A stretch of 64,000 nucleotides of DNA from Gammaproteobacteria bacterium (GTDB taxonomy: Bacteria; Pseudomonadota; Gammaproteobacteria; SG8-11): positions 1 to 64,000 of the forward strand of contig JAHECY010000013.1 in the NCBI GenBank assembly GCA_024641505.1, read 5' to 3'. The notes beneath the pieces were generated by a model. That model made no database searches and was not told the DNA's origin. It saw only the letters and a program-made list of their open reading frames with translations. Below are positions 1 to 64,000 of the stretch, one piece after another. A program made the position numbers and the translations under genes. Position 1 is the first letter of the stretch; every line of letters begins with the position of its first letter.

Positions 1-799
1 TCTGAAATACGGGGTCGTCAAATACCGTGGTTACGCGCAAATCACGCCCCCCCACCAAAGAGTCGCTAAAGGTATGACGGCCGATCACCGATCCAGTAAG
101 ACCATCGAGCACCATGATCTCCATGACCACATTACGCCGGAATCCAAAACCATTGGCAGTCAACCCCAGGTCATGAATGACGCCCTGCACCATAAACTGG
201 GCACCCAATTCGGACGCCAGATGCGCCACCAAGGCGCGGGATGGGGGATCACCAACCGTGAAGCGCCGCCCGTCTTGAGCTGAAAACAGCTGGTTGGTCG
301 CATCGATGCCCGAAAATTGTCCCTGTGCATCCAGCAGTTGCAACATGCGCTGTGGATATAGGCGTTCCAAAGCCGACAGGTCCTGGATATCGGTGCGATC
401 CATGACCTCAAATTGCATGACAGCGATCTTCTTGCGGTATTGTCGGTTATCTGCTTCCAGCACGGCCGAATCGGATACTTTTGCCCGCACCTTGATATGT
501 AACTGATCGCCGCTCCGCCATTCGTTCAACACCGCAAGAATCTGCACACTACCGCTGGCGTTCACGCGGGTCTGATCACGCGTCACCATGTTATTCTCAG
601 TGGTCGTCGAGGCATGAACGCGCGCCCCGCCATACAGTGCTGCCTGGCGCAAAGCATCTTCCAGTGCCTGGTTACGCGCCCGCACGACCGCCCCGTCTTG
701 TATCGCGGCTGAACCCTCGATCTCGACAATCTGTGCGTCGACCAAGGGAATACCCGCGACCAGGAGAAAACACCACAACGCCGCTCGGTGAAAGATCAT
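1..799 (-). CDS. flgT: FlgT-like flagellar assembly protein, C-terminus cut by window edge
   Basis: The reverse strand is open from an ATG at 799 to the window edge (266 codons, no stop), so the gene is partial. Seen: a signal peptide (CFLLVAGIPLVDAQ) followed by a segment (IVEIEGSAAIQDGAVVRARN, then a LEDALRQAALYGGARV stretch) that matches the N-terminal domain of FlgT, a periplasmic protein that in Vibrio builds the H-ring around the flagellar basal body. The middle part (VMQFEVMDRTDIQDLS, then a VTTVFDD stretch near the edge) resembles the following FlgT middle domain. The upstream neighbour, 22 bases away on the same strand, is an LPP20/FlgP-like lipoprotein; flgO, flgP and flgT cluster together in polar flagellates, which supports the call. 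The symbol is assigned by family resemblance and context. It could also be a generic LPP20-operon protein. Confidence 0.72.
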   Translation of the reverse strand, partial: MIFHRAALWCFLLVAGIPLVDAQIVEIEGSAAIQDGAVVRARNQALEDALRQAALYGGARVHASTTTENNMVTRDQTRVNASGSVQILAVLNEWRSGDQLHIKVRAKVSDSAVLEADNRQYRKKIAVMQFEVMDRTDIQDLSALERLYPQRMLQLLDAQGQFSGIDATNQLFSAQDGRRFTVGDPPSRALVAHLASELGAQFMVQGVIHDLGLTANGFGFRRNVVMEIMVLDGLTGSVIGRHTFSDSLVGGRDLRVTTVFDDPVFQ

Positions 800-821
800 A
801 ATGCCACCGTTGACCAGGCAA

Positions 822-1451
822 TCATTCTGAATAATAAAATCCGTTTTTGTCTTCTTTGCCTTGCATGGCAATAGCGTCCGACTTGGCCAACTCACCACAC
901 TCAGCCATCAACCGGTGCGAAAGCGCCACATTAAAAAACTTCTCGTCAATAAAGGTCTCCAGACTCGTTTCATAACTGCCGTCCGGGTGTTCCATAACAC
1001 CGGTGGTTTTAGCCCCACGGATAAAACCATCGACGAAGGCGCGAGAATTATCCGCTTCAACGATCATGTCACCGATAGTGGTACTGCCCAGTATCCGAAT
1101 GCCATTAATGGATTCCGCCATTGCCCGATAAGCATCGATGCGGGAAGCGCGCAGCGCCATTAAGCGCCGTTGGTAATCGGGATAATATTTCTTCGGTGGA
1201 GCACCATACCCGGTGGCCGCGATCTTTATTGCATTGCCGCCGGTAGCACCGCCGCTGTTATCCGCCAGAAACTTCGTGTAGTTATAGGCGCCTTGACAAA
1301 CATTTGCAGCATCAAGGTTGCCAGCGGATAATTTATTATCCGAGTCGTTGCCGGCGCCGATGCCCGCACATCCACCCGACAATACCGATAGTAACGTGGC
1401 AACAATCGTCCATATCCAGAAGTTACTTGTTTCTCGTTCAAAATGCCGCAT
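822..1451 (-). CDS. LPP20/FlgP-family outer membrane lipoprotein
   Basis: 209 aa when started at the ATG at 1451; a GTG at 1490 is in frame, but the signal sequence (SNFWIWTIVATLLSVLSGGC) fits the later start. The lipobox LSGGC around residues 25-29 predicts a lipidated, envelope-anchored protein. The central part (SRIDAYRAMAESINGIRILG and AFVDGFIRGAKTTGV) is the signature of the LPP20 family, which includes FlgP, a lipoprotein of the outer-membrane-associated flagellar ring or disk. The gene lies just upstream of the FlgT-like gene in the same direction and is probably cotranscribed with it. FlgP is the likely role, but LPP20 proteins with other roles exist, so no symbol is given. Confidence 0.7.
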   Translation of the reverse strand: MRHFERETSNFWIWTIVATLLSVLSGGCAGIGAGNDSDNKLSAGNLDAANVCQGAYNYTKFLADNSGGATGGNAIKIAATGYGAPPKKYYPDYQRRLMALRASRIDAYRAMAESINGIRILGSTTIGDMIVEADNSRAFVDGFIRGAKTTGVMEHPDGSYETSLETFIDEKFFNVALSHRLMAECGELAKSDAIAMQGKEDKNGFYYSE

Positions 1452-1733
1452 GACGTTACACCCGATTAATTGCATAGATGAATGGACCACGCCGATTCCC
1501 GGTATTTCTTCTTATAAATTCGACGCTTAACTGGGACGAAAGCTTCCCGGAAAAATCCGCAGGTATATATGATTTTACTGTTAATCCTATCGGCACAGCG
1601 ATCATGCCTCTTTAGTCTCACGCACGTCCGGGCATGGCTCACAATTCCACATTTACACAAGTTTACAGTTACTTATTCAAGGGCCCGCACCAGATTCCGC
1701 TATGACACCAGCAGACTGTAGAAGGGTAATTTC

Positions 1734-2576
1734 ATGAGCTATTTATCAAGGGCTTCCATCGCCCCGGCGTCCCTTTGCCTTTACTTGTTAAGCAACCCTC
1801 TTTTTGCCGGGCCACCGAATTGTTACGCCACACTTGATTTACCCGCCCCTCCCCAGCGCGGTGTGGACCGTGTGCTGAATATTCTCGTTGATCAGACCAC
1901 AGTGCTGACACCCGCCATGAAAGAGTCCGTATTGCGCTTGACCAGCGATTGGGGCGACACCGGTGACCAGGTGCGCATCGCCCGTTTCTCCGCCCTGACC
2001 AACGGTCAATTTACCGAACTTATGTTTGATGCACAGGCTGACGTTGCGCCCGATGAAGAATATCTTTATAACCTTCGGACGCTTGACCGCGAGAAACTGG
2101 ACAATTGCCTGCGCAATTCTCAAATACAATTTCGTGAGAATATTGCCGCCGCTTTTCGTAAAACTCTTGACATGTCGGATGCAAAATTGCCTAAATCCGA
2201 CATTTTCTATTCCCTGAAATTACTTGCGGCGGGATTGCTGCGCAATGATATGGAAATCGAGCAAATCGTGCTCCTGATCAGCGATGGCATGGAAAACAGC
2301 GACTATGCAGCGTTTCACCATGGACAGCCGGAACACGCAATGGACAGCAAGAAATTGATGGCGCAGATTAAAAAGCACGATCTGGAGCCAAACTGGCAAC
2401 GGGCGAAAATCTACGTCTATGGACTTGGCTATTTGCCTGGCAAGTCATATATTCGCCCACGCTTGCTGCAACCCCTGAAGTCCTTTTGGTCGGACTACTT
2501 CACGCATTCAAACGGAGAGGTCATTCAATTGGGAACGCCGGCCATTCTGACCATGTCTATCAAGAATCCCGGTTAA
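1734..2576 (+). CDS. Secreted VWA-like protein of unknown function
   Basis: 280 aa. An N-terminal signal peptide (SLCLYLLSNPLFAG) predicts export to the periplasm. The core shows a von Willebrand A-like pattern: VLNILVDQTTVLT (first strand, with an altered DxSxS-type metal site), VRIARFSALT, and IVLLISDGMEN as the fourth strand with a Gly-Met-Glu motif. The metal-binding residues are therefore incomplete. No partner domain is present. It lies convergent with, and only 5 bases from, the FadL-like gene, so the two are not cotranscribed. I do not recognise a named family. A role in protein-protein contact in the periplasm is only an inference from the fold. Confidence 0.6.
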   Translation: MSYLSRASIAPASLCLYLLSNPLFAGPPNCYATLDLPAPPQRGVDRVLNILVDQTTVLTPAMKESVLRLTSDWGDTGDQVRIARFSALTNGQFTELMFDAQADVAPDEEYLYNLRTLDREKLDNCLRNSQIQFRENIAAAFRKTLDMSDAKLPKSDIFYSLKLLAAGLLRNDMEIEQIVLLISDGMENSDYAAFHHGQPEHAMDSKKLMAQIKKHDLEPNWQRAKIYVYGLGYLPGKSYIRPRLLQPLKSFWSDYFTHSNGEVIQLGTPAILTMSIKNPG

Positions 2577-2581
2577 CTGGT

Positions 2582-4027
2582 TTAGTAGCGAAACACATAA
2601 CCGACCTGCCAGTGTAGCTGGCGCACGGATGATCGGCTGCCGGACATGGAATTATTATTGGTCGAATTCGCTACCGGCGCGTAACTCATGGCAAAATCTA
2701 CGTGCGTCGATGCCACGACATCGACCCCCAACCCAAGGGTATAATGCGTCTGGATAATTCCGGGAAACAAGACATTGCTGTAAGTCGCAGGCACGGGATT
2801 GGTGGCATGGTTATATCCCGCCCGCAACGCCAGGTCAGACCGCAATTGATAAGCCGTACCCAATGCCAGTACCGTTTGATCATGCCACCGCTGCCATAAG
2901 TCGGTACGCATGGCTGTACCGCGGAACTGCCGATTGACTTCCGTGTCGTCCGCCTCGAATTCCATAGTCAGTTTATCCATCGCGTGCGACCACTGAATGT
3001 GTTTAACATCGGTTACCAGCAGCATGCTATCCGAAATCTGATAGGCGCTGCCCAACGCAAACATCGCTGGCCAGCGAAAATTTCTGATCGACATCACACC
3101 CTGCAACGTGACATCGGTATTGACAAAAGTACCGCTTTGACCGCCTCCTGCCAATACGCCACTGTCCATTCCGACATTCATGGTAAACCGCGCGGCATCG
3201 GTGTACAGCGTACCCAATTCGACCTGGCTGTGGTAGGTCATCCCCAGACTCAAACCGGGCATCAACCGGTAGACTGCCCCCAGCTTTGCGCCAAAACCGG
3301 TACCGGATGCAGCACCGGAAAATTCACTTCGATCGTAGAAATCGACATAACTGTAGTTGATACCGTCGATACTGCCGAGTTGCATCATTACCGCCGTGCC
3401 ATCAACCAGAGAGCCCGATACCGCCCCAGCCGATCGGGTGGCTCCCGGATTCAATGTGTTCGGCATCATATCCATGAACTGACCGCCGCTGGTCACCATT
3501 TGCAGGTCCATTCCGGCCCACACAAAATCCAGACTGCCGCCAAGCAGCAGGTCACCATTGATCGCATAGGACACCGGAATCACAAAGCGACCCACGGTTA
3601 TTTCCGAGCGCTCAACCAGGCCCGTCCCTTGCGCCACCCAATCATTGGTGCCGTAAGCGGCGCCAATACCACCTTGCGCATAGGCACCGACGCCATAAGA
3701 CAAGTCGGCTTTACGGCTAAGCCAGCCGAATCCCGGCGTATAAAAACTGTCGGCCTTGGAATGCGCCTCCTGTGAGCCGTCACTGACAGTGATCCGGGGA
3801 CTGACCAAGCCCAGCAGCAATTCGACTTGATGTCCCTCGGCTTTCAAGCCGATTGTCGCGGGATTGTTCATGACCGCGGCGCTGCCAGTATCATAGGCCA
3901 TGGCGGCTCCTCCCAAGGCCAGGGACTCGGGACCAATCGCCTCCAAATTCATCCCGTTGATGGCAAATCCGGTGAGCGGGTAGAGTATGAGAAGCGCAAG
4001 TAAAGAACCCGACAGGTAATAGTTCAT
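2582..4027 (-). CDS. FadL/OmpP1/TodX-family outer membrane transport protein
   Basis: 481 aa with a signal peptide (LALLILYPLTGFA) and the conserved FadL-family N-terminus (INGMNLEAIGPESLALGGAA, then MAYDTGSAAVMNNPA), in which the NPA motif follows the hatch region. The rest is alternating beta-strand sequence typical of a 14-strand barrel and ends in an aromatic residue (VGYVFRY), the usual outer-membrane insertion signal. Family members import hydrophobic compounds such as long-chain fatty acids or aromatic hydrocarbons. The substrate cannot be read here. Length is close to family norms. It is a single gene, with a bidirectional terminator about 100 bases beyond its start separating it from the dsrE2-tusA unit. 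Confidence 0.85.
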   Translation of the reverse strand: MNYYLSGSLLALLILYPLTGFAINGMNLEAIGPESLALGGAAMAYDTGSAAVMNNPATIGLKAEGHQVELLLGLVSPRITVSDGSQEAHSKADSFYTPGFGWLSRKADLSYGVGAYAQGGIGAAYGTNDWVAQGTGLVERSEITVGRFVIPVSYAINGDLLLGGSLDFVWAGMDLQMVTSGGQFMDMMPNTLNPGATRSAGAVSGSLVDGTAVMMQLGSIDGINYSYVDFYDRSEFSGAASGTGFGAKLGAVYRLMPGLSLGMTYHSQVELGTLYTDAARFTMNVGMDSGVLAGGGQSGTFVNTDVTLQGVMSIRNFRWPAMFALGSAYQISDSMLLVTDVKHIQWSHAMDKLTMEFEADDTEVNRQFRGTAMRTDLWQRWHDQTVLALGTAYQLRSDLALRAGYNHATNPVPATYSNVLFPGIIQTHYTLGLGVDVVASTHVDFAMSYAPVANSTNNNSMSGSRSSVRQLHWQVGYVFRY

Positions 4028-4120
4028 AACTCCACCAAATCACGTGTCAACGAGTTCAACCAACGAGCCATTAGCGGCAGTGATAGCGCGCATGTCAGGC
4101 GGGAATGCCGAACAGCAAGC

Positions 4121-4155
4121 AAAAAAAAAGGGATGAACTTCATCCCTGTTTTTTT
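4121..4155. terminator. Bidirectional Rho-independent terminator
   Basis: A run of nine A, a perfect 7-bp stem GGGATGA/TCATCCC (4130-4146) and a run of T follow one another, so the hairpin is followed by a U-run on both strands. On the minus strand it lies about 40 bases after the dsrE2 stop and should end the tusA-dsrE2 transcript. Confidence 0.75.
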
Positions 4156-4192
4156 CGGTATTGGGATTCACAACCCAACGATCCGGCACCTG

Positions 4193-4672
4193 TCAAATGA
4201 ACAGATTCACATCAGACTGGCCGGCAAATTCGAAGAAAGTTGCTGCACCGCCATATTCGATACCACCAATAAACTCAGAAGGATTCATATCGAACAAATC
4301 AACAGTCATTTGACATGCGATCATTTTAACGTCGGCTTCGAGGCACAGATTGCGCAGTTCTTCCACGCTGGCCACGCCTTTCGCCTTCATCTTCGCTTTC
4401 ATCATTACCGTCATCATGCCTTCCATACCGGGTAATGCAACGCCCAGATTGGGAAACCATTTATCCATTCCCATCGGCATCGGCATTCCGGGATTTCCCA
4501 GCGCACTAACCTTGAGCTTCATATTCTTTTTGAGAATCTGCAAGCCATAGAATGTGAAAAATATTTGAACTTCATATCCCAAGGCTGCTGCAGTAGAGGC
4601 CAGGATCAGCGGCGGGTAGGCCCAGTCCAACGTTCCTTTGGTGGCAATTATTGCGAGTTTCTTAGTTGACAT
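4193..4672 (-). CDS. dsrE2: DsrE2-like DsrE/DsrF family protein
   Basis: 159 aa from the ATG at 4672, which has a strong ribosome site (GGAGGTGAT) 5 bases upstream; the longer GTG start at 4681 lies inside that site and is unlikely. The sequence KKLAIIATKGTLDWAYPPLI, the long hydrophobic segment, VSALGNPGMPMPMG and the Cys pair in LRNLCLEADVKMIACQMTVD match the DsrE2 branch (DsrE/F/H-like, often membrane-associated). DsrE2 proteins bind or relay sulfane sulfur with TusA in sulfur oxidisers. It follows tusA on the same strand with a gap of about 57 bases, the usual tusA-dsrE2 arrangement, and lies near the sox genes. Confidence 0.82.
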   Translation of the reverse strand: MSTKKLAIIATKGTLDWAYPPLILASTAAALGYEVQIFFTFYGLQILKKNMKLKVSALGNPGMPMPMGMDKWFPNLGVALPGMEGMMTVMMKAKMKAKGVASVEELRNLCLEADVKMIACQMTVDLFDMNPSEFIGGIEYGGAATFFEFAGQSDVNLFI

Positions 4673-4729
4673 CTTTATCACCTCCGAATAAACGGCCTGT
4701 CCTTCCTCTGGTCAAAGCCGCACACAAAA

Positions 4730-4960
4730 TTAGGCTTTCTTGATAAAGAAAGTAAACTTCCCATTCTCTTCACCGGATTCCAGCAATTGATTGCCGGTCT
4801 GTTTGGCGAATGCGTCGAAATCCTTTACGGACCCCGGATCGGTAGCTACCACACGCAGCACCTGGCCACTGCCTAATCCTGCCAGGGCTTTCTTTGCACG
4901 GAGAATGGGTAACGGACAATTTAATCCTGTTGCATCAAGTTCTTGATCAAAGTTGGACAT
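4730..4960 (-). CDS. tusA: TusA-family sulfur carrier protein
   Basis: 76 aa, the normal length for TusA. The N-terminal motif LDATGLNCPLPILRAKKAL contains the CPxP signature with the sulfur-accepting cysteine (residue 15). The C-terminus ends in the usual strand (GKFTFFIKKA). The start is fixed by an AAGGAG ribosome site 6-7 bases before the ATG at 4960. In sulfur oxidisers TusA carries persulfide sulfur between rhodanese, DsrE proteins and cytoplasmic oxidising enzymes; in other bacteria it serves tRNA thiolation. The downstream dsrE2 gene and nearby sox genes favour the oxidative role. Confidence 0.88.
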   Translation of the reverse strand: MSNFDQELDATGLNCPLPILRAKKALAGLGSGQVLRVVATDPGSVKDFDAFAKQTGNQLLESGEENGKFTFFIKKA

Positions 4961-5348
4961 TTATAACTCCTTGACTTTATGTTTTTAACCTATCCCATAT
5001 AAGATATTCGGCGATTAGTAATTTTTATAGTAAATTAGAATTACACTTTAGACTTATATGCTAAATTTCCAGCAAATGCAACATCGCCCTTGGTATTGCA
5101 TGTATAACAATGTCAAATATGCAAGATCATACCCGGTCCCTTACCCTGTATGAAAACGGGCGAACGGGCCGGTGTGTCCATGATACCCGATACATACCTT
5201 GAGAATGTAATACTCACCGAGGAGCTATTTTGCACGCAATGCCAAAACTGCACACGGCTATCGATTTCCGCGTGTCAAACACTTACTTTCTTAACCAGGG
5301 ACTACCACGCGAGTGAACTCTGTTCCCGCCCCATGATCGTATGCCTAT
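4961..5348. other. Intergenic region upstream of tusA and the M48 protease gene
   Basis: About 390 bases between divergent genes. The part next to tusA (4975-5120) is much more AT-rich than the surroundings and probably carries the tusA-dsrE2 promoter. A 74-codon open frame (5150-5374) overlaps the protease start and shows no recognisable domain. I see no repeats or RNA genes. Confidence 0.4.
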
Positions 5349-6803
5349 ATGAAAATAATGCCAAATATAATTAATCTATTTTTGCTGCTGATCGCAAGTT
5401 CGCCAATCCATGCCGCCGAGAACATGATTCTGCCCGATCTGGGGGGACAAACCGGCGCCTTGATTTCTCCCCAGGAAGAACGACGCATTGGCCAGTCTTT
5501 CATGCGCAACATTCGACAAATGGTGCCGGTCTACAATGACCCGGTGGTCTCGGATTATATCCAGTCCCTGGGACTGCGCCTAGGCAACTACTCTGATAAT
5601 CGAAGTTTTGATTTTACATTTTTCGTGGTCGATGACTCCACAATAAACGCTTTTGCCGGTCCCGCCGGTTACATTGGTGTAAACCGGGGACTGATAGAAG
5701 CGACCGACACGGAAAGTGAACTCGCTTCGGTACTGGCCCACGAAATCGCCCACGTTACCCAATTTCATCTCCATCGTTCACTGGAAAATGCCCGTAAAAT
5801 GGGTATTCCAACCGCAGCCGCCATCATCACCGCCATCTTGGTCGGCGCCACGAATCCCTCCGCCGCCGAGGCCTTGATTGCTGCCAGCGTGGCCGGCAAC
5901 GCACAGACGCAATTAACCTACAGCCGCTTGCATGAAGAAGAAGCGGACCGAGTCGGGGTCAGCCTCCTTGATCAGGCGGGATTCGACCCGCGCGCAATGC
6001 CGGCATTTTTTGAAATATTGCAGAAAAAAACCCGCATCAGTGATACTGGCATACCGGAGTTTCTCACCACTCACCCGGTAACTGAAAATCGGATTGCTGA
6101 TTCTCGAAATCGCGCGGAGCAGTATCCGCGAAAACATTATGCCAATAGTGACGAATTTGAATTGCTCAAGGTACAACTTACACTGTTGACGACCAAAGAT
6201 CCTGGCGCATTGCTGCAAAAATATGAACAAGCACTCAACAGCGGTCAATATCGTCATCGGAACGCGACGCGCTATGGCTTGGCGATGGCAAACAGCGCCC
6301 TGAAAAACTACGGCGCAGCCCGCAGTCAGTTGTTAAGCCTGATCAAAGACGACCAGGAACGCAGCCCCTATCTGCTGGCACTGGCAGATGCAGAATCCAA
6401 GCTAGATCATAAAAAACAGGCACTTGAAGTGCTCGACAACGGTATGAGTCTGTATCCCATGAACATCAGCATTGGCGACAGCTACGCCATATTGCTGTCG
6501 GAAACCGGCAAGATCGGCGAAGCAAGGTCACTATTGAGGAAACTCATTCTAGGCAATCCGGAAGCGCCTGAACCTTATCGCGTGCTTGGCCATATGGAAG
6601 AACAAACAGGTCATCTGGGCGCCGCCTATATGTACAGCGCGGAATACCATTTTCTGGAAGGCCGCACCCAGTACGCGATCGAACATTTGAAACAAGCGCT
6701 CAAACAGAACGATCTGGATCAGTACGAACGCAATCAAATTGAAACGCGCCTCGCGAATTACAAAGAAGAATTTATCCGGCAAAAAACCGAGTCAGAACAG
6801 TAA
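5349..6803 (+). CDS. Periplasmic M48 metalloprotease with TPR-like C-terminus (BepA-like)
   Basis: 484 aa. The signal peptide (IINLFLLLIASSPIHAAE) predicts a periplasmic protein. The peptidase domain contains the zinc motif HEIAH (residues 131-135) in LASVLAHEIAHVTQFHLHRS and the downstream third ligand region RLHEEEADRVG. After about residue 260 the sequence becomes helical with TPR-like units (ALLQKYEQALNSGQYR, SPYLLALADAESKLDHKKQA, GHLGAAYMYSAEYHFLEG). This is the architecture of BepA/YfgC, which degrades or assists outer membrane proteins such as LptD during assembly. No clear ribosome site precedes the ATG at 5349; the next in-frame ATG (5358) is an alternative. It is monocistronic as far as visible. 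Confidence 0.83.
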   Translation: MKIMPNIINLFLLLIASSPIHAAENMILPDLGGQTGALISPQEERRIGQSFMRNIRQMVPVYNDPVVSDYIQSLGLRLGNYSDNRSFDFTFFVVDDSTINAFAGPAGYIGVNRGLIEATDTESELASVLAHEIAHVTQFHLHRSLENARKMGIPTAAAIITAILVGATNPSAAEALIAASVAGNAQTQLTYSRLHEEEADRVGVSLLDQAGFDPRAMPAFFEILQKKTRISDTGIPEFLTTHPVTENRIADSRNRAEQYPRKHYANSDEFELLKVQLTLLTTKDPGALLQKYEQALNSGQYRHRNATRYGLAMANSALKNYGAARSQLLSLIKDDQERSPYLLALADAESKLDHKKQALEVLDNGMSLYPMNISIGDSYAILLSETGKIGEARSLLRKLILGNPEAPEPYRVLGHMEEQTGHLGAAYMYSAEYHFLEGRTQYAIEHLKQALKQNDLDQYERNQIETRLANYKEEFIRQKTESEQ

Positions 6804-7209
6804 CCCGCCTGACGCCGCCGTGGATTACCGTCCGGGCAAGCTCCGATGGCAGCCAGCGACCGTAGGTGAAAACGGCGCCCCTCGATATCCCCGTCTCGTA
6901 AATGGATATAAATTTCCCATGCGAAAATTTATATTACTGATGGATGTAATCTGAATTATTGATTAAACATCTACACTGTTTGCGTATTATTTGCCCTCTA
7001 AAATGCAAAAACTTTTCGTAACGCATTTAATCTGGTATAAGGGTACAGGCAAACATTACACTTTGCTGAAACATCAAACTGGTGAGCGAAAACATAATAA
7101 AGCAGTAGGAAATGAACAACTTATAGTCTAGATTAATCCATCAATTAAAATATTTTAGACTGCACTCCCTGCTTTCAGGATTGAATTACCATTTCTATAT
7201 TAAAAAATA
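6804..7209. other. AT-rich region upstream of the sox genes
   Basis: About 400 bases without a credible gene. The stretch 6940-7209 is AT-rich compared with the flanking coding DNA and precedes soxX, so it most likely contains the promoter and any thiosulfate-responsive operator of soxXYZA. I could not find a convincing -35/-10 pair or a symmetrical operator by eye. Confidence 0.4.
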
Positions 7210-7227
7210 ATGCGAGAGGAGGTCACA

Positions 7228-7593
7228 ATGTGGAAATCCGTGAAGCGCCTATCTACTGTAGCCGGCGCGGCCATGCTAATCAGTGGCAGTATATTGGCGT
7301 TACCCCATGTCGTTTTTGCCGATGACGTTGAAGACGGTAAAAAAGTGGCGGAAGACCGTAAGAAAGGCAACTGTTTTGGCTGCCATGATTACGTTGGCGC
7401 AGAGATGGCAGGCAACATCGGCCCGAAGCTGGAAAATATGAAAGCCCGCTATCCTGACAAGGGCGCACTGCGTGATCGTATCTGGGATGAGACTAAATTC
7501 AACCCCAATACCATTATGCCCCCCTTCGGCAAATACAAGATCCTGTCCGAAGACGAAATCGATAAAATTGTTGAATTTATTTACAGCCTTTAA
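7228..7593 (+). CDS. soxX: SoxX, monohaem c-type cytochrome subunit of SoxAX
   Basis: 121 aa when started at the ATG at 7228. An in-frame ATG at 7210 is rejected because the ribosome site GAGAGGAGG lies between the two. An N-terminal signal peptide ends near VVFADD. One haem motif CFGCH sits at about residue 50, and the likely axial methionine lies in NTIMPPFGKYK. SoxX pairs with SoxA to form the cytochrome that oxidatively attaches thiosulfate to the SoxY carrier in the periplasm. First gene of soxXYZA; the gap to soxY is 35 bases with a ribosome site. Confidence 0.92.
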   Translation: MWKSVKRLSTVAGAAMLISGSILALPHVVFADDVEDGKKVAEDRKKGNCFGCHDYVGAEMAGNIGPKLENMKARYPDKGALRDRIWDETKFNPNTIMPPFGKYKILSEDEIDKIVEFIYSL

Positions 7594-7628
7594 TTCGCCG
7601 CGGCGAAATCCATAGGAGAGTAACAAAG

Positions 7629-8096
7629 ATGAGTATGAAACGCAGAACTTTCTTGCAGGGAACAATGGCAGGCAGTGTGGTTGCAATCGCCACCAGTGCA
7701 GGCCTGCTTTCTCCGCGCGCCGTATTGGCGGCATGGTCCGAAAAAGCGTTCGAAGCTGAAAACACACCAGGCGCCATATCTGCATTATTCGGCAGTGACG
7801 CGACCAATGACGGCGACGTTCAGATCAAAGCTCCTGATATCGCCGAAAACGGCGCAGTGGTGCCAATCACCATCACTTCCGGCATCAAGAACATCGAAGC
7901 CATTGCCATCTTCGTTGATAAAAATCCGCGTCCTTTGGCCGCGAACTTCGTGCTGGGCGGCGCCACCGACGGTTATGTCTCGACACGCGTCAAGATGGGT
8001 AAAACTTCCAAGCTGATTGCCATCGTCAAAGCCGGTGGCAAATTACACAGCGGCTCGAAGGAAGTAAAAGTCACGATTGGCGGCTGCGGCGGTTAA
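7629..8096 (+). CDS. soxY: SoxY, sulfur-substrate carrier subunit
   Basis: 155 aa. A twin-arginine signal (KRRTFLQGTMAGSVVAIA) shows folded export to the periplasm. The C-terminus is the swinging arm GGCGG with the cysteine (residue 153) that carries the thiosulfate-derived intermediates. The body (VVPITITSGIKNIEAIAIFV, FVLGG) is the Ig-like SoxY fold. The start has the ribosome site AGGAGAG. SoxZ follows 34 bases later and forms the SoxYZ heterodimer. The Tat signal is as expected, since SoxYZ is exported as a folded complex and SoxZ lacks its own signal. Confidence 0.95.
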   Translation: MSMKRRTFLQGTMAGSVVAIATSAGLLSPRAVLAAWSEKAFEAENTPGAISALFGSDATNDGDVQIKAPDIAENGAVVPITITSGIKNIEAIAIFVDKNPRPLAANFVLGGATDGYVSTRVKMGKTSKLIAIVKAGGKLHSGSKEVKVTIGGCGG

Positions 8097-8130
8097 TATC
8101 ATCAACAGAATTTAGAACGAGGATAGTAAA

Positions 8131-8448
8131 ATGGCGAAGAAAAGTATCCGGATACGGGCCAAGGTCGAAGGTGGCGTAACCGAAGTCAAGGCGCTGATCA
8201 GTCACGAAATGGAAACTGGCCTGCGTAAAGACAAGAAGACCGGCGAAAAGATTCCCGCACACTTCATCAAAGAAGTGACATGTGAACACAATGGCAAAAA
8301 AGTACTTGGCGCCGAGTGGAGTGTCGCTATTTCCAAAAATCCCTACCTGGCATTCAAGTTCTCCGGTGGCAAAGCCGGCGATGATGTCAAGGTCAGCTGG
8401 GTTGATAACACTGGCGAAAGTGACAGCGAATCATCAAAGATCAGCTGA
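8131..8448 (+). CDS. soxZ: SoxZ, partner subunit of the SoxYZ carrier
   Basis: 105 aa, normal family length and without a signal peptide, consistent with co-export on the Tat signal of SoxY. Typical SoxZ features are the start MAKKSIRIRAKVEGG, the motif VKALISHEMETGLRKD, KTGEKIPAHFIKEVTCEHNG and the Ig-like strand pattern ending in VKVSWVDNTGES. It stabilises SoxY and helps present the Cys arm to SoxAX and SoxB. It lies within the soxXYZA unit; soxA follows after 45 bases with the ribosome site GGAGGAG. Confidence 0.95.
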   Translation: MAKKSIRIRAKVEGGVTEVKALISHEMETGLRKDKKTGEKIPAHFIKEVTCEHNGKKVLGAEWSVAISKNPYLAFKFSGGKAGDDVKVSWVDNTGESDSESSKIS

Positions 8449-8493
8449 CACGATAAGCAACGCAATGCCAAGCATATTGGACGGAGGAGAATA

Positions 8494-9330
8494 ATGAAAA
8501 AGTGGGTAATCTACACCTTAGCCAGCGCGATGTTACTGGGTTTGCCGTTGGTTTCGCAGGCTGATCCGGAAGGCGACCGCAAGGCTTTCCAGGACTACTT
8601 CAAGAACCGGTTCCCGAATACACCGTTTGAAGATTTCATCAACGGCGTCTATGCCATCGATCCGGAATCCCGCGAACAGTGGGAAGCCATCGAGGAATTC
8701 CCGCCCTACGAAATCGCCATTGAAGAAGGGGAACAACTGTTTAACAAGAAGTTCGCTAACGGCAAGAGCGTGGGCTCCTGTTTCCCTAACGGTGGTAACG
8801 GTATCGCTGACCAGTATCCCTTCTTTGATACCAAACGGGGTGAAGTGGTCACATTGGCCGTGGCAGTCAATGAGTGCTTGACCGCCAATGGTGAAAAGCC
8901 GATGAAATATAAGAAAGGACCGTTGGCATCGGTACTGGCTTATATGGCCTTCACCACCCGTGGTAAAAAAGTGGATGAGAAGATACCAAAAGACCCGCGC
9001 GCTCTTGAGGCATATGAAAGTGGCAAGCAGTTTTTCTATGCTCGCCGCGGTCAGCTGAACATGTCTTGCGCCCATTGCCATGTCGACAATTCCGGCAATA
9101 AGATCCGCGCAGACTTGCTGAGCCCTGCCCTCGGTCACGTCACCCACTTCCCGGTATACCGTTCCAAGTGGGGCGAACTCGGCACCCTGCACCGTCGTTT
9201 TGGCGGCTGTAACGAACAGGTTCGTGCCAAGGCGTTTGAAGCTCAGGGTCCTGAATACCGCAACCTTGAGTATTTCATGACTTACATGAGCAACGGCCTG
9301 ACCTGGAATGGACCAGGTTCCCGCAAGTAA
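8494..9330 (+). CDS. soxA: SoxA, L-cysteine S-thiosulfotransferase subunit (apparently monohaem)
   Basis: 278 aa with a Sec signal (YTLASAMLLGLPLVSQA). The single haem motif is CAHCH at residues 192-196. The active-site cysteine, which in the family is the persulfide-modified haem ligand, is C239 in RRFGGCNEQ. In the N-terminal domain the position of the first haem site carries C96 (GSCFPNGG) and C128 (VNECLTANG) instead of CxxCH, as in monohaem SoxA proteins where a disulfide replaces the haem. SoxA with SoxX conjugates thiosulfate to the SoxY cysteine. Last gene before a strong terminator. Confidence 0.93.
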   Translation: MKKWVIYTLASAMLLGLPLVSQADPEGDRKAFQDYFKNRFPNTPFEDFINGVYAIDPESREQWEAIEEFPPYEIAIEEGEQLFNKKFANGKSVGSCFPNGGNGIADQYPFFDTKRGEVVTLAVAVNECLTANGEKPMKYKKGPLASVLAYMAFTTRGKKVDEKIPKDPRALEAYESGKQFFYARRGQLNMSCAHCHVDNSGNKIRADLLSPALGHVTHFPVYRSKWGELGTLHRRFGGCNEQVRAKAFEAQGPEYRNLEYFMTYMSNGLTWNGPGSRK

Positions 9331-9353
9331 TCATGGCCCATATCCAAAAAAAT

Positions 9354-9381
9354 ACCCGGTCTCTATGACCGGGTTTTTTTT
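9354..9381 (+). terminator. Rho-independent terminator after soxA
   Basis: A perfect 8-bp stem ACCCGGTC/GACCGGGT with a 5-base loop is followed by eight T. It lies 23 bases after the soxA stop and separates soxXYZA from soxB, so soxB must have its own promoter or depend on read-through. A partial A-run upstream may give some activity on the other strand. Confidence 0.88.
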
Positions 9382-9578
9382 GCCCATCTGCAGCATTTTT
9401 TCAGTCTGACTTCGGGCTTCGCGCCAACGATGTTATGCTAGTATGGTGTCTTCTAGCGGTCACTAACGCCGGTGTTGACGACCTCGGCAAACGATACCAA
9501 GATTGCTCTGTTACATGGGCGACTATAGGGAAACCGGGGAGTTTCCCACGTTTATCAAGCGTTATTTAGGAGGTAAAA

Positions 9579-11291
9579 ATGGGTTTAACCCGCAGAGAGT
9601 TCCTACAAATGATGGCAGTCGCCAGCGCTGCCGGCGTCAATTTGAGCACATCTAGCGCGCAGGCCGCGGATAATCTCTACAGCATTCCGAAGTTTGGCAA
9701 TGTATCGCTGCTGCACTTTACCGACTGCCATGCCCAATTACTGCCAATCTATTTCCGCGAACCCAACATTAATCTGGGCGTGGGCGACATGAAGGGAAAC
9801 GTGCCGCACATCGTCGGCAATGCCTTTTTGAAAAAATACAATATTAAGCCCGGCAGCAAGGAAGCGCATGCTTTCAGCTTCCTGGACTTCGAGAACGCCG
9901 CGCGCCGTTTCGGCAAAGTCGGCGGATTTGCGCACCTGCGCACCCTGGTAAAGCAAATCAGGGCGCAACGCGCAGGCTCGCTGTTACTGGACGGTGGCGA
10001 CACCTGGCAGGGTTCCGCAACCTCCCTGTGGACCAATGCGCAAGACATGGTAGATGCCTGTAAATTGTTGGGCGTCGACGTCATGACCGGCCACTGGGAA
10101 TTCACATTTGGCGCGGAACGCGTGCAGGAAGTCATCGAAAAAGACTTCCAGGACTCCATCAGTTTCGTCGCTCAGAACGTCATCGACGCCGAATGGGGTG
10201 AGGGTGTGTTCGATCCTTACGTCATCAAGGAAGTCAACGGCGTACCCGTCGCCATCATCGGCCAAGCCTTCCCGTATACCCCCATCGCCAATCCACGTTA
10301 TATGGTCGAAAAATGGAGCTTCGGCATACGGGACGATCGCATGCAGGAAATGGTGAACAAAGCGCGCGATGAAGGCGCCAAGGCCGTAATTGTGCTTTCG
10401 CACAATGGTATGGATGTGGATCTGAAGATGGCCAGCCGCGTGCGCGGCATCGACGCCATCATGGGCGGCCATACCCATGACGCGGTACCGGCACCGGTGG
10501 AAGTCAGCAACGCCGGTGGCAAAACCCTGGTCATCAACTCTGGTTCCAATGGAAAATTTCTTTCCGTACTCGACCTGGATGTAAAGGGCGGCAAGGTCGC
10601 CGGCTACAAGTTCAACCAGTTACCGGTATTTTCCAATTTGTTGCCCGCGGACCAGGAGATGCAGGACTATATCGACAGCGTTCGTAAGCCGTATCTGGCC
10701 CGGCTCAACGAAAAACTCGCGGTCGCCGAAGACACCCTGTACCGGCGCGGCAACTTCAATGGCACCTTCGACCAGCTGATCTGCGACGCCATGCTGGAAG
10801 TAAAAGACGCGGAAATCGCTTTCTCCCCGGGCTTCCGGTGGGGCGTCAGTGTATTGCCCGGTGATGACATCACTTTTGAGCATGTCATGACTCAGACCGC
10901 AATCACCTATGCCACGTCGACACTCAATGAACTGGATGGCGAATTCATAAAAACCGTGCTGGAAGATGTCGCCGACAATCTGTTTAACGCCGATCCTTAT
11001 TACCAGCAAGGGGGTGACATGGTGCGCGTGGGCGGACTCAAGTACGACATCGACCCGATGGAGTCCATTGGCAAACGTATCACCAATATGACGCTCAATG
11101 GCAAAGCCATCAATCCAAAGAAGAAGTACAAGGTGGCGGGCTGGGCCAGTGTGCAGCAGATTCCGGAAGGCAAGCCCATATGGGATGTGGTCGCGGAGTA
11201 CCTGCGCAGCAAGAAAACCATCAAGATTAAAGAGCTCAACGTGCCGAACATCAAAGGCATGAAATCCAATCCTGGCTATGAGACTCTCTAG
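9579..11291 (+). CDS. soxB: SoxB, thiosulfohydrolase (di-manganese sulfate-releasing enzyme)
   Basis: 570 aa. A twin-arginine signal (TRREFLQMMAVASAAG) directs it to the periplasm. It belongs to the 5'-nucleotidase-like metallophosphoesterases: LLHFTDCHAQLLP, LLDGGDTWQGS, VMTGHWEFTFG, VIVLSHNGMDVD and IMGGHTHDAV supply the dinuclear metal ligands. SoxB hydrolyses the SoxY-thiosulfonate and releases sulfate. Length and motifs are complete. The start is supported by AGGAGG 6 bases before the ATG. It lies about 200 bases beyond the soxA terminator, so it forms a separate unit. soxCD is not seen in the window. Confidence 0.95.
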   Translation: MGLTRREFLQMMAVASAAGVNLSTSSAQAADNLYSIPKFGNVSLLHFTDCHAQLLPIYFREPNINLGVGDMKGNVPHIVGNAFLKKYNIKPGSKEAHAFSFLDFENAARRFGKVGGFAHLRTLVKQIRAQRAGSLLLDGGDTWQGSATSLWTNAQDMVDACKLLGVDVMTGHWEFTFGAERVQEVIEKDFQDSISFVAQNVIDAEWGEGVFDPYVIKEVNGVPVAIIGQAFPYTPIANPRYMVEKWSFGIRDDRMQEMVNKARDEGAKAVIVLSHNGMDVDLKMASRVRGIDAIMGGHTHDAVPAPVEVSNAGGKTLVINSGSNGKFLSVLDLDVKGGKVAGYKFNQLPVFSNLLPADQEMQDYIDSVRKPYLARLNEKLAVAEDTLYRRGNFNGTFDQLICDAMLEVKDAEIAFSPGFRWGVSVLPGDDITFEHVMTQTAITYATSTLNELDGEFIKTVLEDVADNLFNADPYYQQGGDMVRVGGLKYDIDPMESIGKRITNMTLNGKAINPKKKYKVAGWASVQQIPEGKPIWDVVAEYLRSKKTIKIKELNVPNIKGMKSNPGYETL

Positions 11292-11694
11292 CACTCATTG
11301 GCAACTTCAACAACCCTCGCCCGGGACGCAAAACACCAACGAAAATTTTAGAGTGATTTGCGTCCTGGCGGGGTGCCCGCGCCACCAGGCAAGAAAACGT
11401 TTGCCGCTGCTGCACCTGAGCGACGTTGAGCTTTAATCGGGAACAACTCTGCACGTCTGCCGTTCTGGCAAGAACTGGTGGTCCATGCGTATAATCAGCT
11501 GACAACCGGTATACGCTTGGTAGCGCCGGTGCCGCTAATGGTGCGTGTTACGCACCCTACCGAATCTGTTCACTGCGCCAGGCACACATGGATGTCACCG
11601 TATTTAACCCATAGACCACTAGATAGTTATTGCGGGAACGATAGTGCCCGAGAACAGATCCAATCATTCCGTCGGCGTGGTTTCAGGTGCGTTG
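11292..11694. other. Intergenic region between soxB and lptG
   Basis: About 400 bases between convergent genes. It contains one half-copy of the GGTGCGT...ACGCACCCTAC repeat (11540-11560) and an inverted pair of roughly GTTTTGCGTCC and GGACGCAAAAC type around 11320-11370, but no credible gene. No clear T-run terminator for soxB is visible. Confidence 0.4.
11540..11560. repeat. Palindromic intergenic repeat, single unit
   Basis: The 21-base unit is an imperfect palindrome of GGTGCGT and ACGCACC, followed by CTAC. The same end sequence occurs at 34.3-34.4 kb and twice at 46.3-46.4 kb, always between genes. It resembles REP-type dispersed elements. Confidence 0.6.
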
Positions 11695-12759
11695 TTAGTG
11701 CACGCGTTTCATTAGTACTATGGCGATAAACGCGAAAATCACCGTTGGTGTCACCGCGCTCAGAAAGGGATCGAATTCGAACACCAGGGTGAGGTAATTG
11801 AACACCCTGTTGAACAGATGAAATCCGATGCCCACCAGCGATCCCACGAGTATCCTCTGCCCTACCCCCACAGAACGCAGCGGACCGAATACAAAGGGAA
11901 TGGCCAGATAAATCATCACCGTGGCAATCACCGGCGCCACTATCTTGTTCCAGAGCGCCAACTCATAGCGGCCGGCATTCAACCCATTTTCATGCAAATA
12001 AGTCACATATTGATATAAACCCACAAGGGTCAACGTCGTGGGCTTGACCGAAACCACGTCCAGCAAATCAGGACTCAAATTGGTGTTCCAGATGGTTTCC
12101 GTCTGGTTGGATGTCAACACTTGCGTGGGGCTGAAGTCATTCACCACGACACCGCTGAGCAACCATTGACCGTTCTTGAAATGAGCCTCCCGGGCGTAAA
12201 GCATTTGTTGCAGATGCTTTTTCTCGTTGAATTCAAATACCGAAATCCCACCGAGACGCTCGCCGGCGAGTATTTCACGTATATTTATGAAACTCGCGCC
12301 ATCCCGCGCCCATAACCCACGGGTTTTCTCGTATGAGAGCTTGTCCGATCTGGCCACCGAACGCGTCACCTGACCCAGCTTATCAGCCACCGGCGCCACA
12401 TACTCGCCAATCAATGTGGAAATGACAATCAGCGAGAACCCCACTTTCATCACCGAAAACGTAATGCGCCGGAGCGACACACCGGCGGCGCGAATTACTG
12501 TGAGTTCACTGTTACCCGCCATCATGCCCAGACCAATAATACTGCCCAGCAAACCGGCGATCGGAAACAGCTCATACACCAGACGGGGCATTGTAAGCAA
12601 AGTGTATTCGGCGGCCGCCTCCGCGGTATAACTTCCTTTACCGACATTCTGCAATTCTTCGATAAAACCGAAAAACGCGAACAGTACCAGCAACACCGTC
12701 AGCACGATGCTGATATTGATCAGCACCGTCATGCCAATGTAGCGGTCGATGAGCCTCAT
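11695..12759 (-). CDS. lptG: LptG, permease of the LPS export ABC transporter
   Basis: 354 aa from the ATG at 12759, which overlaps the lptF stop as ATGA; the longer in-frame start at 12855 would lie deep inside lptF and is rejected. The N-terminus MRLIDRYIGMTVLINISIVL, the membrane segments (LLVLFAFFGFIEEL, LFPIAGLLGSIIGLGMMAGN, IMIYLAIPFVFGPL-type region) and the central periplasmic beta-jellyroll part are the YjgP/YjgQ family pattern. With LptF and LptB it extracts lipopolysaccharide from the inner membrane and feeds the LptC-A bridge. The RAAGVSL motif after the second membrane segment is the coupling helix region. Confidence 0.93.
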   Translation of the reverse strand: MRLIDRYIGMTVLINISIVLTVLLVLFAFFGFIEELQNVGKGSYTAEAAAEYTLLTMPRLVYELFPIAGLLGSIIGLGMMAGNSELTVIRAAGVSLRRITFSVMKVGFSLIVISTLIGEYVAPVADKLGQVTRSVARSDKLSYEKTRGLWARDGASFINIREILAGERLGGISVFEFNEKKHLQQMLYAREAHFKNGQWLLSGVVVNDFSPTQVLTSNQTETIWNTNLSPDLLDVVSVKPTTLTLVGLYQYVTYLHENGLNAGRYELALWNKIVAPVIATVMIYLAIPFVFGPLRSVGVGQRILVGSLVGIGFHLFNRVFNYLTLVFEFDPFLSAVTPTVIFAFIAIVLMKRVH

Positions 12760-13847
12760 GTCGCCAATCTCGGCCGCACCACGATATAACGCCAGCCGTA
12801 TTGCTGAATGAACATGGCCAGCACGGTAAGTCCCAGCAGCACATGTATCCACCACAAACCCAGGCTGGGTGGCAAAACGCCATTTCTAATCCAGCTTTGA
12901 CCGATCCCCAGAAGGTTGTAATAAAGGACATAAACCAGAATACCGGCGAACAGCTTGCCATAGCGCCCTTGCCGGGGCGAGGTACGGCTCAGCAACACCG
13001 CCATAATGGACATCATCACCGCACTAATGGGCATGGCGATACGCCAATGCAGCTCCGCGACATCCTTCAGATTATCGGAGCTCCATAATGCAGCAGTGGA
13101 TTTTGCGTCAACATTGCGGGATTGCGCGCCGCCTTCCTTGGGATCGATACGCACCGCGCTCTTCTCGTATCGATAGATCTGGAAATCATTGCGCCCTGGC
13201 TCACCCTCATAACGATAACCATCCTCCAATACCAGGAAACGGTCACCGGTGTCGGGTTCTGTATATTGATAGCCGCCATCGGCGAGATATACCGTGGTCT
13301 TGGCGCCCTGACCGGTGAACACAAAAACATTCTGCATGCGCAATTTGTCCTTTGACAATCCCTCGACATAGAACACGTCCTGACCATTACCAAGACTCTG
13401 GAATTTACCTTGTACCAGGGCGGCCAGATCATACTGCGAATCCGCGATATCCCGTATTTTCAATCCCTGTTCGACGGACCAGGGCGATATGTACAAGGAC
13501 AGGAGCGCTACTACCATGCCGAACGCCAGAGCCAGCCCGATCATGACACGCAAAATCTTGCTGGTCCCGATACCACCGGCAGCCATTGCCGTGATTTCAC
13601 TGTCTTTGTACATGCGACCGAAAGACACCAGAATTGCGATATAGAACGATATGGGCAGCAGCAATACCAGGGAACTGATGGTCAACGTCGTCAGCAGTTG
13701 TAACACCAAGTCTGCGGGGATACGACCTGCGGCGGCGTCAGCGAGAAAGCGGGCAAAATGTCGCCCCAGAAATACCAGCAGCAATACGGAGGTCACAGCG
13801 ACCAGCGTTTGCACGGTTTCTTTGATTAAATATCGGGCAATTATCAA
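12756..13847 (-). CDS. lptF: LptF, permease of the LPS export ABC transporter
   Basis: 363 aa. The N-terminus MIIARYLIKETVQTLVAVTS followed by LLLVFLGRHFARFLADAAAG is typical of LptF. Membrane segments lie at the N-terminus (three) and the C-terminus (three, including ISAVMMSIMAVLLSRTSPRQ and LLGLTVLAMFIQQYGW), with the periplasmic jellyroll domain between them (about residues 130-260). It pairs with LptG in the LptB2FG exporter. It is the first gene of lptFG, translationally coupled to lptG by a 4-base overlap, and divergent from pepA, the conserved gammaproteobacterial order. Confidence 0.94.
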   Translation of the reverse strand: MIIARYLIKETVQTLVAVTSVLLLVFLGRHFARFLADAAAGRIPADLVLQLLTTLTISSLVLLLPISFYIAILVSFGRMYKDSEITAMAAGGIGTSKILRVMIGLALAFGMVVALLSLYISPWSVEQGLKIRDIADSQYDLAALVQGKFQSLGNGQDVFYVEGLSKDKLRMQNVFVFTGQGAKTTVYLADGGYQYTEPDTGDRFLVLEDGYRYEGEPGRNDFQIYRYEKSAVRIDPKEGGAQSRNVDAKSTAALWSSDNLKDVAELHWRIAMPISAVMMSIMAVLLSRTSPRQGRYGKLFAGILVYVLYYNLLGIGQSWIRNGVLPPSLGLWWIHVLLGLTVLAMFIQQYGWRYIVVRPRLAT

Positions 13848-13899
13848 TGTCGGCTAACACTTGACCGGAATTCAACAACAAAAAGCGGTTCAGTTACAC

Positions 13900-13927
13900 T
13901 TGGCTACACCCAGTTTCCCACTATAAT
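13900..13927 (+). promoter_or_regulatory. Probable sigma-70 promoter for pepA
   Basis: TTGGCT (13900-13905, four of six consensus bases) and a perfect TATAAT (13922-13927) are separated by 16 bases, in the divergent interval between lptF and pepA. Transcription would start about 120 bases before the pepA ATG. Confidence 0.55.
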
Positions 13928-14055
13928 TAGCAGAATATGTGTACAGCCCATGACCTCATCCGCCGATTCAGCGTAACATACCCCACCCCGGCCTGGGACA
14001 CAACGCATCTCCGCAGACTTACCCCAACACTGGCGCTATGCAAAGGCAGTAATTT

Positions 14056-15546
14056 ATGGAATTTTTGATCAAAAGCGGTACCCCTGAAAAACAGCGCACG
14101 GCCTGTGTCGTGGTTGGTGTATTCGAGCCCCGACGACTGACCGGCCCTGCGGATGATCTCGATAAAGCCGCCGACGGCTACCTGTCCAACCTCATTCGGC
14201 GCGGCGATCTCGAAGGTAAACTGGGTCAGTGGATATTGCTGCACAACGTTCCCAACACCTTGTCCGATCGGGTACTTCTGGTAGGTTGTGGTCGGGAGCG
14301 TGAACTGGGAGACGAGCAATACCGGCGGATTCTTGCCCAAACCGCAAGGACACTCAACGAAACCGGTTCGATGGAAGCGGTCTCCTACTTACCGGAGCTG
14401 AACGTCAAAGGCCGGGACACCCATTGGAAAGTACGCCAAGCCCTGGAAACAACCCAGGACGCTTTGTACCGTTTCGATCAGCTCAAGAGTAAAAAGGACA
14501 GCACGCGACGCCCCCTTCGAAAAATGGTTTTTTGCGTCCCCAGCCGCCGGGATCTGGGCCCCGGCGAACTCGCCGTCCAGGAGGGTCAAGCCATTGCCCG
14601 CGGGGTTTCACTGGCAAAGGATTTAGCCAATATGCCCGGCAATATCTGCACCCCCACCTATCTCGCTGACCAGGCTGTGGAACTGGCCACCAGATTCCCT
14701 AAAATCACTACCTCTATCATGGAAGAAGCTGAAATGAAAAAGCTGGGCATGGGTGCCCTGCTGTCAGTGTCCAAAGGCAGCCGGGAACCCGCAAAGCTGA
14801 TCACCATGAGCTACAAAGGGGGCAAGAAGAGCAAGCCGATCGTGCTCGTCGGCAAGGGACTGACTTTCGACGCCGGCGGAATTTCACTAAAATCCGCACC
14901 GGACATGGATGAGATGAAATATGACATGTGCGGCGCCGCCAGCGTGTTTGGCACCCTCTCGGCGGTGGCGGAAATGAACCTGCCGATCAATGTCATCGGC
15001 ATCACGCCGTGTTCGGAAAACCTGCCCGATGGTGCGGCCAATAAACCCGGTGACGTGGTCACCACCATGTCCGGCCAAACCGTGGAAATCCTCAATACGG
15101 ATGCGGAAGGCCGTCTGATCTTGTGTGACTCCCTGACCTATGCCGAACGTTTTGAGCCGGATGTGGTTATCGATATCGCCACACTCACCGGCGCCTGCGT
15201 GGTTGCGCTGGGTTCACATGCCAGTGGCTTGCTGGGAAACCACAGCCCTCTGGTGCACGATATTTTAAATGCCGGCAAGCACAGTGGTGACCGTGCCTGG
15301 GAAATGCCACTCTGGGAGGAATACCAAGAACAATTGCGCAGCAATTTCGCGGATATGGCCAATGTGGGTGGACGCGAGGCTGGCACAATTACTGCAGCCT
15401 GTTTTTTAGCCAGGTATACCAAGAAGTTTCATTGGGCTCACTTGGACATAGCCGGTACGGCATGGCGTCGCGGCAAGGAAAAAGGCGCCACCGGTCGGCC
15501 AGTGCCCCTGCTGACCCAATATATCCTGGCCCGTGTACAACCTTAA
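14056..15546 (+). CDS. pepA: Leucyl aminopeptidase (PepA, M17 family)
   Basis: 496 aa. The C-terminal catalytic domain has the M17 signatures [19 protein letters not shown] (metal ligands Lys and Asp), [14 protein letters not shown] and the family signature [18 protein letters not shown]. The N-terminal half is the alpha/beta domain which in PepA also contacts DNA. It is a cytoplasmic, hexameric, two-metal enzyme that removes N-terminal residues from peptides; in E. coli it also acts in ColE1 resolution. Divergent from lptFG and followed immediately by holC, whose first possible ATG shares one base with the pepA stop (TAATG). Confidence 0.95.
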
Positions 15547-15560
15547 TGGTTGGTAGACGG

Positions 15561-15995
15561 ATGACCCAGGTAGATTTTTACGTCATCGAAGAACAAAGTG
15601 CGAAAAGCCGGGAAACTCTGGCTTGTCGTATCGCTGAAAAGGCCTGGACCCAGGGTAAGCGTATTTTTATCCATACCCAGGACCAAGCTCAGGCCGAACA
15701 GATGGACACTTTATTGTGGACGTTCCGGCAAGGAAGTTTTTTGCCGCACGAATTGATGGGCAGTCAAGATTACGACGCGCAAACGGCCATACATATCGGG
15801 TATGGCCAGGAACCTGGCGGTGACACCCAGGTACTCATCAATCTGAACGATCAGGTGCCCGCCTTTTTCAGCCGCTTTGAGCGTGTGGCGGAGGTCATCA
15901 ATGATGACGCGAGCATTAAACAGTTAGCCAGGAAGCGTTACCAATTCTACCGAGACAGAGGTTATCCGTTGGACACACACAAACTCAACCCATAA
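15561..15995 (+). CDS. holC: DNA polymerase III chi subunit (HolC)
   Basis: 144 aa from the ATG at 15561. An ATG at 15546 overlapping the pepA stop is in frame and would add five residues (MVGRR); the shorter form fits the family N-terminus MTQVDFYVIEEQ. Typical chi features follow: ACRIAEKAWTQGKRIFIHTQ, MDTLLWTFRQGSFLPHEL, VLINLNDQVPAFFSRFERVA and the end LARKRYQFYRDRGYPLDTHKL. Chi links the clamp loader to single-stranded-DNA-binding protein. The pepA-holC-(unknown)-valS order is conserved in gammaproteobacteria. Confidence 0.92.
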   Translation: MTQVDFYVIEEQSAKSRETLACRIAEKAWTQGKRIFIHTQDQAQAEQMDTLLWTFRQGSFLPHELMGSQDYDAQTAIHIGYGQEPGGDTQVLINLNDQVPAFFSRFERVAEVINDDASIKQLARKRYQFYRDRGYPLDTHKLNP

Positions 15996-16013
15996 TTTCA
16001 CAGCGGAGGCATC

Positions 16014-16493
16014 ATGATTCCGGTACGCAAGCCCATCACGCCAAATTCCGGCACGGTAGACTTATCCCAGGACGATTACCGGTTCACGCCATCCATCAAA
16101 GATGTTCATTTCGACGTTCACTACACCGTGGACCATCATATTCCCACGTTAAGCGATGTGGCGGACCATGATTACCTGGCACTCGAAGAAAGTTTCGAAG
16201 AGCCACTAGCTGAATTTCCGGCAGATGACGCAGCTGTTGAATCGATTAAAGAGACGCTTGATACCGGCACAATTCGACTAAGCCCGGATCTGTTGCAACA
16301 AATCGTCAAAGAAATGAAAGCGGAGGTGATGGCCGAGGTTAAAACCCTGTTACGCACCGCGATCTCGCGCCAGGTTTGCCAAACTGTGGGCATCGCCACC
16401 AAAGATCTGCGCAAGCGCATTCAAAATGAAGTGGAGTCCACCCTGCCGGAATTGGTATCGTCCGCGGTCGCACAACACGGCACGCACAACTGA
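16014..16493 (+). CDS. Conserved-context protein of unknown function between holC and valS
   Basis: 159 aa, acidic in the middle and helical at the C-terminus. It starts 18 bases after holC with a good ribosome site (GGAGG), so it is probably cotranscribed with pepA-holC. No membrane segment or signal peptide is visible. Residues 85-159 (LSPDLLQQIVKEMKAEVMAE, then the VKTLLRTAISRQVCQ region and LRKRIQNEVESTLPELV) look amphipathic and could form a coiled coil or oligomerisation helix. A related small acidic protein beside holC is known in other gammaproteobacteria, but I do not recall a function for it. A link to the replisome is only suggested by position. Confidence 0.65.
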   Translation: MIPVRKPITPNSGTVDLSQDDYRFTPSIKDVHFDVHYTVDHHIPTLSDVADHDYLALEESFEEPLAEFPADDAAVESIKETLDTGTIRLSPDLLQQIVKEMKAEVMAEVKTLLRTAISRQVCQTVGIATKDLRKRIQNEVESTLPELVSSAVAQHGTHN

Positions 16494-16916
16494 TCGCTTG
16501 CTGAGGTAACGCGCAGGGCGTGTCTTTCCCACCCCGCGCGCATCCGCGCATCTTTTCAGCAACGCAGAACGATAGCTGACACGAGGCGGCGGCAAAACCC
16601 GGAGTAACACCATCTGTCAGAACTCACTGCCTGGCCTCTCGACCGGCAACCTCTTTGTTACCGGTACGACTCATCCATCAAAACATTTCAACTTCACCAT
16701 GCAGTGAATTGTCGGCACTCATCTCGGGCCTATGTTTCAGCCTGCACCATTCCTGGCAATTGGCGATATTCGCCAAACATATAAAATATATTGATGAGTC
16801 TGCCCATGACCTCCCCCCCTATCCCCACGCTGCGCATTCCATTCGGTGGGGATTGGGCTATAGTGAATAGAAGAAGTGAGGAGTCCCGAACAAATCAACG
16901 AAGAGGAGATTAGTTT
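16494..16916. other. Intergenic region between the unknown holC-neighbour and the deacylase gene
   Basis: About 420 bases. There is a long imperfect hairpin-like sequence around 16820-16852 (CCCCAC...GTGGGG). Open frames here show no recognisable domain. The ribosome site of the next gene (GAGGAG) lies at 16901-16906. No RNA gene is recognised. Confidence 0.35.
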
Positions 16917-17387
16917 ATGGCTATCGCTCTTACCCTCAAGCAGTACCTGGAACACTGCAATATTGACTATGATGTGGTACGTCACAAACCCACGTCCAAC
17001 AGCATGGATACTGCGGCCGTCGCCCACGTTCCCGGCGACCGGCTGATCAAGTCAGTCATTCTCAAGGACGATACCGGCTTTCTGATGGCGGTATTGCCCT
17101 CCACCTATCATGTCAAACTTGGCGCACTTGATCGCCAGTTACGGCGGCACTTGGGTCTGGTCACGGAGGATGAGCTCGGCGAACTGTTCAGTGATTGTGA
17201 GTTAGGCGCAATTCCCCCAGTGGGCAACGCTTATCATGTGGATACCATCATTGATAAAAGAGTCATGGATCATTCCGACATTTACTTTGAAGCCGGGGAT
17301 CACACGCAACTCATTCGCATGAACAGTGAGTCCTTCAAGCGTCTGATGGTGGATGCGACACAGGGGGAATTTACGCAACATATATAA
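16917..17387 (+). CDS. YbaK/EbsC-type aminoacyl-tRNA deacylase domain protein
   Basis: 156 aa, a single YbaK/ProRS-associated domain. Seen: HCNIDYDVVRHKPTSNSMDT, the conserved lysine in DRLIKSVILKDDTGFLMAVL, and GELFSDCELGAIPPVGNAYH, which holds the conserved GxxPPxG-like loop of the family. Such free-standing domains hydrolyse mischarged tRNAs (Cys-, Ala- or Ser-tRNA depending on subfamily) in the cytoplasm. The subfamily cannot be settled by eye. A good ribosome site (GAGGAG) precedes the ATG. It is flanked by about 400-base gaps and is probably transcribed alone. Confidence 0.82.
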   Translation: MAIALTLKQYLEHCNIDYDVVRHKPTSNSMDTAAVAHVPGDRLIKSVILKDDTGFLMAVLPSTYHVKLGALDRQLRRHLGLVTEDELGELFSDCELGAIPPVGNAYHVDTIIDKRVMDHSDIYFEAGDHTQLIRMNSESFKRLMVDATQGEFTQHI

Positions 17388-17764
17388 ACGGTATCTACCC
17401 ACAACCACAAACTTTCGCCACGCCGCGCAACGCAACGCGCAGCATTGTCGTGTCTTTCCTTGACGCGGCTGTTGTCGTCGGAAGGCGGTAACTCTGTGCG
17501 TTTTAATATTGCAGAGATCCTGATCGTTTATCCTGCTGCACCACGGCTTTGCACTCGTGTAAGCGCGCCCGGTCACCCCCCTGGTTTTTCCCTGTCCGTC
17601 CCAGCGCAAATATTCCGCTCGTCACGCATGGCATTTATCACTCCAAGCTGCGCCTGACTCGTTCCCAGCGCTGAATCTGGGCTATAATACGCGCCCGTTA
17701 CCCCACCGCCAGCGGGACGGTAAACGGACGCCCTGTTCCCAACCCTGAAGACGTACAAAAGCTC
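17388..17764. other. Intergenic region upstream of valS
   Basis: About 380 bases. It carries the probable valS -10 element at 17683-17688. No gene-like frame, terminator with a T-run or RNA structure is obvious; a valS leader of about 70 bases would remain between the predicted transcript start and the ATG. Confidence 0.4.
17683..17688 (+). promoter_or_regulatory. Probable -10 element of the valS promoter
   Basis: A perfect TATAAT lies 76 bases upstream of the valS ATG. The -35 position is poor, so this rests mainly on the -10 match and its location. Confidence 0.45.
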
Positions 17765-20653
<2,889 letters not shown>

Positions 20654-20832
20654 GGTGCTGAATGCGGTATAAAAACCCCTGAGTACGATGTCGCGACAAA
20701 GTATAAAGTGTGCAAATTTACTATGGATGCGTCAACTTTGTTCACAGCTCACGGTACATGATCGGGATACATTATCTGCAGGTCAGGCGTGCAGCGCAGC
20801 TGACAACCACCACATCACAGGAGGCAGGCGTC

Positions 20833-21027
20833 ATGTATCAGAGTAAGGAAGGGGGTGAACCAACGGTTCCGGTGTGGGGCGGTGACGAGTTGATCGATAT
20901 GCTGGGTAATAACAACGGCAATGGTCTGGGCCTGCTGTATGACAACGCCGGCACCACCAATGGCAACAATACAGACGCGTACGCCGGCTCTGACAATCAC
21001 TATTATGAAACCGATCTGCCGGCATAA
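20833..21027 (+). CDS. Small Asn/Gly-rich protein of unknown function
   Basis: 64 aa from the ATG at 20833, chosen because AGGAGG precedes it by about 8 bases; a longer frame to 20710 has no such site. The sequence is acidic, with a run of Asn and Gly in the middle (MLGNNNGNGLGLLYDNAGTT), tyrosines near the end and no signal peptide or cysteine. I do not recognise a family. The composition and strong ribosome site suggest a real, perhaps abundant, small protein or a precursor peptide. It stands alone between valS and cmoA. No modifying enzyme is adjacent (cmoA and cmoB are tRNA enzymes). Confidence 0.5.
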   Translation: MYQSKEGGEPTVPVWGGDELIDMLGNNNGNGLGLLYDNAGTTNGNNTDAYAGSDNHYYETDLPA

Positions 21028-21124
21028 TCTCAGACAAATCAACGGGATATGATTGTTTCCACGGTTTGACCGTGGATGCCGGAAAGCCCCCCAACACCCC
21101 CTGCCACGCGCTGCCGTTCGGCGT

Positions 21125-21130
21125 TATAAT
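21125..21130 (+). promoter_or_regulatory. Possible -10 element very close to the cmoA start
   Basis: A perfect TATAAT ends 8 bases before the cmoA ATG (21139). No ribosome site is visible before this ATG. If the element is used, the mRNA would start at or within a few bases of the ATG, that is, nearly leaderless. The -35 region is poor. Confidence 0.35.
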
Positions 21131-21138
21131 GCCGCGCC

Positions 21139-21876
21139 ATGCCTCCATCCTTTGATCAAGATAAGCTATTTTCCGAACCCCTGACCGAAATCGGGGATTT
21201 CCGGTTTGATGCCGCCGTGGCACGGGTATTTCCCGATATGATCAACCGGTCCGTACCCGGCTACGGCACCGTGATCGGTATCGCGGGCGTCATCGCCGCG
21301 CACTATGCCCAAGCTCATTCCGCGATCTATGACCTGGGTTGCTCCCTGGGTGCGACCACGCTCGCCGTACGCCACCGGGTGTCCGCGCCCGGCTGCCAAC
21401 TCATTGCCGTGGACAACTCCGAAGCCATGTTGCAACGCTGCCGTCAGCATATCGAGGCGGACACCTCGCTCCTGCCGGTGCAACTGGTGTGCGCCGACAT
21501 TCTCGATATTACACCCCGCGATGCTTCCGTGGTGATTCTGAACTTTACTTTGCAATTTATTGCTCCGGCGCAACGCGCCGCTTTGATCCGCCGTATCTAT
21601 CACCATTTGCGCCCCGGTGGCGCCTTGATCCTCTCAGAGAAAATCGCCTTTTCCGATGCGCATCAGCAACAGCAACTGGATGATTTGCATATCGCCTTCA
21701 AGAAGGCCAACGGTTACAGCGACATGGAAATCAGCCAGAAACGCGCGGCGCTGGAAAAAGTGTTGTTGCCGGAAACCCTCGACCAGCATCAACAGCGACT
21801 GCGGGATGCCGGATTCACCACCCTGCGCCAATGGTTCCAATGCCTTAATTTTGCTTCCCTGCTGGCGATCAAGTGA
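21139..21876 (+). CDS. cmoA: CmoA, carboxy-S-adenosyl-L-methionine synthase
   Basis: 245 aa. It aligns by eye with E. coli CmoA along its length: DKLFSEPLTEIGDFRFDAAV, ARVFPDMINRSVPGYG, AIYDLGCSLGATTLAVR (SAM motif I), VVILNFTLQFIAPAQRAALI, GGALILSEKIAF and the end RQWFQCLNFASLLAIK. The enzyme converts SAM and prephenate into carboxy-SAM, the donor used by CmoB for 5-oxyacetyluridine at the tRNA wobble position. The cmoB start overlaps its stop by four bases (GTGA). There is no ribosome site before the ATG. Confidence 0.95.
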   Translation: MPPSFDQDKLFSEPLTEIGDFRFDAAVARVFPDMINRSVPGYGTVIGIAGVIAAHYAQAHSAIYDLGCSLGATTLAVRHRVSAPGCQLIAVDNSEAMLQRCRQHIEADTSLLPVQLVCADILDITPRDASVVILNFTLQFIAPAQRAALIRRIYHHLRPGGALILSEKIAFSDAHQQQQLDDLHIAFKKANGYSDMEISQKRAALEKVLLPETLDQHQQRLRDAGFTTLRQWFQCLNFASLLAIK

Positions 21877-22847
21877 TCGATTACGCGGCGTTCTTCCGGC
21901 AAGCCGCGGCGGCACCGCTCGCGCCCTGGGCACAAGCATTACAGAGCGCGGCCCATCAGGCGGTGATCACCGGCAATAATGGAGACCTGCCGGGGTGGCA
22001 AGCGGCGCTGCAATCCTTGCCCGATGTATCCGCCTCGCGCGTGCAATTGAATCAGGATACGGTAACCTTCGGCGCTGCCTCTGACTGCGATGGCGCCACA
22101 CGCGAGCGCCTGGAGGCGGCACTGCGTGTCTTAATGCCCTGGCGCAAAGGGCCCTTCCAGGTATACGGCATCCCGATCGATACGGAATGGCGCTCTGACT
22201 GGAAGTGGCAGCGGTTGCAAGCACACATCACGCCCTTGCGTGACCGTATCGTGCTGGATGTGGGTTGCGGCAATGGCTACCATTGCTGGCGCATGCTGGG
22301 TGCCGGTGCACGCCTGGTGCTGGGCATCGATCCGACACTACTTTACCTTAACCAATTCGAGGCCTTATCTAAGCTCGCCGGTGAACATCCGGTGACACTG
22401 CTGCCCCTGAAATCCGAGCAACTGCCGGCACAAATGGCGGTGTTCGATACGGTTTTTTCCATGGGTGTGCTTTACCACCGCCGCTCCCCCTTTGACCACC
22501 TGCAGGAACTGCGCGACGCGTTGCGCCCGCAGGGCGAACTGGTACTGGAAACCCTGGTCATCGACGGCATCCGAGGGCAGGTACTGGTGCCGGACGGCCG
22601 TTACGCGCAAATGAACAATGTCTGGTTCCTGCCCTCGTGCGCGGAGCTGACCGCCTGGCTGCAACGCGCGGGCTTCGCTGACGTGCGCCTGGTGGATATC
22701 AATCAGACCAGTTGCGACGAACAACGAAGCACCGATTGGATGATATTTGAGTCTCTGGCGGATTTCTTGCACCCTGACGATCGCAACAGAACGATTGAGA
22801 ATCATCCCGCGCCCAAGCGCGCGATCTTTGTTGCCAGGAAAAAGTAG
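21873..22847 (+). CDS. cmoB: CmoB, tRNA U34 carboxymethyltransferase
   Basis: 324 aa, GTG start overlapping the cmoA stop by four bases. Seen: N-terminal MIDYAAFFRQ, KGPFQVYGIPIDTEWRSDWK, the SAM-binding motif IVLDVGCGNGYHCWRMLGAG, VFSMGVLYHRRSPFDHLQEL, and the end HPDDRNRTIENHPAPKRAIF. All are characteristic of CmoB. It transfers the carboxymethyl group from carboxy-SAM to 5-hydroxyuridine-34 of tRNA in the cytoplasm. Cotranscribed and translationally coupled with cmoA, the standard arrangement. Confidence 0.96.
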   Translation: MIDYAAFFRQAAAAPLAPWAQALQSAAHQAVITGNNGDLPGWQAALQSLPDVSASRVQLNQDTVTFGAASDCDGATRERLEAALRVLMPWRKGPFQVYGIPIDTEWRSDWKWQRLQAHITPLRDRIVLDVGCGNGYHCWRMLGAGARLVLGIDPTLLYLNQFEALSKLAGEHPVTLLPLKSEQLPAQMAVFDTVFSMGVLYHRRSPFDHLQELRDALRPQGELVLETLVIDGIRGQVLVPDGRYAQMNNVWFLPSCAELTAWLQRAGFADVRLVDINQTSCDEQRSTDWMIFESLADFLHPDDRNRTIENHPAPKRAIFVARKK

Positions 22848-22962
22848 TCTCCGGAAGCGGCATGGAACCGGTAATCCGTGGAGCTTGCAAATCTAACCGT
22901 ATCCATACTATAACGGGTGAGCAGGCGCCATCCATGGGGCCTCATCACCAGAGGATATAAAC

Positions 22963-23256
22963 ATGCACCATAAAAAAAGTCTTGGTCTTGCGATGTGCGT
23001 CCTGATATTGGCGGCATCGAGCAACGTCTATGCGGAAAAACTCCCATTCCAAGACACCGACACCTTGAATACATTGCTGCTCGCCTTACAAGGCAAACAA
23101 GCTGAAATTCACCTTGCCTCAGGCGAGAACCTGGCGGGTATCGTGAAACAGGTGGGCACGCACACGCTGTTACTGGCGCGGCTGAAAGGCCGGGATTTCT
23201 TTGACGCCTACATTAATATCGACGATATCACCGTACTTATCGTCAGCAACCAGTAA
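22963..23256 (+). CDS. Small exported protein with Sm/SH3-like beta core, unknown function
   Basis: 97 aa. An N-terminal signal peptide (SLGLAMCVLILAASSNVYAE) predicts periplasmic location. The mature part is about 70 residues of short strands (KQAEIHLASGENLAGIVKQV, then THTLLLARL and AYINIDDITVLIV), a pattern that resembles Sm-like or small beta-barrel domains, though this is a fold guess. A ribosome site (AGAGGA) lies 8 bases before the ATG. The 3' end overlaps the 3' end of the opposite-strand M4 protease gene by 14 bases. No family recognised. Confidence 0.6.
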   Translation: MHHKKSLGLAMCVLILAASSNVYAEKLPFQDTDTLNTLLLALQGKQAEIHLASGENLAGIVKQVGTHTLLLARLKGRDFFDAYINIDDITVLIVSNQ

Positions 23257-26200
23257 TACCCGTGAACCGGCGCCGCGCGCCGCGCAGCCAGCGCAGCGCC
23301 AGCAGCACCACCAGTGGCAACGGTGCGAAAGCACCGCCACCGCCACCACCCAACTGATCGTTATCCGAATTAACGACACTGATGTCCGGCGGATCCAGAC
23401 CGTTGAATAAAGGATCTTTGCTGTCCACCGGATCGGTGACAATGCTGAATCGGATATCACCATCAAGCTCACTGTCATCCAGACCCACAACGGTAATCAC
23501 TTGCGCCTCGTTCCAGTTGACATTGGAAAAGCTGATCGTGTCCGGCACGATCTTGCCTTCGCTGTCATCGGAGCTGTGCAGTCGCAACAGCACTCCCGCG
23601 CTGGGCGCGCGACTCAGCGTTACTTCAAAGCTCGCTGTTTTGCCGAATTCCGTGGTGGTCAACCCGGTGATCGGAGATATCAGCACCAGACTGCTGTCGC
23701 TCTCCAGATTGGTGACGCTGACGTCGTCAGGGTCCAACCCGTTATAATCGGCATCATCACTTTGCGCCGGCTCGGTAATGATCTGGTATTCCACCGCGCC
23801 GTCATCCTGGCGATCCGTCATGCCCATGACTTCGATGGTTTGTGGCGTATTCCAGTTGTCCGGCGTAAACAGCGCGCTCACCCGTAATAAACGCCCTTCG
23901 GTGGTATCCGACGACGACATTCTAATCACGACATCCGCCTGTGGCTGCGTGTTGAGCACGATGTCGAAGGTCGCGATGCCACCGCCTTCAGTGGTGGTTA
24001 AACCGCTGATCGGCGTGACACTGATGCCGGGAGTCGACTGGGTAGGCGGTGTTTCCCGCGGCAAGCCGGTGCCGGGGGTAACCAATATAGTTACCGTCGC
24101 CGGACTGCTGTTGCGATTACCATCATTCGCCACGTAGGTGAAGCTGTCGCTGCCGACATAACCGACGGCCGGACGGTAACTGACGCCCTGAGCACCGGAA
24201 ATCAATGCACCATGACCGGGACTGGTGTTCACTTTGAACGCCAGGACATCGCCTTCCAGATCACTACCGGAGAAAGGCACGGCGATCGGTGTATCCTGAG
24301 CGACACTGAGATCAATATCATTGGCCACCGGCGCGTCGTTAACCGCGACCACCTCAATACTCACCGTGGCTGGAGCACTGTCGAGCACACCGTCATTACT
24401 GTTAAAAATTAACTGATCCGTACCATTGAAATTTGCAGCTGGCATATAACTCAAGGCCGGCGGTGTGCCGGTCAAGGTGCCGTGAGCGGGTCCGGAGATC
24501 ACATTAAAGGTCAGGCTGTCGCCATCGGCATCAGTGCCGGTAAGCATGATGTTTGCGTTCTGGTCCTCGTTGGTGCGCACCGACTGACCGTTCGCCACCG
24601 GCGGCGTGGTCTGCGCCACGGTAATGGTCACGGTTGCCACGGCACTGTCGATCGCACCATCATTGACCACATAAGTAAACTGGTCGCTACCCGAAAAATC
24701 GGTATTCGGCGTATAAGTCACCGCTGGCGGCGTGCCGGCCAAGACGCCATTCACCGGATTGCCGGCAACGCGATAACTCAAGGCGTCACCGTCCACATCA
24801 CTGCCCATCAACTGAATGCTGATCGGGCTGTTGACCCGCGCGCCCTGGTTGATACTCTGCGCAACCGGCGCATCATTGACCGCCTGTACCGTTATCGTCA
24901 CCGTGGCGGGCACACTGTCCAGTACGCCGTCAGAGCTGACGAATCGCAGGATGTCGGTGCCATTAAAATTAATTCTGGGTTGGTAACTCAGATTCGGCGC
25001 GGTGCCGGTCAAGGTGCCGTTAACCGGTGCTTGTGTTACCCGGAAGCTCAAACGGCTGGCACCGCCGCTGCCGCTCAGGGTCAACGCCAGGGTACCGTCT
25101 TCCAGCACGCTGACATCCTGGGCATTGGCCACCGGTACATTGCCACCGATGACATTGATCGTCACCGTCGCCGCGGCACTGGTCAAGGCGCCATCGCTGA
25201 CGCTAAACGTGAAGGTGTCGATACCGGTAAAAGAAACAACGGGGGTATAACTGACAGCGGGCGGCGTACCGGTCACTGTGCCATTGGCGGGTTGACTGAC
25301 CAAAGCATAGGTCAACGGTGAACCCTCCACATCACTGCCGGTCAGAGTAATATTCGCCGCCTGATCCACAGCAATGGTCAGCGTTCTGGCATCGGCCACC
25401 GGCGCGTCATTGACCGGAGTCACGGTTATCGCGACAGTCGCCGGCGCACTGTCCAGAGCGCCATCGTTGACCACGAAACTGAACTGGTCCTGGCCGTTGA
25501 AATTTGCCTTGGGCTGATAGCTGAGATTCGGCGGTGTTCCCGTCAACACACCATTCGCTACCGCCGTGCCTTGCAGCCGGTATGACAGTGTGGCGCCCTC
25601 GGGATCCTGTCCGGTCAGTGTAATCGCTATGCTCTGATCTTCCGCTACCGTGAGCGTTGCCCCGTTGGCTACGGGCGCCTGGTCGCCAACGCTGACAGTG
25701 ATGTTTATGACGGCAGGCGCACTGTCCAGCACGCCGTCATTGACAACAAAACTGAAACTGTCGGCACCGCTGAAAGCGGCTGCCGGGGTATAGGTCAGGT
25801 TCGGCGCAGTTCCGGAGAGCGTACCGTTGCTCGGATTGCCACTCACCCGGAAACTGAGCGGCGAACCTTCGACATCGCTACCGTTCAGCACCAGCGTCAG
25901 CGCATTGCCACTGGTGGTCGCGAGATTCTCAGGCGTGGCCACCGGCGCATCGTTGACCGCGGTAATGGCCAAGCTCGCGGTGGCGGGAGGACTGTCAACA
26001 GTGCCGTCATTCACGACATAGGTGAAACTGTCGGTACCGTTGTAATTCGCATTGGGCGTGTAACTGAGGTCAGGCGCGGTACCGCTGAGCGTACCCTGCG
26101 CCGGTGGCGTCACAATCCGAAAACTCAACACATCGCCGTCCACGTCGACGCCGGTGAGCGTAACCGATGCCGCGACATCTTCGAGCAGGGTGACACTGCG

Positions 26201-28753
26201 GTTGTTGGCGATCGGCGGATCGTTCACCGGCGTCACCTGTACCGTAATGGTCTGCGGAGCGCTATCGACGATGCCGTCATTGGCCAGAAATTGAAAACTG
26301 TCGGCGCCGTTGTAGTTCGCTTGCGGTCGATAGGTGAGATCCGGCGCGGTGCCGGAGATCACGCCGTGCGCCGGCAGCGCACTGACCTGGAAGGTCAAGG
26401 CATTACCGTCAGCATCGCTGCCGGTGAGCACCACGCCGATCGCCACATCTTCGTCGGTGGTAAGGTTCTGCGCGATGGCTACCGGCGGTGTATTGGCGGC
26501 GCATTGATACAAATTCACATCATCGATATACCAGCCCGGTGACGCCACGAAAGCGTCGGTGGCAGCATGGAATCGAAACAGCACGTTGCGGCCCGCCAGT
26601 GTACCCAAGTCAAGGCGACTGATCACATAACCACCACTGTTGCCGGTAAATGCCAGACGCCCGGCCAACGGATTGTCGGAACCAGGAACAATGCTACCGG
26701 TATAGTTGCGTCCCGTGGTGATGAGACTGCCCGCATCCTGCCAGCTGGAACCGTTGTTGGTGCTGTATTCGATAACCCCGCCGTCGTATCCGGTTTCAAA
26801 ATTGAAATCGCTGGCGAATTGCAGATAGGCGTTCTGCGGCACGGTCACCTGACCAGTCATGGCGACGACAGAATCGCCGGCGCCCAGACGGCCGGTGGCT
26901 TTGAGGGAATTCAGCCCGCTCACCACGTTGTCTGTAAAGTAGATCGGGGGCACACCCGCGCCGCCGTTCCAATGATTGACGCTGCGAATCACCGTATTCA
27001 CCCAGTTGCCGGAGGATGTCGATTCCATGTCATCCTGGAACACCACGGTGGACTGGGCATTGTTCGGACATAAGGTAGTGCCGATGCTGGGTGTGGGTGC
27101 CGGCGCCGGCCCGGGTTTCGCCGGCGGTGACGCCGTGCCGCAGGGGGTGGTGGTCATTTCCACGGATAACAACGCATTCTTTACCTGGGCGCAATCGTCC
27201 GCGGTGATAGCGTAGGTACCCACCAGATCGCTGCAGGACTGCACCAGCGCATTGTAGGTTGCACGAAAATTACTGGTGGCGGTCAAGTATCGGCTGAGGG
27301 CGCGGTACTCGACCTTGCCTGCCTTGGTCAAGCCGATACCCGATATCGAATAACCGTTAAAGGAGCCGCCATCCACCATCAGCGCAAACCCATGATTATT
27401 GACGCCGCTGTTGGTGTGCACCCCGCCATTGTCTGCGGCGGCGCAAGAATACCTTGTATCCGTGACTTTCGCGGGATCACTGAAGGCATTGGGGTTCATC
27501 AGGCTGCGAATACCGTTACCACCGCCAAGCGACAGGTCCTCACCCATCAGCCAGCGTTTTGCCGCGGTATCGTTACCCTTGCCATTGGTTAAATCGATGG
27601 TCTCACCAAAAACGTCTGCGAAAGATTCGTTTAATGCCCCGGACTCGTTCTGATAAACCAGGTTGGCGGTTGCCTGGATCACTCCGTGTGACAGCTCATG
27701 CGCGACGATATCATCCTGGGCGAAGCCGGCGCCATAAGCCACCCGGGCGCCGTTCCAGAAAGCATTCTGCATCGGACAACCGAAGGAGGGGTCGCACAGG
27801 CGTGCTACCGAGATAATATCGCCACCACTGCCATTCCAGCTGTCACGCTGGTGTTCGGTAAAAAAATAGTTATAGAAGTCCCCGGCATAGTCATGCGCAT
27901 TATCTACATCCGCATTGCCGGTGGCCGGCATATTTTCACTGCGCACGATGGCACCGATGACATTGGTATTTTTCGCATCATAGGTATTCCGATTTCGGGC
28001 GTCGGTCAGTTGATCGATACTCAGCAGCAATTCACCGTTCAAGGCATCCACCCACACCAGCTGCCATACCGAAGGCCCCGTGACCTCGATAAACCAGGCC
28101 AGACGCGGTCGCCCGGGACGGCTGGAGAGCACGCCGGGATCAAGCACTTCAAGTGCCGGCGCCGCGAACTGCATATCCTGCGGCCCAACGGCCTTTAACA
28201 GCAGGGTTTGGGCGATCGCGCCGGCATCCACGGGTAATAACAGGGGGTTGGTGTCCAACGTCGCGAGATCCGGCACCAACTGTGAGTTAACCGCGGTGAC
28301 ACCGGCGTCGGTGAGATGCACACTGATTTCTCCGCCACGCACCGGAACACCATTGATCGATTGCGCAAATCGGACATGGGTCTGTCCGACTTCGTCCGGG
28401 CCTTGTGATTGCGTGATGGCCAGCTCCAACGGCGTTGCCGCGTCGATAAACGCATCGCGATTGGTGGCGATAAAGGCCCGTGCCCGGTCCTCGGCAGCGA
28501 CAAACACCGCAAAATTCTGAATCGGCTGATCAGGAGAAACACGCAGAAAATCCGCGAATCCCGTGGCCGGGACGCGTGAAATCTCCACCGGTCCGACACC
28601 ACTGGCACGCAACGTGGAGAGCGCCGTGTCCAGGTCTTGACCCGCGGTCGCAGGCGGAGTCCATGCCGCCGTCAGCAATGCCAGGCCCAAACAGCCACGG
28701 ACCCCCCAATCCCGAGCCGCCACGGCCCTACCATCTCCTGACTGGATTCCCAC
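23243..28753 (-). CDS. Secreted M4 (thermolysin-like) metalloprotease with nine Ig-like repeats and GlyGly-CTERM-like tail
   Basis: 1836 aa. Order: signal peptide (CLGLALLTAAWTPPATAG); FTP/PepSY-type propeptide (about 40-240); M4 catalytic domain with zinc motif HELSH (about 352-356), third ligand in NESFADVFG, and GVNNHGFALMV; a beta-sandwich similar to that of immune inhibitor A (GWYIDDVNLYQC); nine tandem cadherin/Big-like repeats of about 90 aa, each with VNDAP linkers and NGTDSFTYVVNDG-type cores; two further about 110-aa repeats beginning ISGLTTTE; and a tail of GGGGGGAF, a hydrophobic helix and RWLRGARRR. That tail fits GlyGly-CTERM, the sorting signal cut by rhombosortase in type II secretors. 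The start is a GTG; a GTG 30 bases later is possible. Confidence 0.87.
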   Translation of the reverse strand: MGIQSGDGRAVAARDWGVRGCLGLALLTAAWTPPATAGQDLDTALSTLRASGVGPVEISRVPATGFADFLRVSPDQPIQNFAVFVAAEDRARAFIATNRDAFIDAATPLELAITQSQGPDEVGQTHVRFAQSINGVPVRGGEISVHLTDAGVTAVNSQLVPDLATLDTNPLLLPVDAGAIAQTLLLKAVGPQDMQFAAPALEVLDPGVLSSRPGRPRLAWFIEVTGPSVWQLVWVDALNGELLLSIDQLTDARNRNTYDAKNTNVIGAIVRSENMPATGNADVDNAHDYAGDFYNYFFTEHQRDSWNGSGGDIISVARLCDPSFGCPMQNAFWNGARVAYGAGFAQDDIVAHELSHGVIQATANLVYQNESGALNESFADVFGETIDLTNGKGNDTAAKRWLMGEDLSLGGGNGIRSLMNPNAFSDPAKVTDTRYSCAAADNGGVHTNSGVNNHGFALMVDGGSFNGYSISGIGLTKAGKVEYRALSRYLTATSNFRATYNALVQSCSDLVGTYAITADDCAQVKNALLSVEMTTTPCGTASPPAKPGPAPAPTPSIGTTLCPNNAQSTVVFQDDMESTSSGNWVNTVIRSVNHWNGGAGVPPIYFTDNVVSGLNSLKATGRLGAGDSVVAMTGQVTVPQNAYLQFASDFNFETGYDGGVIEYSTNNGSSWQDAGSLITTGRNYTGSIVPGSDNPLAGRLAFTGNSGGYVISRLDLGTLAGRNVLFRFHAATDAFVASPGWYIDDVNLYQCAANTPPVAIAQNLTTDEDVAIGVVLTGSDADGNALTFQVSALPAHGVISGTAPDLTYRPQANYNGADSFQFLANDGIVDSAPQTITVQVTPVNDPPIANNRSVTLLEDVAASVTLTGVDVDGDVLSFRIVTPPAQGTLSGTAPDLSYTPNANYNGTDSFTYVVNDGTVDSPPATASLAITAVNDAPVATPENLATTSGNALTLVLNGSDVEGSPLSFRVSGNPSNGTLSGTAPNLTYTPAAAFSGADSFSFVVNDGVLDSAPAVINITVSVGDQAPVANGATLTVAEDQSIAITLTGQDPEGATLSYRLQGTAVANGVLTGTPPNLSYQPKANFNGQDQFSFVVNDGALDSAPATVAITVTPVNDAPVADARTLTIAVDQAANITLTGSDVEGSPLTYALVSQPANGTVTGTPPAVSYTPVVSFTGIDTFTFSVSDGALTSAAATVTINVIGGNVPVANAQDVSVLEDGTLALTLSGSGGASRLSFRVTQAPVNGTLTGTAPNLSYQPRINFNGTDILRFVSSDGVLDSVPATVTITVQAVNDAPVAQSINQGARVNSPISIQLMGSDVDGDALSYRVAGNPVNGVLAGTPPAVTYTPNTDFSGSDQFTYVVNDGAIDSAVATVTITVAQTTPPVANGQSVRTNEDQNANIMLTGTDADGDSLTFNVISGPAHGTLTGTPPALSYMPAANFNGTDQLIFNSNDGVLDSAPATVSIEVVAVNDAPVANDIDLSVAQDTPIAVPFSGSDLEGDVLAFKVNTSPGHGALISGAQGVSYRPAVGYVGSDSFTYVANDGNRNSSPATVTILVTPGTGLPRETPPTQSTPGISVTPISGLTTTEGGGIATFDIVLNTQPQADVVIRMSSSDTTEGRLLRVSALFTPDNWNTPQTIEVMGMTDRQDDGAVEYQIITEPAQSDDADYNGLDPDDVSVTNLESDSSLVLISPITGLTTTEFGKTASFEVTLSRAPSAGVLLRLHSSDDSEGKIVPDTISFSNVNWNEAQVITVVGLDDSELDGDIRFSIVTDPVDSKDPLFNGLDPPDISVVNSDNDQLGGGGGGAFAPLPLVVLLALRWLRGARRRFTGITGC

Positions 28754-28986
28754 CCTGTACCCCGCGTCGGTGATTATTATTTAAGTAAGTTGAGAGAAAT
28801 GATACACCACTAACGGAAAGTGCTCATTATGTCCAATCCTTGAAATTTCAACAAACTAAAGAATTGGTGGAATTGTTATTTAACATAACGCTATTCTTAT
28901 TTAGTGAAGTGATATCAACATGGCACGGATGCATGAATTCATTCTTAAGCGGCAGACGTATTCCCGATAGAAATTGGATTAAGGAC

Positions 28987-30183
28987 TCAGGACGAACCCT
29001 GAAAGAACTTCCCTATGAACTTCACCAGCAAGCGCAGCGGTCGCACCACGACATAGAGAAAGCGTAAGTTATCAGGCAAGCGCAGCAGGGTAAAATCCGC
29101 GTCATTGGGCACCAGAAACTTCCCCTTACCGTACAGGAAACGGCGCATTGGGTTATCGATAAGCAACGCCAGATAGCTCCTCGCATCGGGCAGTACCAAT
29201 AACCGGTTGCGACCTTCCAGGGGATTCTCCTGCTTTACCGCGAAAAAGCGCGACTCCAATTCCATCGTCGCCTTGCTGAGCCGATAGCGCGGCATCTCCG
29301 GCAGCGATATGTCATATATTTTGTGGAGCATGGACAGCGCCAGGACGGTTGCGCGCCGGCTTTCCAGTTGCTTAGCGCTCTCCCAAAGCCGCTGCCAGTC
29401 GCAGGTTTGGGTGCTTATCATGGCATGCAGATCGGCGTAATGATAAAGGCGTTGATTCCAGAATTCCTTAACCGCGTTACCGCAATACGTCACCATCATG
29501 TCACAAGCGTCAAACACCGGAATTTCCCGTCCCGCCATGACGATACGGCGCGAGCGCTGAAACAGGGGCGCGACCGGCACCGCCATCTCCAAGGGCGGTA
29601 CGCCGAAATGCAGATCTATATTTACATTACGGCGCTCGTGCCATAATCCGGATTGCAAGCTGCCCATTTCCTGCTTATCCGTCAACGTCTGCACAAAACC
29701 CTCACGGATAAAATAGGCCTTGGCCTCCGGGAAATGCCGTGGCTGCACCAGTACATCGATGTCACCGCAGCGACGCGCCGACAGGTCCTGATACAGGGAT
29801 TGCGCCATCACCAACCCTTTAAAGAAAAGATGCGGCACCCCCAGCCGGTCAAGCTCGTCATGCACGACCAACAGTTCGCGCAAAATCCCCAGATTGAACT
29901 GCGTAGTCGACAGCACCGATTTTTTGAATTGATCCAACCATTGCGCCGGCACCAACTCACGGTAGGGGCCGGCCAACTGGCGAAACACCAAAGCCGAGAC
30001 GCCATGGGTCGCGGCTTCCCGGTAAAACAACTCCCAGTCCACGCCCTGCGCCAGAAGCGCCCGGGCCGTTTGCGCGGCGGCATCGTCCAGCTGAAATCTG
30101 GCCAATTGCCGCAACAGTACGATTTCCGGCAGCGACCAGCGCGCCAGTGATTCCTGCTGTTCAGCATCTTGCAAAGGAGACAT
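28987..30183 (-). CDS. Nucleotidyltransferase-fold protein (PF14907-like)
   Basis: 398 aa from the ATG at 30183; an upstream GTG at 30234 is in frame but less likely. Residues about 110-180 carry the pattern of the uncharacterised nucleotidyltransferase family: LLVVHDELDRLGVPHLFFKG, then SARRCGDIDVLVQPRHFPEA with the metal-binding GDIDVLV. The N-terminal part (LPEIVLLRQLARFQLDDAAA) is helical. Relatives occur beside PqqD-like and HprK-like genes in polysaccharide, exosortase and lasso-peptide loci. Here it is divergent from such a pair, 222 bases away, so a joint system is likely. Substrate unknown. Confidence 0.7.
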   Translation of the reverse strand: MSPLQDAEQQESLARWSLPEIVLLRQLARFQLDDAAAQTARALLAQGVDWELFYREAATHGVSALVFRQLAGPYRELVPAQWLDQFKKSVLSTTQFNLGILRELLVVHDELDRLGVPHLFFKGLVMAQSLYQDLSARRCGDIDVLVQPRHFPEAKAYFIREGFVQTLTDKQEMGSLQSGLWHERRNVNIDLHFGVPPLEMAVPVAPLFQRSRRIVMAGREIPVFDACDMMVTYCGNAVKEFWNQRLYHYADLHAMISTQTCDWQRLWESAKQLESRRATVLALSMLHKIYDISLPEMPRYRLSKATMELESRFFAVKQENPLEGRNRLLVLPDARSYLALLIDNPMRRFLYGKGKFLVPNDADFTLLRLPDNLRFLYVVVRPLRLLVKFIGKFFQGSS

Positions 30184-30404
30184 AATTTGATCTTTGGTTC
30201 TGGAGGCAACAACCGACGAGCTGTTGCATGGCACAACAGGCGCCTGGGATCATCATGACCGGCAACGGCAATTTGTCAGTCCTGCGTAATAGTAATGGCT
30301 GGGGACGGCATTGCCTAGCGGCGTTCGGGATTTTTTCGACGCGCATTGACCCTCGCGCGCGGTGAGGCGTATAGTTGTCGGCATACCCAATGCACCGGCG
30401 CGCC

Positions 30405-30671
30405 ATGACCCGATACCGAAAACGCAGCGATATCACCGCTCAAACCGTCGACGATGAAACCCTGCTACTGGATGTTGCCGGCAACAATATACATCAACTC
30501 AATGCCACCGCTACCCTGGTGTGGGAACACTGCACCGGGGACGCCGACGCCGATCAATTGGTAGCTGTTATTTTGGAACATTACTCGGTCGAACCGGCGC
30601 TGGCGCGTACCGATGTGCAAAATATCCTCGATCAGTTGCTATCCCTTAACCTGATCGAAGCCGTCGAGTAA
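30405..30671 (+). CDS. PqqD-like small protein
   Basis: 88 aa if started at the ATG at 30405; in-frame ATG 30390 and TTG 30375 are alternatives, none with a clear ribosome site. The sequence VDDETLLLDVAGNNIHQLNA, TATLVWEHCTGDADADQLVA and VQNILDQLLSLNLIEAV is the winged-helix PqqD fold, which binds leader peptides and hands them to modifying enzymes in several RiPP pathways. It lies 9 bases before the HprK-like gene and is surely cotranscribed with it. PqqD/HprK-type pairs are also seen outside known RiPP loci, so the substrate is open. Confidence 0.75.
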   Translation: MTRYRKRSDITAQTVDDETLLLDVAGNNIHQLNATATLVWEHCTGDADADQLVAVILEHYSVEPALARTDVQNILDQLLSLNLIEAVE

Positions 30672-30680
30672 GATTCCCGC

Positions 30681-31499
30681 ATGCGGACATTGCAGCTCAA
30701 CATCCTGGGCGTCAACATACAGGCGCATTGCCCAAACAGCTTCGCCTACGACCTGCTGCACGGGTGCTATAGCGCCTTCGTCAACCCGGAACTGTCGCCA
30801 CCACACCTGAATTATGAAATTCACGCCCGAGGCGCAAGCAGTTTTGATATTTGCCTGCACCAGGAAGCACCCATTGTTTGTGAAAACGACTATGAACTGA
30901 TGTATTTTTTCGAGAAAAGCATCACGGTGGAAATGCAGAAGATACGTACCGACTTGCTGTTCCTGCACGGCGGTGCCCTGGAATATCAGGGTAGGTGTTG
31001 CCTGTTTACCGCACCCTCGGGCAGCGGCAAATCCACCACCACCTGGGCGGCCCTGCACCACGGCTTCAATTACATGAGTGATGAATTGGCGCCGATCATT
31101 CCCGGCACCAACATGGTGGCTTGTTACCCCCATGCCCTGTGCCTGAAGACCCCGCCACCGCCGCCCTACGACCTGCCCCCGGGCACCCTCAAAACCGCCC
31201 ACACGCTGCACGTACCTGCGGAAAAATTACCCTGCAAGACGCTGCTTGAGCCGGTGCCGTTGGCTGCGGTGTTCTTCGTCCGTTATGATCCCACGGCCGC
31301 CGCCCCCCAAGTACGCCCGGTAACCACCGCGGAAAGCGGTGCCCGTCTCTACAGTAACGCGTTGAACTTGCTGTGCCATTCCCGTTATGGTCTGGATGTG
31401 GTGATCGCGGCGGCGAGCCGCAGCCGTGGCTTTGAACTGATTACTAATAATCTGGCGGCCAGTTGCGATCTGGTAAAGCAAACAATGAGTCGCGCCTAA
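30681..31499 (+). CDS. HprK-related kinase-like P-loop protein
   Basis: 272 aa. The C-terminal half holds an HPr-kinase-like nucleotide site: LLFLHGGALEYQGRCCLFTA, the Walker A APSGSGKSTTTW (about residues 111-122) and the following MSDELAPII, where HprK has its magnesium-binding Asp-Glu. There is no full HprK signature and no PTS context, so this is one of the HprK-related families found with PqqD-like partners, not a classical HPr kinase. A proline run (TPPPPPYDLPPG) lies near residue 155. Second gene of the pair; its stop is 4 bases from the convergent subtilisin-like gene. Confidence 0.75.
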   Translation: MRTLQLNILGVNIQAHCPNSFAYDLLHGCYSAFVNPELSPPHLNYEIHARGASSFDICLHQEAPIVCENDYELMYFFEKSITVEMQKIRTDLLFLHGGALEYQGRCCLFTAPSGSGKSTTTWAALHHGFNYMSDELAPIIPGTNMVACYPHALCLKTPPPPPYDLPPGTLKTAHTLHVPAEKLPCKTLLEPVPLAAVFFVRYDPTAAAPQVRPVTTAESGARLYSNALNLLCHSRYGLDVVIAAASRSRGFELITNNLAASCDLVKQTMSRA

Positions 31500-31503
31500 G
31501 GCA

Positions 31504-32571
31504 TCAAGGCGTCACCCCACCGATACCGCTGACAACAATATGCGCGATCGAGGCGCCGCGCTTAATTTTGCCGGCAAGCGCCGGATTACTCACCGCCTGG
31601 TCCAGCACCATCTGCCGAATCTGGTAATGACCGACATTGGGATACTGCTGAGTTAAATTGGCTACCAGAGCCGTCACCCGGGGAGTGGCGACGGATGTGC
31701 CCTCGGAAATCATGTAGCCACTGGGATCGTAGAGCTTACGGAACAATGACAGATCGCCTTTGGGCACCGTGGAATTCACATGGGTACCCGGGGCCGCGAT
31801 ATCGACACTGCGCAGACCGTAATTGGAGTGTTTCCACAACCCACCCTCAGCGTCGAGAGCGGCCACGGTGATCATATTGTCGCGTTGCAGACTGGCGGGA
31901 AAGAAACTGTCCGTGGCATCTAAATCATGCCCGAAATTACCGGCTGCGGTAACAATCAAGACACCATGCGCATCCGCGTAGGTCACCGCATCCTGCAACT
32001 GGTAAAATACGTCCGGCTCCACGTAACGCTGCCCGAAACTGCAGTTGATGATCTTGGCGCCGTTGTCCACGGCATAGCGAATGGCAACCGCCGCGTCCGC
32101 CATGTAGGCGGAATTTCCGGGATTGATGAAGGTTACCGCCATCAGGCGCACATTGTCAGCCAATCCATCGATGCCAATGCCATTACCCCGTTGCGCGCCG
32201 ATCACACCCGCCACATGGGTGCCATGTCCTATGCCATCGGGACGCATATACCGGTCTTTCTCGTAATCCGGACCGCCCAAACCGGGATAATAACCAAGAT
32301 TGGAACGCACCAACGAGCGCACGTCACATCCATAGATATCATCCACGCAACCATTGCCATCATCGTCAACATAATCAATGCCATCACGTTCAGCGATGTT
32401 GACCCACATTATTGCCTTAAGATCTTCATGGTGGTAATCAATACCGGAATCGACGACCGCGACGATCACCGGCGGCGCATCGGACGCATTGGCGCCAACA
32501 CCGACCATAACACCGATAAACGCGCCCAATACTATGGTTAGACGCAGGGGTCCCGAGCAAGGATTTATCAT
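31504..32571 (-). CDS. Secreted subtilisin-like serine protease (S8)
   Basis: 355 aa from the ATG at 32571 (a TTG at 32592 is in frame but falls next to a hairpin). Signal peptide: LTIVLGAFIGVMVGVGANAS. Catalytic triad: Asp in VIVAVVDSGIDYHHED, His in GIGHGTHVAGVIGA, Ser in EGTSVATPRVTALVA; the oxyanion Asn is in VTAAGNFGHD. A separate propeptide is not evident, the catalytic domain beginning about 35 residues in, which is unusual for secreted subtilases. It is convergent with the PqqD/HprK pair. A role in maturing a product of that system is only a guess. Confidence 0.88.
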   Translation of the reverse strand: MINPCSGPLRLTIVLGAFIGVMVGVGANASDAPPVIVAVVDSGIDYHHEDLKAIMWVNIAERDGIDYVDDDGNGCVDDIYGCDVRSLVRSNLGYYPGLGGPDYEKDRYMRPDGIGHGTHVAGVIGAQRGNGIGIDGLADNVRLMAVTFINPGNSAYMADAAVAIRYAVDNGAKIINCSFGQRYVEPDVFYQLQDAVTYADAHGVLIVTAAGNFGHDLDATDSFFPASLQRDNMITVAALDAEGGLWKHSNYGLRSVDIAAPGTHVNSTVPKGDLSLFRKLYDPSGYMISEGTSVATPRVTALVANLTQQYPNVGHYQIRQMVLDQAVSNPALAGKIKRGASIAHIVVSGIGGVTP

Positions 32572-32596
32572 GTTTTCGATTCCAGGTAACAAGCAT

Positions 32597-32626
32597 AAAA
32601 AAACGGAGGGCGACCCGCTGGTCGCC
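32597..32626 (-). terminator. Terminator-like hairpin just upstream of the S8 protease gene
   Basis: On the minus strand GGCGACC AGCG GGTCGCC (32626-32609) is followed after 5 bases by seven T (32603-32597). It lies 25 bases before the protease ATG and no minus-strand gene ends nearby, so it is either the end of an unrecognised small RNA or an attenuator in the protease leader. Confidence 0.5.
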
Positions 32627-32851
32627 TTGCTATTTGCTTGTTACGTCCCTCGCGGCTAAAAGCTTTGAGAACACCATCACAGACCATGGCAACTTTTGGC
32701 AATATCGGCCCCGCACGCCAAATACGGGTCGCCATCAATGCCCCGGACATTGTAAAATCGGGTATAAAGTTTCATGCCGGCCAGTCGACTATGTCGATAG
32801 ACACGACATGGAAAAATCCGCTGACATCTAAGAAGTTATGCCTAACCTCCA

Positions 32852-34276
32852 ATGAATACTGTGAGACACAACCGAAAATCCAGAACACTAATATGGCTAT
32901 GGCTTGGAATATGGATAAGCGTTCCCGTCACCCTGCCGCGAAGTGCGTGCGCAGAGCCGGCGGGTGAAATTTCTCAAACCCCGGTCATTGCCCAGGAAAC
33001 CACACAACACGCTGGTATGACCGTGCCGGTCACCAGCCCCCACGATGCCACGGCAGTGACGCCGGCACCTGCCGCCGAAACAGTAGAGGCGACACCCAAA
33101 ACAACGCCACCCGTCGAGGAAAACACTGCAGTGGCACCGGAAAGTGCTACACCCGAGCCAACCGGTGATGTCGGAGGACCGACAATCATCGACACTTATG
33201 TGCAACCGATGATTATCCTTAAGCATGCGGAACCGGTACCGAACGGGGAGGCAATCCCGGGAAACGGCGCCGGGACCGATGATGAAGACCGTGGCAACGC
33301 AACCACGGTACCAGCAGGTCCGGCGCCCATCCTGTCATTACCGGTACCATTGGAATCACCACATAAATTGGAAAGCGTCACGTCTCAAGGTGACGACCCC
33401 GCTGCCCAACAGACCCCCTCAGAAGTCGAACCAACCGACACCGCCGCACCCACCGTCGATGTCACACCACCAGCGACGACGCCGCCGTCACCTGCCGTAG
33501 CGCAACCACAGTCAAGCCCACCGGAAGCCACCAGCCAAAAATCCAGCACCGTCGACGCCCCGGATCGGCAATCTGCTCCCACGCCAGCGCTCCCCAAGCA
33601 GAATGCCGGGGAGCCAAAGCCGGTGTCCGCCGATGGCCCGACGCCACCCGAAAACGTGAGTCCCGCCGCCGAACCGGTTGCCGCACCGCAAGCACCGGTG
33701 CCGGTGACCCCAGAAAACTCTGCGGCCGACAAGCAACCGTCAGCCCCAGCGCCCGCCGCCGCGGCCACGAAAGATCGCTCCACTGAAAAGCCTGCTCAGC
33801 GTCGCCAGTACGGCCCAACCCGTAGCGGACAAACCCTGGCGCAAATCACCAAGGAGGTGCAAATCGACAAGACGGTCGATTTTTACCAATTGCTGTATGC
33901 CATCTTTCTCACCAATCCCGAGGCCTTCGACAACAACAATATCAACGGTCTTAAAAAAGGCGCGATGCTGACCATCCCCAATGGCAGAGACATTTCTCAT
34001 GTGGATGCCGCCGTGGCCAAGGAAAAAATCGCCCAGCACACCGCCCAATGGCGCAGCGCCCAGGCACCGGTAACGGCACCCGCCAAACCAAAAACAAAAA
34101 CCAAAGCGGAATTGGAAACTGCACTGCAGGAAGTCAACAAATTCGCCGCGGAGAACAAGGAATTAGCGGACCGTCTGGCCAGCACCGAGGAACGCATCAA
34201 AGCATTGCTGGAGCAGAACCGGATACGTGATGAGAAGTTGCGCAAAATCGCTGAAAAAATTCAGGAACCCCAGTAG
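32852..34276 (+). CDS. FimV-like protein with LysM-type domain and coiled coil
   Basis: 474 aa. N-terminal signal or anchor (LIWLWLGIWISVPVTL...ACAEP), then about 250 residues of low-complexity Pro/Ala/Thr-rich sequence, then the FimV N-terminal core (YGPTRSGQTLAQITKEVQID, LLYAIFLTNPEAFDNNNING, LKKGAMLTIPNG; about residues 315-375), which is a LysM-like peptidoglycan-binding unit, and a final coiled coil (LEEAL-type heptads from about 410). FimV organises the cell pole, type IV pili and chemosensory arrays in Pseudomonas and HubP-type proteins in Vibrio. The order is unusual, as the LysM core is normally N-terminal; there is no C-terminal TPR, so it is a variant. Confidence 0.72.
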   Translation: MNTVRHNRKSRTLIWLWLGIWISVPVTLPRSACAEPAGEISQTPVIAQETTQHAGMTVPVTSPHDATAVTPAPAAETVEATPKTTPPVEENTAVAPESATPEPTGDVGGPTIIDTYVQPMIILKHAEPVPNGEAIPGNGAGTDDEDRGNATTVPAGPAPILSLPVPLESPHKLESVTSQGDDPAAQQTPSEVEPTDTAAPTVDVTPPATTPPSPAVAQPQSSPPEATSQKSSTVDAPDRQSAPTPALPKQNAGEPKPVSADGPTPPENVSPAAEPVAAPQAPVPVTPENSAADKQPSAPAPAAAATKDRSTEKPAQRRQYGPTRSGQTLAQITKEVQIDKTVDFYQLLYAIFLTNPEAFDNNNINGLKKGAMLTIPNGRDISHVDAAVAKEKIAQHTAQWRSAQAPVTAPAKPKTKTKAELETALQEVNKFAAENKELADRLASTEERIKALLEQNRIRDEKLRKIAEKIQEPQ

Positions 34277-34436
34277 GGTACGTCTTACGCACCGGTTCTT
34301 GATCAAGAACTCAAGCGGAGTTGGCACCTTGAAAAACGCAAAAGCGGTGCGTATTCCTCACCGGTTCTTGATATAAACCTTGATCGGAGTCGCCACTTTC
34401 AAAAAAACAGAAACGGTGCGTAATACGCACCCTACG
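34274..34436. repeat. Composite palindromic repeat element
   Basis: The outer ends GTAGGGTACGTCTTACGCACC and GGTGCGTAATACGCACCCTAC are inverted copies. Between them are two direct units, each starting ACCGGTTCTTGAT (34291 and 34360, 69 bases apart) and ending GGTGCGT. The first bases overlap the stop codon of the FimV-like gene. It belongs to the same family as the 11.5 and 46.4 kb elements and probably also forms a terminator. Confidence 0.7.
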
Positions 34437-34723
34437 CCGGGTTAGTCTGAGTAAAGAACGCTTGTCAGCCTTTTTCCAGAATATTTCTATCGTTTAATGC
34501 ACCCCTTCACCTTCACATTCCCCCTCACCCTCCCCATGCCCCTCCCCGCACCCTCACCAGATGATGCTATCCTCAATTTCCAGCATGTAAATTCTCGGCA
34601 ATATAAGAAAATTCTTATTCACTTAATTTTTGATCCGCTTCTATCCACTGTCCTGTTTATGGTAGTCTACGCAAATAACAAAAAAGGAATATGGTTTATA
34701 CATATTTAAGGATCTGTACCAGT

Positions 34724-36103
34724 ATGAATGGGTTAGACATTAGGGTCGGGATACTAAGTACATCGTCGTTCAATCGAAACCATTTACGCACTCTGCTGAA
34801 AGCCCAGGGCGCGTCGATTGTTTGCACCGGTGATATCAAGGGTTTCATTGCGCCAAAAATCAATCCACCCGATGTATTGCTGGTGGATCTGGACAGTGCG
34901 GATGATTCCGCTCTGGACGCATTGGACGAATTAAACAGTGATTCACCAGTGCCGGTGCTCATCAGTGACGGCATGTCGTTCCCGGAGGTCTCCAGCCCCG
35001 AAGCGGCGACACTGTCTACCAATTTGATGAAAAAACTGCGCGACGCGGTGACCAAGAAACGGCAACAGCAGAAGCCCAAGCCCAAACAAAGCCAGCGCGC
35101 CAGCACCACCAAAACAGCTACCGATGACACCGCGACCACCGGTCCGGTGCGCATCCCGACGAAGAAAGCGCCGCAGGCCGCGGTTGTGGCGGAAACACGT
35201 GTTCCCGCTACCAACGCCAACCTGAAAAAATCCGGTGTCACGCTGGGCATCATCAGCAAATCCAGGACACGCAGCATGGCCATGGCGAAGTTACTGGCCA
35301 ATTTCCCGCGCGTTACGCACCATGTGTTCGGTCCGGGTTTCGATCCCGGCCGGATTCTCGGCGGCTCCGATATCATCTTGATTGATCGCCATAACCTGGG
35401 CGCGGAAGAATTGCCCTGCTTCAAGAAAATGACCGGCCAGCGTTCGGTGCCATTCGTGCTCTGCAACAGCTCGGAAATGACCATGGGCGGCGCCACCAGC
35501 AAGAACTGGAGCGTCAATGTCACCAAACAACTGCGCGCGGCCTTCGACCAGCACGCTGTCGCCCGGCGCCAGAAAAAAAATCCGGCGGCCGCAGCACCAC
35601 AGGGCACCTCCGTATCGATGGCAAACGCCGCTAGCGCTCATGCGGCACCTGGTCAAGTCGCCCCGCAGTGGGATACGGATCAAAAACAAGTACGGGAAAT
35701 TCTGCGCAAGCTTCCCGCCGATGACCGATCGCCAAAGAAATCCCCGGCACCACCGGCGCACATCAAAGCCGAGCAAGAATTCTCATTCGACGATACGCGC
35801 TTTGATGTGCCGCCCGCCGGCAAAAAACGCAAAACCGCCGGTGACCTGCTCAGTGACAACGAAGCACTGGCATTAGCGGGTATCGATGACGACACCTTCG
35901 ACCTGCATTATGAACCGTTCGATTCACCGGGGGATTTCCGCGAAGAAGATTTGCCTGACATTACCCAGTTCATCACCGGTCCGGATGGCGAATTTGGCCT
36001 GCACAATCCATTTCACCTGGAGGAGCAACAGAAGCAGGGCAATCTCAAATCCTGGCTTGGTGGTATCCTGTCGGCGCTGCGCAAGGATCACCGGGCCGGT
36101 TAG
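34724..36103 (+). CDS. Protein with two degenerate receiver-like domains, possibly twitching or chemosensory
   Basis: 459 aa from the ATG at 34724 (an upstream ATG at 34691 lacks support). Residues 1-110 resemble a CheY-like receiver: VGILSTSSFNRNHLRTLLKA, then PPDVLLVDLDSADDSALDAL with an aspartate in the phosphoacceptor position but no acidic pair at the start. Residues about 165-285 repeat the pattern (GVTLGIISKSRTRSMAMAKL, GGSDIILIDRHNLGAEELPC), with no second strong acid site. Linkers are Lys/Gln- and Pro-rich. The first part resembles the CheB-like protein of the Pseudomonas Chp/Pil chemosensory system. Following the FimV-like gene, it may act in pole or pilus control. Confidence 0.55.
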   Translation: MNGLDIRVGILSTSSFNRNHLRTLLKAQGASIVCTGDIKGFIAPKINPPDVLLVDLDSADDSALDALDELNSDSPVPVLISDGMSFPEVSSPEAATLSTNLMKKLRDAVTKKRQQQKPKPKQSQRASTTKTATDDTATTGPVRIPTKKAPQAAVVAETRVPATNANLKKSGVTLGIISKSRTRSMAMAKLLANFPRVTHHVFGPGFDPGRILGGSDIILIDRHNLGAEELPCFKKMTGQRSVPFVLCNSSEMTMGGATSKNWSVNVTKQLRAAFDQHAVARRQKKNPAAAAPQGTSVSMANAASAHAAPGQVAPQWDTDQKQVREILRKLPADDRSPKKSPAPPAHIKAEQEFSFDDTRFDVPPAGKKRKTAGDLLSDNEALALAGIDDDTFDLHYEPFDSPGDFREEDLPDITQFITGPDGEFGLHNPFHLEEQQKQGNLKSWLGGILSALRKDHRAG

Positions 36104-36133
36104 ACCCGCGCGTCACGCCCGAACCGGCCGGCG

Positions 36134-38401
36134 TTACTTCGAGGTATGGGTAAAGACCGTGTCCCAGTCCTCGTGCGGGGCTTGCGCCACGAAGTGTCGC
36201 ACCCGCTCCAGATATACTTGATAGAGACGATTGCCGGGATCGCGCGCGCAAAGATCGTGAAACGCTTCGTCGGCTTCGATCCAGAGCTGTTTGCGGTACA
36301 GCTCCAGGGCATCATGGTACTGGCGCAACTCTTCCAACGTGGCGGTGCCGAGTTCGGCGCGCCGTCCCAGCGGTTCATAGATTCCCACCGGCTCGTCCTT
36401 ACCCATCACGCGCACTCGGTCCAGATCCCGATAGACAAAATCCAGGGTGACATCGCGCGTGGCCTGGCTGACGATAATCGGCACCCCGTACTCCTTGGTC
36501 AAGCGCTCCAGGCGTGAGGCGATGTTTACCGCGTCGCCCAATACGGTATAGGACATGCGATATTCGGATCCCATATTGCCGACGTTCATCATACCGCTGT
36601 TGAGACCAATGCCGATGCGAATCTCCGGCCACCCCATTTTCGCGAAATATGCGTTCATGTCCGGCAGCCTGGTGAGCATCTCCAGCGCGCTGGTCACGGC
36701 ATTGCGCGGGTGATCCAGATCCGGCAGCGGCGCGCCCCAGAAGGACATGATCGCGTCGCCAATGAATTTATCGATAGTGCCGCGATGATGGTGAATTATT
36801 TCCGTCATGTGGGTCAGATACGCGTTGATCATGCGCGATAGTTGCTTCGGCGGCATGGTCTCGGAAATCGAGGTAAAGCCGCGAATATCGCAGAACATTA
36901 CCGTCATTTCGCGGCTTTCCCCTTCCAGATCGAAATCCTCCTGACGATCCACCATTTCGCGTACCAGCTCCGGTGGCACGTAAAAACGGAAGAACGCCGC
37001 CAGGCGCCGTTTATCCTTCTGCTCGACAAAAAATCCGAACGATACATGATTGACGAAATAAACCACCACGAACAGGATCGGTGTCGCCAGTGGCAGCACG
37101 ACATTACGGTTCCAGAAATGGATATTCACGCCCACCAGAATTAGAATAATGCCCAGCGTCACCGGGATCGTCCACAGTGGTGGCAGCCGCGACAAGGTTG
37201 CGGACAGCATCAGCGCAATGACGATGATGGCGATGAATGCTACGCCCTGTACATAGGCCGGACGCTGTTTGATGCTGCCGTCCAGAATACCGGCGATCAC
37301 GTTGGCGTGGATCTCCACCCCCGGATAAACGTTTTGCACGGGCGTGGCGCGCAGATCCAGCAGGCCCGCCGCGGATGTTCCCACCAGGACAATGGCGCCT
37401 TCCAGGGTTTTTTTATCGGCATTGCCGTTGAGCACATCGGTCGCCGAAACATAGGGGAAACTGCCGAAACGCCCGCGGTACGGCACGAGCACGGAGCCGG
37501 TCTCGTCCACCGGAATAGTAAAACCTTCAACCTGCAACCATTCCAGTCCCTTGTTCACGGCCGCGCTTTCGTAGCCCTCGGCCACATGGAAATCAATCTG
37601 CGGATTACCCAATAACGCCCGCACAATGGATAACGCGAATGATTCATACAGCTTATTGTTGAATTCCTGCACCATCAACACGCGCCGGATCACACCGTCG
37701 TCGTCGACCAGGGGTTTATCGATGAACCCGGAGCCGTAGGCGTTTTTCTGCAACAAGCTCAGTGTGGCGCCATAACCCACGGCATTGGAAAACGGCACTT
37801 TCTCCAGATCCGACCCTTGAACCGTCGCCACCGGTGGCGGCAACAGTCCGCGGTTGATGCCCATACCGATATGCTCGATGCCCTTGAAGTAATATCCCAA
37901 CACCACGGCACGATGCTCCAGTGCGCGGGCAAAAATCATGTCCCGGTGCAGAAACGGTTTATAACGTTGATAGGCGGTTTGAAACCGGATATCGTCGCGC
38001 AGCAGGTCGTTGGAAAACTTTTCCAGGACGTCGATGCCGGAGCTGTTGTCTTCCTCGGCGAACAGGATGTCGAAGCCCAGCACACTGATGTCATAATTGT
38101 CGAACAGTTTATCCACCAGGGCCGCGACCTTGTCCCGACCCCAGGGCCAGCGCCCTTCCATCACCAGGCTCTCCTCGTCGATATCGACGATCACCACCCG
38201 GGGATCAATCCCGCTGGGCATGGTGAGGCGCAGGCGCATATCATAGATCGAGTTCTCCAACTGCTCCATGAACGGCAGTTCGATATTGCCCGCCACGTGC
38301 AGTAGAAACAGCGTCATGATGACAATGCTCAGCACCATGCGCGCGATCTTTTGCGCACGCATTTTCAAGACGTTATATACGGGAATGGTCCAATTCGGCA
38401 T
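36134..38401 (-). CDS. CHASE2-domain adenylate/guanylate cyclase
   Basis: 755 aa. An N-terminal membrane segment (IARMVLSIVIMTLFLLHVAG) is followed by the periplasmic CHASE2 sensor (about 35-355; VVIVDIDEESLVMEGRWPWG, VGTSAAGLLDLRATPVQNVY), two or three further membrane segments (about 360-440) and a class III cyclase domain (about 500-680). Catalytic residues are present: the metal-binding aspartates in MTVMFCDIRGFTSIS and KFIGDAIMSFWGA, and the nucleotide-binding VLGDAVNIASRLERL. The enzyme should make cAMP or cGMP in the cytoplasm in answer to an envelope signal. CHASE2 cyclases are often encoded with FecR-domain proteins, and one lies 3 kb upstream on the same strand. Confidence 0.9.
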   Translation of the reverse strand: MPNWTIPVYNVLKMRAQKIARMVLSIVIMTLFLLHVAGNIELPFMEQLENSIYDMRLRLTMPSGIDPRVVIVDIDEESLVMEGRWPWGRDKVAALVDKLFDNYDISVLGFDILFAEEDNSSGIDVLEKFSNDLLRDDIRFQTAYQRYKPFLHRDMIFARALEHRAVVLGYYFKGIEHIGMGINRGLLPPPVATVQGSDLEKVPFSNAVGYGATLSLLQKNAYGSGFIDKPLVDDDGVIRRVLMVQEFNNKLYESFALSIVRALLGNPQIDFHVAEGYESAAVNKGLEWLQVEGFTIPVDETGSVLVPYRGRFGSFPYVSATDVLNGNADKKTLEGAIVLVGTSAAGLLDLRATPVQNVYPGVEIHANVIAGILDGSIKQRPAYVQGVAFIAIIVIALMLSATLSRLPPLWTIPVTLGIILILVGVNIHFWNRNVVLPLATPILFVVVYFVNHVSFGFFVEQKDKRRLAAFFRFYVPPELVREMVDRQEDFDLEGESREMTVMFCDIRGFTSISETMPPKQLSRMINAYLTHMTEIIHHHRGTIDKFIGDAIMSFWGAPLPDLDHPRNAVTSALEMLTRLPDMNAYFAKMGWPEIRIGIGLNSGMMNVGNMGSEYRMSYTVLGDAVNIASRLERLTKEYGVPIIVSQATRDVTLDFVYRDLDRVRVMGKDEPVGIYEPLGRRAELGTATLEELRQYHDALELYRKQLWIEADEAFHDLCARDPGNRLYQVYLERVRHFVAQAPHEDWDTVFTHTSK

Positions 38402-38445
38402 GAAAGTATTAACGGCATCACAAAGATTTCATAAACCCTTGAAAA

Positions 38446-38477
38446 CCAAAAAAAATGCCGGCTATTGGCCGGCATTT
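38446..38477 (-). terminator. Rho-independent terminator of the beta-helix lipoprotein gene
   Basis: A perfect 10-bp stem AAATGCCGGC/GCCGGCATTT with a 5-base loop is preceded on the plus strand by a run of A, which is a U-run for minus-strand transcripts. It lies about 35 bases after the 38512 stop and just before the cyclase start, separating the two genes. Confidence 0.85.
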
Positions 38478-38511
38478 CCTAGGGGAGAATTTTTTTATTA
38501 GTTTCTTGGGG

Positions 38512-41505
38512 TTACCAAATTATTGTGACGGACTTCCCGGTTAAGGCGGTACTGTTAACGGTGATGCTCAGCACCTTGTTACCGGTGCCGGTACCGGTGG
38601 TGTAGGAAATTCCGTAGCGACCATCACCGTAATCGACGATTGTCCCCAAGGTACCAGTGCCGGTGCCGCTGACGGCCACGTCCACATCCAGGGCCGCACC
38701 CAGCGTGTTACCCGAAACGTCTTTGGGCGTCAGGATGACGGTGTAAGGCGTCGAGGCGACGGCTGTGATGCTGGTGGCACTCAGGCTGCTATTGGTAGCG
38801 TTCGCGGCATTGGGCGCGGCGGCAAAGTGGTGGTAGCCGATATCGGGCTTGTCGGCACTGCTGCCGTCCACGGCACCACCCACCTGGGTTGTCAGGGTGG
38901 CAAATTCCAGCAAGGGACCGGCGAAACCGGAGGCACTGAGATCACCATTCACTGCCGCGGAAGTGTTGTTCAGGTACCAATTCTGGACAAAGCTACCCGA
39001 AGCTTCAGTAAGGTCGGTGGGATCAGTAAGGCTGCCATTGCTGGTGAGGTTGTAAGCGCTGCTCACAGTACCCAAACTGACCACCTGATCACTGACGTTA
39101 CCACTGATGATATTCCCGCCCAGACCCACCAAGGCGGAGCCCCCGACGTAGAGCCCGCCACCTTTGCTTGCAGTATTGACGGTATTCTCGGTAATCGTGT
39201 TGTAGCTGAACCAGTTATTGCCGGCCGCTGATGGTACCCAGAAAACACTGACACCACCCCCCGTGAATTTGGCAATATTTTGCAGGATCAGGTTGTTGCC
39301 GATACTGATTTTATTGGCCGCGGCGATCCCGGCACCCACGTAGATGCCGCCACCGTCCGAGGCCGTGTTGCCGCGGATCACGTTGTGGTTGATCGTCGAG
39401 AGGTCACCCAACGCCTGGATTTCAACACCACCGCCGACGCCTGTGATGATTCCGTTATTGAGAATCAGGTTCTTACGCAGATGCACCACGCCCGTGGTGT
39501 TGAGCAGCACCCCTGAGTTATAGGCGCCACTGAACACATTCTCGCTGTAGGTACCGTTACCCAGTCCGGCCACCTGCAAGCCGTAGCTGCCGTCATGGGT
39601 GGTAAAACCACTGATCGTCGGACTGGCGGAACCGAACACTTGAATCGCGGCGCTGTTCGTCTGGATACCCGAAATATCATTGGCACCGGTGAACACCGGG
39701 GCCACCGTGGCGCCGGTGCCGGCGGAGATATTAATACCGTTGGAACCGGTGGAGGTATTGACCACCACGTCCTGGAACACCGGTGAAGCGATATTGGCGC
39801 CGAAACTCGCCTGCACCCACAGACCTTCGGCACTGGAGTTAAAGGTGCTCAACCCGGTCACGGTGGTGCCGACGCTGGTATTGAAGACTTTGAGCGCCAG
39901 AGCGGCATAATGAATATCCAGGTAAGTGAACACGTTACTGCTGGAACCGGCATCGAACAATACACCGGTCCAATCGCCTGGCGTTGCAGAGGTCGCAGTG
40001 CCGTCACCGTTGGTATCACCCAGTACACTGTCATCCTGCAAGGAGGTGAAAATCACCTGCTTGCCGGTGGCGGCATCGCCCTTGATATCGAGGGTACTGC
40101 CACTGGCTACCGTTAACCCGGTGCCGGCGGCGAACTTAACCACCACGCCGGTTTCGATCACCAGGCTGGCGCCGCTGACCATCAATGTGCTTTGCACCTG
40201 GTACGGCGAACCCGCCAGGTTCCAGACACCCGAGGTCGTCATGGTGCCACCGGCCACCAGGGTACCGGCGGGTTTGGACAGGGCATCATTGGGATCGGTA
40301 CCGGCCATGATTTCATGGGCGTCGGAGTAACCGTCACCGTCCGTATCCACGGCGTAGCTGTACACCTGCACGCTAACGGTAGCCGTGGTTTCGGTGTTCA
40401 TGACGTCTCTTACGGTATAGGTAAAGGTATCGGCGCCGACGAAGCTGCTGCCGGCGGTGTAGGTAATAGTGTTGTCACCGTTGAGCACCACGCTGCCCGT
40501 GGTGCCATCGGTAGCCACCGCGACCACAGTCAGCGCGCCACCCTCGGGATCGCTGTCATTGGTCAGTACATCGATGGTGATACTGCCGCCCTGACTGACA
40601 CCGGCGCTGTCCGCACCGGCCACCGGGGCCGCCTGGCACAGGGCGCTGACAGTCACCGAGGGGACGGTCCAGCCTGTCGGATATGCCTTGAAATTGTTAT
40701 TCAGGAAGCGGCGGATGTTAGCATTCCAATCCAGATCCACGGGAAAGGTCTTGCTGACGCCGGCCACATCCAGGGTCATGGCCACGCCCTGGTGCTTACC
40801 GTCAATGGCGCAATCGGAGAGATCCTGCGCCAAGAGGTCGATGACTTGATAGTCCACCATGGCTTTGCCCAGTTGCACCGCCGCATCATTCATGGTGTGC
40901 GCCAGACCGCCCAATACCAGGGCATAGTTTTTCTCCGCCGTGGTGCTGGTCGATGCCGGGGCCAAGGGACTGGCAGGCTGTGTCACCAGCGGGTCGAAAC
41001 CATAAGCCGTGGCCGCCCGGGTTTTTACCAACGCCAGAGCCGTGGCAAAATCACTGACCACGGATTCCTCGCGCGCCTGACGCACCAGCGCATGGGACAC
41101 CACGGTGACCGCGGCACTGGTGCCATCGGCGGCGAGAATGCCTTCCAGGACTTCACCGGCCGCAAGCACAATGCTGCGCTTCTTGGCATTATCCGGCTCC
41201 GGGTCCGATTCATCCACGTAACTGCCGCCGGAAGCTTCCAACAGCAACATGCCGCTGCCGGCGGGTACCGTCACCGACCAGGCGCCATTGGCGTCGGTGG
41301 TGGCGGTCGCCACGGCACTGCCGGTTTTGATACCGGTGGTATCCATCGCGTACAGATTCACCTGGGCATTGACCATCGGCCCCTTGGTGACCTTACCGGA
41401 AACTTTTACCGTGTCCGGTTCCACCACCTGAAAATCGAAGCACCCGCTCAACAGCGCGGTACACGCCAGGATCGTCGTCACTAATTTTGGTGTAAACGCA
41501 TTCAT
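38512..41505 (-). CDS. Large surface lipoprotein with Ig-like domains and a beta-helix
   Basis: 997 aa from the ATG at 41505, which has AAGG at a proper distance; a GTG at 41514 overlaps that site. Lipobox LLSGC follows a short signal. Then: a carboxypeptidase-regulatory-like beta sandwich (VSGKVTKGPMVNAQVNLYAM); a helical part (about 120-280); a cadherin/Big-type domain (GGSITIDVLTNDSDPEGGAL, FVGADTFTYTVRD); a Ca-binding type-3-like repeat (DTDGDGYSDAHEIMAGTDPN); a right-handed beta-helix with Asn-rich turns (about 470-850; LRKNLILNNGIITGVG, NHNVIRGNTASDGGGIYVG); and a final intimin-like Ig domain. Such proteins act as adhesins or polysaccharide-binding or -degrading proteins. No catalytic residues can be named. 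Confidence 0.75.
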   Translation of the reverse strand: MNAFTPKLVTTILACTALLSGCFDFQVVEPDTVKVSGKVTKGPMVNAQVNLYAMDTTGIKTGSAVATATTDANGAWSVTVPAGSGMLLLEASGGSYVDESDPEPDNAKKRSIVLAAGEVLEGILAADGTSAAVTVVSHALVRQAREESVVSDFATALALVKTRAATAYGFDPLVTQPASPLAPASTSTTAEKNYALVLGGLAHTMNDAAVQLGKAMVDYQVIDLLAQDLSDCAIDGKHQGVAMTLDVAGVSKTFPVDLDWNANIRRFLNNNFKAYPTGWTVPSVTVSALCQAAPVAGADSAGVSQGGSITIDVLTNDSDPEGGALTVVAVATDGTTGSVVLNGDNTITYTAGSSFVGADTFTYTVRDVMNTETTATVSVQVYSYAVDTDGDGYSDAHEIMAGTDPNDALSKPAGTLVAGGTMTTSGVWNLAGSPYQVQSTLMVSGASLVIETGVVVKFAAGTGLTVASGSTLDIKGDAATGKQVIFTSLQDDSVLGDTNGDGTATSATPGDWTGVLFDAGSSSNVFTYLDIHYAALALKVFNTSVGTTVTGLSTFNSSAEGLWVQASFGANIASPVFQDVVVNTSTGSNGINISAGTGATVAPVFTGANDISGIQTNSAAIQVFGSASPTISGFTTHDGSYGLQVAGLGNGTYSENVFSGAYNSGVLLNTTGVVHLRKNLILNNGIITGVGGGVEIQALGDLSTINHNVIRGNTASDGGGIYVGAGIAAANKISIGNNLILQNIAKFTGGGVSVFWVPSAAGNNWFSYNTITENTVNTASKGGGLYVGGSALVGLGGNIISGNVSDQVVSLGTVSSAYNLTSNGSLTDPTDLTEASGSFVQNWYLNNTSAAVNGDLSASGFAGPLLEFATLTTQVGGAVDGSSADKPDIGYHHFAAAPNAANATNSSLSATSITAVASTPYTVILTPKDVSGNTLGAALDVDVAVSGTGTGTLGTIVDYGDGRYGISYTTGTGTGNKVLSITVNSTALTGKSVTIIW

Positions 41506-41533
41506 GGTTGTCACCTTATAACTGCTACTTCAC

Positions 41534-43111
41534 TTATTGTTGCGCTTCGTACGCGGCAACACCGGTTACTGTGGTGGCGACGCCATCGGGCGTGGCCGTC
41601 ATGCTATAGGCGGTGCCGGCGCCCGCGGGCGCGCCGCTGGCCGTGGCCGGACCGACAAAGGTACCCACCATGGCGCCCTGACCGCCGCTGCCGGCGCCGG
41701 TGGCAACATTCTGGGTTTGCACATCCATGGCGCCGCCGAAGGTGGCGCCGTTACCGATGGCCATGCCGGTGGCGCTGCCGTTCCATACCTGATTATTGAT
41801 GCCGACGTTGACCTGGGCATCCACGGTTTGATTGGTAAAATCGGCGCTCAAGCTGGCGCTGCCAAGCACGCCGGTGTGTCCCAGATTATCGGTAGGGCTG
41901 GTATTGCCGATCAGGGTATAGTTGGCCGTACCGGTGGTCGGCAAGGTCACGGCGGCGGCTTCCACCGGCCCGCTGATCCAGTGCACGCTGTCGCTGCCCA
42001 GATCCAGATAGGACACGGAGCCATCCACCAGATTCACCATGGCAATGCTGCCATTGGCCCAACGACCCCAGGACAGACCGGTTACCGCGTCATACCCAAG
42101 ATCCAAAGTTTGCGCGCTATTGGCGTCATAAACGATTTGCGGTCCCGCCGCCGAGGTCGCTGCGAAACCGCGCACTTCAACCCCGTCCAGCACCGTCACG
42201 GCATGCGCCTGGTCCGCTGCCAGCATGCCACCAAAGACAAACCCAAAGGCGCGGTATTCGGCCAGCGGTGCGGTATTGAACGTGGGCAGTGGATCGCTCA
42301 CCACATCGGTATTGTCATGACCGTGGCCATGGGCCAGGCCCTGCTCCGCGGCATGCTCTTCGCCCTCATCGCGGCCGTCATCATGGTGTCCACGGCGACC
42401 CCGGTCACCTTTATTGCGCGCCTGATTATCATCATCCAGCGCCGGAACCGTTTCAAACATCAAGAATGCGGGCGGTGTCTTCAGGCGTACCGGTTTTTCT
42501 TCCGCGCCGGCGACAAAGGTGTATTGGTTGCGGTCGATGTCGATACTGGTCTTGCGATTCTGCACATGCACGCCGCCGCTCAACACACCGACGTAAAGAC
42601 CGTTCTTGACCAACTGCTTTTCCTTGCCGGGATGACGCGCGTCACAATCATCGGCGCACCACATCGCCACGTAATCGGTACCGCGAATACCGATGGTAGC
42701 CACCGGTGTTACGACCTTATAGGCTTTCTTGTTGGTTTTGCCGATCTTGCCGGTGATGGCGCGGAAGCCGCCTTTCAAAAGATTAAATTCGCTCTTCTGG
42801 TTTTCCGGATTGGTTTCATCCAACTGGTAATTGGTCACCTCAAAGGAACTGTTGGGGCGAATACCGATGAACGCGCCGTCCACCATGCGGATCTGCACCT
42901 GGCCCTTACTGGAGGTATCGATACGGTCGCCGGGATTCAGGATATGGCCCTTCTTCAAGGGTACGGATTTACCGTCCGCGGAGATCAGGGTGACATCGCC
43001 AATGACAAAGATCGCTTTGCCCACGCCATCCGCGAAAACCGCCATCGGCAGGAGCAACAACGTCAACAACAAGAGCAGGCGTGCGCCTGCCATTCTTTCG
43101 TATGCATTCAT
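41534..43111 (-). CDS. FecR-domain protein with TbpB-like C-terminal beta-barrel
   Basis: 525 aa from the ATG at 43111 (GGAG site). A Sec signal (LLLLLTLLLLPMAVFA) leads into a FecR domain (about 25-190: GDVTLISADGKSVPLKKGHI, PGDRIDTSSKGQVQIRMVDG, VATIGIRGTDYVAMWC). Then comes a His/Asp/Glu-rich linker (RRGHHDDGRDEGEEHAAEQG, possibly metal-binding) and, from about 380, strands ending in GQGAMVGTFVGPATASGAPA, which resemble the C-terminal barrel of transferrin-binding-protein-B-like cargo (the GxFxGPxA motif). There is no lipobox. The upstream gene is a TPR plus beta-barrel protein like Slam, the channel that exports such cargo. This suggests a soluble or FecR-anchored type XI substrate. Confidence 0.72.
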   Translation of the reverse strand: MNAYERMAGARLLLLLTLLLLPMAVFADGVGKAIFVIGDVTLISADGKSVPLKKGHILNPGDRIDTSSKGQVQIRMVDGAFIGIRPNSSFEVTNYQLDETNPENQKSEFNLLKGGFRAITGKIGKTNKKAYKVVTPVATIGIRGTDYVAMWCADDCDARHPGKEKQLVKNGLYVGVLSGGVHVQNRKTSIDIDRNQYTFVAGAEEKPVRLKTPPAFLMFETVPALDDDNQARNKGDRGRRGHHDDGRDEGEEHAAEQGLAHGHGHDNTDVVSDPLPTFNTAPLAEYRAFGFVFGGMLAADQAHAVTVLDGVEVRGFAATSAAGPQIVYDANSAQTLDLGYDAVTGLSWGRWANGSIAMVNLVDGSVSYLDLGSDSVHWISGPVEAAAVTLPTTGTANYTLIGNTSPTDNLGHTGVLGSASLSADFTNQTVDAQVNVGINNQVWNGSATGMAIGNGATFGGAMDVQTQNVATGAGSGGQGAMVGTFVGPATASGAPAGAGTAYSMTATPDGVATTVTGVAAYEAQQ

Positions 43112-43283
43112 GATTTTTAGCTCCGGTCCAAGCATGATCATCGGCCTCGCGAATTCTGCTTTTAACTTAATGATTATTTTGCAGAGGAGGCAGCAAGTAA
43201 ACTGTGATACAGTCGAGGTCTGATATAAGATTTCGCGATTTACATATTGTAATAATCTTACCCGTTACGGCATAACGAATTGA

Positions 43284-44696
43284 TTAGTTAAGGAAATTCC
43301 AGCGTAATCCCAAGCCGACATCGGTCTTATCGTATTCATAGATATTGATATCGGAATTGTTTTTCGTGTACAGAACCAGCAGTTTAACCGACCACCCGCG
43401 GGCAACCAGCCAGCGCAATTCCAGTACCGCATCTTGTTGTCGATCAGCGCGCGGCAAACCAAAAAAAAGACCTTGATAGTCACTGTCGGCATAACCCAGT
43501 GCCGTACCCAGCATCAGGGTGCTGGTAAGGGGAAGCTGGCTGAACAGACGAATGCCGGAGAACGTTTTTTCATAGCGAGAGACAAGGTCCGTCCGAAAAT
43601 CCCGTCCGGTACTGAGCAGCAAACCGACTTCAGAATATAACGGCCGGGCCACAGCGCGGGACAACTTCATGCTCCAAAGCGCCTGATCCACGTCCTTGAT
43701 GCGCAGCTCCTTCGGGTAGCGCAACTGCGCGTAACGGCCGCTCACTCCCAATTGATAACTCGGCGTTAGTTGATGCGTCCATTCCAGCACGGAGCCTGCC
43801 GATCGGCTGTTGGGTTCGCCGTTGACCTGCACCGCATTACCACTGAGCCCCCATTGCAAGGCATGGATACCAACCCGTTGGCGCAGCGCCAGATTGCCGT
43901 CATACACCGTGCTGTTGACAAATGCCGCCTGGCCATTGACACGCCGTTTTATATTGATGGCGGTAAACAACTGCGTAGTGGCGCCCAGTGGCGCAAACAA
44001 CGATCCCCCGCCCTGCAACGCGGTGTAGGAAGACGCGGTACGCTTGCTGGTATCCAACAAGCGGAAACCGAGGAACGTGTCCTCATCGGTGGCGCTGTTG
44101 GCATTGCTGTCATACCCCACGCTGCTGTCAAGGTAGGCGCCCAACCGGGTCTTGGCTTGCGCCTGCAGGCGATCGATATCCTGCTGGTAGCGGCGTATGG
44201 AAGCGACGGTCTTGGCCGGCGGATTCTGCTGCAATAGAATGTCGAACTCCTCCTGGGCATGGCGATATTGCTCCAGGAGCACATAAGCGCGCGCCAGATC
44301 CATGCGCGCACCGGAAAACATCGGATCCACCGCCAGGGCCCGCTGTAACGCGAACACCGCGATTTCCGGATTTCCGCTGTCCAGGGCCGCCACGCCCAGC
44401 AAATAATCATAGTCCCGGTTTCCCGCGTAACGGTCCTCATCGGGCGCCAGTAAATCATAGGCCGCTTGCGCCTTGCCGGCGTAGACCAGGCGTAACGCAT
44501 CATTCAGCAGAGCCTTCACCTCCACGGTCGGCGGCGCGGACCAGGACAACAGGGGCAGTAACAAGGCAATCACATGCACCAGGGTGATTGTCCAGTTGCT
44601 GATCCCGTTCCTGCAGCCACAGCGATCGCACCGGTATTGGTCACTGTCTGATTTTTCCCGGGGCATATTCACTTTTTGATCTATGGTTATAGCCAC
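43284..44696 (-). CDS. TPR plus outer membrane beta-barrel protein, Slam (DUF560)-like
   Basis: 470 aa by the longest frame. The hydrophobic signal (LVHVIALLLPLLSW) lies at about residues 39-52, so the true start is probably later than 44696, but no better site is obvious. After it come TPR-like helices (DALRLVYAGKAQAAYDLLAP, FALQRALAVDPMFSGARMDL, RAYVLLEQYRHAQEEFDILL; about 60-165) and a C-terminal beta-barrel (AYLDSSVGYDSNANSATDED to VGLGLRWNFLN). This is the layout of surface lipoprotein assembly modulators. It is the first gene of a probable unit with the FecR/TbpB-like gene (gap of 172 bases). An alternative is a general TPR-barrel porin. Confidence 0.7.
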   Translation of the reverse strand: MAITIDQKVNMPREKSDSDQYRCDRCGCRNGISNWTITLVHVIALLLPLLSWSAPPTVEVKALLNDALRLVYAGKAQAAYDLLAPDEDRYAGNRDYDYLLGVAALDSGNPEIAVFALQRALAVDPMFSGARMDLARAYVLLEQYRHAQEEFDILLQQNPPAKTVASIRRYQQDIDRLQAQAKTRLGAYLDSSVGYDSNANSATDEDTFLGFRLLDTSKRTASSYTALQGGGSLFAPLGATTQLFTAINIKRRVNGQAAFVNSTVYDGNLALRQRVGIHALQWGLSGNAVQVNGEPNSRSAGSVLEWTHQLTPSYQLGVSGRYAQLRYPKELRIKDVDQALWSMKLSRAVARPLYSEVGLLLSTGRDFRTDLVSRYEKTFSGIRLFSQLPLTSTLMLGTALGYADSDYQGLFFGLPRADRQQDAVLELRWLVARGWSVKLLVLYTKNNSDINIYEYDKTDVGLGLRWNFLN

Positions 44697-44864
44697 ATTT
44701 CCCCATACGACTGCGCTCCCCAGAAACGCTCTCGGGAGATCATTCTTTTATCGGCACTTGCCTCTAAAAAAATATCGGATTTCACAAAGATCGTGCCTGC
44801 GGATCGCACCCTTTCCCGGATTAATTCAGTACAATGCGGGAAACCGTCCGAAGTTACCGCTGGC

Positions 44865-45569
44865 ATGGCAAAAACCGACGATAAAGGCCTTACTGATACT
44901 AATTCGACCAGTGTCGATAGTTTTTTAGCGAAAGTCGCCGTTACCCCCGTGGCCGCCACGTCGGGACACGGTCGGCTGATTTTTGCGCTGGATGCCACGG
45001 CAAGCCGGGAACCTACCTGGGACCGGGCCTGCGCCATCCAGGGGGATATGTTTCTGGAAACCCAAACCCTGGGAAACCTGCAAATCCAATTGGTGTACTA
45101 CCGCGGTTATGGGGAATTTAAGCCTTCGCCCTGGTGTACCGACAGTCGCCAATTGCTGCCCCACATGACCCGGGTAAGCTGTCTGGCCGGGACCACACAA
45201 ATCGCCAAGATTTTGCAGCATGCCATCGATGAAACCAAGCGCGCGCCGGTGCAAGCCGTGGTATTCGTGGGTGATTGCATGGAAGAAAACATGGAGCATC
45301 TGGCGCAGCTGGCTGGTCAACTGGGCATACTCAATGTTCCCGTGTTTATTTTTCATGAAGGCGCCGATGCCGTGGCACGGATGGCCTTCGAGCACATCGC
45401 CACCTTGACGCGGGGCGCCTGCTGCCCCTTCGACAGCGCCAGCGCCCGCCAACTGCGGGATCTGTTGGCAGCCGTTGCGGTGTATGCGGTCGGCGGCAGG
45501 AAAGCGCTGCGCGCTTACAGCACGGACAAGTCGATGGCCGTGCGGCAACTCACCCGGCACCTCGAATAA
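44865..45569 (+). CDS. VWA-like domain protein paired with a DnaJ-domain protein
   Basis: 234 aa from the ATG at 44865; a longer frame to 44676 is not supported by a ribosome site or hydrophobic signal. No signal peptide, so cytoplasmic. Pattern: GRLIFALDATASREPTWDRA (DxTxS, a MIDAS-like start), LQIQLVYYRGYGEFKPSPWC, the Thr in CLAGTTQIAKILQHAI and VQAVVFVGDCMEENMEHLAQ, a complete VWA-like set. The DnaJ-domain gene follows 5 bases later. This gene pair recurs in proteobacteria, without a settled function that I know of. Confidence 0.7.
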   Translation: MAKTDDKGLTDTNSTSVDSFLAKVAVTPVAATSGHGRLIFALDATASREPTWDRACAIQGDMFLETQTLGNLQIQLVYYRGYGEFKPSPWCTDSRQLLPHMTRVSCLAGTTQIAKILQHAIDETKRAPVQAVVFVGDCMEENMEHLAQLAGQLGILNVPVFIFHEGADAVARMAFEHIATLTRGACCPFDSASARQLRDLLAAVAVYAVGGRKALRAYSTDKSMAVRQLTRHLE

Positions 45570-45574
45570 CCGCC

Positions 45575-46336
45575 ATGCGCACGCTCATTATCCTGGGGGC
45601 AATAGGCATTGCGCTGCTGATCCTGGCACAGTGGTTCATCCGCACGCCACCGCATAAAGTGGTCAATATGGTAAAAAAGGTGGGCCTGTTTGTCGTCGGC
45701 GCGCTATTGATCCTGGCGGTGTTGACCGGACGCGCGCCCTGGCTGTTCGCCGTCATTGGTGGCGCCCTGCCCTTCATGCACCGACTGGCAACGGCCTGGA
45801 AAACCATCAAGTTCTTTAAAAGCTTTCAGAATCGGCAACAGGGGGCGCGCCCGAAGGACGGCCACACCGGAGACACGGGCGTTTCCCGCATTGCAACCCG
45901 CTTTCTAAGCATGGAACTGGATCATCACAGCGGCGCGATCACTGGTAGCGTGCTCACCGGCGCATATGCCGGCCGCAACCTGCAAGACATGGATTTCGCA
46001 TGCCTGCTCGACCTGCTGCACACCTGCCAGGGTAGCCGGGATCAAGATTCCGTACGCTTGCTGGAATCCTATTTACAGCGGCAGCATGTCGAGGCCTGGG
46101 AGCAGTACTGCGCCGCGGGACACCGCGAGGACGCGCATCATGCCGGCGCCAGTGGCGCCATGAACCGGGAAGAGGCGCTGTCGCTGCTGGGACTGACCGC
46201 CGATGCTACGCACAGCGACATTAGCGCGGCCCATAAGCGCTTGATACAACGCCTGCATCCCGACCGCGGCGGCACCGACTACCTCGCCGCCAAGATTAAT
46301 CAGGCTAAGGATGTCCTGTTAAAAAAACCCGCGTAG
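45575..46336 (+). CDS. Membrane-anchored protein with C-terminal J-domain
   Basis: 253 aa. Two N-terminal membrane segments (about 1-20, LIILGAIGIALLILAQWF, and 33-62, VGLFVVGALLILAVLTGRAP) anchor it in the inner membrane. The middle (about 95-190) is soluble and includes a conserved part (MELDHHSGAITGSVLTGAYA). The last about 60 residues are a J-domain with the HPD motif in RLIQRLHPDRGGTDYLAAKI, so it should stimulate an Hsp70 (DnaK). Cotranscribed with the VWA-like gene. The 3' end runs into a palindromic repeat. Confidence 0.82.
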   Translation: MRTLIILGAIGIALLILAQWFIRTPPHKVVNMVKKVGLFVVGALLILAVLTGRAPWLFAVIGGALPFMHRLATAWKTIKFFKSFQNRQQGARPKDGHTGDTGVSRIATRFLSMELDHHSGAITGSVLTGAYAGRNLQDMDFACLLDLLHTCQGSRDQDSVRLLESYLQRQHVEAWEQYCAAGHREDAHHAGASGAMNREEALSLLGLTADATHSDISAAHKRLIQRLHPDRGGTDYLAAKINQAKDVLLKKPA

Positions 46337-46420
46337 GGTGCGTATGACGCACCGGCTTTTGTGGCCGGAGCAAAGTCTGACTTTGTTCAAAAAAACCACG
46401 GTGCGTCATACGCACCCTAC
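46333..46420. repeat. Palindromic repeat element between convergent genes
   Basis: Ends GTAGGGTGCGTATGACGCACC and GGTGCGTCATACGCACCCTAC are perfect inverted copies about 46 bases apart, with a smaller internal stem (AAAGTC TGA CTTT region). It spans the 3' ends of the DnaJ-domain gene and the response-regulator gene, including parts of both stop codons, and can serve as a bidirectional terminator. Confidence 0.75.
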
Positions 46421-47037
46421 AGGCTTTTCGCTCCTTCCATGGCGATGCGCACCACTTCCGACAACGACGACACGTTCATTTTCTCCATGATTTTGGAGCG
46501 ATGCGCCTCTACGGTGCGGCTACTGATACCCAATTGCGCCGCGATCACCTTATTGCGTTTTCCCTGCACCAGTAATTCCATTACTTCGCGCTCTCGAGGT
46601 GTCAAACTGGCGAGACGATGATCCACGTCACTGTGCTGTTCCTCCACTAAACGCTGTTGGGCATCCAACTCCAGACACAGCTTCACCTTTTGCAAAAGCT
46701 CATCATTTTTAAATGGTTTTTCGATAAAGTCCGCGACACCGGATTTCATGGCCTGAACCGCCATCGGCACATCACCATGGCCGGTGATAATCAACACCGG
46801 TAAAATTATCTTGCGTTTGAGCAGTTCCGTATGCAATTCCATGCCGCCCATGCCCGGCATACGCACATCGAGTATCAAACAACCGCGCCAAGTCGAATGA
46901 TACTGCTCCAAAAACGCTTCAGCGCTCTCATAAGTCTCAACATTGAGCTTGGCCGTGCGCATCAAAAATCGAATGGCGTCACGAATAGCCTCATCGTCAT
47001 CCACCACAAACACCGTCGGTTCATTACGAATTCGCAT
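46417..47037 (-). CDS. FixJ-like two-component response regulator
   Basis: 206 aa. Receiver domain: TVFVVDDDEAIRDAIRFLMR (acidic pocket), phosphoacceptor Asp in CLILDVRMPGMGG (about residue 56), conserved Thr in VLIITGHGDVPMAVQAMKSG and Lys in FIEKPFKNDEL. C-terminal LuxR/GerE helix-turn-helix: LTPREREVMELLVQGKRNKV, QLGISSRTVEAHRSKIMEKM. It is a DNA-binding transcription regulator. The ATG overlaps the stop of the upstream kinase gene (TGATG), so the two are a pair. Target genes cannot be read. The FixJ/TodT/StyR group controls respiration or catabolic genes. Confidence 0.93.
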   Translation of the reverse strand: MRIRNEPTVFVVDDDEAIRDAIRFLMRTAKLNVETYESAEAFLEQYHSTWRGCLILDVRMPGMGGMELHTELLKRKIILPVLIITGHGDVPMAVQAMKSGVADFIEKPFKNDELLQKVKLCLELDAQQRLVEEQHSDVDHRLASLTPREREVMELLVQGKRNKVIAAQLGISSRTVEAHRSKIMEKMNVSSLSEVVRIAMEGAKSL

Positions 47038-48644
47038 CAGTTATCCTCCGCTTCGGGTAGTGCGAAGCTAAAACGCGCCCCACCCGCACTATTTTCCTCG
47101 ACTCTGATCCGGCCACCATAACTCTGCACGATACTTTGACTGATTGCCAGGCCCATGCCGATACCCTCCGGTTTGGTAGTAAAAAAAGCATCGAATACAT
47201 CCGCCCCCGGCGGCACACCCGGCCCGGAATCATCTACCATGACATGGACGAAACCGTCAGCGGCATAGGTAGAGATCTCCAACAAACGCTGTTCCGCCAT
47301 GACACCTTCCATGGCATCAATCGCGTTGCGCGTCAGATTCAACAACACCTGCTCGATCAATATTACATTCACGCGCACCATTGGCAAGTGCCCCTGGAGA
47401 TCAAGGCGCAATCTGACATCATGCGACCGTACTTCCACACGTATCAGATCGACAATCCCACGTACCAGCTTACTGAGATTCACCAATTCAATACTCAACG
47501 AATCTTTCTTGGTAAAAGATCGAATATGTTTGATTATCTGCCCGCTGCGCAAGGCCTGCCGTTCAATCTCCCGCAACGCATCCCGCACGTCACCGATGTC
47601 AACAGCCGTGTCTTCCAGCAGACGCAAACAGCTGTCGCTGTAACTGGCAATTGCCGCCAGCGGCTGATTCAATTCGTGGGCGATCTCCGTGGCCATTTCC
47701 CCCATGGTGGACAAGCGGCTGGCATGTGCCAGATTCTGCAGGCGACGCCGGTCCAGAATTTCCATTTGCCGCTGCTCGGTGATGTCCATGCCGGTGAGAA
47801 TTACATACTCAACCGCGCCGCGGGTATCGAACAGGGAAGTGCTGGACCATTTCAATGTATAACGCGCACCGTCCTTTGCCAACAAAACATTCTCGTACTG
47901 ACTGGCGTCATCGGTATGCAGTATCCGGTGAAAAAAATCCTGGCCAAACTCCTCACTGTCCAAACCAGCGGACATTTCACCGATCGAGCGCCCGATGACC
48001 TCCTGACCATGATAGCCGGTGCGGGATTCGAATACCCTGTTTACCTTCTTGATATTACCGTGAGCATCCAACACGATAATCAACGCATCAATGGTATCCA
48101 GTATCGCCCGACTGAATTCATGTTCCATGCGCAGTTCCTGAGCGGTGCGCATATGTTCCGCGATCTCCAGACGCAGCATGGTATTAAGCTCTTTCAGCGA
48201 CCGGGTCCTTTCCTCTATTTTGAGTTCCAACTCATCATAGGCGCGTCGCAGAGCCTCCTCGAAATGTTCACGCTCCATCGCGTAATGAATGGAGCGTTGC
48301 ACGGTGTTACTATCATCCTTGCCACGCACCAGGTAGTCTTGCGCTCCCATGTGCATGGCTGCGGCCGCCAATGCCAGATCGTCCTTGCCGCTCAGGACAA
48401 TGATCGGCAGATCGGAACGTACGTCCTTGATCCGGCCGAAGGCCGCTTGATAATGGGACAGGCTGATGTCGAAAATGATTACATCCACCGGCGTATGACC
48501 CATAAAACGAACGGCGGAATCGATATCCAATTCGCTGTACAGGCAAAACTTCCCAGGCACGAAACCGGCAAGCGTGCTGGTCAGGTACGCGAGATCTTCC
48601 GGTCGTGAGCTCACCAGAAGAATTGTGGTGATGTTTCGTTTCAT
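47037..48644 (-). CDS. REC-PAS sensor histidine kinase (FixL-like)
   Basis: 535 aa, no membrane segment, so a cytoplasmic sensor. An N-terminal receiver-like domain (1-125: ITTILLVSSRPEDLAYLTST, VDVIIFDISLSHYQ, PIIVLSGKDDLALAA, lacking the second N-terminal acid), a coiled coil (about 125-175), a PAS domain (about 175-300: AILDTIDALIIVLDAHGNIK, LTGMDITEQRQME), HisKA with the phosphoacceptor His in EIAHELNQPLAAIAS, and HATPase (NLTRNAIDAMEG, DDSGPGVPPG, IGMGLAISQSIVQSYGG). The FixL/TodS class uses this dimerisation domain. It overlaps the FixJ-like regulator gene by one base. The signal sensed is unknown; no haem-PAS histidine was identified. Confidence 0.9.
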   Translation of the reverse strand: MKRNITTILLVSSRPEDLAYLTSTLAGFVPGKFCLYSELDIDSAVRFMGHTPVDVIIFDISLSHYQAAFGRIKDVRSDLPIIVLSGKDDLALAAAAMHMGAQDYLVRGKDDSNTVQRSIHYAMEREHFEEALRRAYDELELKIEERTRSLKELNTMLRLEIAEHMRTAQELRMEHEFSRAILDTIDALIIVLDAHGNIKKVNRVFESRTGYHGQEVIGRSIGEMSAGLDSEEFGQDFFHRILHTDDASQYENVLLAKDGARYTLKWSSTSLFDTRGAVEYVILTGMDITEQRQMEILDRRRLQNLAHASRLSTMGEMATEIAHELNQPLAAIASYSDSCLRLLEDTAVDIGDVRDALREIERQALRSGQIIKHIRSFTKKDSLSIELVNLSKLVRGIVDLIRVEVRSHDVRLRLDLQGHLPMVRVNVILIEQVLLNLTRNAIDAMEGVMAEQRLLEISTYAADGFVHVMVDDSGPGVPPGADVFDAFFTTKPEGIGMGLAISQSIVQSYGGRIRVEENSAGGARFSFALPEAEDN

Positions 48645-48706
48645 CTACATCAGACCAGAAATTACAGGAGTCACGCTATTGTATCCGGACGGTTATGGCA
48701 AGGATA

Positions 48707-50131
48707 CTATGCGGTATCGGCAACCCAATCCGCCACTCTGGGTACTTCCGCGAACGGCATGTACTGTTTGTTGAAAAATTGCGTAGCTACCTCATCGGCG
48801 AAAAAACCGCCTTTGGCGCTCAATTGAAATCGACGGTCATCCTCCACGATCATGCCGTTATCCTTGAACCAGGCCAATTCTGCGGCAAAAACCGCGCCGG
48901 CATCCTTCCCGGTGCGTGCGCGAAAGCGCGCTTTATCCACAAAAGAATTCTTCAGGGGCAGGATAAAACTGCGCCGCAACTCGTCGTCCGCGTCCCGTAC
49001 CTTGCCGCGATTGACCGACACTTTGCCGGCGTCGATATAACTGTAATACTTGCTCAGATCATGCTCACCGATATTCTGGGTAAATACCCCGCCCAGATTG
49101 GACCAGGACGATACGCCAACGCCGACCACGTCATGCAACCCACAACACCAGTCCCGTAAATAATGTGAAATCATATGCGGTTTTCTGGCAAAAACGCGGC
49201 GTTGATATTCATGGTAGCCGTGCTCCTCGGAAATCAGGATACCCAGATATTTCATCAAAAACACCGCATCCGCCTGCACAAACCGGTCGGGTTGCCGTTG
49301 AAACTGATCGACGATTTTGCCCGGTCGGTCACCGTGCTGTTTGATGCGCAGCCGATATAATTGATAGCCATCCACATCCAGGGTGACGGCCGCCAGCATT
49401 TCCGCGGTTAATTGTTCAATCGTCTGGCCCGGGTAACCGTAGATCAGGTCGATAAAGATATTGTCGAAGCCCGTGGCGCGCATATTGGCGATCGACTCCA
49501 GGGTTTGTCGGTGATCGTGAGCGCGTGCCATGGTGCGCAACACCTGATCATCGAGTGACTGTACCCCCAGACTGATGCGATCCACGCCATAATCTTTCAT
49601 GACGCGCAACCGAGCCAAGCCATCCTCGCCCAACAGAGTCGTGGGTTCCGCTTCCACGGAAAATTGCGTGCATTCACTGAGATCAAAGTGTCGGTGAAAA
49701 GCACTCAGCAAACGCTCGAGCTGTTTCGGTTCAGGATAAGTTGGCGTACCCCCGCCCCAGAGCACGGATTTCACTTTAATGGCATCGACACCCATCTTGG
49801 TGCGGTATAAATCCATTTCCCGCTCAAGATAGTCGATGTACATATCCACTTCACTGCTCTTGCTGCGTGTTTTGGTGATCCAGTGGCAGTAAGTACAACG
49901 GGTGGGGCAAAATGGCACGTGAAGATAGGCGGAAAGCGGGTCCCGACGCCGTTGGGCCAGATTGCTGAACAAGGGTGTCTCATCCATGTCCCGGTACATG
50001 GTCAACGGCGGATAGCCGATTACCGGAAAAAATTTTTCGCCCCGACCCGCGAGAAAACCGGAGTCCTTTAACTCATCGATATTGTAGTGCCGCAATTCCG
50101 CTTGCGCGCGTTTAATCCAGTCTGTTACCAA
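48707..50131 (-). CDS. HemN/HemW-like radical SAM protein
   Basis: 474 aa, TTG start at 50131 (no better in-frame start found). The SAM-cluster motif CxxxCxxC is in YLHVPFCPTRCTYCHWITKT (about residues 76-83), followed by LWGGGTPTYPEPKQLERLL, FSVEAEPTTLLGEDGLARL, GVDRISLGVQSLDDQVL and FIDLIYGYPGQT, the HemN-family order. The C-terminal domain (from about 330) resembles that of HemN relatives. Oxygen-independent coproporphyrinogen oxidase proper is not certain: HemN-like proteins also act in haem breakdown (ChuW/HutW) and as haem chaperones (HemW). No haem genes are near; it lies close to the small-peptide locus, so another substrate cannot be excluded. Confidence 0.78.
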   Translation of the reverse strand: MVTDWIKRAQAELRHYNIDELKDSGFLAGRGEKFFPVIGYPPLTMYRDMDETPLFSNLAQRRRDPLSAYLHVPFCPTRCTYCHWITKTRSKSSEVDMYIDYLEREMDLYRTKMGVDAIKVKSVLWGGGTPTYPEPKQLERLLSAFHRHFDLSECTQFSVEAEPTTLLGEDGLARLRVMKDYGVDRISLGVQSLDDQVLRTMARAHDHRQTLESIANMRATGFDNIFIDLIYGYPGQTIEQLTAEMLAAVTLDVDGYQLYRLRIKQHGDRPGKIVDQFQRQPDRFVQADAVFLMKYLGILISEEHGYHEYQRRVFARKPHMISHYLRDWCCGLHDVVGVGVSSWSNLGGVFTQNIGEHDLSKYYSYIDAGKVSVNRGKVRDADDELRRSFILPLKNSFVDKARFRARTGKDAGAVFAAELAWFKDNGMIVEDDRRFQLSAKGGFFADEVATQFFNKQYMPFAEVPRVADWVADTA

Positions 50132-50465
50132 GTGACACCTGTCTACACCCTGTTCCCCGGAAAAGACTTTGTTATGGCGCGAAATACTTCAGTCTCGCGA
50201 TAACCGTCCCCCTGTGACATGACCGCAGAACTTACCTTTGCGCAGTCTTAAGCCATTCTAGCAGGTTGTGAATTCGATACACAAAGCGCTCGCAAGAAAT
50301 TCGCCCCCTGGAGACTGTATGCCCGTGAAATCACTACCAAAAATCGCGGTCACGGCTGCGCCCATTACCTTTCTGAACGCATGGCATAGGCCGCAACAGC
50401 CAGCACCAGCGCCGCGACCGCCGCACCGGGCTTGCCCGTGCGCCAACCGTTGCAAACCGGTGAGA
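50132..50465. other. Intergenic region between the radical SAM and PP2C genes
   Basis: About 330 bases. The minus-strand part next to the PP2C stop is GC-rich and encodes, in a shifted frame, a short hydrophobic stretch (GAAVAALVLAVAAYAM) ending in RSER before a stop at 50365; no start codon or ribosome site fits it. No terminator or promoter is clear. Confidence 0.3.
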
Positions 50466-51293
50466 TTAGATGAACTGCGCAATAACGACAGTGATATTGT
50501 CGGTACCGCCAAACTCGTTGGCGAGCTGAATCAGACATTTCGCCGTGGTTTCCAGGGAATGCACCTGGGTATGCAGAAACACCTGTTCGATCTGACGATC
50601 ACTGACCATGCCGGTCAATCCATCGGAACAAATGAGAACTTTATCGCCCGGTTCAAAGGAAATCATGGCGACATCAGGTTTCACTGAACCCCGCGGACCC
50701 AAGGCCCGTAATATGATATTTTTTTTGGGTGGGTTACCACTACCGCCGCGTTCCTGCCATTCCTGGTACAGTGTGTGATCGCGCGTCAGCTGGGTCAGAG
50801 CACCGGTACGATAGCGGTAAATACGACAATCACCGACATGGAATACCGCGGCTTTTTGATATTTTTCGAGCATTAACAGACCGGCGACGGTGGTGCCCAT
50901 ACCCGTGCCTTCCGGATAATTACGTTGCTGATTGCAGCCGAAGATGCGGTGATTGGCCGCCATGACCGCGTTGAGCACCGCGTCAAGCCCCATGGGCCCG
51001 ACCTCCATCATCGCGGTATCGTCCCGGTTTATCTGCTGAGTCTGGTCCAACGAGAACTCACGGGTGGCGGTATCGCCGCCGGTCGTCTGCAAGTATTCAC
51101 GAATACTCCTGACCGCCATGGTGCTGGCCACTTCACCCGCCTCGTGTCCACCCATGCCGTCGGCGACGATCAACAAACCAAGGTCCTCATCCAGTAACAG
51201 ACTGTCTTCATTGTTTTTTCGGCGCCTTCCGATATCCGTGGCACCGGCAGCCTGCATTAAACTGTTAGTAACTGAGATCATAGACTCACTCAT
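50466..51293 (-). CDS. PP2C-family serine/threonine protein phosphatase
   Basis: 275 aa. PP2C motifs: ATDIGRRRKNNEDSLLLDED, LLIVADGMGGHEAGEVAST (metal Asp-Gly), GTTVAGLLMLEKYQKAAVFH, VGDCRIYRYRTGALTQLTRD, KVLICSDGLTGMVSDRQIEQ and the last Asp-Asn in EFGGTDNITVVIAQ. Cytoplasmic, Mn/Mg-dependent, removes phosphate from Ser/Thr proteins. Stp1-type phosphatases work opposite Hanks-type kinases and FHA proteins. An FHA protein lies 9 kb away in the exporter operon, and a kinase is not in the window. Start at 51293 or 51281 (both ATG, no strong ribosome site). Confidence 0.92.
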   Translation of the reverse strand: MSESMISVTNSLMQAAGATDIGRRRKNNEDSLLLDEDLGLLIVADGMGGHEAGEVASTMAVRSIREYLQTTGGDTATREFSLDQTQQINRDDTAMMEVGPMGLDAVLNAVMAANHRIFGCNQQRNYPEGTGMGTTVAGLLMLEKYQKAAVFHVGDCRIYRYRTGALTQLTRDHTLYQEWQERGGSGNPPKKNIILRALGPRGSVKPDVAMISFEPGDKVLICSDGLTGMVSDRQIEQVFLHTQVHSLETTAKCLIQLANEFGGTDNITVVIAQFI

Positions 51294-51502
51294 AGTTTCA
51301 TCTCAGAAGCATCCCTACGACTGTAATGCCGTTGACAGGCCCGGCGTTCATATGCCCCTATCTTTAATTCGTACGTATCCACTTTCCCAACCATATAATC
51401 CGCGCAATGTACCCACCACCCTGGCCTGGAATCCCAGACCAAGCCACCGTGGTGGTATACATCGCACCGATTAAGGCTTGCTTGGAAACCACTGCACAAT
51501 GA

Positions 51503-51736
51503 TCAGGTATTGATATTGATGTCACCGAGCTTGGTGTTGTCCATGACATCGCCACCGACGGCTTCCTGATTTTGTTGGGTAAAGGCATTACCGGTCAAGG
51601 CTTCTGACAAACCAGCACCGATACCCATGCTGCCCAGAACACCGGTACCGACACCAACGCCCGCGCTATCGGCATTACCCGTTTGTGAACCAGCTGCTGC
51701 CAAGTTTCCTGCATCACCACCAGATTTTAAAGGCAT
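51503..51736 (-). CDS. Gly-rich small protein, putative exported or modified peptide (copy 2)
   Basis: 77 aa with a strong ribosome site (GAGGAG, 7 bases before the ATG at 51736). It is a paralogue of the 51829-52071 product: both share LKSGGDA-N-A-AGS near the N-terminus and GNAFTQQ/GDAFTHQ, GGxVxDNT and the last seven residues GDININT. The middle (GVGVGTGVLGSMGIGAGLSE) is glycine-rich and hydrophobic, like class II bacteriocins or spacer regions of precursor peptides. No Cys, no Sec signal and no double-glycine leader of usual length. The nearby ATP-grasp, ABC exporter and TolC genes suggest it is a substrate. Function unknown. Confidence 0.75.
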   Translation of the reverse strand: MPLKSGGDAGNLAAAGSQTGNADSAGVGVGTGVLGSMGIGAGLSEALTGNAFTQQNQEAVGGDVMDNTKLGDININT

Positions 51737-51828
51737 GTCATTTCTCCTCTGTATTGAAGTTGCTTATAGATGTACCCATCCCTGGAAAATACTGCTCCAT
51801 AAATTGCTTTTCCTTCGGTATGGATTCA

Positions 51829-52071
51829 TCAGGTATTGATATTGATGTCACCGATGCTGGTGTTGTCGCCCACGTTGCCACCGGCAGCGTTCTGCTCTTG
51901 GTGCGTAAAGGCGTCACCGGAAAGCCCGGCTGCGCCACCGAAACCCGCACCAATCCCTGCCAGTGCACCGACTCCAGCGCCGACACCGGATGAATCTACA
52001 CCACCTGACATTGATCCTGCTTCAGCAATATTCATTGCATCACCACCAGATTTCAGATTTTCTAATCCCAT
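51829..52071 (-). CDS. Gly-rich small protein, putative exported or modified peptide (copy 1)
   Basis: 80 aa; the ATG at 52071 has a strong ribosome site (AAAGGAG). Composition: short acidic N-terminus (GLENLKSGGDAMNIAEAGS), glycine/alanine-rich middle (VGAGVGALAGIGAGFGGAAG), then LSGDAFTHQEQNAAGGNVGD and the end IGDININT. It lies 92 bases upstream of its paralogue in the same direction; the two arose by tandem duplication, since the nucleotide sequence coding GDININT is repeated nearly exactly. Not a known family to me. If it is a precursor, the identical Thr/Asn/Asp-containing C-termini are the natural place for modification or for an export signal. Confidence 0.75.
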   Translation of the reverse strand: MGLENLKSGGDAMNIAEAGSMSGGVDSSGVGAGVGALAGIGAGFGGAAGLSGDAFTHQEQNAAGGNVGDNTSIGDININT

Positions 52072-52207
52072 AATATTTCTCCTTTAGTAAAGGTTTAGTT
52101 GTGTATGATTGGTCATCCCGGTCATTGACCACCAGGGTTCTCGCCTGGATAACATCAATCACACCTTGATCCGGTATATTGGCGTCCTCACCAGTACTAT
52201 TTTCCAT
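52040..52207 (-). CDS. Possible small upstream ORF of the peptide locus
   Basis: A 55-codon frame begins at an ATG at 52207 and ends inside the first Gly-rich peptide gene in another frame (overlap of 32 bases). The first about 40 residues (MENSTGEDANIPDQGVIDVI, then QARTLVVNDRDDQSY) look protein-like and acidic; the rest is forced by the ribosome site of the next gene. It could be a leader ORF coupled to the peptide gene, a third diverged peptide, or chance. The ribosome site is weak. Confidence 0.35.
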   Translation of the reverse strand: MENSTGEDANIPDQGVIDVIQARTLVVNDRDDQSYTTKPLLKEKYYGIRKSEIWW

Positions 52208-52649
52208 ATTACAACTTTCATTTAACTTACATGGACATACTAATCACCCGCGTTAAAAATCGGGCTTCCGAATAAAAACCGGTGCGGGGCACATCTAAAA
52301 TTGCGCGCCAACGCGGCGCAACCGTCCCGAAAAAATAGGCGTAGTCCTGAAAACAGGCTATTTTCCGCGTAAATATTCCGCAATTTACAACATTATTTCC
52401 GCCCTGGAAGGTGATAGCCGAAAATACTCAGGAATCACTCGATTAGATGTCAAGCAACAGCATAAATTGAATCGATGCCCGCGACGCGTTATCACGACAC
52501 TCAAGACACTTACAGCCAGGTGGCAAATCTCGCACATCTTGATTAAGATAACCCCATGACAGGGGGTGTCAGCAAACTTGTACACCCGCCGGCGGCTTTG
52601 ATTACCGGGTAATATTATTACCATCACATATTTTTTACGGAGCTACACC
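52208..52649. other. Divergent intergenic region between the peptide genes and the ATP-grasp gene
   Basis: About 440 bases, AT-rich in parts (52360-52440), holding the promoters of the peptide genes (minus) and of the ATP-grasp gene (plus). A GGAG ribosome site lies just before 52650. An 80-codon minus frame at 52385-52627 has no recognisable features. I cannot identify the promoters with confidence. Confidence 0.4.
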
Positions 52650-53639
52650 ATGGCGGGACCGAAAATAGCACTGTTTGCCAATCACGACAGCAACCAGCTC
52701 AGCGCTTTACATGAGATCCTCGAGGACCAGGGCGCTCGTTCGCAGATGTTTGATATCAAGCTTGGTGGCGACACCGCGCCTACCGTCACCATGGAACAAG
52801 ACCGTCTATGCTGGAATGGCGTGACGTTCGACGATATTCAGGCGATACATGTGCGCTGCACCGCACTCAACACCCTGCCGGTGCTGCCGCCGATGCTCAA
52901 TGAAATGTACGCCACGGAACTCCGTCTCGCGTTCTTGCGCGAACAACACTTTCAGGCAGTGACGTTTTCCTTCTTCGACAATCTCGCCGCGCAAGGCAAG
53001 CTGGTGATAAATCCGCTCACCAGCGCTTATATCGATCACGACTCGAAGTCTCAACTCTATGAAAAACTGCGTGCCTGGGGGTTTGATGCACCCATGTCAT
53101 TAAGCACGAACGATCCCGCACAGGCATCAAAATTTATCGACAGCTACGCTGAAGTGGTGGTCAAGCCGGCGCTGGGCGTGGGTTCCACCCGGGTGATCAG
53201 CCCGCAGGATATGGAACGTTTGCAGGAATTTACCCTGTGCCCGGTCATCATGCAGGAGCGCGTCATGGGTGACACCATACGGGTACACATCGTCGGCGAT
53301 CATGTGGTACTGGCCTTGAAGATCCTCAATGACGGCAACGTGGATTCGAGAACGGAGACCAAAGGTTTCGAGTTTTTTACCATGCCCGAGGAACAACAGC
53401 GTAAAATCACCGACGCCACGCGCCGCTTGGGACTGCGCTATGCCGCCTGGGACATTATCGCCACGGAGCAAGGCCGATACTCTTATCTGGACTGCAATCC
53501 CGGTCCCTATATCATGTGGATCGGGCCGGAAAATGTGCGCCGCGTCTTTACCGAACTCGCCAGATACATGATCACGTTCGCCAACACCGGTTCCCTGGAA
53601 GCAGCCAGCGCTGCGGTGACGCCGGCCACCCGCCACTGA
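52650..53639 (+). CDS. RimK-like ATP-grasp enzyme
   Basis: 329 aa, cytoplasmic. N-terminal Rossmann-like part (KIALFANHDSNQLSALHEIL). ATP-grasp core from about 130: SKSQLYEKLRAWGFDAPMSL, the ATP-binding lysine in AEVVVKPALGVGSTRVISPQ, MQERVMGDTIRVHIVGDHVV, and the metal/ATP residues in YLDCNPGPYIMWIGPENV (D-x-N). RimK relatives join amino acids to C-termini; in graspetide pathways such enzymes make ester or amide crosslinks in small peptides. It lies divergent from the two Gly-rich peptide genes and convergent with a second ATP-grasp-like gene. The substrate is not proven. Confidence 0.85.
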   Translation: MAGPKIALFANHDSNQLSALHEILEDQGARSQMFDIKLGGDTAPTVTMEQDRLCWNGVTFDDIQAIHVRCTALNTLPVLPPMLNEMYATELRLAFLREQHFQAVTFSFFDNLAAQGKLVINPLTSAYIDHDSKSQLYEKLRAWGFDAPMSLSTNDPAQASKFIDSYAEVVVKPALGVGSTRVISPQDMERLQEFTLCPVIMQERVMGDTIRVHIVGDHVVLALKILNDGNVDSRTETKGFEFFTMPEEQQRKITDATRRLGLRYAAWDIIATEQGRYSYLDCNPGPYIMWIGPENVRRVFTELARYMITFANTGSLEAASAAVTPATRH

Positions 53640-53661
53640 ACCAACAACCGGGGACGTGCCT

Positions 53662-54705
53662 CTAGTCCGACGACATCGGTCGGTGTTTGCTCCGCTCCAT
53701 GTCGAACAGCACTGTCAACATGCGCCTCAAGAACAAGGTCGCGCGTTGTTGCGGTCCGGCGGGCCTGGTCGGCAAGGCGTCGGTATCCGGTCGCTGGAGC
53801 AGATGCCGTGCCAGTGTCTCCAGCAGAAAATCACGGTGGGCCGGTGGCAATCCAAGCACTATCGGGTCCACATCGATATCATAGATCCACTGCGTAGCGC
53901 CTTCCGGCACCAATGCAACACTCACCCATTCATGTCCCAGCTTCTCATGCAAGTAGCGCCCGCATTCCCGGGTGTCCAATTCCGGATCTTCCCAGAACGT
54001 TTCCAGCGTTTCCACCGGGTGGTAACCAGGTCCCCGGCACTGCAGATTCAGCAGCGACTTACCCGCGAAATAATAACTCCGTACGTAGGCGCCGGGTTTC
54101 ACGGCGCAGACGATCACCGGCGGCTTATCGGGCGCGCACAAATGCGCAAGCTGGCGCGCGCCGAAACTCTGCCACGCGCCATGACCGGTGGCGGGCCGCC
54201 AAACGGTAAGTTCATGGCGCGCGCAAAACTCTGTTGCCCGCTCCTGATCATTGGTACAGATCATGGGCGGTACCGCGCATCCCAGACGGCGCATTTGTTG
54301 CAATTGTTCGTACTTCATGAAATTGCCGAGCAACGCGCGTAATGGACTGAGGGTAGCTACGCCATGGCGCTGCAGCTCCTGCACCAGGCTCAATATATAG
54401 CTGAATTTCTGTTGATCCAGCACGTGTCCGCTTTGCCACAAACTCCAATCAACAGCGGTGACGGCGCGGGGCACGACCGGGTATTGGTAGCAGAGCCCGT
54501 GGATATAGGCATATTTAAGCTTGCGCAGGTCGATGCCGTCAAAGCGCAGCAGGTCGCTTCCCAATGTCGATAACTGGTTTCCCTCCAATCCCAAATCGAA
54601 GTAGTGGGCGCTGCCGGGCTGCACCCGGTTCAGCGTGTCCACCAGCAGCAGTGCCTGACCTTGCGCGCCATAACCGAAAACGCCTATCGCAGGATGCTTG
54701 ATCAT
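53662..54705 (-). CDS. Degenerate ATP-grasp-like protein
   Basis: 347 aa. The N-terminus (AIGVFGYGAQGQALLLVDTL) and the central part (FMKYEQLQQMRRLGCAVPPM, then LTVWRPATGHGAWQSF, CAVKPGAYVRSYYFAGKSLL, WIYDIDVDPIVLGL) follow the ATP-grasp pattern of the 52650 product, but the usual ATP-binding lysine appears as Arg and the final D-x-N as D-x-D. It may be a weak or inactive relative acting as a partner, or a divergent enzyme. It is the last gene of the exporter operon: its ATG overlaps the TolC-like stop (ATGA), so translation is coupled to the outer membrane channel. Confidence 0.62.
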   Translation of the reverse strand: MIKHPAIGVFGYGAQGQALLLVDTLNRVQPGSAHYFDLGLEGNQLSTLGSDLLRFDGIDLRKLKYAYIHGLCYQYPVVPRAVTAVDWSLWQSGHVLDQQKFSYILSLVQELQRHGVATLSPLRALLGNFMKYEQLQQMRRLGCAVPPMICTNDQERATEFCARHELTVWRPATGHGAWQSFGARQLAHLCAPDKPPVIVCAVKPGAYVRSYYFAGKSLLNLQCRGPGYHPVETLETFWEDPELDTRECGRYLHEKLGHEWVSVALVPEGATQWIYDIDVDPIVLGLPPAHRDFLLETLARHLLQRPDTDALPTRPAGPQQRATLFLRRMLTVLFDMERSKHRPMSSD

Positions 54706-56651
54706 GGTGACGCACTCCCGGCCAATACCGGCAGCAGCGGCGTAAAATAGTACAGGCGACCAGTGTGTTGCAGCGCCGCAAGCCGCATACGTTCAAAATC
54801 ATTGCTGGCGGCATCACTGACATGCATCTGCTGCAACATGCCCATAGCCTGATACAAGCCCGTCTCGGCCTGTTTACGGGCGATACGCGCCGCCGCTACC
54901 GCGGAGCGCGCCGTATGCAGATTACGCAGGGTTTCCAGCAGTTCATTCTCATTGACGTCCGCGCCGATGTCCCGACGTTTACGCAAGCGATCGAAAGCGG
55001 TTTCGCTGAAGTTCGCCATCTCCTGGGAAAATTTCAATCGGCTATCCGCCAGTTGCACGAGGTCAAAGCCCATATCGATCTCCTGTCGTACACGTAGCTG
55101 CAACAGCTGCCCCTGCAGTGCGGTGTCCTCGGCACCGGCGGTGGCGCCGGTGACCCGGGCCCGTGCCGCCCGGTTGAACAATGGATAACGGTAACTGACG
55201 CCATATTCCTGGGTACGACTGTCCGGGTCCAGCAGATGGGACACGGAATCCGTCATGGACTTATAGCCGTAAACGCTGCCATCCTGCATCAAATTCATGG
55301 CCGCGCTGAAGTTGATGTTCGGTCGCGCCTGATTTCCGGCCGCGAATTGAGTCAGCTGCGCCGTATCCTTTGCCAGCGCCTGCAGGTGTACATCGGGGCG
55401 CTGTTGCAGCGCATTGGCGAGCGCGGCTTCCCTGCTGGGCAAGTTGGCCGCGGCCAGCAACCTGGAATATCCATAGGGGAGATAAATGAACCGATCGGCC
55501 GCCGACGCCTCATCTTCCACCAACAATCCCAGCGTCTGCGAGGCGGCGAAATACAGCTGCCTTGCTTCTTCCTGTTCAGCCGAAGCCCGCGCCAATTCCG
55601 CCTCGATCAACGCGCTGTCGTAGTTGGTGGCCTTGCCGGATTGCAGCAAGCGCTGCGTGCGCTGAACCTGTTCCCGCACCAGTTCGACATTTCCATCGGC
55701 GAGCGCAATACGTTCAAGCATCGCCACCAGGCGCCAGTAGCCGGCATCCACCTCCGCGCTGATGGCATCGAGCGCCGCTCTTACGTCCCAATGAGCCGAT
55801 TCAAATTCCTTGCGCCGCAAGGCCTGCTGTATGGCCGCCGGTCCGTAGTTGCCAAAACCCGCGCCACCCGGCAGCGGCGTATCCAGATTGAGCAGCATAT
55901 TGGATGACCACGACGCGTTATAACTGTACCGCTTTTTCGCGACATTGTAGTATACGTCCTTGTCAACGGTCATCACGCCCAGCGCGATACGCGTGCCCCA
56001 TGGCGTCAATTGATCGAGATTGACATTGTATTCCGTGGATTCTTCCGGACCGTTGATCTGGCGCTGACTGACCTCGATATCTTTAGTGACGGTCTCACTT
56101 TCCTGCCGCGTACGGAAACCAATGGTCGCGACCTGCGGATCATTAGCGTCCTGCGGCACCACGATATCCAAGGGACTTTTAGGCGTGAATTTACGTTCCA
56201 CGATGGTGCCATTGATGGTGCGCTCGTAAGTCTGGTTTTTGCGCCGCCCGACACCCAGATTCAGCTGCGGGTCGAACACCGCCTGCGCTTCCTGTATGGC
56301 ATCACGCACCTTCTCCGACTCCGCCTTGCGCACCCGCAGGGCGAGATTTTTGTTCAATGCCTGCAACAACGCCTGATCGCGACGCAGGTACTGAATCTGA
56401 CGGTTTGCCAACAAGTGCCAGGCACCGATGTTCTTCGGCGCGCTCACGGCATCTTCAACCACTTTATGAAACTGGCGTTCCGCCGCCGGCACGTCGACCG
56501 CCAGACTCGCGCGTGGGCTCGCGTCAGATGGCGCATTCGCCGGCGCAGCGGCCAGCACCACGCCGTCGAGGGCGCAGCCTGCCAGCGCCAGCAGCACCGC
56601 ACCAGCGATGCGCATCGACTGCGGATCTCGGTTATTATGCCACCCGGACAT
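54702..56651 (-). CDS. TolC-like outer membrane efflux protein (third of three)
   Basis: 649 aa, with a strong ribosome site (AAGGAGGTGG) before the ATG at 56651, which shares one base with the previous stop (TAATG). Signal peptide about residues 13-35 (RIAGAVLLALAGCALDGVVL). An N-terminal extension of about 80 residues is followed by the OEP pattern: ALLQALNKNLALRVRKAESE, EAQAVFDPQLNLGVG, AALDAISAEVDAGYWRLVAM, LLQSGKATNYDSALIEAELA, and the second half with RAARARVTGATAGAED and ADSRLKFSQEMANFSETAFD. It should form the outer membrane channel of a type I exporter or efflux pump. It is longer than usual TolC (about 450-490). Confidence 0.85.
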   Translation of the reverse strand: MSGWHNNRDPQSMRIAGAVLLALAGCALDGVVLAAAPANAPSDASPRASLAVDVPAAERQFHKVVEDAVSAPKNIGAWHLLANRQIQYLRRDQALLQALNKNLALRVRKAESEKVRDAIQEAQAVFDPQLNLGVGRRKNQTYERTINGTIVERKFTPKSPLDIVVPQDANDPQVATIGFRTRQESETVTKDIEVSQRQINGPEESTEYNVNLDQLTPWGTRIALGVMTVDKDVYYNVAKKRYSYNASWSSNMLLNLDTPLPGGAGFGNYGPAAIQQALRRKEFESAHWDVRAALDAISAEVDAGYWRLVAMLERIALADGNVELVREQVQRTQRLLQSGKATNYDSALIEAELARASAEQEEARQLYFAASQTLGLLVEDEASAADRFIYLPYGYSRLLAAANLPSREAALANALQQRPDVHLQALAKDTAQLTQFAAGNQARPNINFSAAMNLMQDGSVYGYKSMTDSVSHLLDPDSRTQEYGVSYRYPLFNRAARARVTGATAGAEDTALQGQLLQLRVRQEIDMGFDLVQLADSRLKFSQEMANFSETAFDRLRKRRDIGADVNENELLETLRNLHTARSAVAAARIARKQAETGLYQAMGMLQQMHVSDAASNDFERMRLAALQHTGRLYYFTPLLPVLAGSASP

Positions 56652-58564
56652 TATTCCACCTCCTTGAAAAACCTCAGCAGTCCCGATCGCTGTATCGAAG
56701 CCACCCGCGATGCATCAAGGTCCTGCTGCGCCACCAGTTTGGCGTAAAAACCCGGCAACCGTCCCTGGGCCGCCAAATAATTCGTGCGTGCCAGATGTAA
56801 ATCGATCTCCGCCTGTATCAATTGCTGGCGCGCGTCCAATAGCTCATCACCTTTGATCACCAGTTCGTACTCGCGCACGTTGCGCGCCTGCTGACCGCTG
56901 CTGATCTTGTCATAGATAAAGGTGGTCAATTCGACGTTCTTGCGCTGTAAATCCACAATCTTGCGGGCGCTGGTCAGCACGGAAATCGCGTCGTTGCTGC
57001 GCCGTATGGCGCTATTGGCGGCGGCTTTGCGCAAGGCCAGCGCCTGCGCATGACGATAGCGCGCTTGATCCCGGGCGGCGGCGGCCGCGCTGTTGCCCAG
57101 TGGATAAACATAGACCATGCTGTATTTTTGCGATATGAAATCCGGATCGGAAATATGTCCCACTGCCTCACTGGCGCTGGCATAACCAAATACATTGTGA
57201 TTCTGCCCTAATGTCACACCGGCATTGATACTCAAATCCGGTGCCGCATCCCGACGCCGAAACTGATAATCCAGTTCGGCGATGCGCGCCGCGCGGTCCG
57301 CCGCCAGCACCTGTGGATGCTGTTCCGGGGCGGCGGGTGTTTCGGTCATCACCAGTTGCGGATCCACCGTCAGCGCATGATCATAGCCGGAGGGTAACAA
57401 TACCGTTCCCGCCGCCATGTCGAGCAGTACCACAAGCTGATCGGAGGCATTCAGAAATTCGTACCAGGTTTGCTCTAGCTGGGACTGCACTCGTGCCTGA
57501 TCCGCCGCCACATGCGCTTTTTCATAGGCCGTGATCTGGTTCAGTTCGAACAGTCGCTCAGTGCGTCGCACCACTTGGGAGAGATTATCCAGGTGCATTT
57601 GCGCCACTTCCACATTGCGCGCTTGCTGCACCAGATTCCAGAAGGCGGCATCCACGGTCAGCAAGGTATCGTTAATAATAGCGTCCACTTCGGCGCGCGC
57701 CTGCTGCACGGCTTCCCGGGCGCTGTTGGCATCGCTATCCGAGCGGGCGTAGGCGCCGGAATTACGGGTCCAAGGCAAAGGCGCGCTGAAATTCACATCC
57801 AAAGAAGCCGTCCACGGCCGGCCATAGGAACCATAGCGGGCTTTGTCCGCGAAACGCGCGCCATAATTGTTGATATAATAAGTATCCCGCCGCAACAGGC
57901 CCAGGCCCAGATCCAGTGCCAAGCCCCAGGGCAACTGCTGTACCCAGCCCAATTGATAATTCCAGGAATCCTGCGGCCCGACCAGAGAACTTTCACTGGC
58001 GACGATCCTGGTTTCATGGTAACCCTCGGTCCTGGGTCGATCAAATGTTACATATTCCACCGGTCCCTCATCGAAGGTGACGGCATTGCTCACCGTCTGA
58101 CCGCCGTCGGTATTGTATTCCTGCGTGGCGCTACTGTACTTGCTGTCGCTGAGCACCCGGTCGTAGCGGGAAGCGCGCGCAAACTGCGCGGTCAACGTGA
58201 ACACCGGATCGAATAACGCCGACGCCTCCTGCAATGCAACCTGCGCCTGAGTATTGAACACCTGTCCGCGCTTGATATCGAGATTATTGTTAAGTGCCCG
58301 CATGGCGGCATCGCGCCAAGCCACATCCTGCCATTGCAAACCCGTAATCCTGGAACCCACTCCGTCCCGGCGCTGCTGCGCCGCTTTGCGAACGAATTCA
58401 TTCAAGGCCAGTTCTTGGCTGCTGGGCGCGATCGTCGCATTTTGTTGCGCCGGGATACCGGGTGGCGTGCCTGGTTCCGCCGCTATGCCAGTTTCGACAA
58501 TCAGCAACAGCGCGCCGCCCACAACAGCCACGGACCATGCAGTTAAACTCAAGCGTGCCATCAT
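56651..58564 (-). CDS. TolC-like outer membrane efflux protein (second of three)
   Basis: 637 aa from the ATG at 58564, which overlaps the preceding TolC-like stop as ATGA; AAGGAG lies 6 bases upstream. Signal peptide (SVAVVGGALLLIVETGIAA). OEP pattern: AMRALNNNLDIKRGQVFNTQ, EASALFDPVFTLTAQFARA, ARAEVDAIINDTLLTVDAAF, WNLVQQARNVEVAQMHLDNL, NQITAYEKAHVAADQARVQ, with the second half containing GNSAAAAARDQARYRHAQ. It is a distinct paralogue of its two neighbours, not a recent duplicate. Same operon, same inferred role as an outer membrane channel or its accessory. Confidence 0.85.
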   Translation of the reverse strand: MMARLSLTAWSVAVVGGALLLIVETGIAAEPGTPPGIPAQQNATIAPSSQELALNEFVRKAAQQRRDGVGSRITGLQWQDVAWRDAAMRALNNNLDIKRGQVFNTQAQVALQEASALFDPVFTLTAQFARASRYDRVLSDSKYSSATQEYNTDGGQTVSNAVTFDEGPVEYVTFDRPRTEGYHETRIVASESSLVGPQDSWNYQLGWVQQLPWGLALDLGLGLLRRDTYYINNYGARFADKARYGSYGRPWTASLDVNFSAPLPWTRNSGAYARSDSDANSAREAVQQARAEVDAIINDTLLTVDAAFWNLVQQARNVEVAQMHLDNLSQVVRRTERLFELNQITAYEKAHVAADQARVQSQLEQTWYEFLNASDQLVVLLDMAAGTVLLPSGYDHALTVDPQLVMTETPAAPEQHPQVLAADRAARIAELDYQFRRRDAAPDLSINAGVTLGQNHNVFGYASASEAVGHISDPDFISQKYSMVYVYPLGNSAAAAARDQARYRHAQALALRKAAANSAIRRSNDAISVLTSARKIVDLQRKNVELTTFIYDKISSGQQARNVREYELVIKGDELLDARQQLIQAEIDLHLARTNYLAAQGRLPGFYAKLVAQQDLDASRVASIQRSGLLRFFKEVE

Positions 58565-60435
58565 TGCCGCTCCTTGGCGCTGTGCGCCGTATACCATTGA
58601 TGAAGCCGGCCCGCCGCAAACAACGATTGCGCCTGTTCGCGCCGTGTCGCCACCGCCGCCGCGATATAGGCATCGACCGCCTGGTAAAGCATTTGCAGAG
58701 TGCGTACCCGCTCAAACTCGGTCAGGGAGTTCTGCTCCCGCATACGACCGGATCTGTCATAGGCACTCTGTGCCAAGTCGAGATTAACACCGAGCTGGCC
58801 AAGGCGACTGTCGGTACTGGCTTGCGCCGACTGCGCATCCTGGTACGTCCGGTGCACGTTATTGCGCGCCAATGCAACCCGCAGCGCCGCCTGTTGCTGT
58901 TCGGTACGGGATCTGCTCCAGGCGGCTTTCTCCGCCCGCTGCCCGAAGGCATAGCGGTAGTTGATGCCGATATAGGTTTGGCGCTGATCAGGATCAAAAA
59001 TATGCTCATAGGAGTCATTCCAGGTCTTATAGCCAAATACCTGGTCGCTCTGCCGATAGCTGATATTCATTACCAGACTGATATCGGGTCGCACTTGCTC
59101 GGCGAAGAAGCGGGTCAACAACGTGTTTTTCTGCTGTTCAAGTGACGCCATCAGCACTTCGGGGTGCTGATCCGCCATTTGACGAATATCGACAGCCTCC
59201 ACCATTTCGTCGGACAGCAGTTCGGCAACCGACACATCGGCGACCAGCACGGCGCCATCATCGAGATTCAAAAGATCTACCAGCAGATTGGAAGCGCCCA
59301 GATATTCCTGCCACGCCAATTCACTGGCGATGGCTGTGCGTTCCAGCTCAGTATCCAGTTGCGCCATATCGTAGGAGGTAAGATTATTCGAGTCGAACAA
59401 ACGCCTGCCGCGTTGCGCCAGTGCCGTAGCGGCATCTAAATGGTGCTGCACCATGCTCAACCGATACTGCCGACGCACCAGATCCCAAAATGCGGCGGCT
59501 ACCTGATTCAGCACTTCATTACTGCGCTGCTCCAGGCGCAACTTGCCGATGTCTCGATCCAGGTTTGCCACCTCGGTATTGACACGCGGCCCATAGGCCT
59601 GGGCACCAAAATTGCGCGCATAGGGCATGGGAGTATTGAAGGTAAAAAAGAAAGCGCTGGTCCAGGGATAATTGGAGCCGGTACCGATCGGATCGCCATG
59701 GGAGCCGTTGATCAGCTCCATGCGATTCAAGGTACTGTAACCACTCTTGATGCGGCGCGTTGATTGCAGTTGCGCGGAAACGCTGCTGCCCCAGGGCAGG
59801 ACTTGCAAGGCCTGAATAGCGAAAACGTTGGCTTCCGGTTCCACAGGGGTTTTGGAACTGGCTAATTCAACTCTTGTGTCAACCGCAGTCTCCATTGAAC
59901 AATATTCCGGATTGATGATTTCACCATCAATGATCACACAGGTCAAGCGGCCAAGATCCTGTGCCTGCTGATCCTGCGCGTTGACGGCTACCGCCGTTTC
60001 CTCGTCGGTACCGACTATATTGCCGTCTTGTTCCCCCGCCTGATTTGTCTTGCCTTCATATTCACGGGTGATCTCGGCACTGCGCGCCATAAAGCCGGTA
60101 CGCGTATGTTCGGCCCGCAGCGCAAACAGTGGATCGAAAGCACTGCGGCTGAATGCGATACCGGCCGCTGCGGACTGCAAAGCATTGCGTTCCGCCAGCA
60201 GCAACGGACTGCTGTTGATAGCGCGGCGGTATGCGTCGTCTTGTTTGATAATCATCGGCACCGGCGTCGCCGCGCCGCCGCTGACGGACATGGATTTGAT
60301 ACGCCCGGTGACGACAGCGGCACCGTTACCTCCGACAATCATATCCATGACCGCCTGGGGCACCGGCGCCGCCGTGACCGGCGTAACGCTCCACAGCGCC
60401 ACTATCGAAATTACCGCGCCTACCCTTCCCATCAT
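58561..60435 (-). CDS. TolC-like outer membrane efflux protein (first of three)
   Basis: 624 aa, ATG at 60435 with GGGAAG upstream. Signal peptide (VGAVISIVALWSVTPVTAA). OEP features: ALQSAAAGIAFSRSAFDPLF, LRLEQRSNEVLNQVAAAFWD, RRGRRLFDSNNLTSYDMAQL, AYDRSGRMREQNSLTEFERV, and the RYAFGQRAEKAAWSRSRTEQ segment. The first 130 residues carry an extra part not seen in TolC. Downstream of the FHA gene with a 35-base gap. Three different TolC-like genes in a row suggests either a heterotrimeric channel or separate channels for separate cargo. Confidence 0.85.
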   Translation of the reverse strand: MMGRVGAVISIVALWSVTPVTAAPVPQAVMDMIVGGNGAAVVTGRIKSMSVSGGAATPVPMIIKQDDAYRRAINSSPLLLAERNALQSAAAGIAFSRSAFDPLFALRAEHTRTGFMARSAEITREYEGKTNQAGEQDGNIVGTDEETAVAVNAQDQQAQDLGRLTCVIIDGEIINPEYCSMETAVDTRVELASSKTPVEPEANVFAIQALQVLPWGSSVSAQLQSTRRIKSGYSTLNRMELINGSHGDPIGTGSNYPWTSAFFFTFNTPMPYARNFGAQAYGPRVNTEVANLDRDIGKLRLEQRSNEVLNQVAAAFWDLVRRQYRLSMVQHHLDAATALAQRGRRLFDSNNLTSYDMAQLDTELERTAIASELAWQEYLGASNLLVDLLNLDDGAVLVADVSVAELLSDEMVEAVDIRQMADQHPEVLMASLEQQKNTLLTRFFAEQVRPDISLVMNISYRQSDQVFGYKTWNDSYEHIFDPDQRQTYIGINYRYAFGQRAEKAAWSRSRTEQQQAALRVALARNNVHRTYQDAQSAQASTDSRLGQLGVNLDLAQSAYDRSGRMREQNSLTEFERVRTLQMLYQAVDAYIAAAVATRREQAQSLFAAGRLHQWYTAHSAKERQ

Positions 60436-60470
60436 TGGTGCTTCCCTTTTCGCTACTGCTCGACGGCCAC

Positions 60471-62174
60471 CTACGAGCCGGTTTCCTGACGCCGGCTCAA
60501 TTCATCCCAGCGATTGATAATACGCAAGGAATTTTCGTCAACTTTTTCCACCAGCCGTTGAAAATACGGATACGTAACCGAAATCGCCAGATGTCCATTC
60601 TTCTTCTTATCGATGAACTCTTTCTTATAGTGCTGGGCTTCCTTGAGATCATACATGTTTGGCGCGCGCTCACTGCCCGCCACCGGGTCTGGAAAGCGCT
60701 GCACAAACAGACTCAGACGCATCATTACTGCACTTAACGACAACAGGTCCGCCACGTCCTGAATGGTTTTATGCTGCTCCGCGCCAACATCACTCCTCAC
60801 CACCAGCGGCTGCAGTTTGGCTTCATGCTCGGCCACCAGATCCAGCGCCTCCTGTACCATGCTCGCCTGCATCAACCGATTCAAGTCACGCTCGAAACCG
60901 AGAAACATTAATTGCGCTTGGGCGGCCGCCAGCGAGGAATCGTCGGGATAGTGACTGGCCACCACATTGAGTTGCGCCGACACATCACGAATTTCATTCA
61001 TTTGATTAAGAAATTGCTGGCTGTTGACCGACACATTATCCTCTTCCATGCCGGTCAGAATTGCCTGCACCCGGGCCACGCTGCTGGATATTTCCGCATT
61101 CTTTTCCCGATGACCGGCATTGAGAAAATAAACCAGTATCAGCAAAGCCACCACAAAACCCAAAGCAGCGGCTGGCGCCGGACGCATGGTGCGGCGCACA
61201 TGTTTTTTCGCGGGCGCGGCAGCGACAGCTTGCGCTCTCGGTGCCGATGCCGGCATGGGTTTGGCGACAATCGGCGCCGCTACCGGTACTGCCACCGGCT
61301 CTTGGGATTGCGCTTGCTCTTCCTCAATCGCTTTAATCAGCACTTCGCTGGCGCGTACATCATCGAATAACATGGTGCCGGCCTCATCCTCGACGACCGC
61401 AGCTTTGCCTTGGGCGGCGCCGGCCTGCTGTACCTTAACCGTAAATTGAAAGTTCACGGGACCCACCTGCACCTGATCACCATCCCGCAACATGGATTTG
61501 CGAATCTGCTCGCCATTGATGCGCACGCCATTGGTGCTTTTCAGATCCTCAACCCACCAGTTGCCCTGCGCATAACTGAACTCGGCATGTTTGCGCGATA
61601 TTTTTTTGTGCTCCACATGCAGTTCGGTATCGGCATCTCGGCCCATGCACATGGTCTGCGCGCCCAGCGCGAACGCCAGGCCGGGAAACTGTTCATCCTG
61701 GCTCATCAATGTTGCGGACATGGTGGGCACATGCTCGGTGCCCGCCGGTGCCAACATTGTGGCATTGACGTCCAAAACGTTGCCGGCGCCGTCGCTGTCG
61801 ACTATTACCGTGGCCGCCGGTAATTCATTTTCGAACCTAAATGGCAAAGCACCGAATTCCACGATATCGCCGTCGGTCAGCGCCACCATCGAGACTCGTT
61901 TGCCGTTGACCTGCACCCCATTGCTGCTGTTGAGATCCTCAAGTGTCCAAACTCCGGCACTGTTGCTGATACGAGCATGCTGCCGCGACACTTGATTGTC
62001 CTCGACCAATAAATCGGCCTGGGCGTCACGGCCGATCACTTGTCCATCCCCCGACAATTCGAACAACAGACCGTGAAACCTGTCGTCAAGAGACACCAAT
62101 CGTGCCTGGCCGGCGCCGGCGAACCCAGCCGCGCCCGGGGCCGAGTCTTTGCGCATGTCATTCTTGCTTGCCAC
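60471..62174 (-). CDS. Inner-membrane protein with two FHA domains
   Basis: 567 aa, GTG start at 62174 with AAGGGGAAG upstream (ATG at 62156 is an alternative). FHA 1 (about 35-115: GQVIGRDAQADLLVEDNQVS, RQHARISNSAGVWTLEDLNS, SNGVQVNGKRV); FHA 2 (about 165-245: MCMGRDADTELHVEHKKISR, KHAEFSYAQGNWWVEDLKST, NGVRINGEQI); Ala/Pro linker; one membrane segment (about 336-352, AAALGFVVALLILVYFLNAG); then a helical periplasmic domain (about 360-567). FHA domains bind phosphothreonine, and SRQH/SRKH plus SNG/TNG motifs are intact in both. It likely couples cytoplasmic Thr phosphorylation to the exporter, with the PP2C gene at 50.5 kb as counterpart. Confidence 0.9.
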   Translation of the reverse strand: MASKNDMRKDSAPGAAGFAGAGQARLVSLDDRFHGLLFELSGDGQVIGRDAQADLLVEDNQVSRQHARISNSAGVWTLEDLNSSNGVQVNGKRVSMVALTDGDIVEFGALPFRFENELPAATVIVDSDGAGNVLDVNATMLAPAGTEHVPTMSATLMSQDEQFPGLAFALGAQTMCMGRDADTELHVEHKKISRKHAEFSYAQGNWWVEDLKSTNGVRINGEQIRKSMLRDGDQVQVGPVNFQFTVKVQQAGAAQGKAAVVEDEAGTMLFDDVRASEVLIKAIEEEQAQSQEPVAVPVAAPIVAKPMPASAPRAQAVAAAPAKKHVRRTMRPAPAAALGFVVALLILVYFLNAGHREKNAEISSSVARVQAILTGMEEDNVSVNSQQFLNQMNEIRDVSAQLNVVASHYPDDSSLAAAQAQLMFLGFERDLNRLMQASMVQEALDLVAEHEAKLQPLVVRSDVGAEQHKTIQDVADLLSLSAVMMRLSLFVQRFPDPVAGSERAPNMYDLKEAQHYKKEFIDKKKNGHLAISVTYPYFQRLVEKVDENSLRIINRWDELSRRQETGS

Positions 62175-62200
62175 AATCTTCCCCTTTACATTCGAACCGA

Positions 62201-64000
62201 CTAGACCAGCGGCGGCAGATCGAACTGCGATTTCGCCAAATTATAGTATGATCCCTTGTAGCCCTTTTCCTTAAGGTAATCCGGATCGGTCAATTCCGCG
62301 TGCGCGCCCATCTCCGCCACTTTACCGTCGCTGATATAGCAAATGACATCGGCATTGACAATGGTGCTCAAGCGATGCGCAATGGTTATCGACGTCCGAC
62401 CCTTGAGAATGTTTTCCATATTATGCTGAATCTGCTTTTCCGATTCGTTATCCAGCGCACTGGTGGCTTCATCGAAAATCAGAATACTCGGATTCCGGTA
62501 AAGCGCGCGGGCAATACAGATGCGCTGGCGCTGCCCCCCTGATATACCAATGCCTTTCTCACCCACCAGAGTCTGGTATCCCAGAGGATAATTGATAACG
62601 AATTCATGCGCCCCGGCGAGGCGCGCCGCTTCCAGCACCGCCTGCATGTCCGGAGTGGGATCACCGAGGGCGATATTCTCCGCCACCGTACCGGCAAACA
62701 GAAAGCTGTCCTGCAACACCACCCCGATGTTGCGGCGCAACGAACCCAGATCGAGATTGCGGATGTCCTTGCCATCCACTTTACACTGCCCGGATTTTGG
62801 TACATTGAATCCCAGCACCATTTTGGCAATGGTGCTTTTGCCGCAACCGCTGGGGCCAACCAGCGCGATACGCGTTCCCGGCTCGATATTGAGATCGAAG
62901 TCCTTCATCACGAAATTTTCACGTTCATTCGCCAGGTAACTGAAATTTACTTTTTGAAAGTTGATGGCGCCACGACACTCGTTCAACGTAGCCGGCAACT
63001 TTTCAGGGTCGTTAGGCATTTCCTGTTCCGGTCGCACCGCAAGTATTTCACCAACCCGGTCCACGGACACTCTGATTTCTGCGATTTGGTTCCATAAACC
63101 CACCAGCTGATTAATCGGCGCAATCACCAACCCGACCAGCATATTGAACCCCATCAATTCCCCGATGCTCATTTGCCCCGCGATAACCTGATTCGCGCCC
63201 AGCCACAGAATCGCTATCGTCGAACTCAACCCCACTAATTTGTGCAAGCTAGTCGAAGTGAGATTCAGTTTGGAAGACTCATACCCCTTCTTCACATTCT
63301 CGACAAACGCCGATTCCCAACGCGTACGCGCCATGTATTCGTTGGCGCTGGCCTTTAGCGCCTCGATACCGTTCAACGATTCGATCAAATGGGCCTGCGT
63401 CTGGGTATTGGTTAAAAACATATCCTGCGCAATCGCCTTAATGCGCGGCGTATAAAATGCGGCGAGACCGACGTAGACGGGGATAAAAATCAATACCAGC
63501 ATGGTCAACGAAGCGTTATAGGCGAGCATCATCAACAAATACACTACGACCATCAGACTGTTCAATAACACGGTAACCGTGGAACTGGCGATAAACTCCC
63601 GAATGCGGGCATTTTGCCCGAACCGGCTCAAGATTTCGCCCTTATTACGCGTCAGAAAAAATTCCATGGGCATGCTGAGTACATGCCGATAAAACTCCGA
63701 CATCATCCGCAGATCGATGCGCGCGGTGGTATATGCCAACAACAGACTTTGCGCCGCACCGGTTAACGTGGAAAACACCGTTACCAGCGCCATGCCCACC
63801 AGCATCATATTGAGTAAAGCGACATCCTGGTGTACCACCACATTGTCCACTATGGTTTGCACGAACAATGGTGAAGCCAGGCCCAGCAGGTTTATCGCCA
63901 GCGCGGCCAACATGGCTTCACCGTAGTAGCGTTTATAAGGCAACATATAGTTGATAAAATGATATAAAGGCTTTTTCGGCGGCTCCCGTTGCTCGAATAC
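62201..64000 (-). CDS. Peptide exporter-type ABC transporter (permease and ATPase fused), N-terminus beyond the window
   Basis: 599 codons are visible; the frame stays open to the right edge (preceding the first ATG, at 63946, are residues VFEQREPPKKPLYHFINY), so the protein is longer and an N-terminal C39-type peptidase or regulatory domain may lie outside. Seen: six membrane segments (about residues 20-320) and an ATPase domain with Walker A GPSGCGKST, Q-loop VLQDSFLFAG, signature ISGGQRQRICIARAL, Walker B ILIFDEATSALD and the switch His in SITIAHRLSTI. It resembles HlyB/bacteriocin-type exporters. It sits 26 bases upstream of the FHA gene and forms the inner membrane part of the system. 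Confidence 0.85.
   Translation of the reverse strand, partial: VFEQREPPKKPLYHFINYMLPYKRYYGEAMLAALAINLLGLASPLFVQTIVDNVVVHQDVALLNMMLVGMALVTVFSTLTGAAQSLLLAYTTARIDLRMMSEFYRHVLSMPMEFFLTRNKGEILSRFGQNARIREFIASSTVTVLLNSLMVVVYLLMMLAYNASLTMLVLIFIPVYVGLAAFYTPRIKAIAQDMFLTNTQTQAHLIESLNGIEALKASANEYMARTRWESAFVENVKKGYESSKLNLTSTSLHKLVGLSSTIAILWLGANQVIAGQMSIGELMGFNMLVGLVIAPINQLVGLWNQIAEIRVSVDRVGEILAVRPEQEMPNDPEKLPATLNECRGAINFQKVNFSYLANERENFVMKDFDLNIEPGTRIALVGPSGCGKSTIAKMVLGFNVPKSGQCKVDGKDIRNLDLGSLRRNIGVVLQDSFLFAGTVAENIALGDPTPDMQAVLEAARLAGAHEFVINYPLGYQTLVGEKGIGISGGQRQRICIARALYRNPSILIFDEATSALDNESEKQIQHNMENILKGRTSITIAHRLSTIVNADVICYISDGKVAEMGAHAELTDPDYLKEKGYKGSYYNLAKSQFDLPPLV

Follow-up and report, generated by a model that had tools for sequence, protein, structure and literature searches.

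A multi-copy family of small glycine-rich peptides with conserved ends is encoded beside graspetide-ligase-like ATP-grasp proteins and a C39-type exporter

Two short open reading frames lie in tandem on one strand of the window, i.e., the 64,000-nucleotide stretch of a gammaproteobacterial contig that was analyzed. They are separated by 92 bp and encode peptides (A and B) that are 58% identical overall and have in common an LKSGGDA motif and the C-terminal sequence GDININT. The original prediction that these are genuine genes with strong ribosome sites was borne out, with no change of coordinates, and the identical C-termini were likewise seen in both translations. The surrounding genes encode two ATP-grasp proteins, three TolC-like proteins, an FHA-domain protein, a protein phosphatase, and an ABC exporter (Table 1). 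The exporter gene extends past the window as far as contig base 65368, with hlyD before it.

Table 1. Peptide genes and neighbouring cluster genes in the window.
Feature	Coordinates	Strand	Product	Basis
PP2C-type protein phosphatase, probable regulator	50466..51293	minus		Pfam PP2C_2
Peptide gene B	51503..51736	minus	77 aa, MPLKSGGDA...DNTKLGDININT	ORF with GGAGA ribosome site; HMM member, E 5e-39
Peptide gene A	51829..52071	minus	80 aa, MGLENLKSGGDA...GDNTSIGDININT	ORF with AGGAG ribosome site; HMM member, E 6e-35
ATP-grasp 1, likely peptide-tailoring enzyme	52650..53639	plus	Intact ATP-grasp motifs	Pfam ATP-grasp_3/RimK; PsnB best in PDB
ATP-grasp 2, probable partner protein	53662..54705	minus	ATP-binding signature lost	No Pfam match; PsnB best by profile and fold; alignment
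TolC-like outer membrane protein 3	54702..56651	minus		Pfam OEP; conserved in cluster
TolC-like outer membrane protein 2	56651..58597	minus		Pfam OEP; conserved in cluster
TolC-like outer membrane protein 1	58561..60435	minus	Divergent	Pfam OEP, weak; conserved in cluster
FHA-domain protein	60471..62174	minus	Two FHA stretches	Pfam FHA, E 4e-40; conserved in cluster
cNMP-binding/C39-peptidase/ABC exporter	62201..64000	minus	C-terminal part	Orthologue in each tested genome with peptides

When the 4.78 Mb genome was searched with a degenerate DNA pattern for GDININT, six matches were obtained, each of them on an open reading frame of this kind; the reversed control gave none, which rules out chance. 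An HMM search of this genome retrieved exactly seven peptide copies, namely A and B, two in tandem on contig C115, and single copies on contigs C53, C158, and C204. The C53 copy comes immediately after a gene for a subtilisin-like protease in the same orientation (L025 353-1594). By HMM, the congener (MAG UBA6920, G001) encodes four copies, one of which corresponds in position to the C204 copy, with a glycosyltransferase-like gene on one side and a methyltransferase-like gene on the other. Class- and phylum-wide HMM searches, together with re-reading of ATP-grasp neighbourhoods, revealed distant members in other Gammaproteobacteria (G332, G236, G136, G249), in the class of the Magnetococcales MAG (G371=G539, G410, G469, G496, G500, G523), and in one further genome (G643). 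Most genomes contain several copies (three to eight per genome), often in tandem arrays. No model in Pfam or NCBIfam matches the family, and no homologue of known function, which had been named beforehand as possible counter-evidence, was found for it. The viral contigs and plasmids searched contained no relatives of the peptides and one distant ATP-grasp only. We rejected the possibility that the peptides are repeat units of a larger adhesin or phage protein, since all members are free-standing open reading frames and nearly all have their own ribosome site.

Members of the family contain the N-terminal motif K-[SMTH]-GG-[DE] and the C-terminal motif D-[NQ]-T-x-[ILM]-G followed by exactly six residues. 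In the 40 distinct members, which were collected with a pattern that left this spacing free, DNT and the stop are always exactly 12 residues apart, and the variants KHGGDA, KSGGEA, and DQTAIG also keep this spacing. The K and D/E of KxGGD and the D and T of DNT are invariant or nearly so, a pattern unlike published graspetide cores; this conservation of motif letters is partly due to selection of members, as the 40-member collection required both motifs, with the seven own-genome copies having come via the HMM. Nearly all members have the GG, an exception being one G643 copy with SSGDA, and the last residue of all 40 is small (T, S, A, or G). The middle spans 35-72 residues with 25-51% glycine, two to eight acidic residues follow the GG in each member, and the tail contains one acidic residue in half of the members. 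Both ends are conserved outside this genome, in line with the proposal of conserved ends around a variable glycine-rich middle. However, the free drift proposed for the middle did not hold up, given that it keeps a G-x-G pattern and that A and B remain similar overall.

The two ends also differ from the middle in synonymous and nonsynonymous change. Among the seven own-genome copies, pN was 0.000 for the six N-terminal motif residues and 0.079 for the last 12 residues, compared to 0.318 for the middle; the corresponding pS values were 0.55, 0.47, and 0.66. Such high synonymous divergence in all three parts, with low pN at the ends, indicates constraint at the protein level and not recent gene conversion; the latter was rejected as the source of the identical ends, the synonymous sites of which are nearly as diverged as those of the middle. 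Both ends are therefore held by purifying selection on the protein.

Gene order was compared between lineages. Contigs C158 and C169 overlap by ~130 bp within hlyD (L022 1-135 and the end of G000:C169), so that they represent one locus split in assembly, with a third peptide gene directly upstream of hlyD. For the window lineage, we infer the order Calx-beta protein, peptide, HlyD, C39-ABC exporter, FHA protein, TolC-like proteins 1-3, ATP-grasp 2, ATP-grasp 1 (on the other strand), two peptides, and PP2C phosphatase. In the Magnetococcales class, where some loci end at contig borders, the order is sigma-54 activator, PpiC, HlyD, C39-ABC exporter, FHA protein, TolC-like proteins 1-3, ATP-grasp 2, peptide array, and ATP-grasp 1. 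In most genomes, peptide arrays adjoin ATP-grasp 1, and they often have ATP-grasp 2 on their other side. The PP2C gene adjoins ATP-grasp 1 also in G236 and lies near it in the congener. The Calx-beta protein, which is large and has a GlyGly-CTERM-like tail by eye, is encoded directly upstream of the hlyD-side peptide in both congeners (L022 1686-4400; L026 4977-7574).

The closest solved structure for both ATP-grasp proteins, by profile and by fold, is the plesiocin ligase PsnB, ahead of RimK. For ATP-grasp 1, the match to PsnB has a profile E of 3.7e-35 and a fold E of 1.4e-23 at ~23% identity, and graspetide ligases occupy ranks 1-31, before RimK. The fold comparisons used AlphaFold2 models of both proteins (mean pLDDT of 81 and 76). 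NCBIfam graspetide maturase models match ATP-grasp 1 below their cut-offs. The NCBIfam RimK models are far below theirs; on this ground, together with its greater proximity to PsnB, ATP-grasp 1 is not a RimK orthologue. The original prediction of a modifying ATP-grasp and a type I exporter was right as to kind, but the RimK-like assignment gives way to one closer to graspetide synthetases. In the alignment, the KPAxGVGSTR and DCN motifs are kept in ATP-grasp 1 and lost in ATP-grasp 2, and the latter looks catalytically degenerate from its sequence.

The full exporter is a protein of 1055 aa that contains two N-terminal cNMP-binding stretches, a C39 peptidase domain, and an ABC core. The part within the window gave the impression of an exporter without C39, which was dismissed once the full open reading frame showed this domain. 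Its C39 domain matches PCAT proteases, and the triad C326/H399/D415 is intact in the window lineage and most orthologues. The Cys/His pair is lost in G136, G249, G410, and G413, the first three of which carry peptides nonetheless. Cleavage by C39 at GG is hence rejected as the whole reason for KxGGD, a motif that must serve as more than a protease site because these three lineages retain it. For the same reason, namely the lost catalytic Cys, it is uncertain whether the peptides are cleaved at GG.

The peptides co-occur almost perfectly with the exporter and ATP-grasp 1. For the Gammaproteobacteria sample, the numbers of genomes with both peptide and exporter, exporter only, peptide only, and neither were 4/3/0/362 (Fisher 5e-8); for the Magnetococcales class they were 6/1/0/41 (Fisher 6e-7). 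Both p-values are optimistic owing to shared descent. Every peptide-bearing genome tested contains an exporter orthologue, and two of the three gammaproteobacterial genomes scored as exporter only were later found to encode divergent peptides beside ATP-grasp 1. ATP-grasp 1 was found in all peptide genomes but G643, where searches returned none, and in none of the controls. G413 contains the exporter and lacks both peptide and ATP-grasp 1. No peptide was found in G148, which has the exporter and ATP-grasp 1, in the ~116 kb read and a genome HMM scan. Together with conservation in two bacterial classes and the contrast in pN and pS, this co-occurrence gives good support to the proposal of precursor or secreted peptides whose two ends are under selection. 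The fixed C-terminus may be a modification site, an export signal, or both.

We consider it fairly probable that the peptides are precursors of an ATP-grasp-modified, type-I-exported peptide, i.e., a graspetide-like RiPP. The two genes in the window would then be precursor genes within a multi-copy ribosomal peptide family. ATP-grasp 1 would modify the peptides and, like graspetide synthetases, most likely introduce a side-chain ester or amide; the degenerate ATP-grasp 2 may be its substrate-binding partner. The neighbouring type I machine, comprising the cNMP/C39 ABC exporter, HlyD, and the TolC-like proteins, would export the products, and exporters with an intact C39 triad may also process them at the GG near the N-terminus. 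Recognition could rest with a leader formed by the variable N-terminal stub and KxGGD. The fixed 12 residues at the C-terminus would be another site of recognition or modification, and the glycine-rich middle would be the faster-evolving body. In a more elaborate version, which we regard as a long shot, the KxGGD and DNTSIG ends are themselves the reaction sites of ATP-grasp 1, assisted by the dead ATP-grasp partner; the termini would be joined in a large ring or chain-to-chain link around the fast-evolving body, and export through the machine with three TolC-like proteins would be gated by Ser/Thr phosphorylation and cyclic nucleotides.

Other explanations fit parts of these data. The peptides could be unmodified and microcin- or bacteriocin-like, with the C39 ABC exporter cutting after GG and exporting them while the ATP-grasps act elsewhere. 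The near-universal GG close to the N-terminus, the C39 triad intact in most lineages, and a G-x-G body that resembles small pore-forming peptides are all consistent with this account. Nevertheless, we judge it unlikely: ATP-grasp 1 adjoins the arrays and is missing from G413, which has the exporter and no peptide, the conserved D-A after GG is unusual for a plain cleavage site, three peptide-bearing lineages have a dead C39, and no immunity gene was recognized. It is quite doubtful that ATP-grasp 1 acts as RimK does, adding amino acids to a free C-terminus and thereby fixing the length of the tail. Its membership of the RimK fold family and the residue-exact C-terminus with a small last residue in every one of the 40 members agree with such an activity, but PsnB and other graspetide ligases outrank RimK, and an export signal would also predict a fixed tail.

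A further alternative, which has a low probability in our estimation, is that the peptides are structural, with many glycine-rich copies exported in quantity as a matrix or surface coat, whether or not the ATP-grasp cross-links them. The copy number per genome, the glycine-rich composition, the three TolC-like proteins, and the large adhesin-like proteins near the locus (cadherin/TSP3, Calx-beta) point in this direction, whereas the small size and diversified copies would equally fit signalling or competition. This alternative concerns role only and is compatible with the graspetide-like precursor explanation, under which the products might act in competition, signalling, or a matrix.

The system resembles graspetide loci, e.g., that of PsnB (PDB 7DRM-7DRP), in its same-fold ATP-grasp and in having small precursors in several copies close to the enzyme gene; ATP-grasp loci also commonly contain HlyD and C39-type exporters (PMC8939145). 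It differs in that the precursors have few acidic residues, a residue-exact Gly-rich/DNTSIG architecture, and no recognized known leader motif, and in that the single-acid tail of half of the members holds fewer acids than well-studied graspetide cores. The second, degenerate ATP-grasp and the FHA, PP2C, cNMP, and three TolC-like components also set it apart. Over 21,000 graspetides have been predicted and one, rosaritide, is PpiC-dependent (PMC13097080). Many of the present loci also encode a PpiC-type protein alongside the ATP-grasp system, and the role suggested for ATP-grasp 2 resembles such dependence on a partner protein; in contrast, the precursor sequences are unrelated, and PpiC here stands directly beside HlyD and the exporter, for which reason it may serve secretion. 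No PpiC was seen in the lineage of the window. PCAT/C39 double-glycine exporters (6MPZ, 4RY2) have the same combination of C39 domain and ABC core, with the triad present in most orthologues here, but the present exporters carry two N-terminal cNMP-binding stretches, have a dead C39 in some lineages, are accompanied, as type I secretion exporters are, by TolC and HlyD partners, and are paired with a KxGGD context unlike a classical double-glycine leader. We describe the system as a graspetide-like variant and not as a proven graspetide. The literature searched for the motifs and the gene combination, a search outside which the supplementary lists of PMC8939145 and PMC13097080 fall, contained no description of it. 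A residue-exact C-terminus and a degenerate second ATP-grasp are unusual among ATP-grasp peptide systems. The family, which lacks a Pfam or NCBIfam model and extends across distant proteobacterial classes, has a likely tailoring enzyme, exporter, and regulators grouped in one locus, which makes its function directly testable.

The FHA, PP2C, and cNMP components suggest that phosphorylation and second messengers control the type I exporter. In lineages other than that of the window, 11 of 32 peptide upstream regions contain sigma-54 promoter-like sites (at least 9/11 to TGGCAC-N5-TTGCW), compared to 1.8 expected from dinucleotide shuffles. These sites mostly precede the first gene of an array, and the clusters of the lineages concerned include a sigma-54 activator. 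The window lineage, in the cluster of which no such activator was seen, gave no support for sigma-54 promoters (1 of 11 upstream regions versus 0.5 expected). A row of genes at 36134-44696, upstream in the window, encodes a CHASE2-guanylate cyclase, a cadherin/TSP3 protein, a FecR protein, and a TPR/SlipAM-like protein; the cyclase may feed the cNMP-binding exporter. Between this block and the peptides (46417-50131) lie genes for a HemN-like radical SAM protein, a FixL-like histidine kinase, and a response regulator, whose conservation extends to the congener and not to the distant loci. On a peptide contig of G410, a Ser/Thr kinase fused to an FGE-sulfatase domain adjoins an FHA gene (L139 7033-8580), and two similar repeats of an FGE-like protein, recognized by eye, lie upstream of a Magnetococcales peptide (L021 2-1605). 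A ShlB/FhaC-type outer membrane translocator is encoded near the cluster in G332, G136, and G249 (L071 4183-5892; L078 15163-16893; L079 1417-3138).
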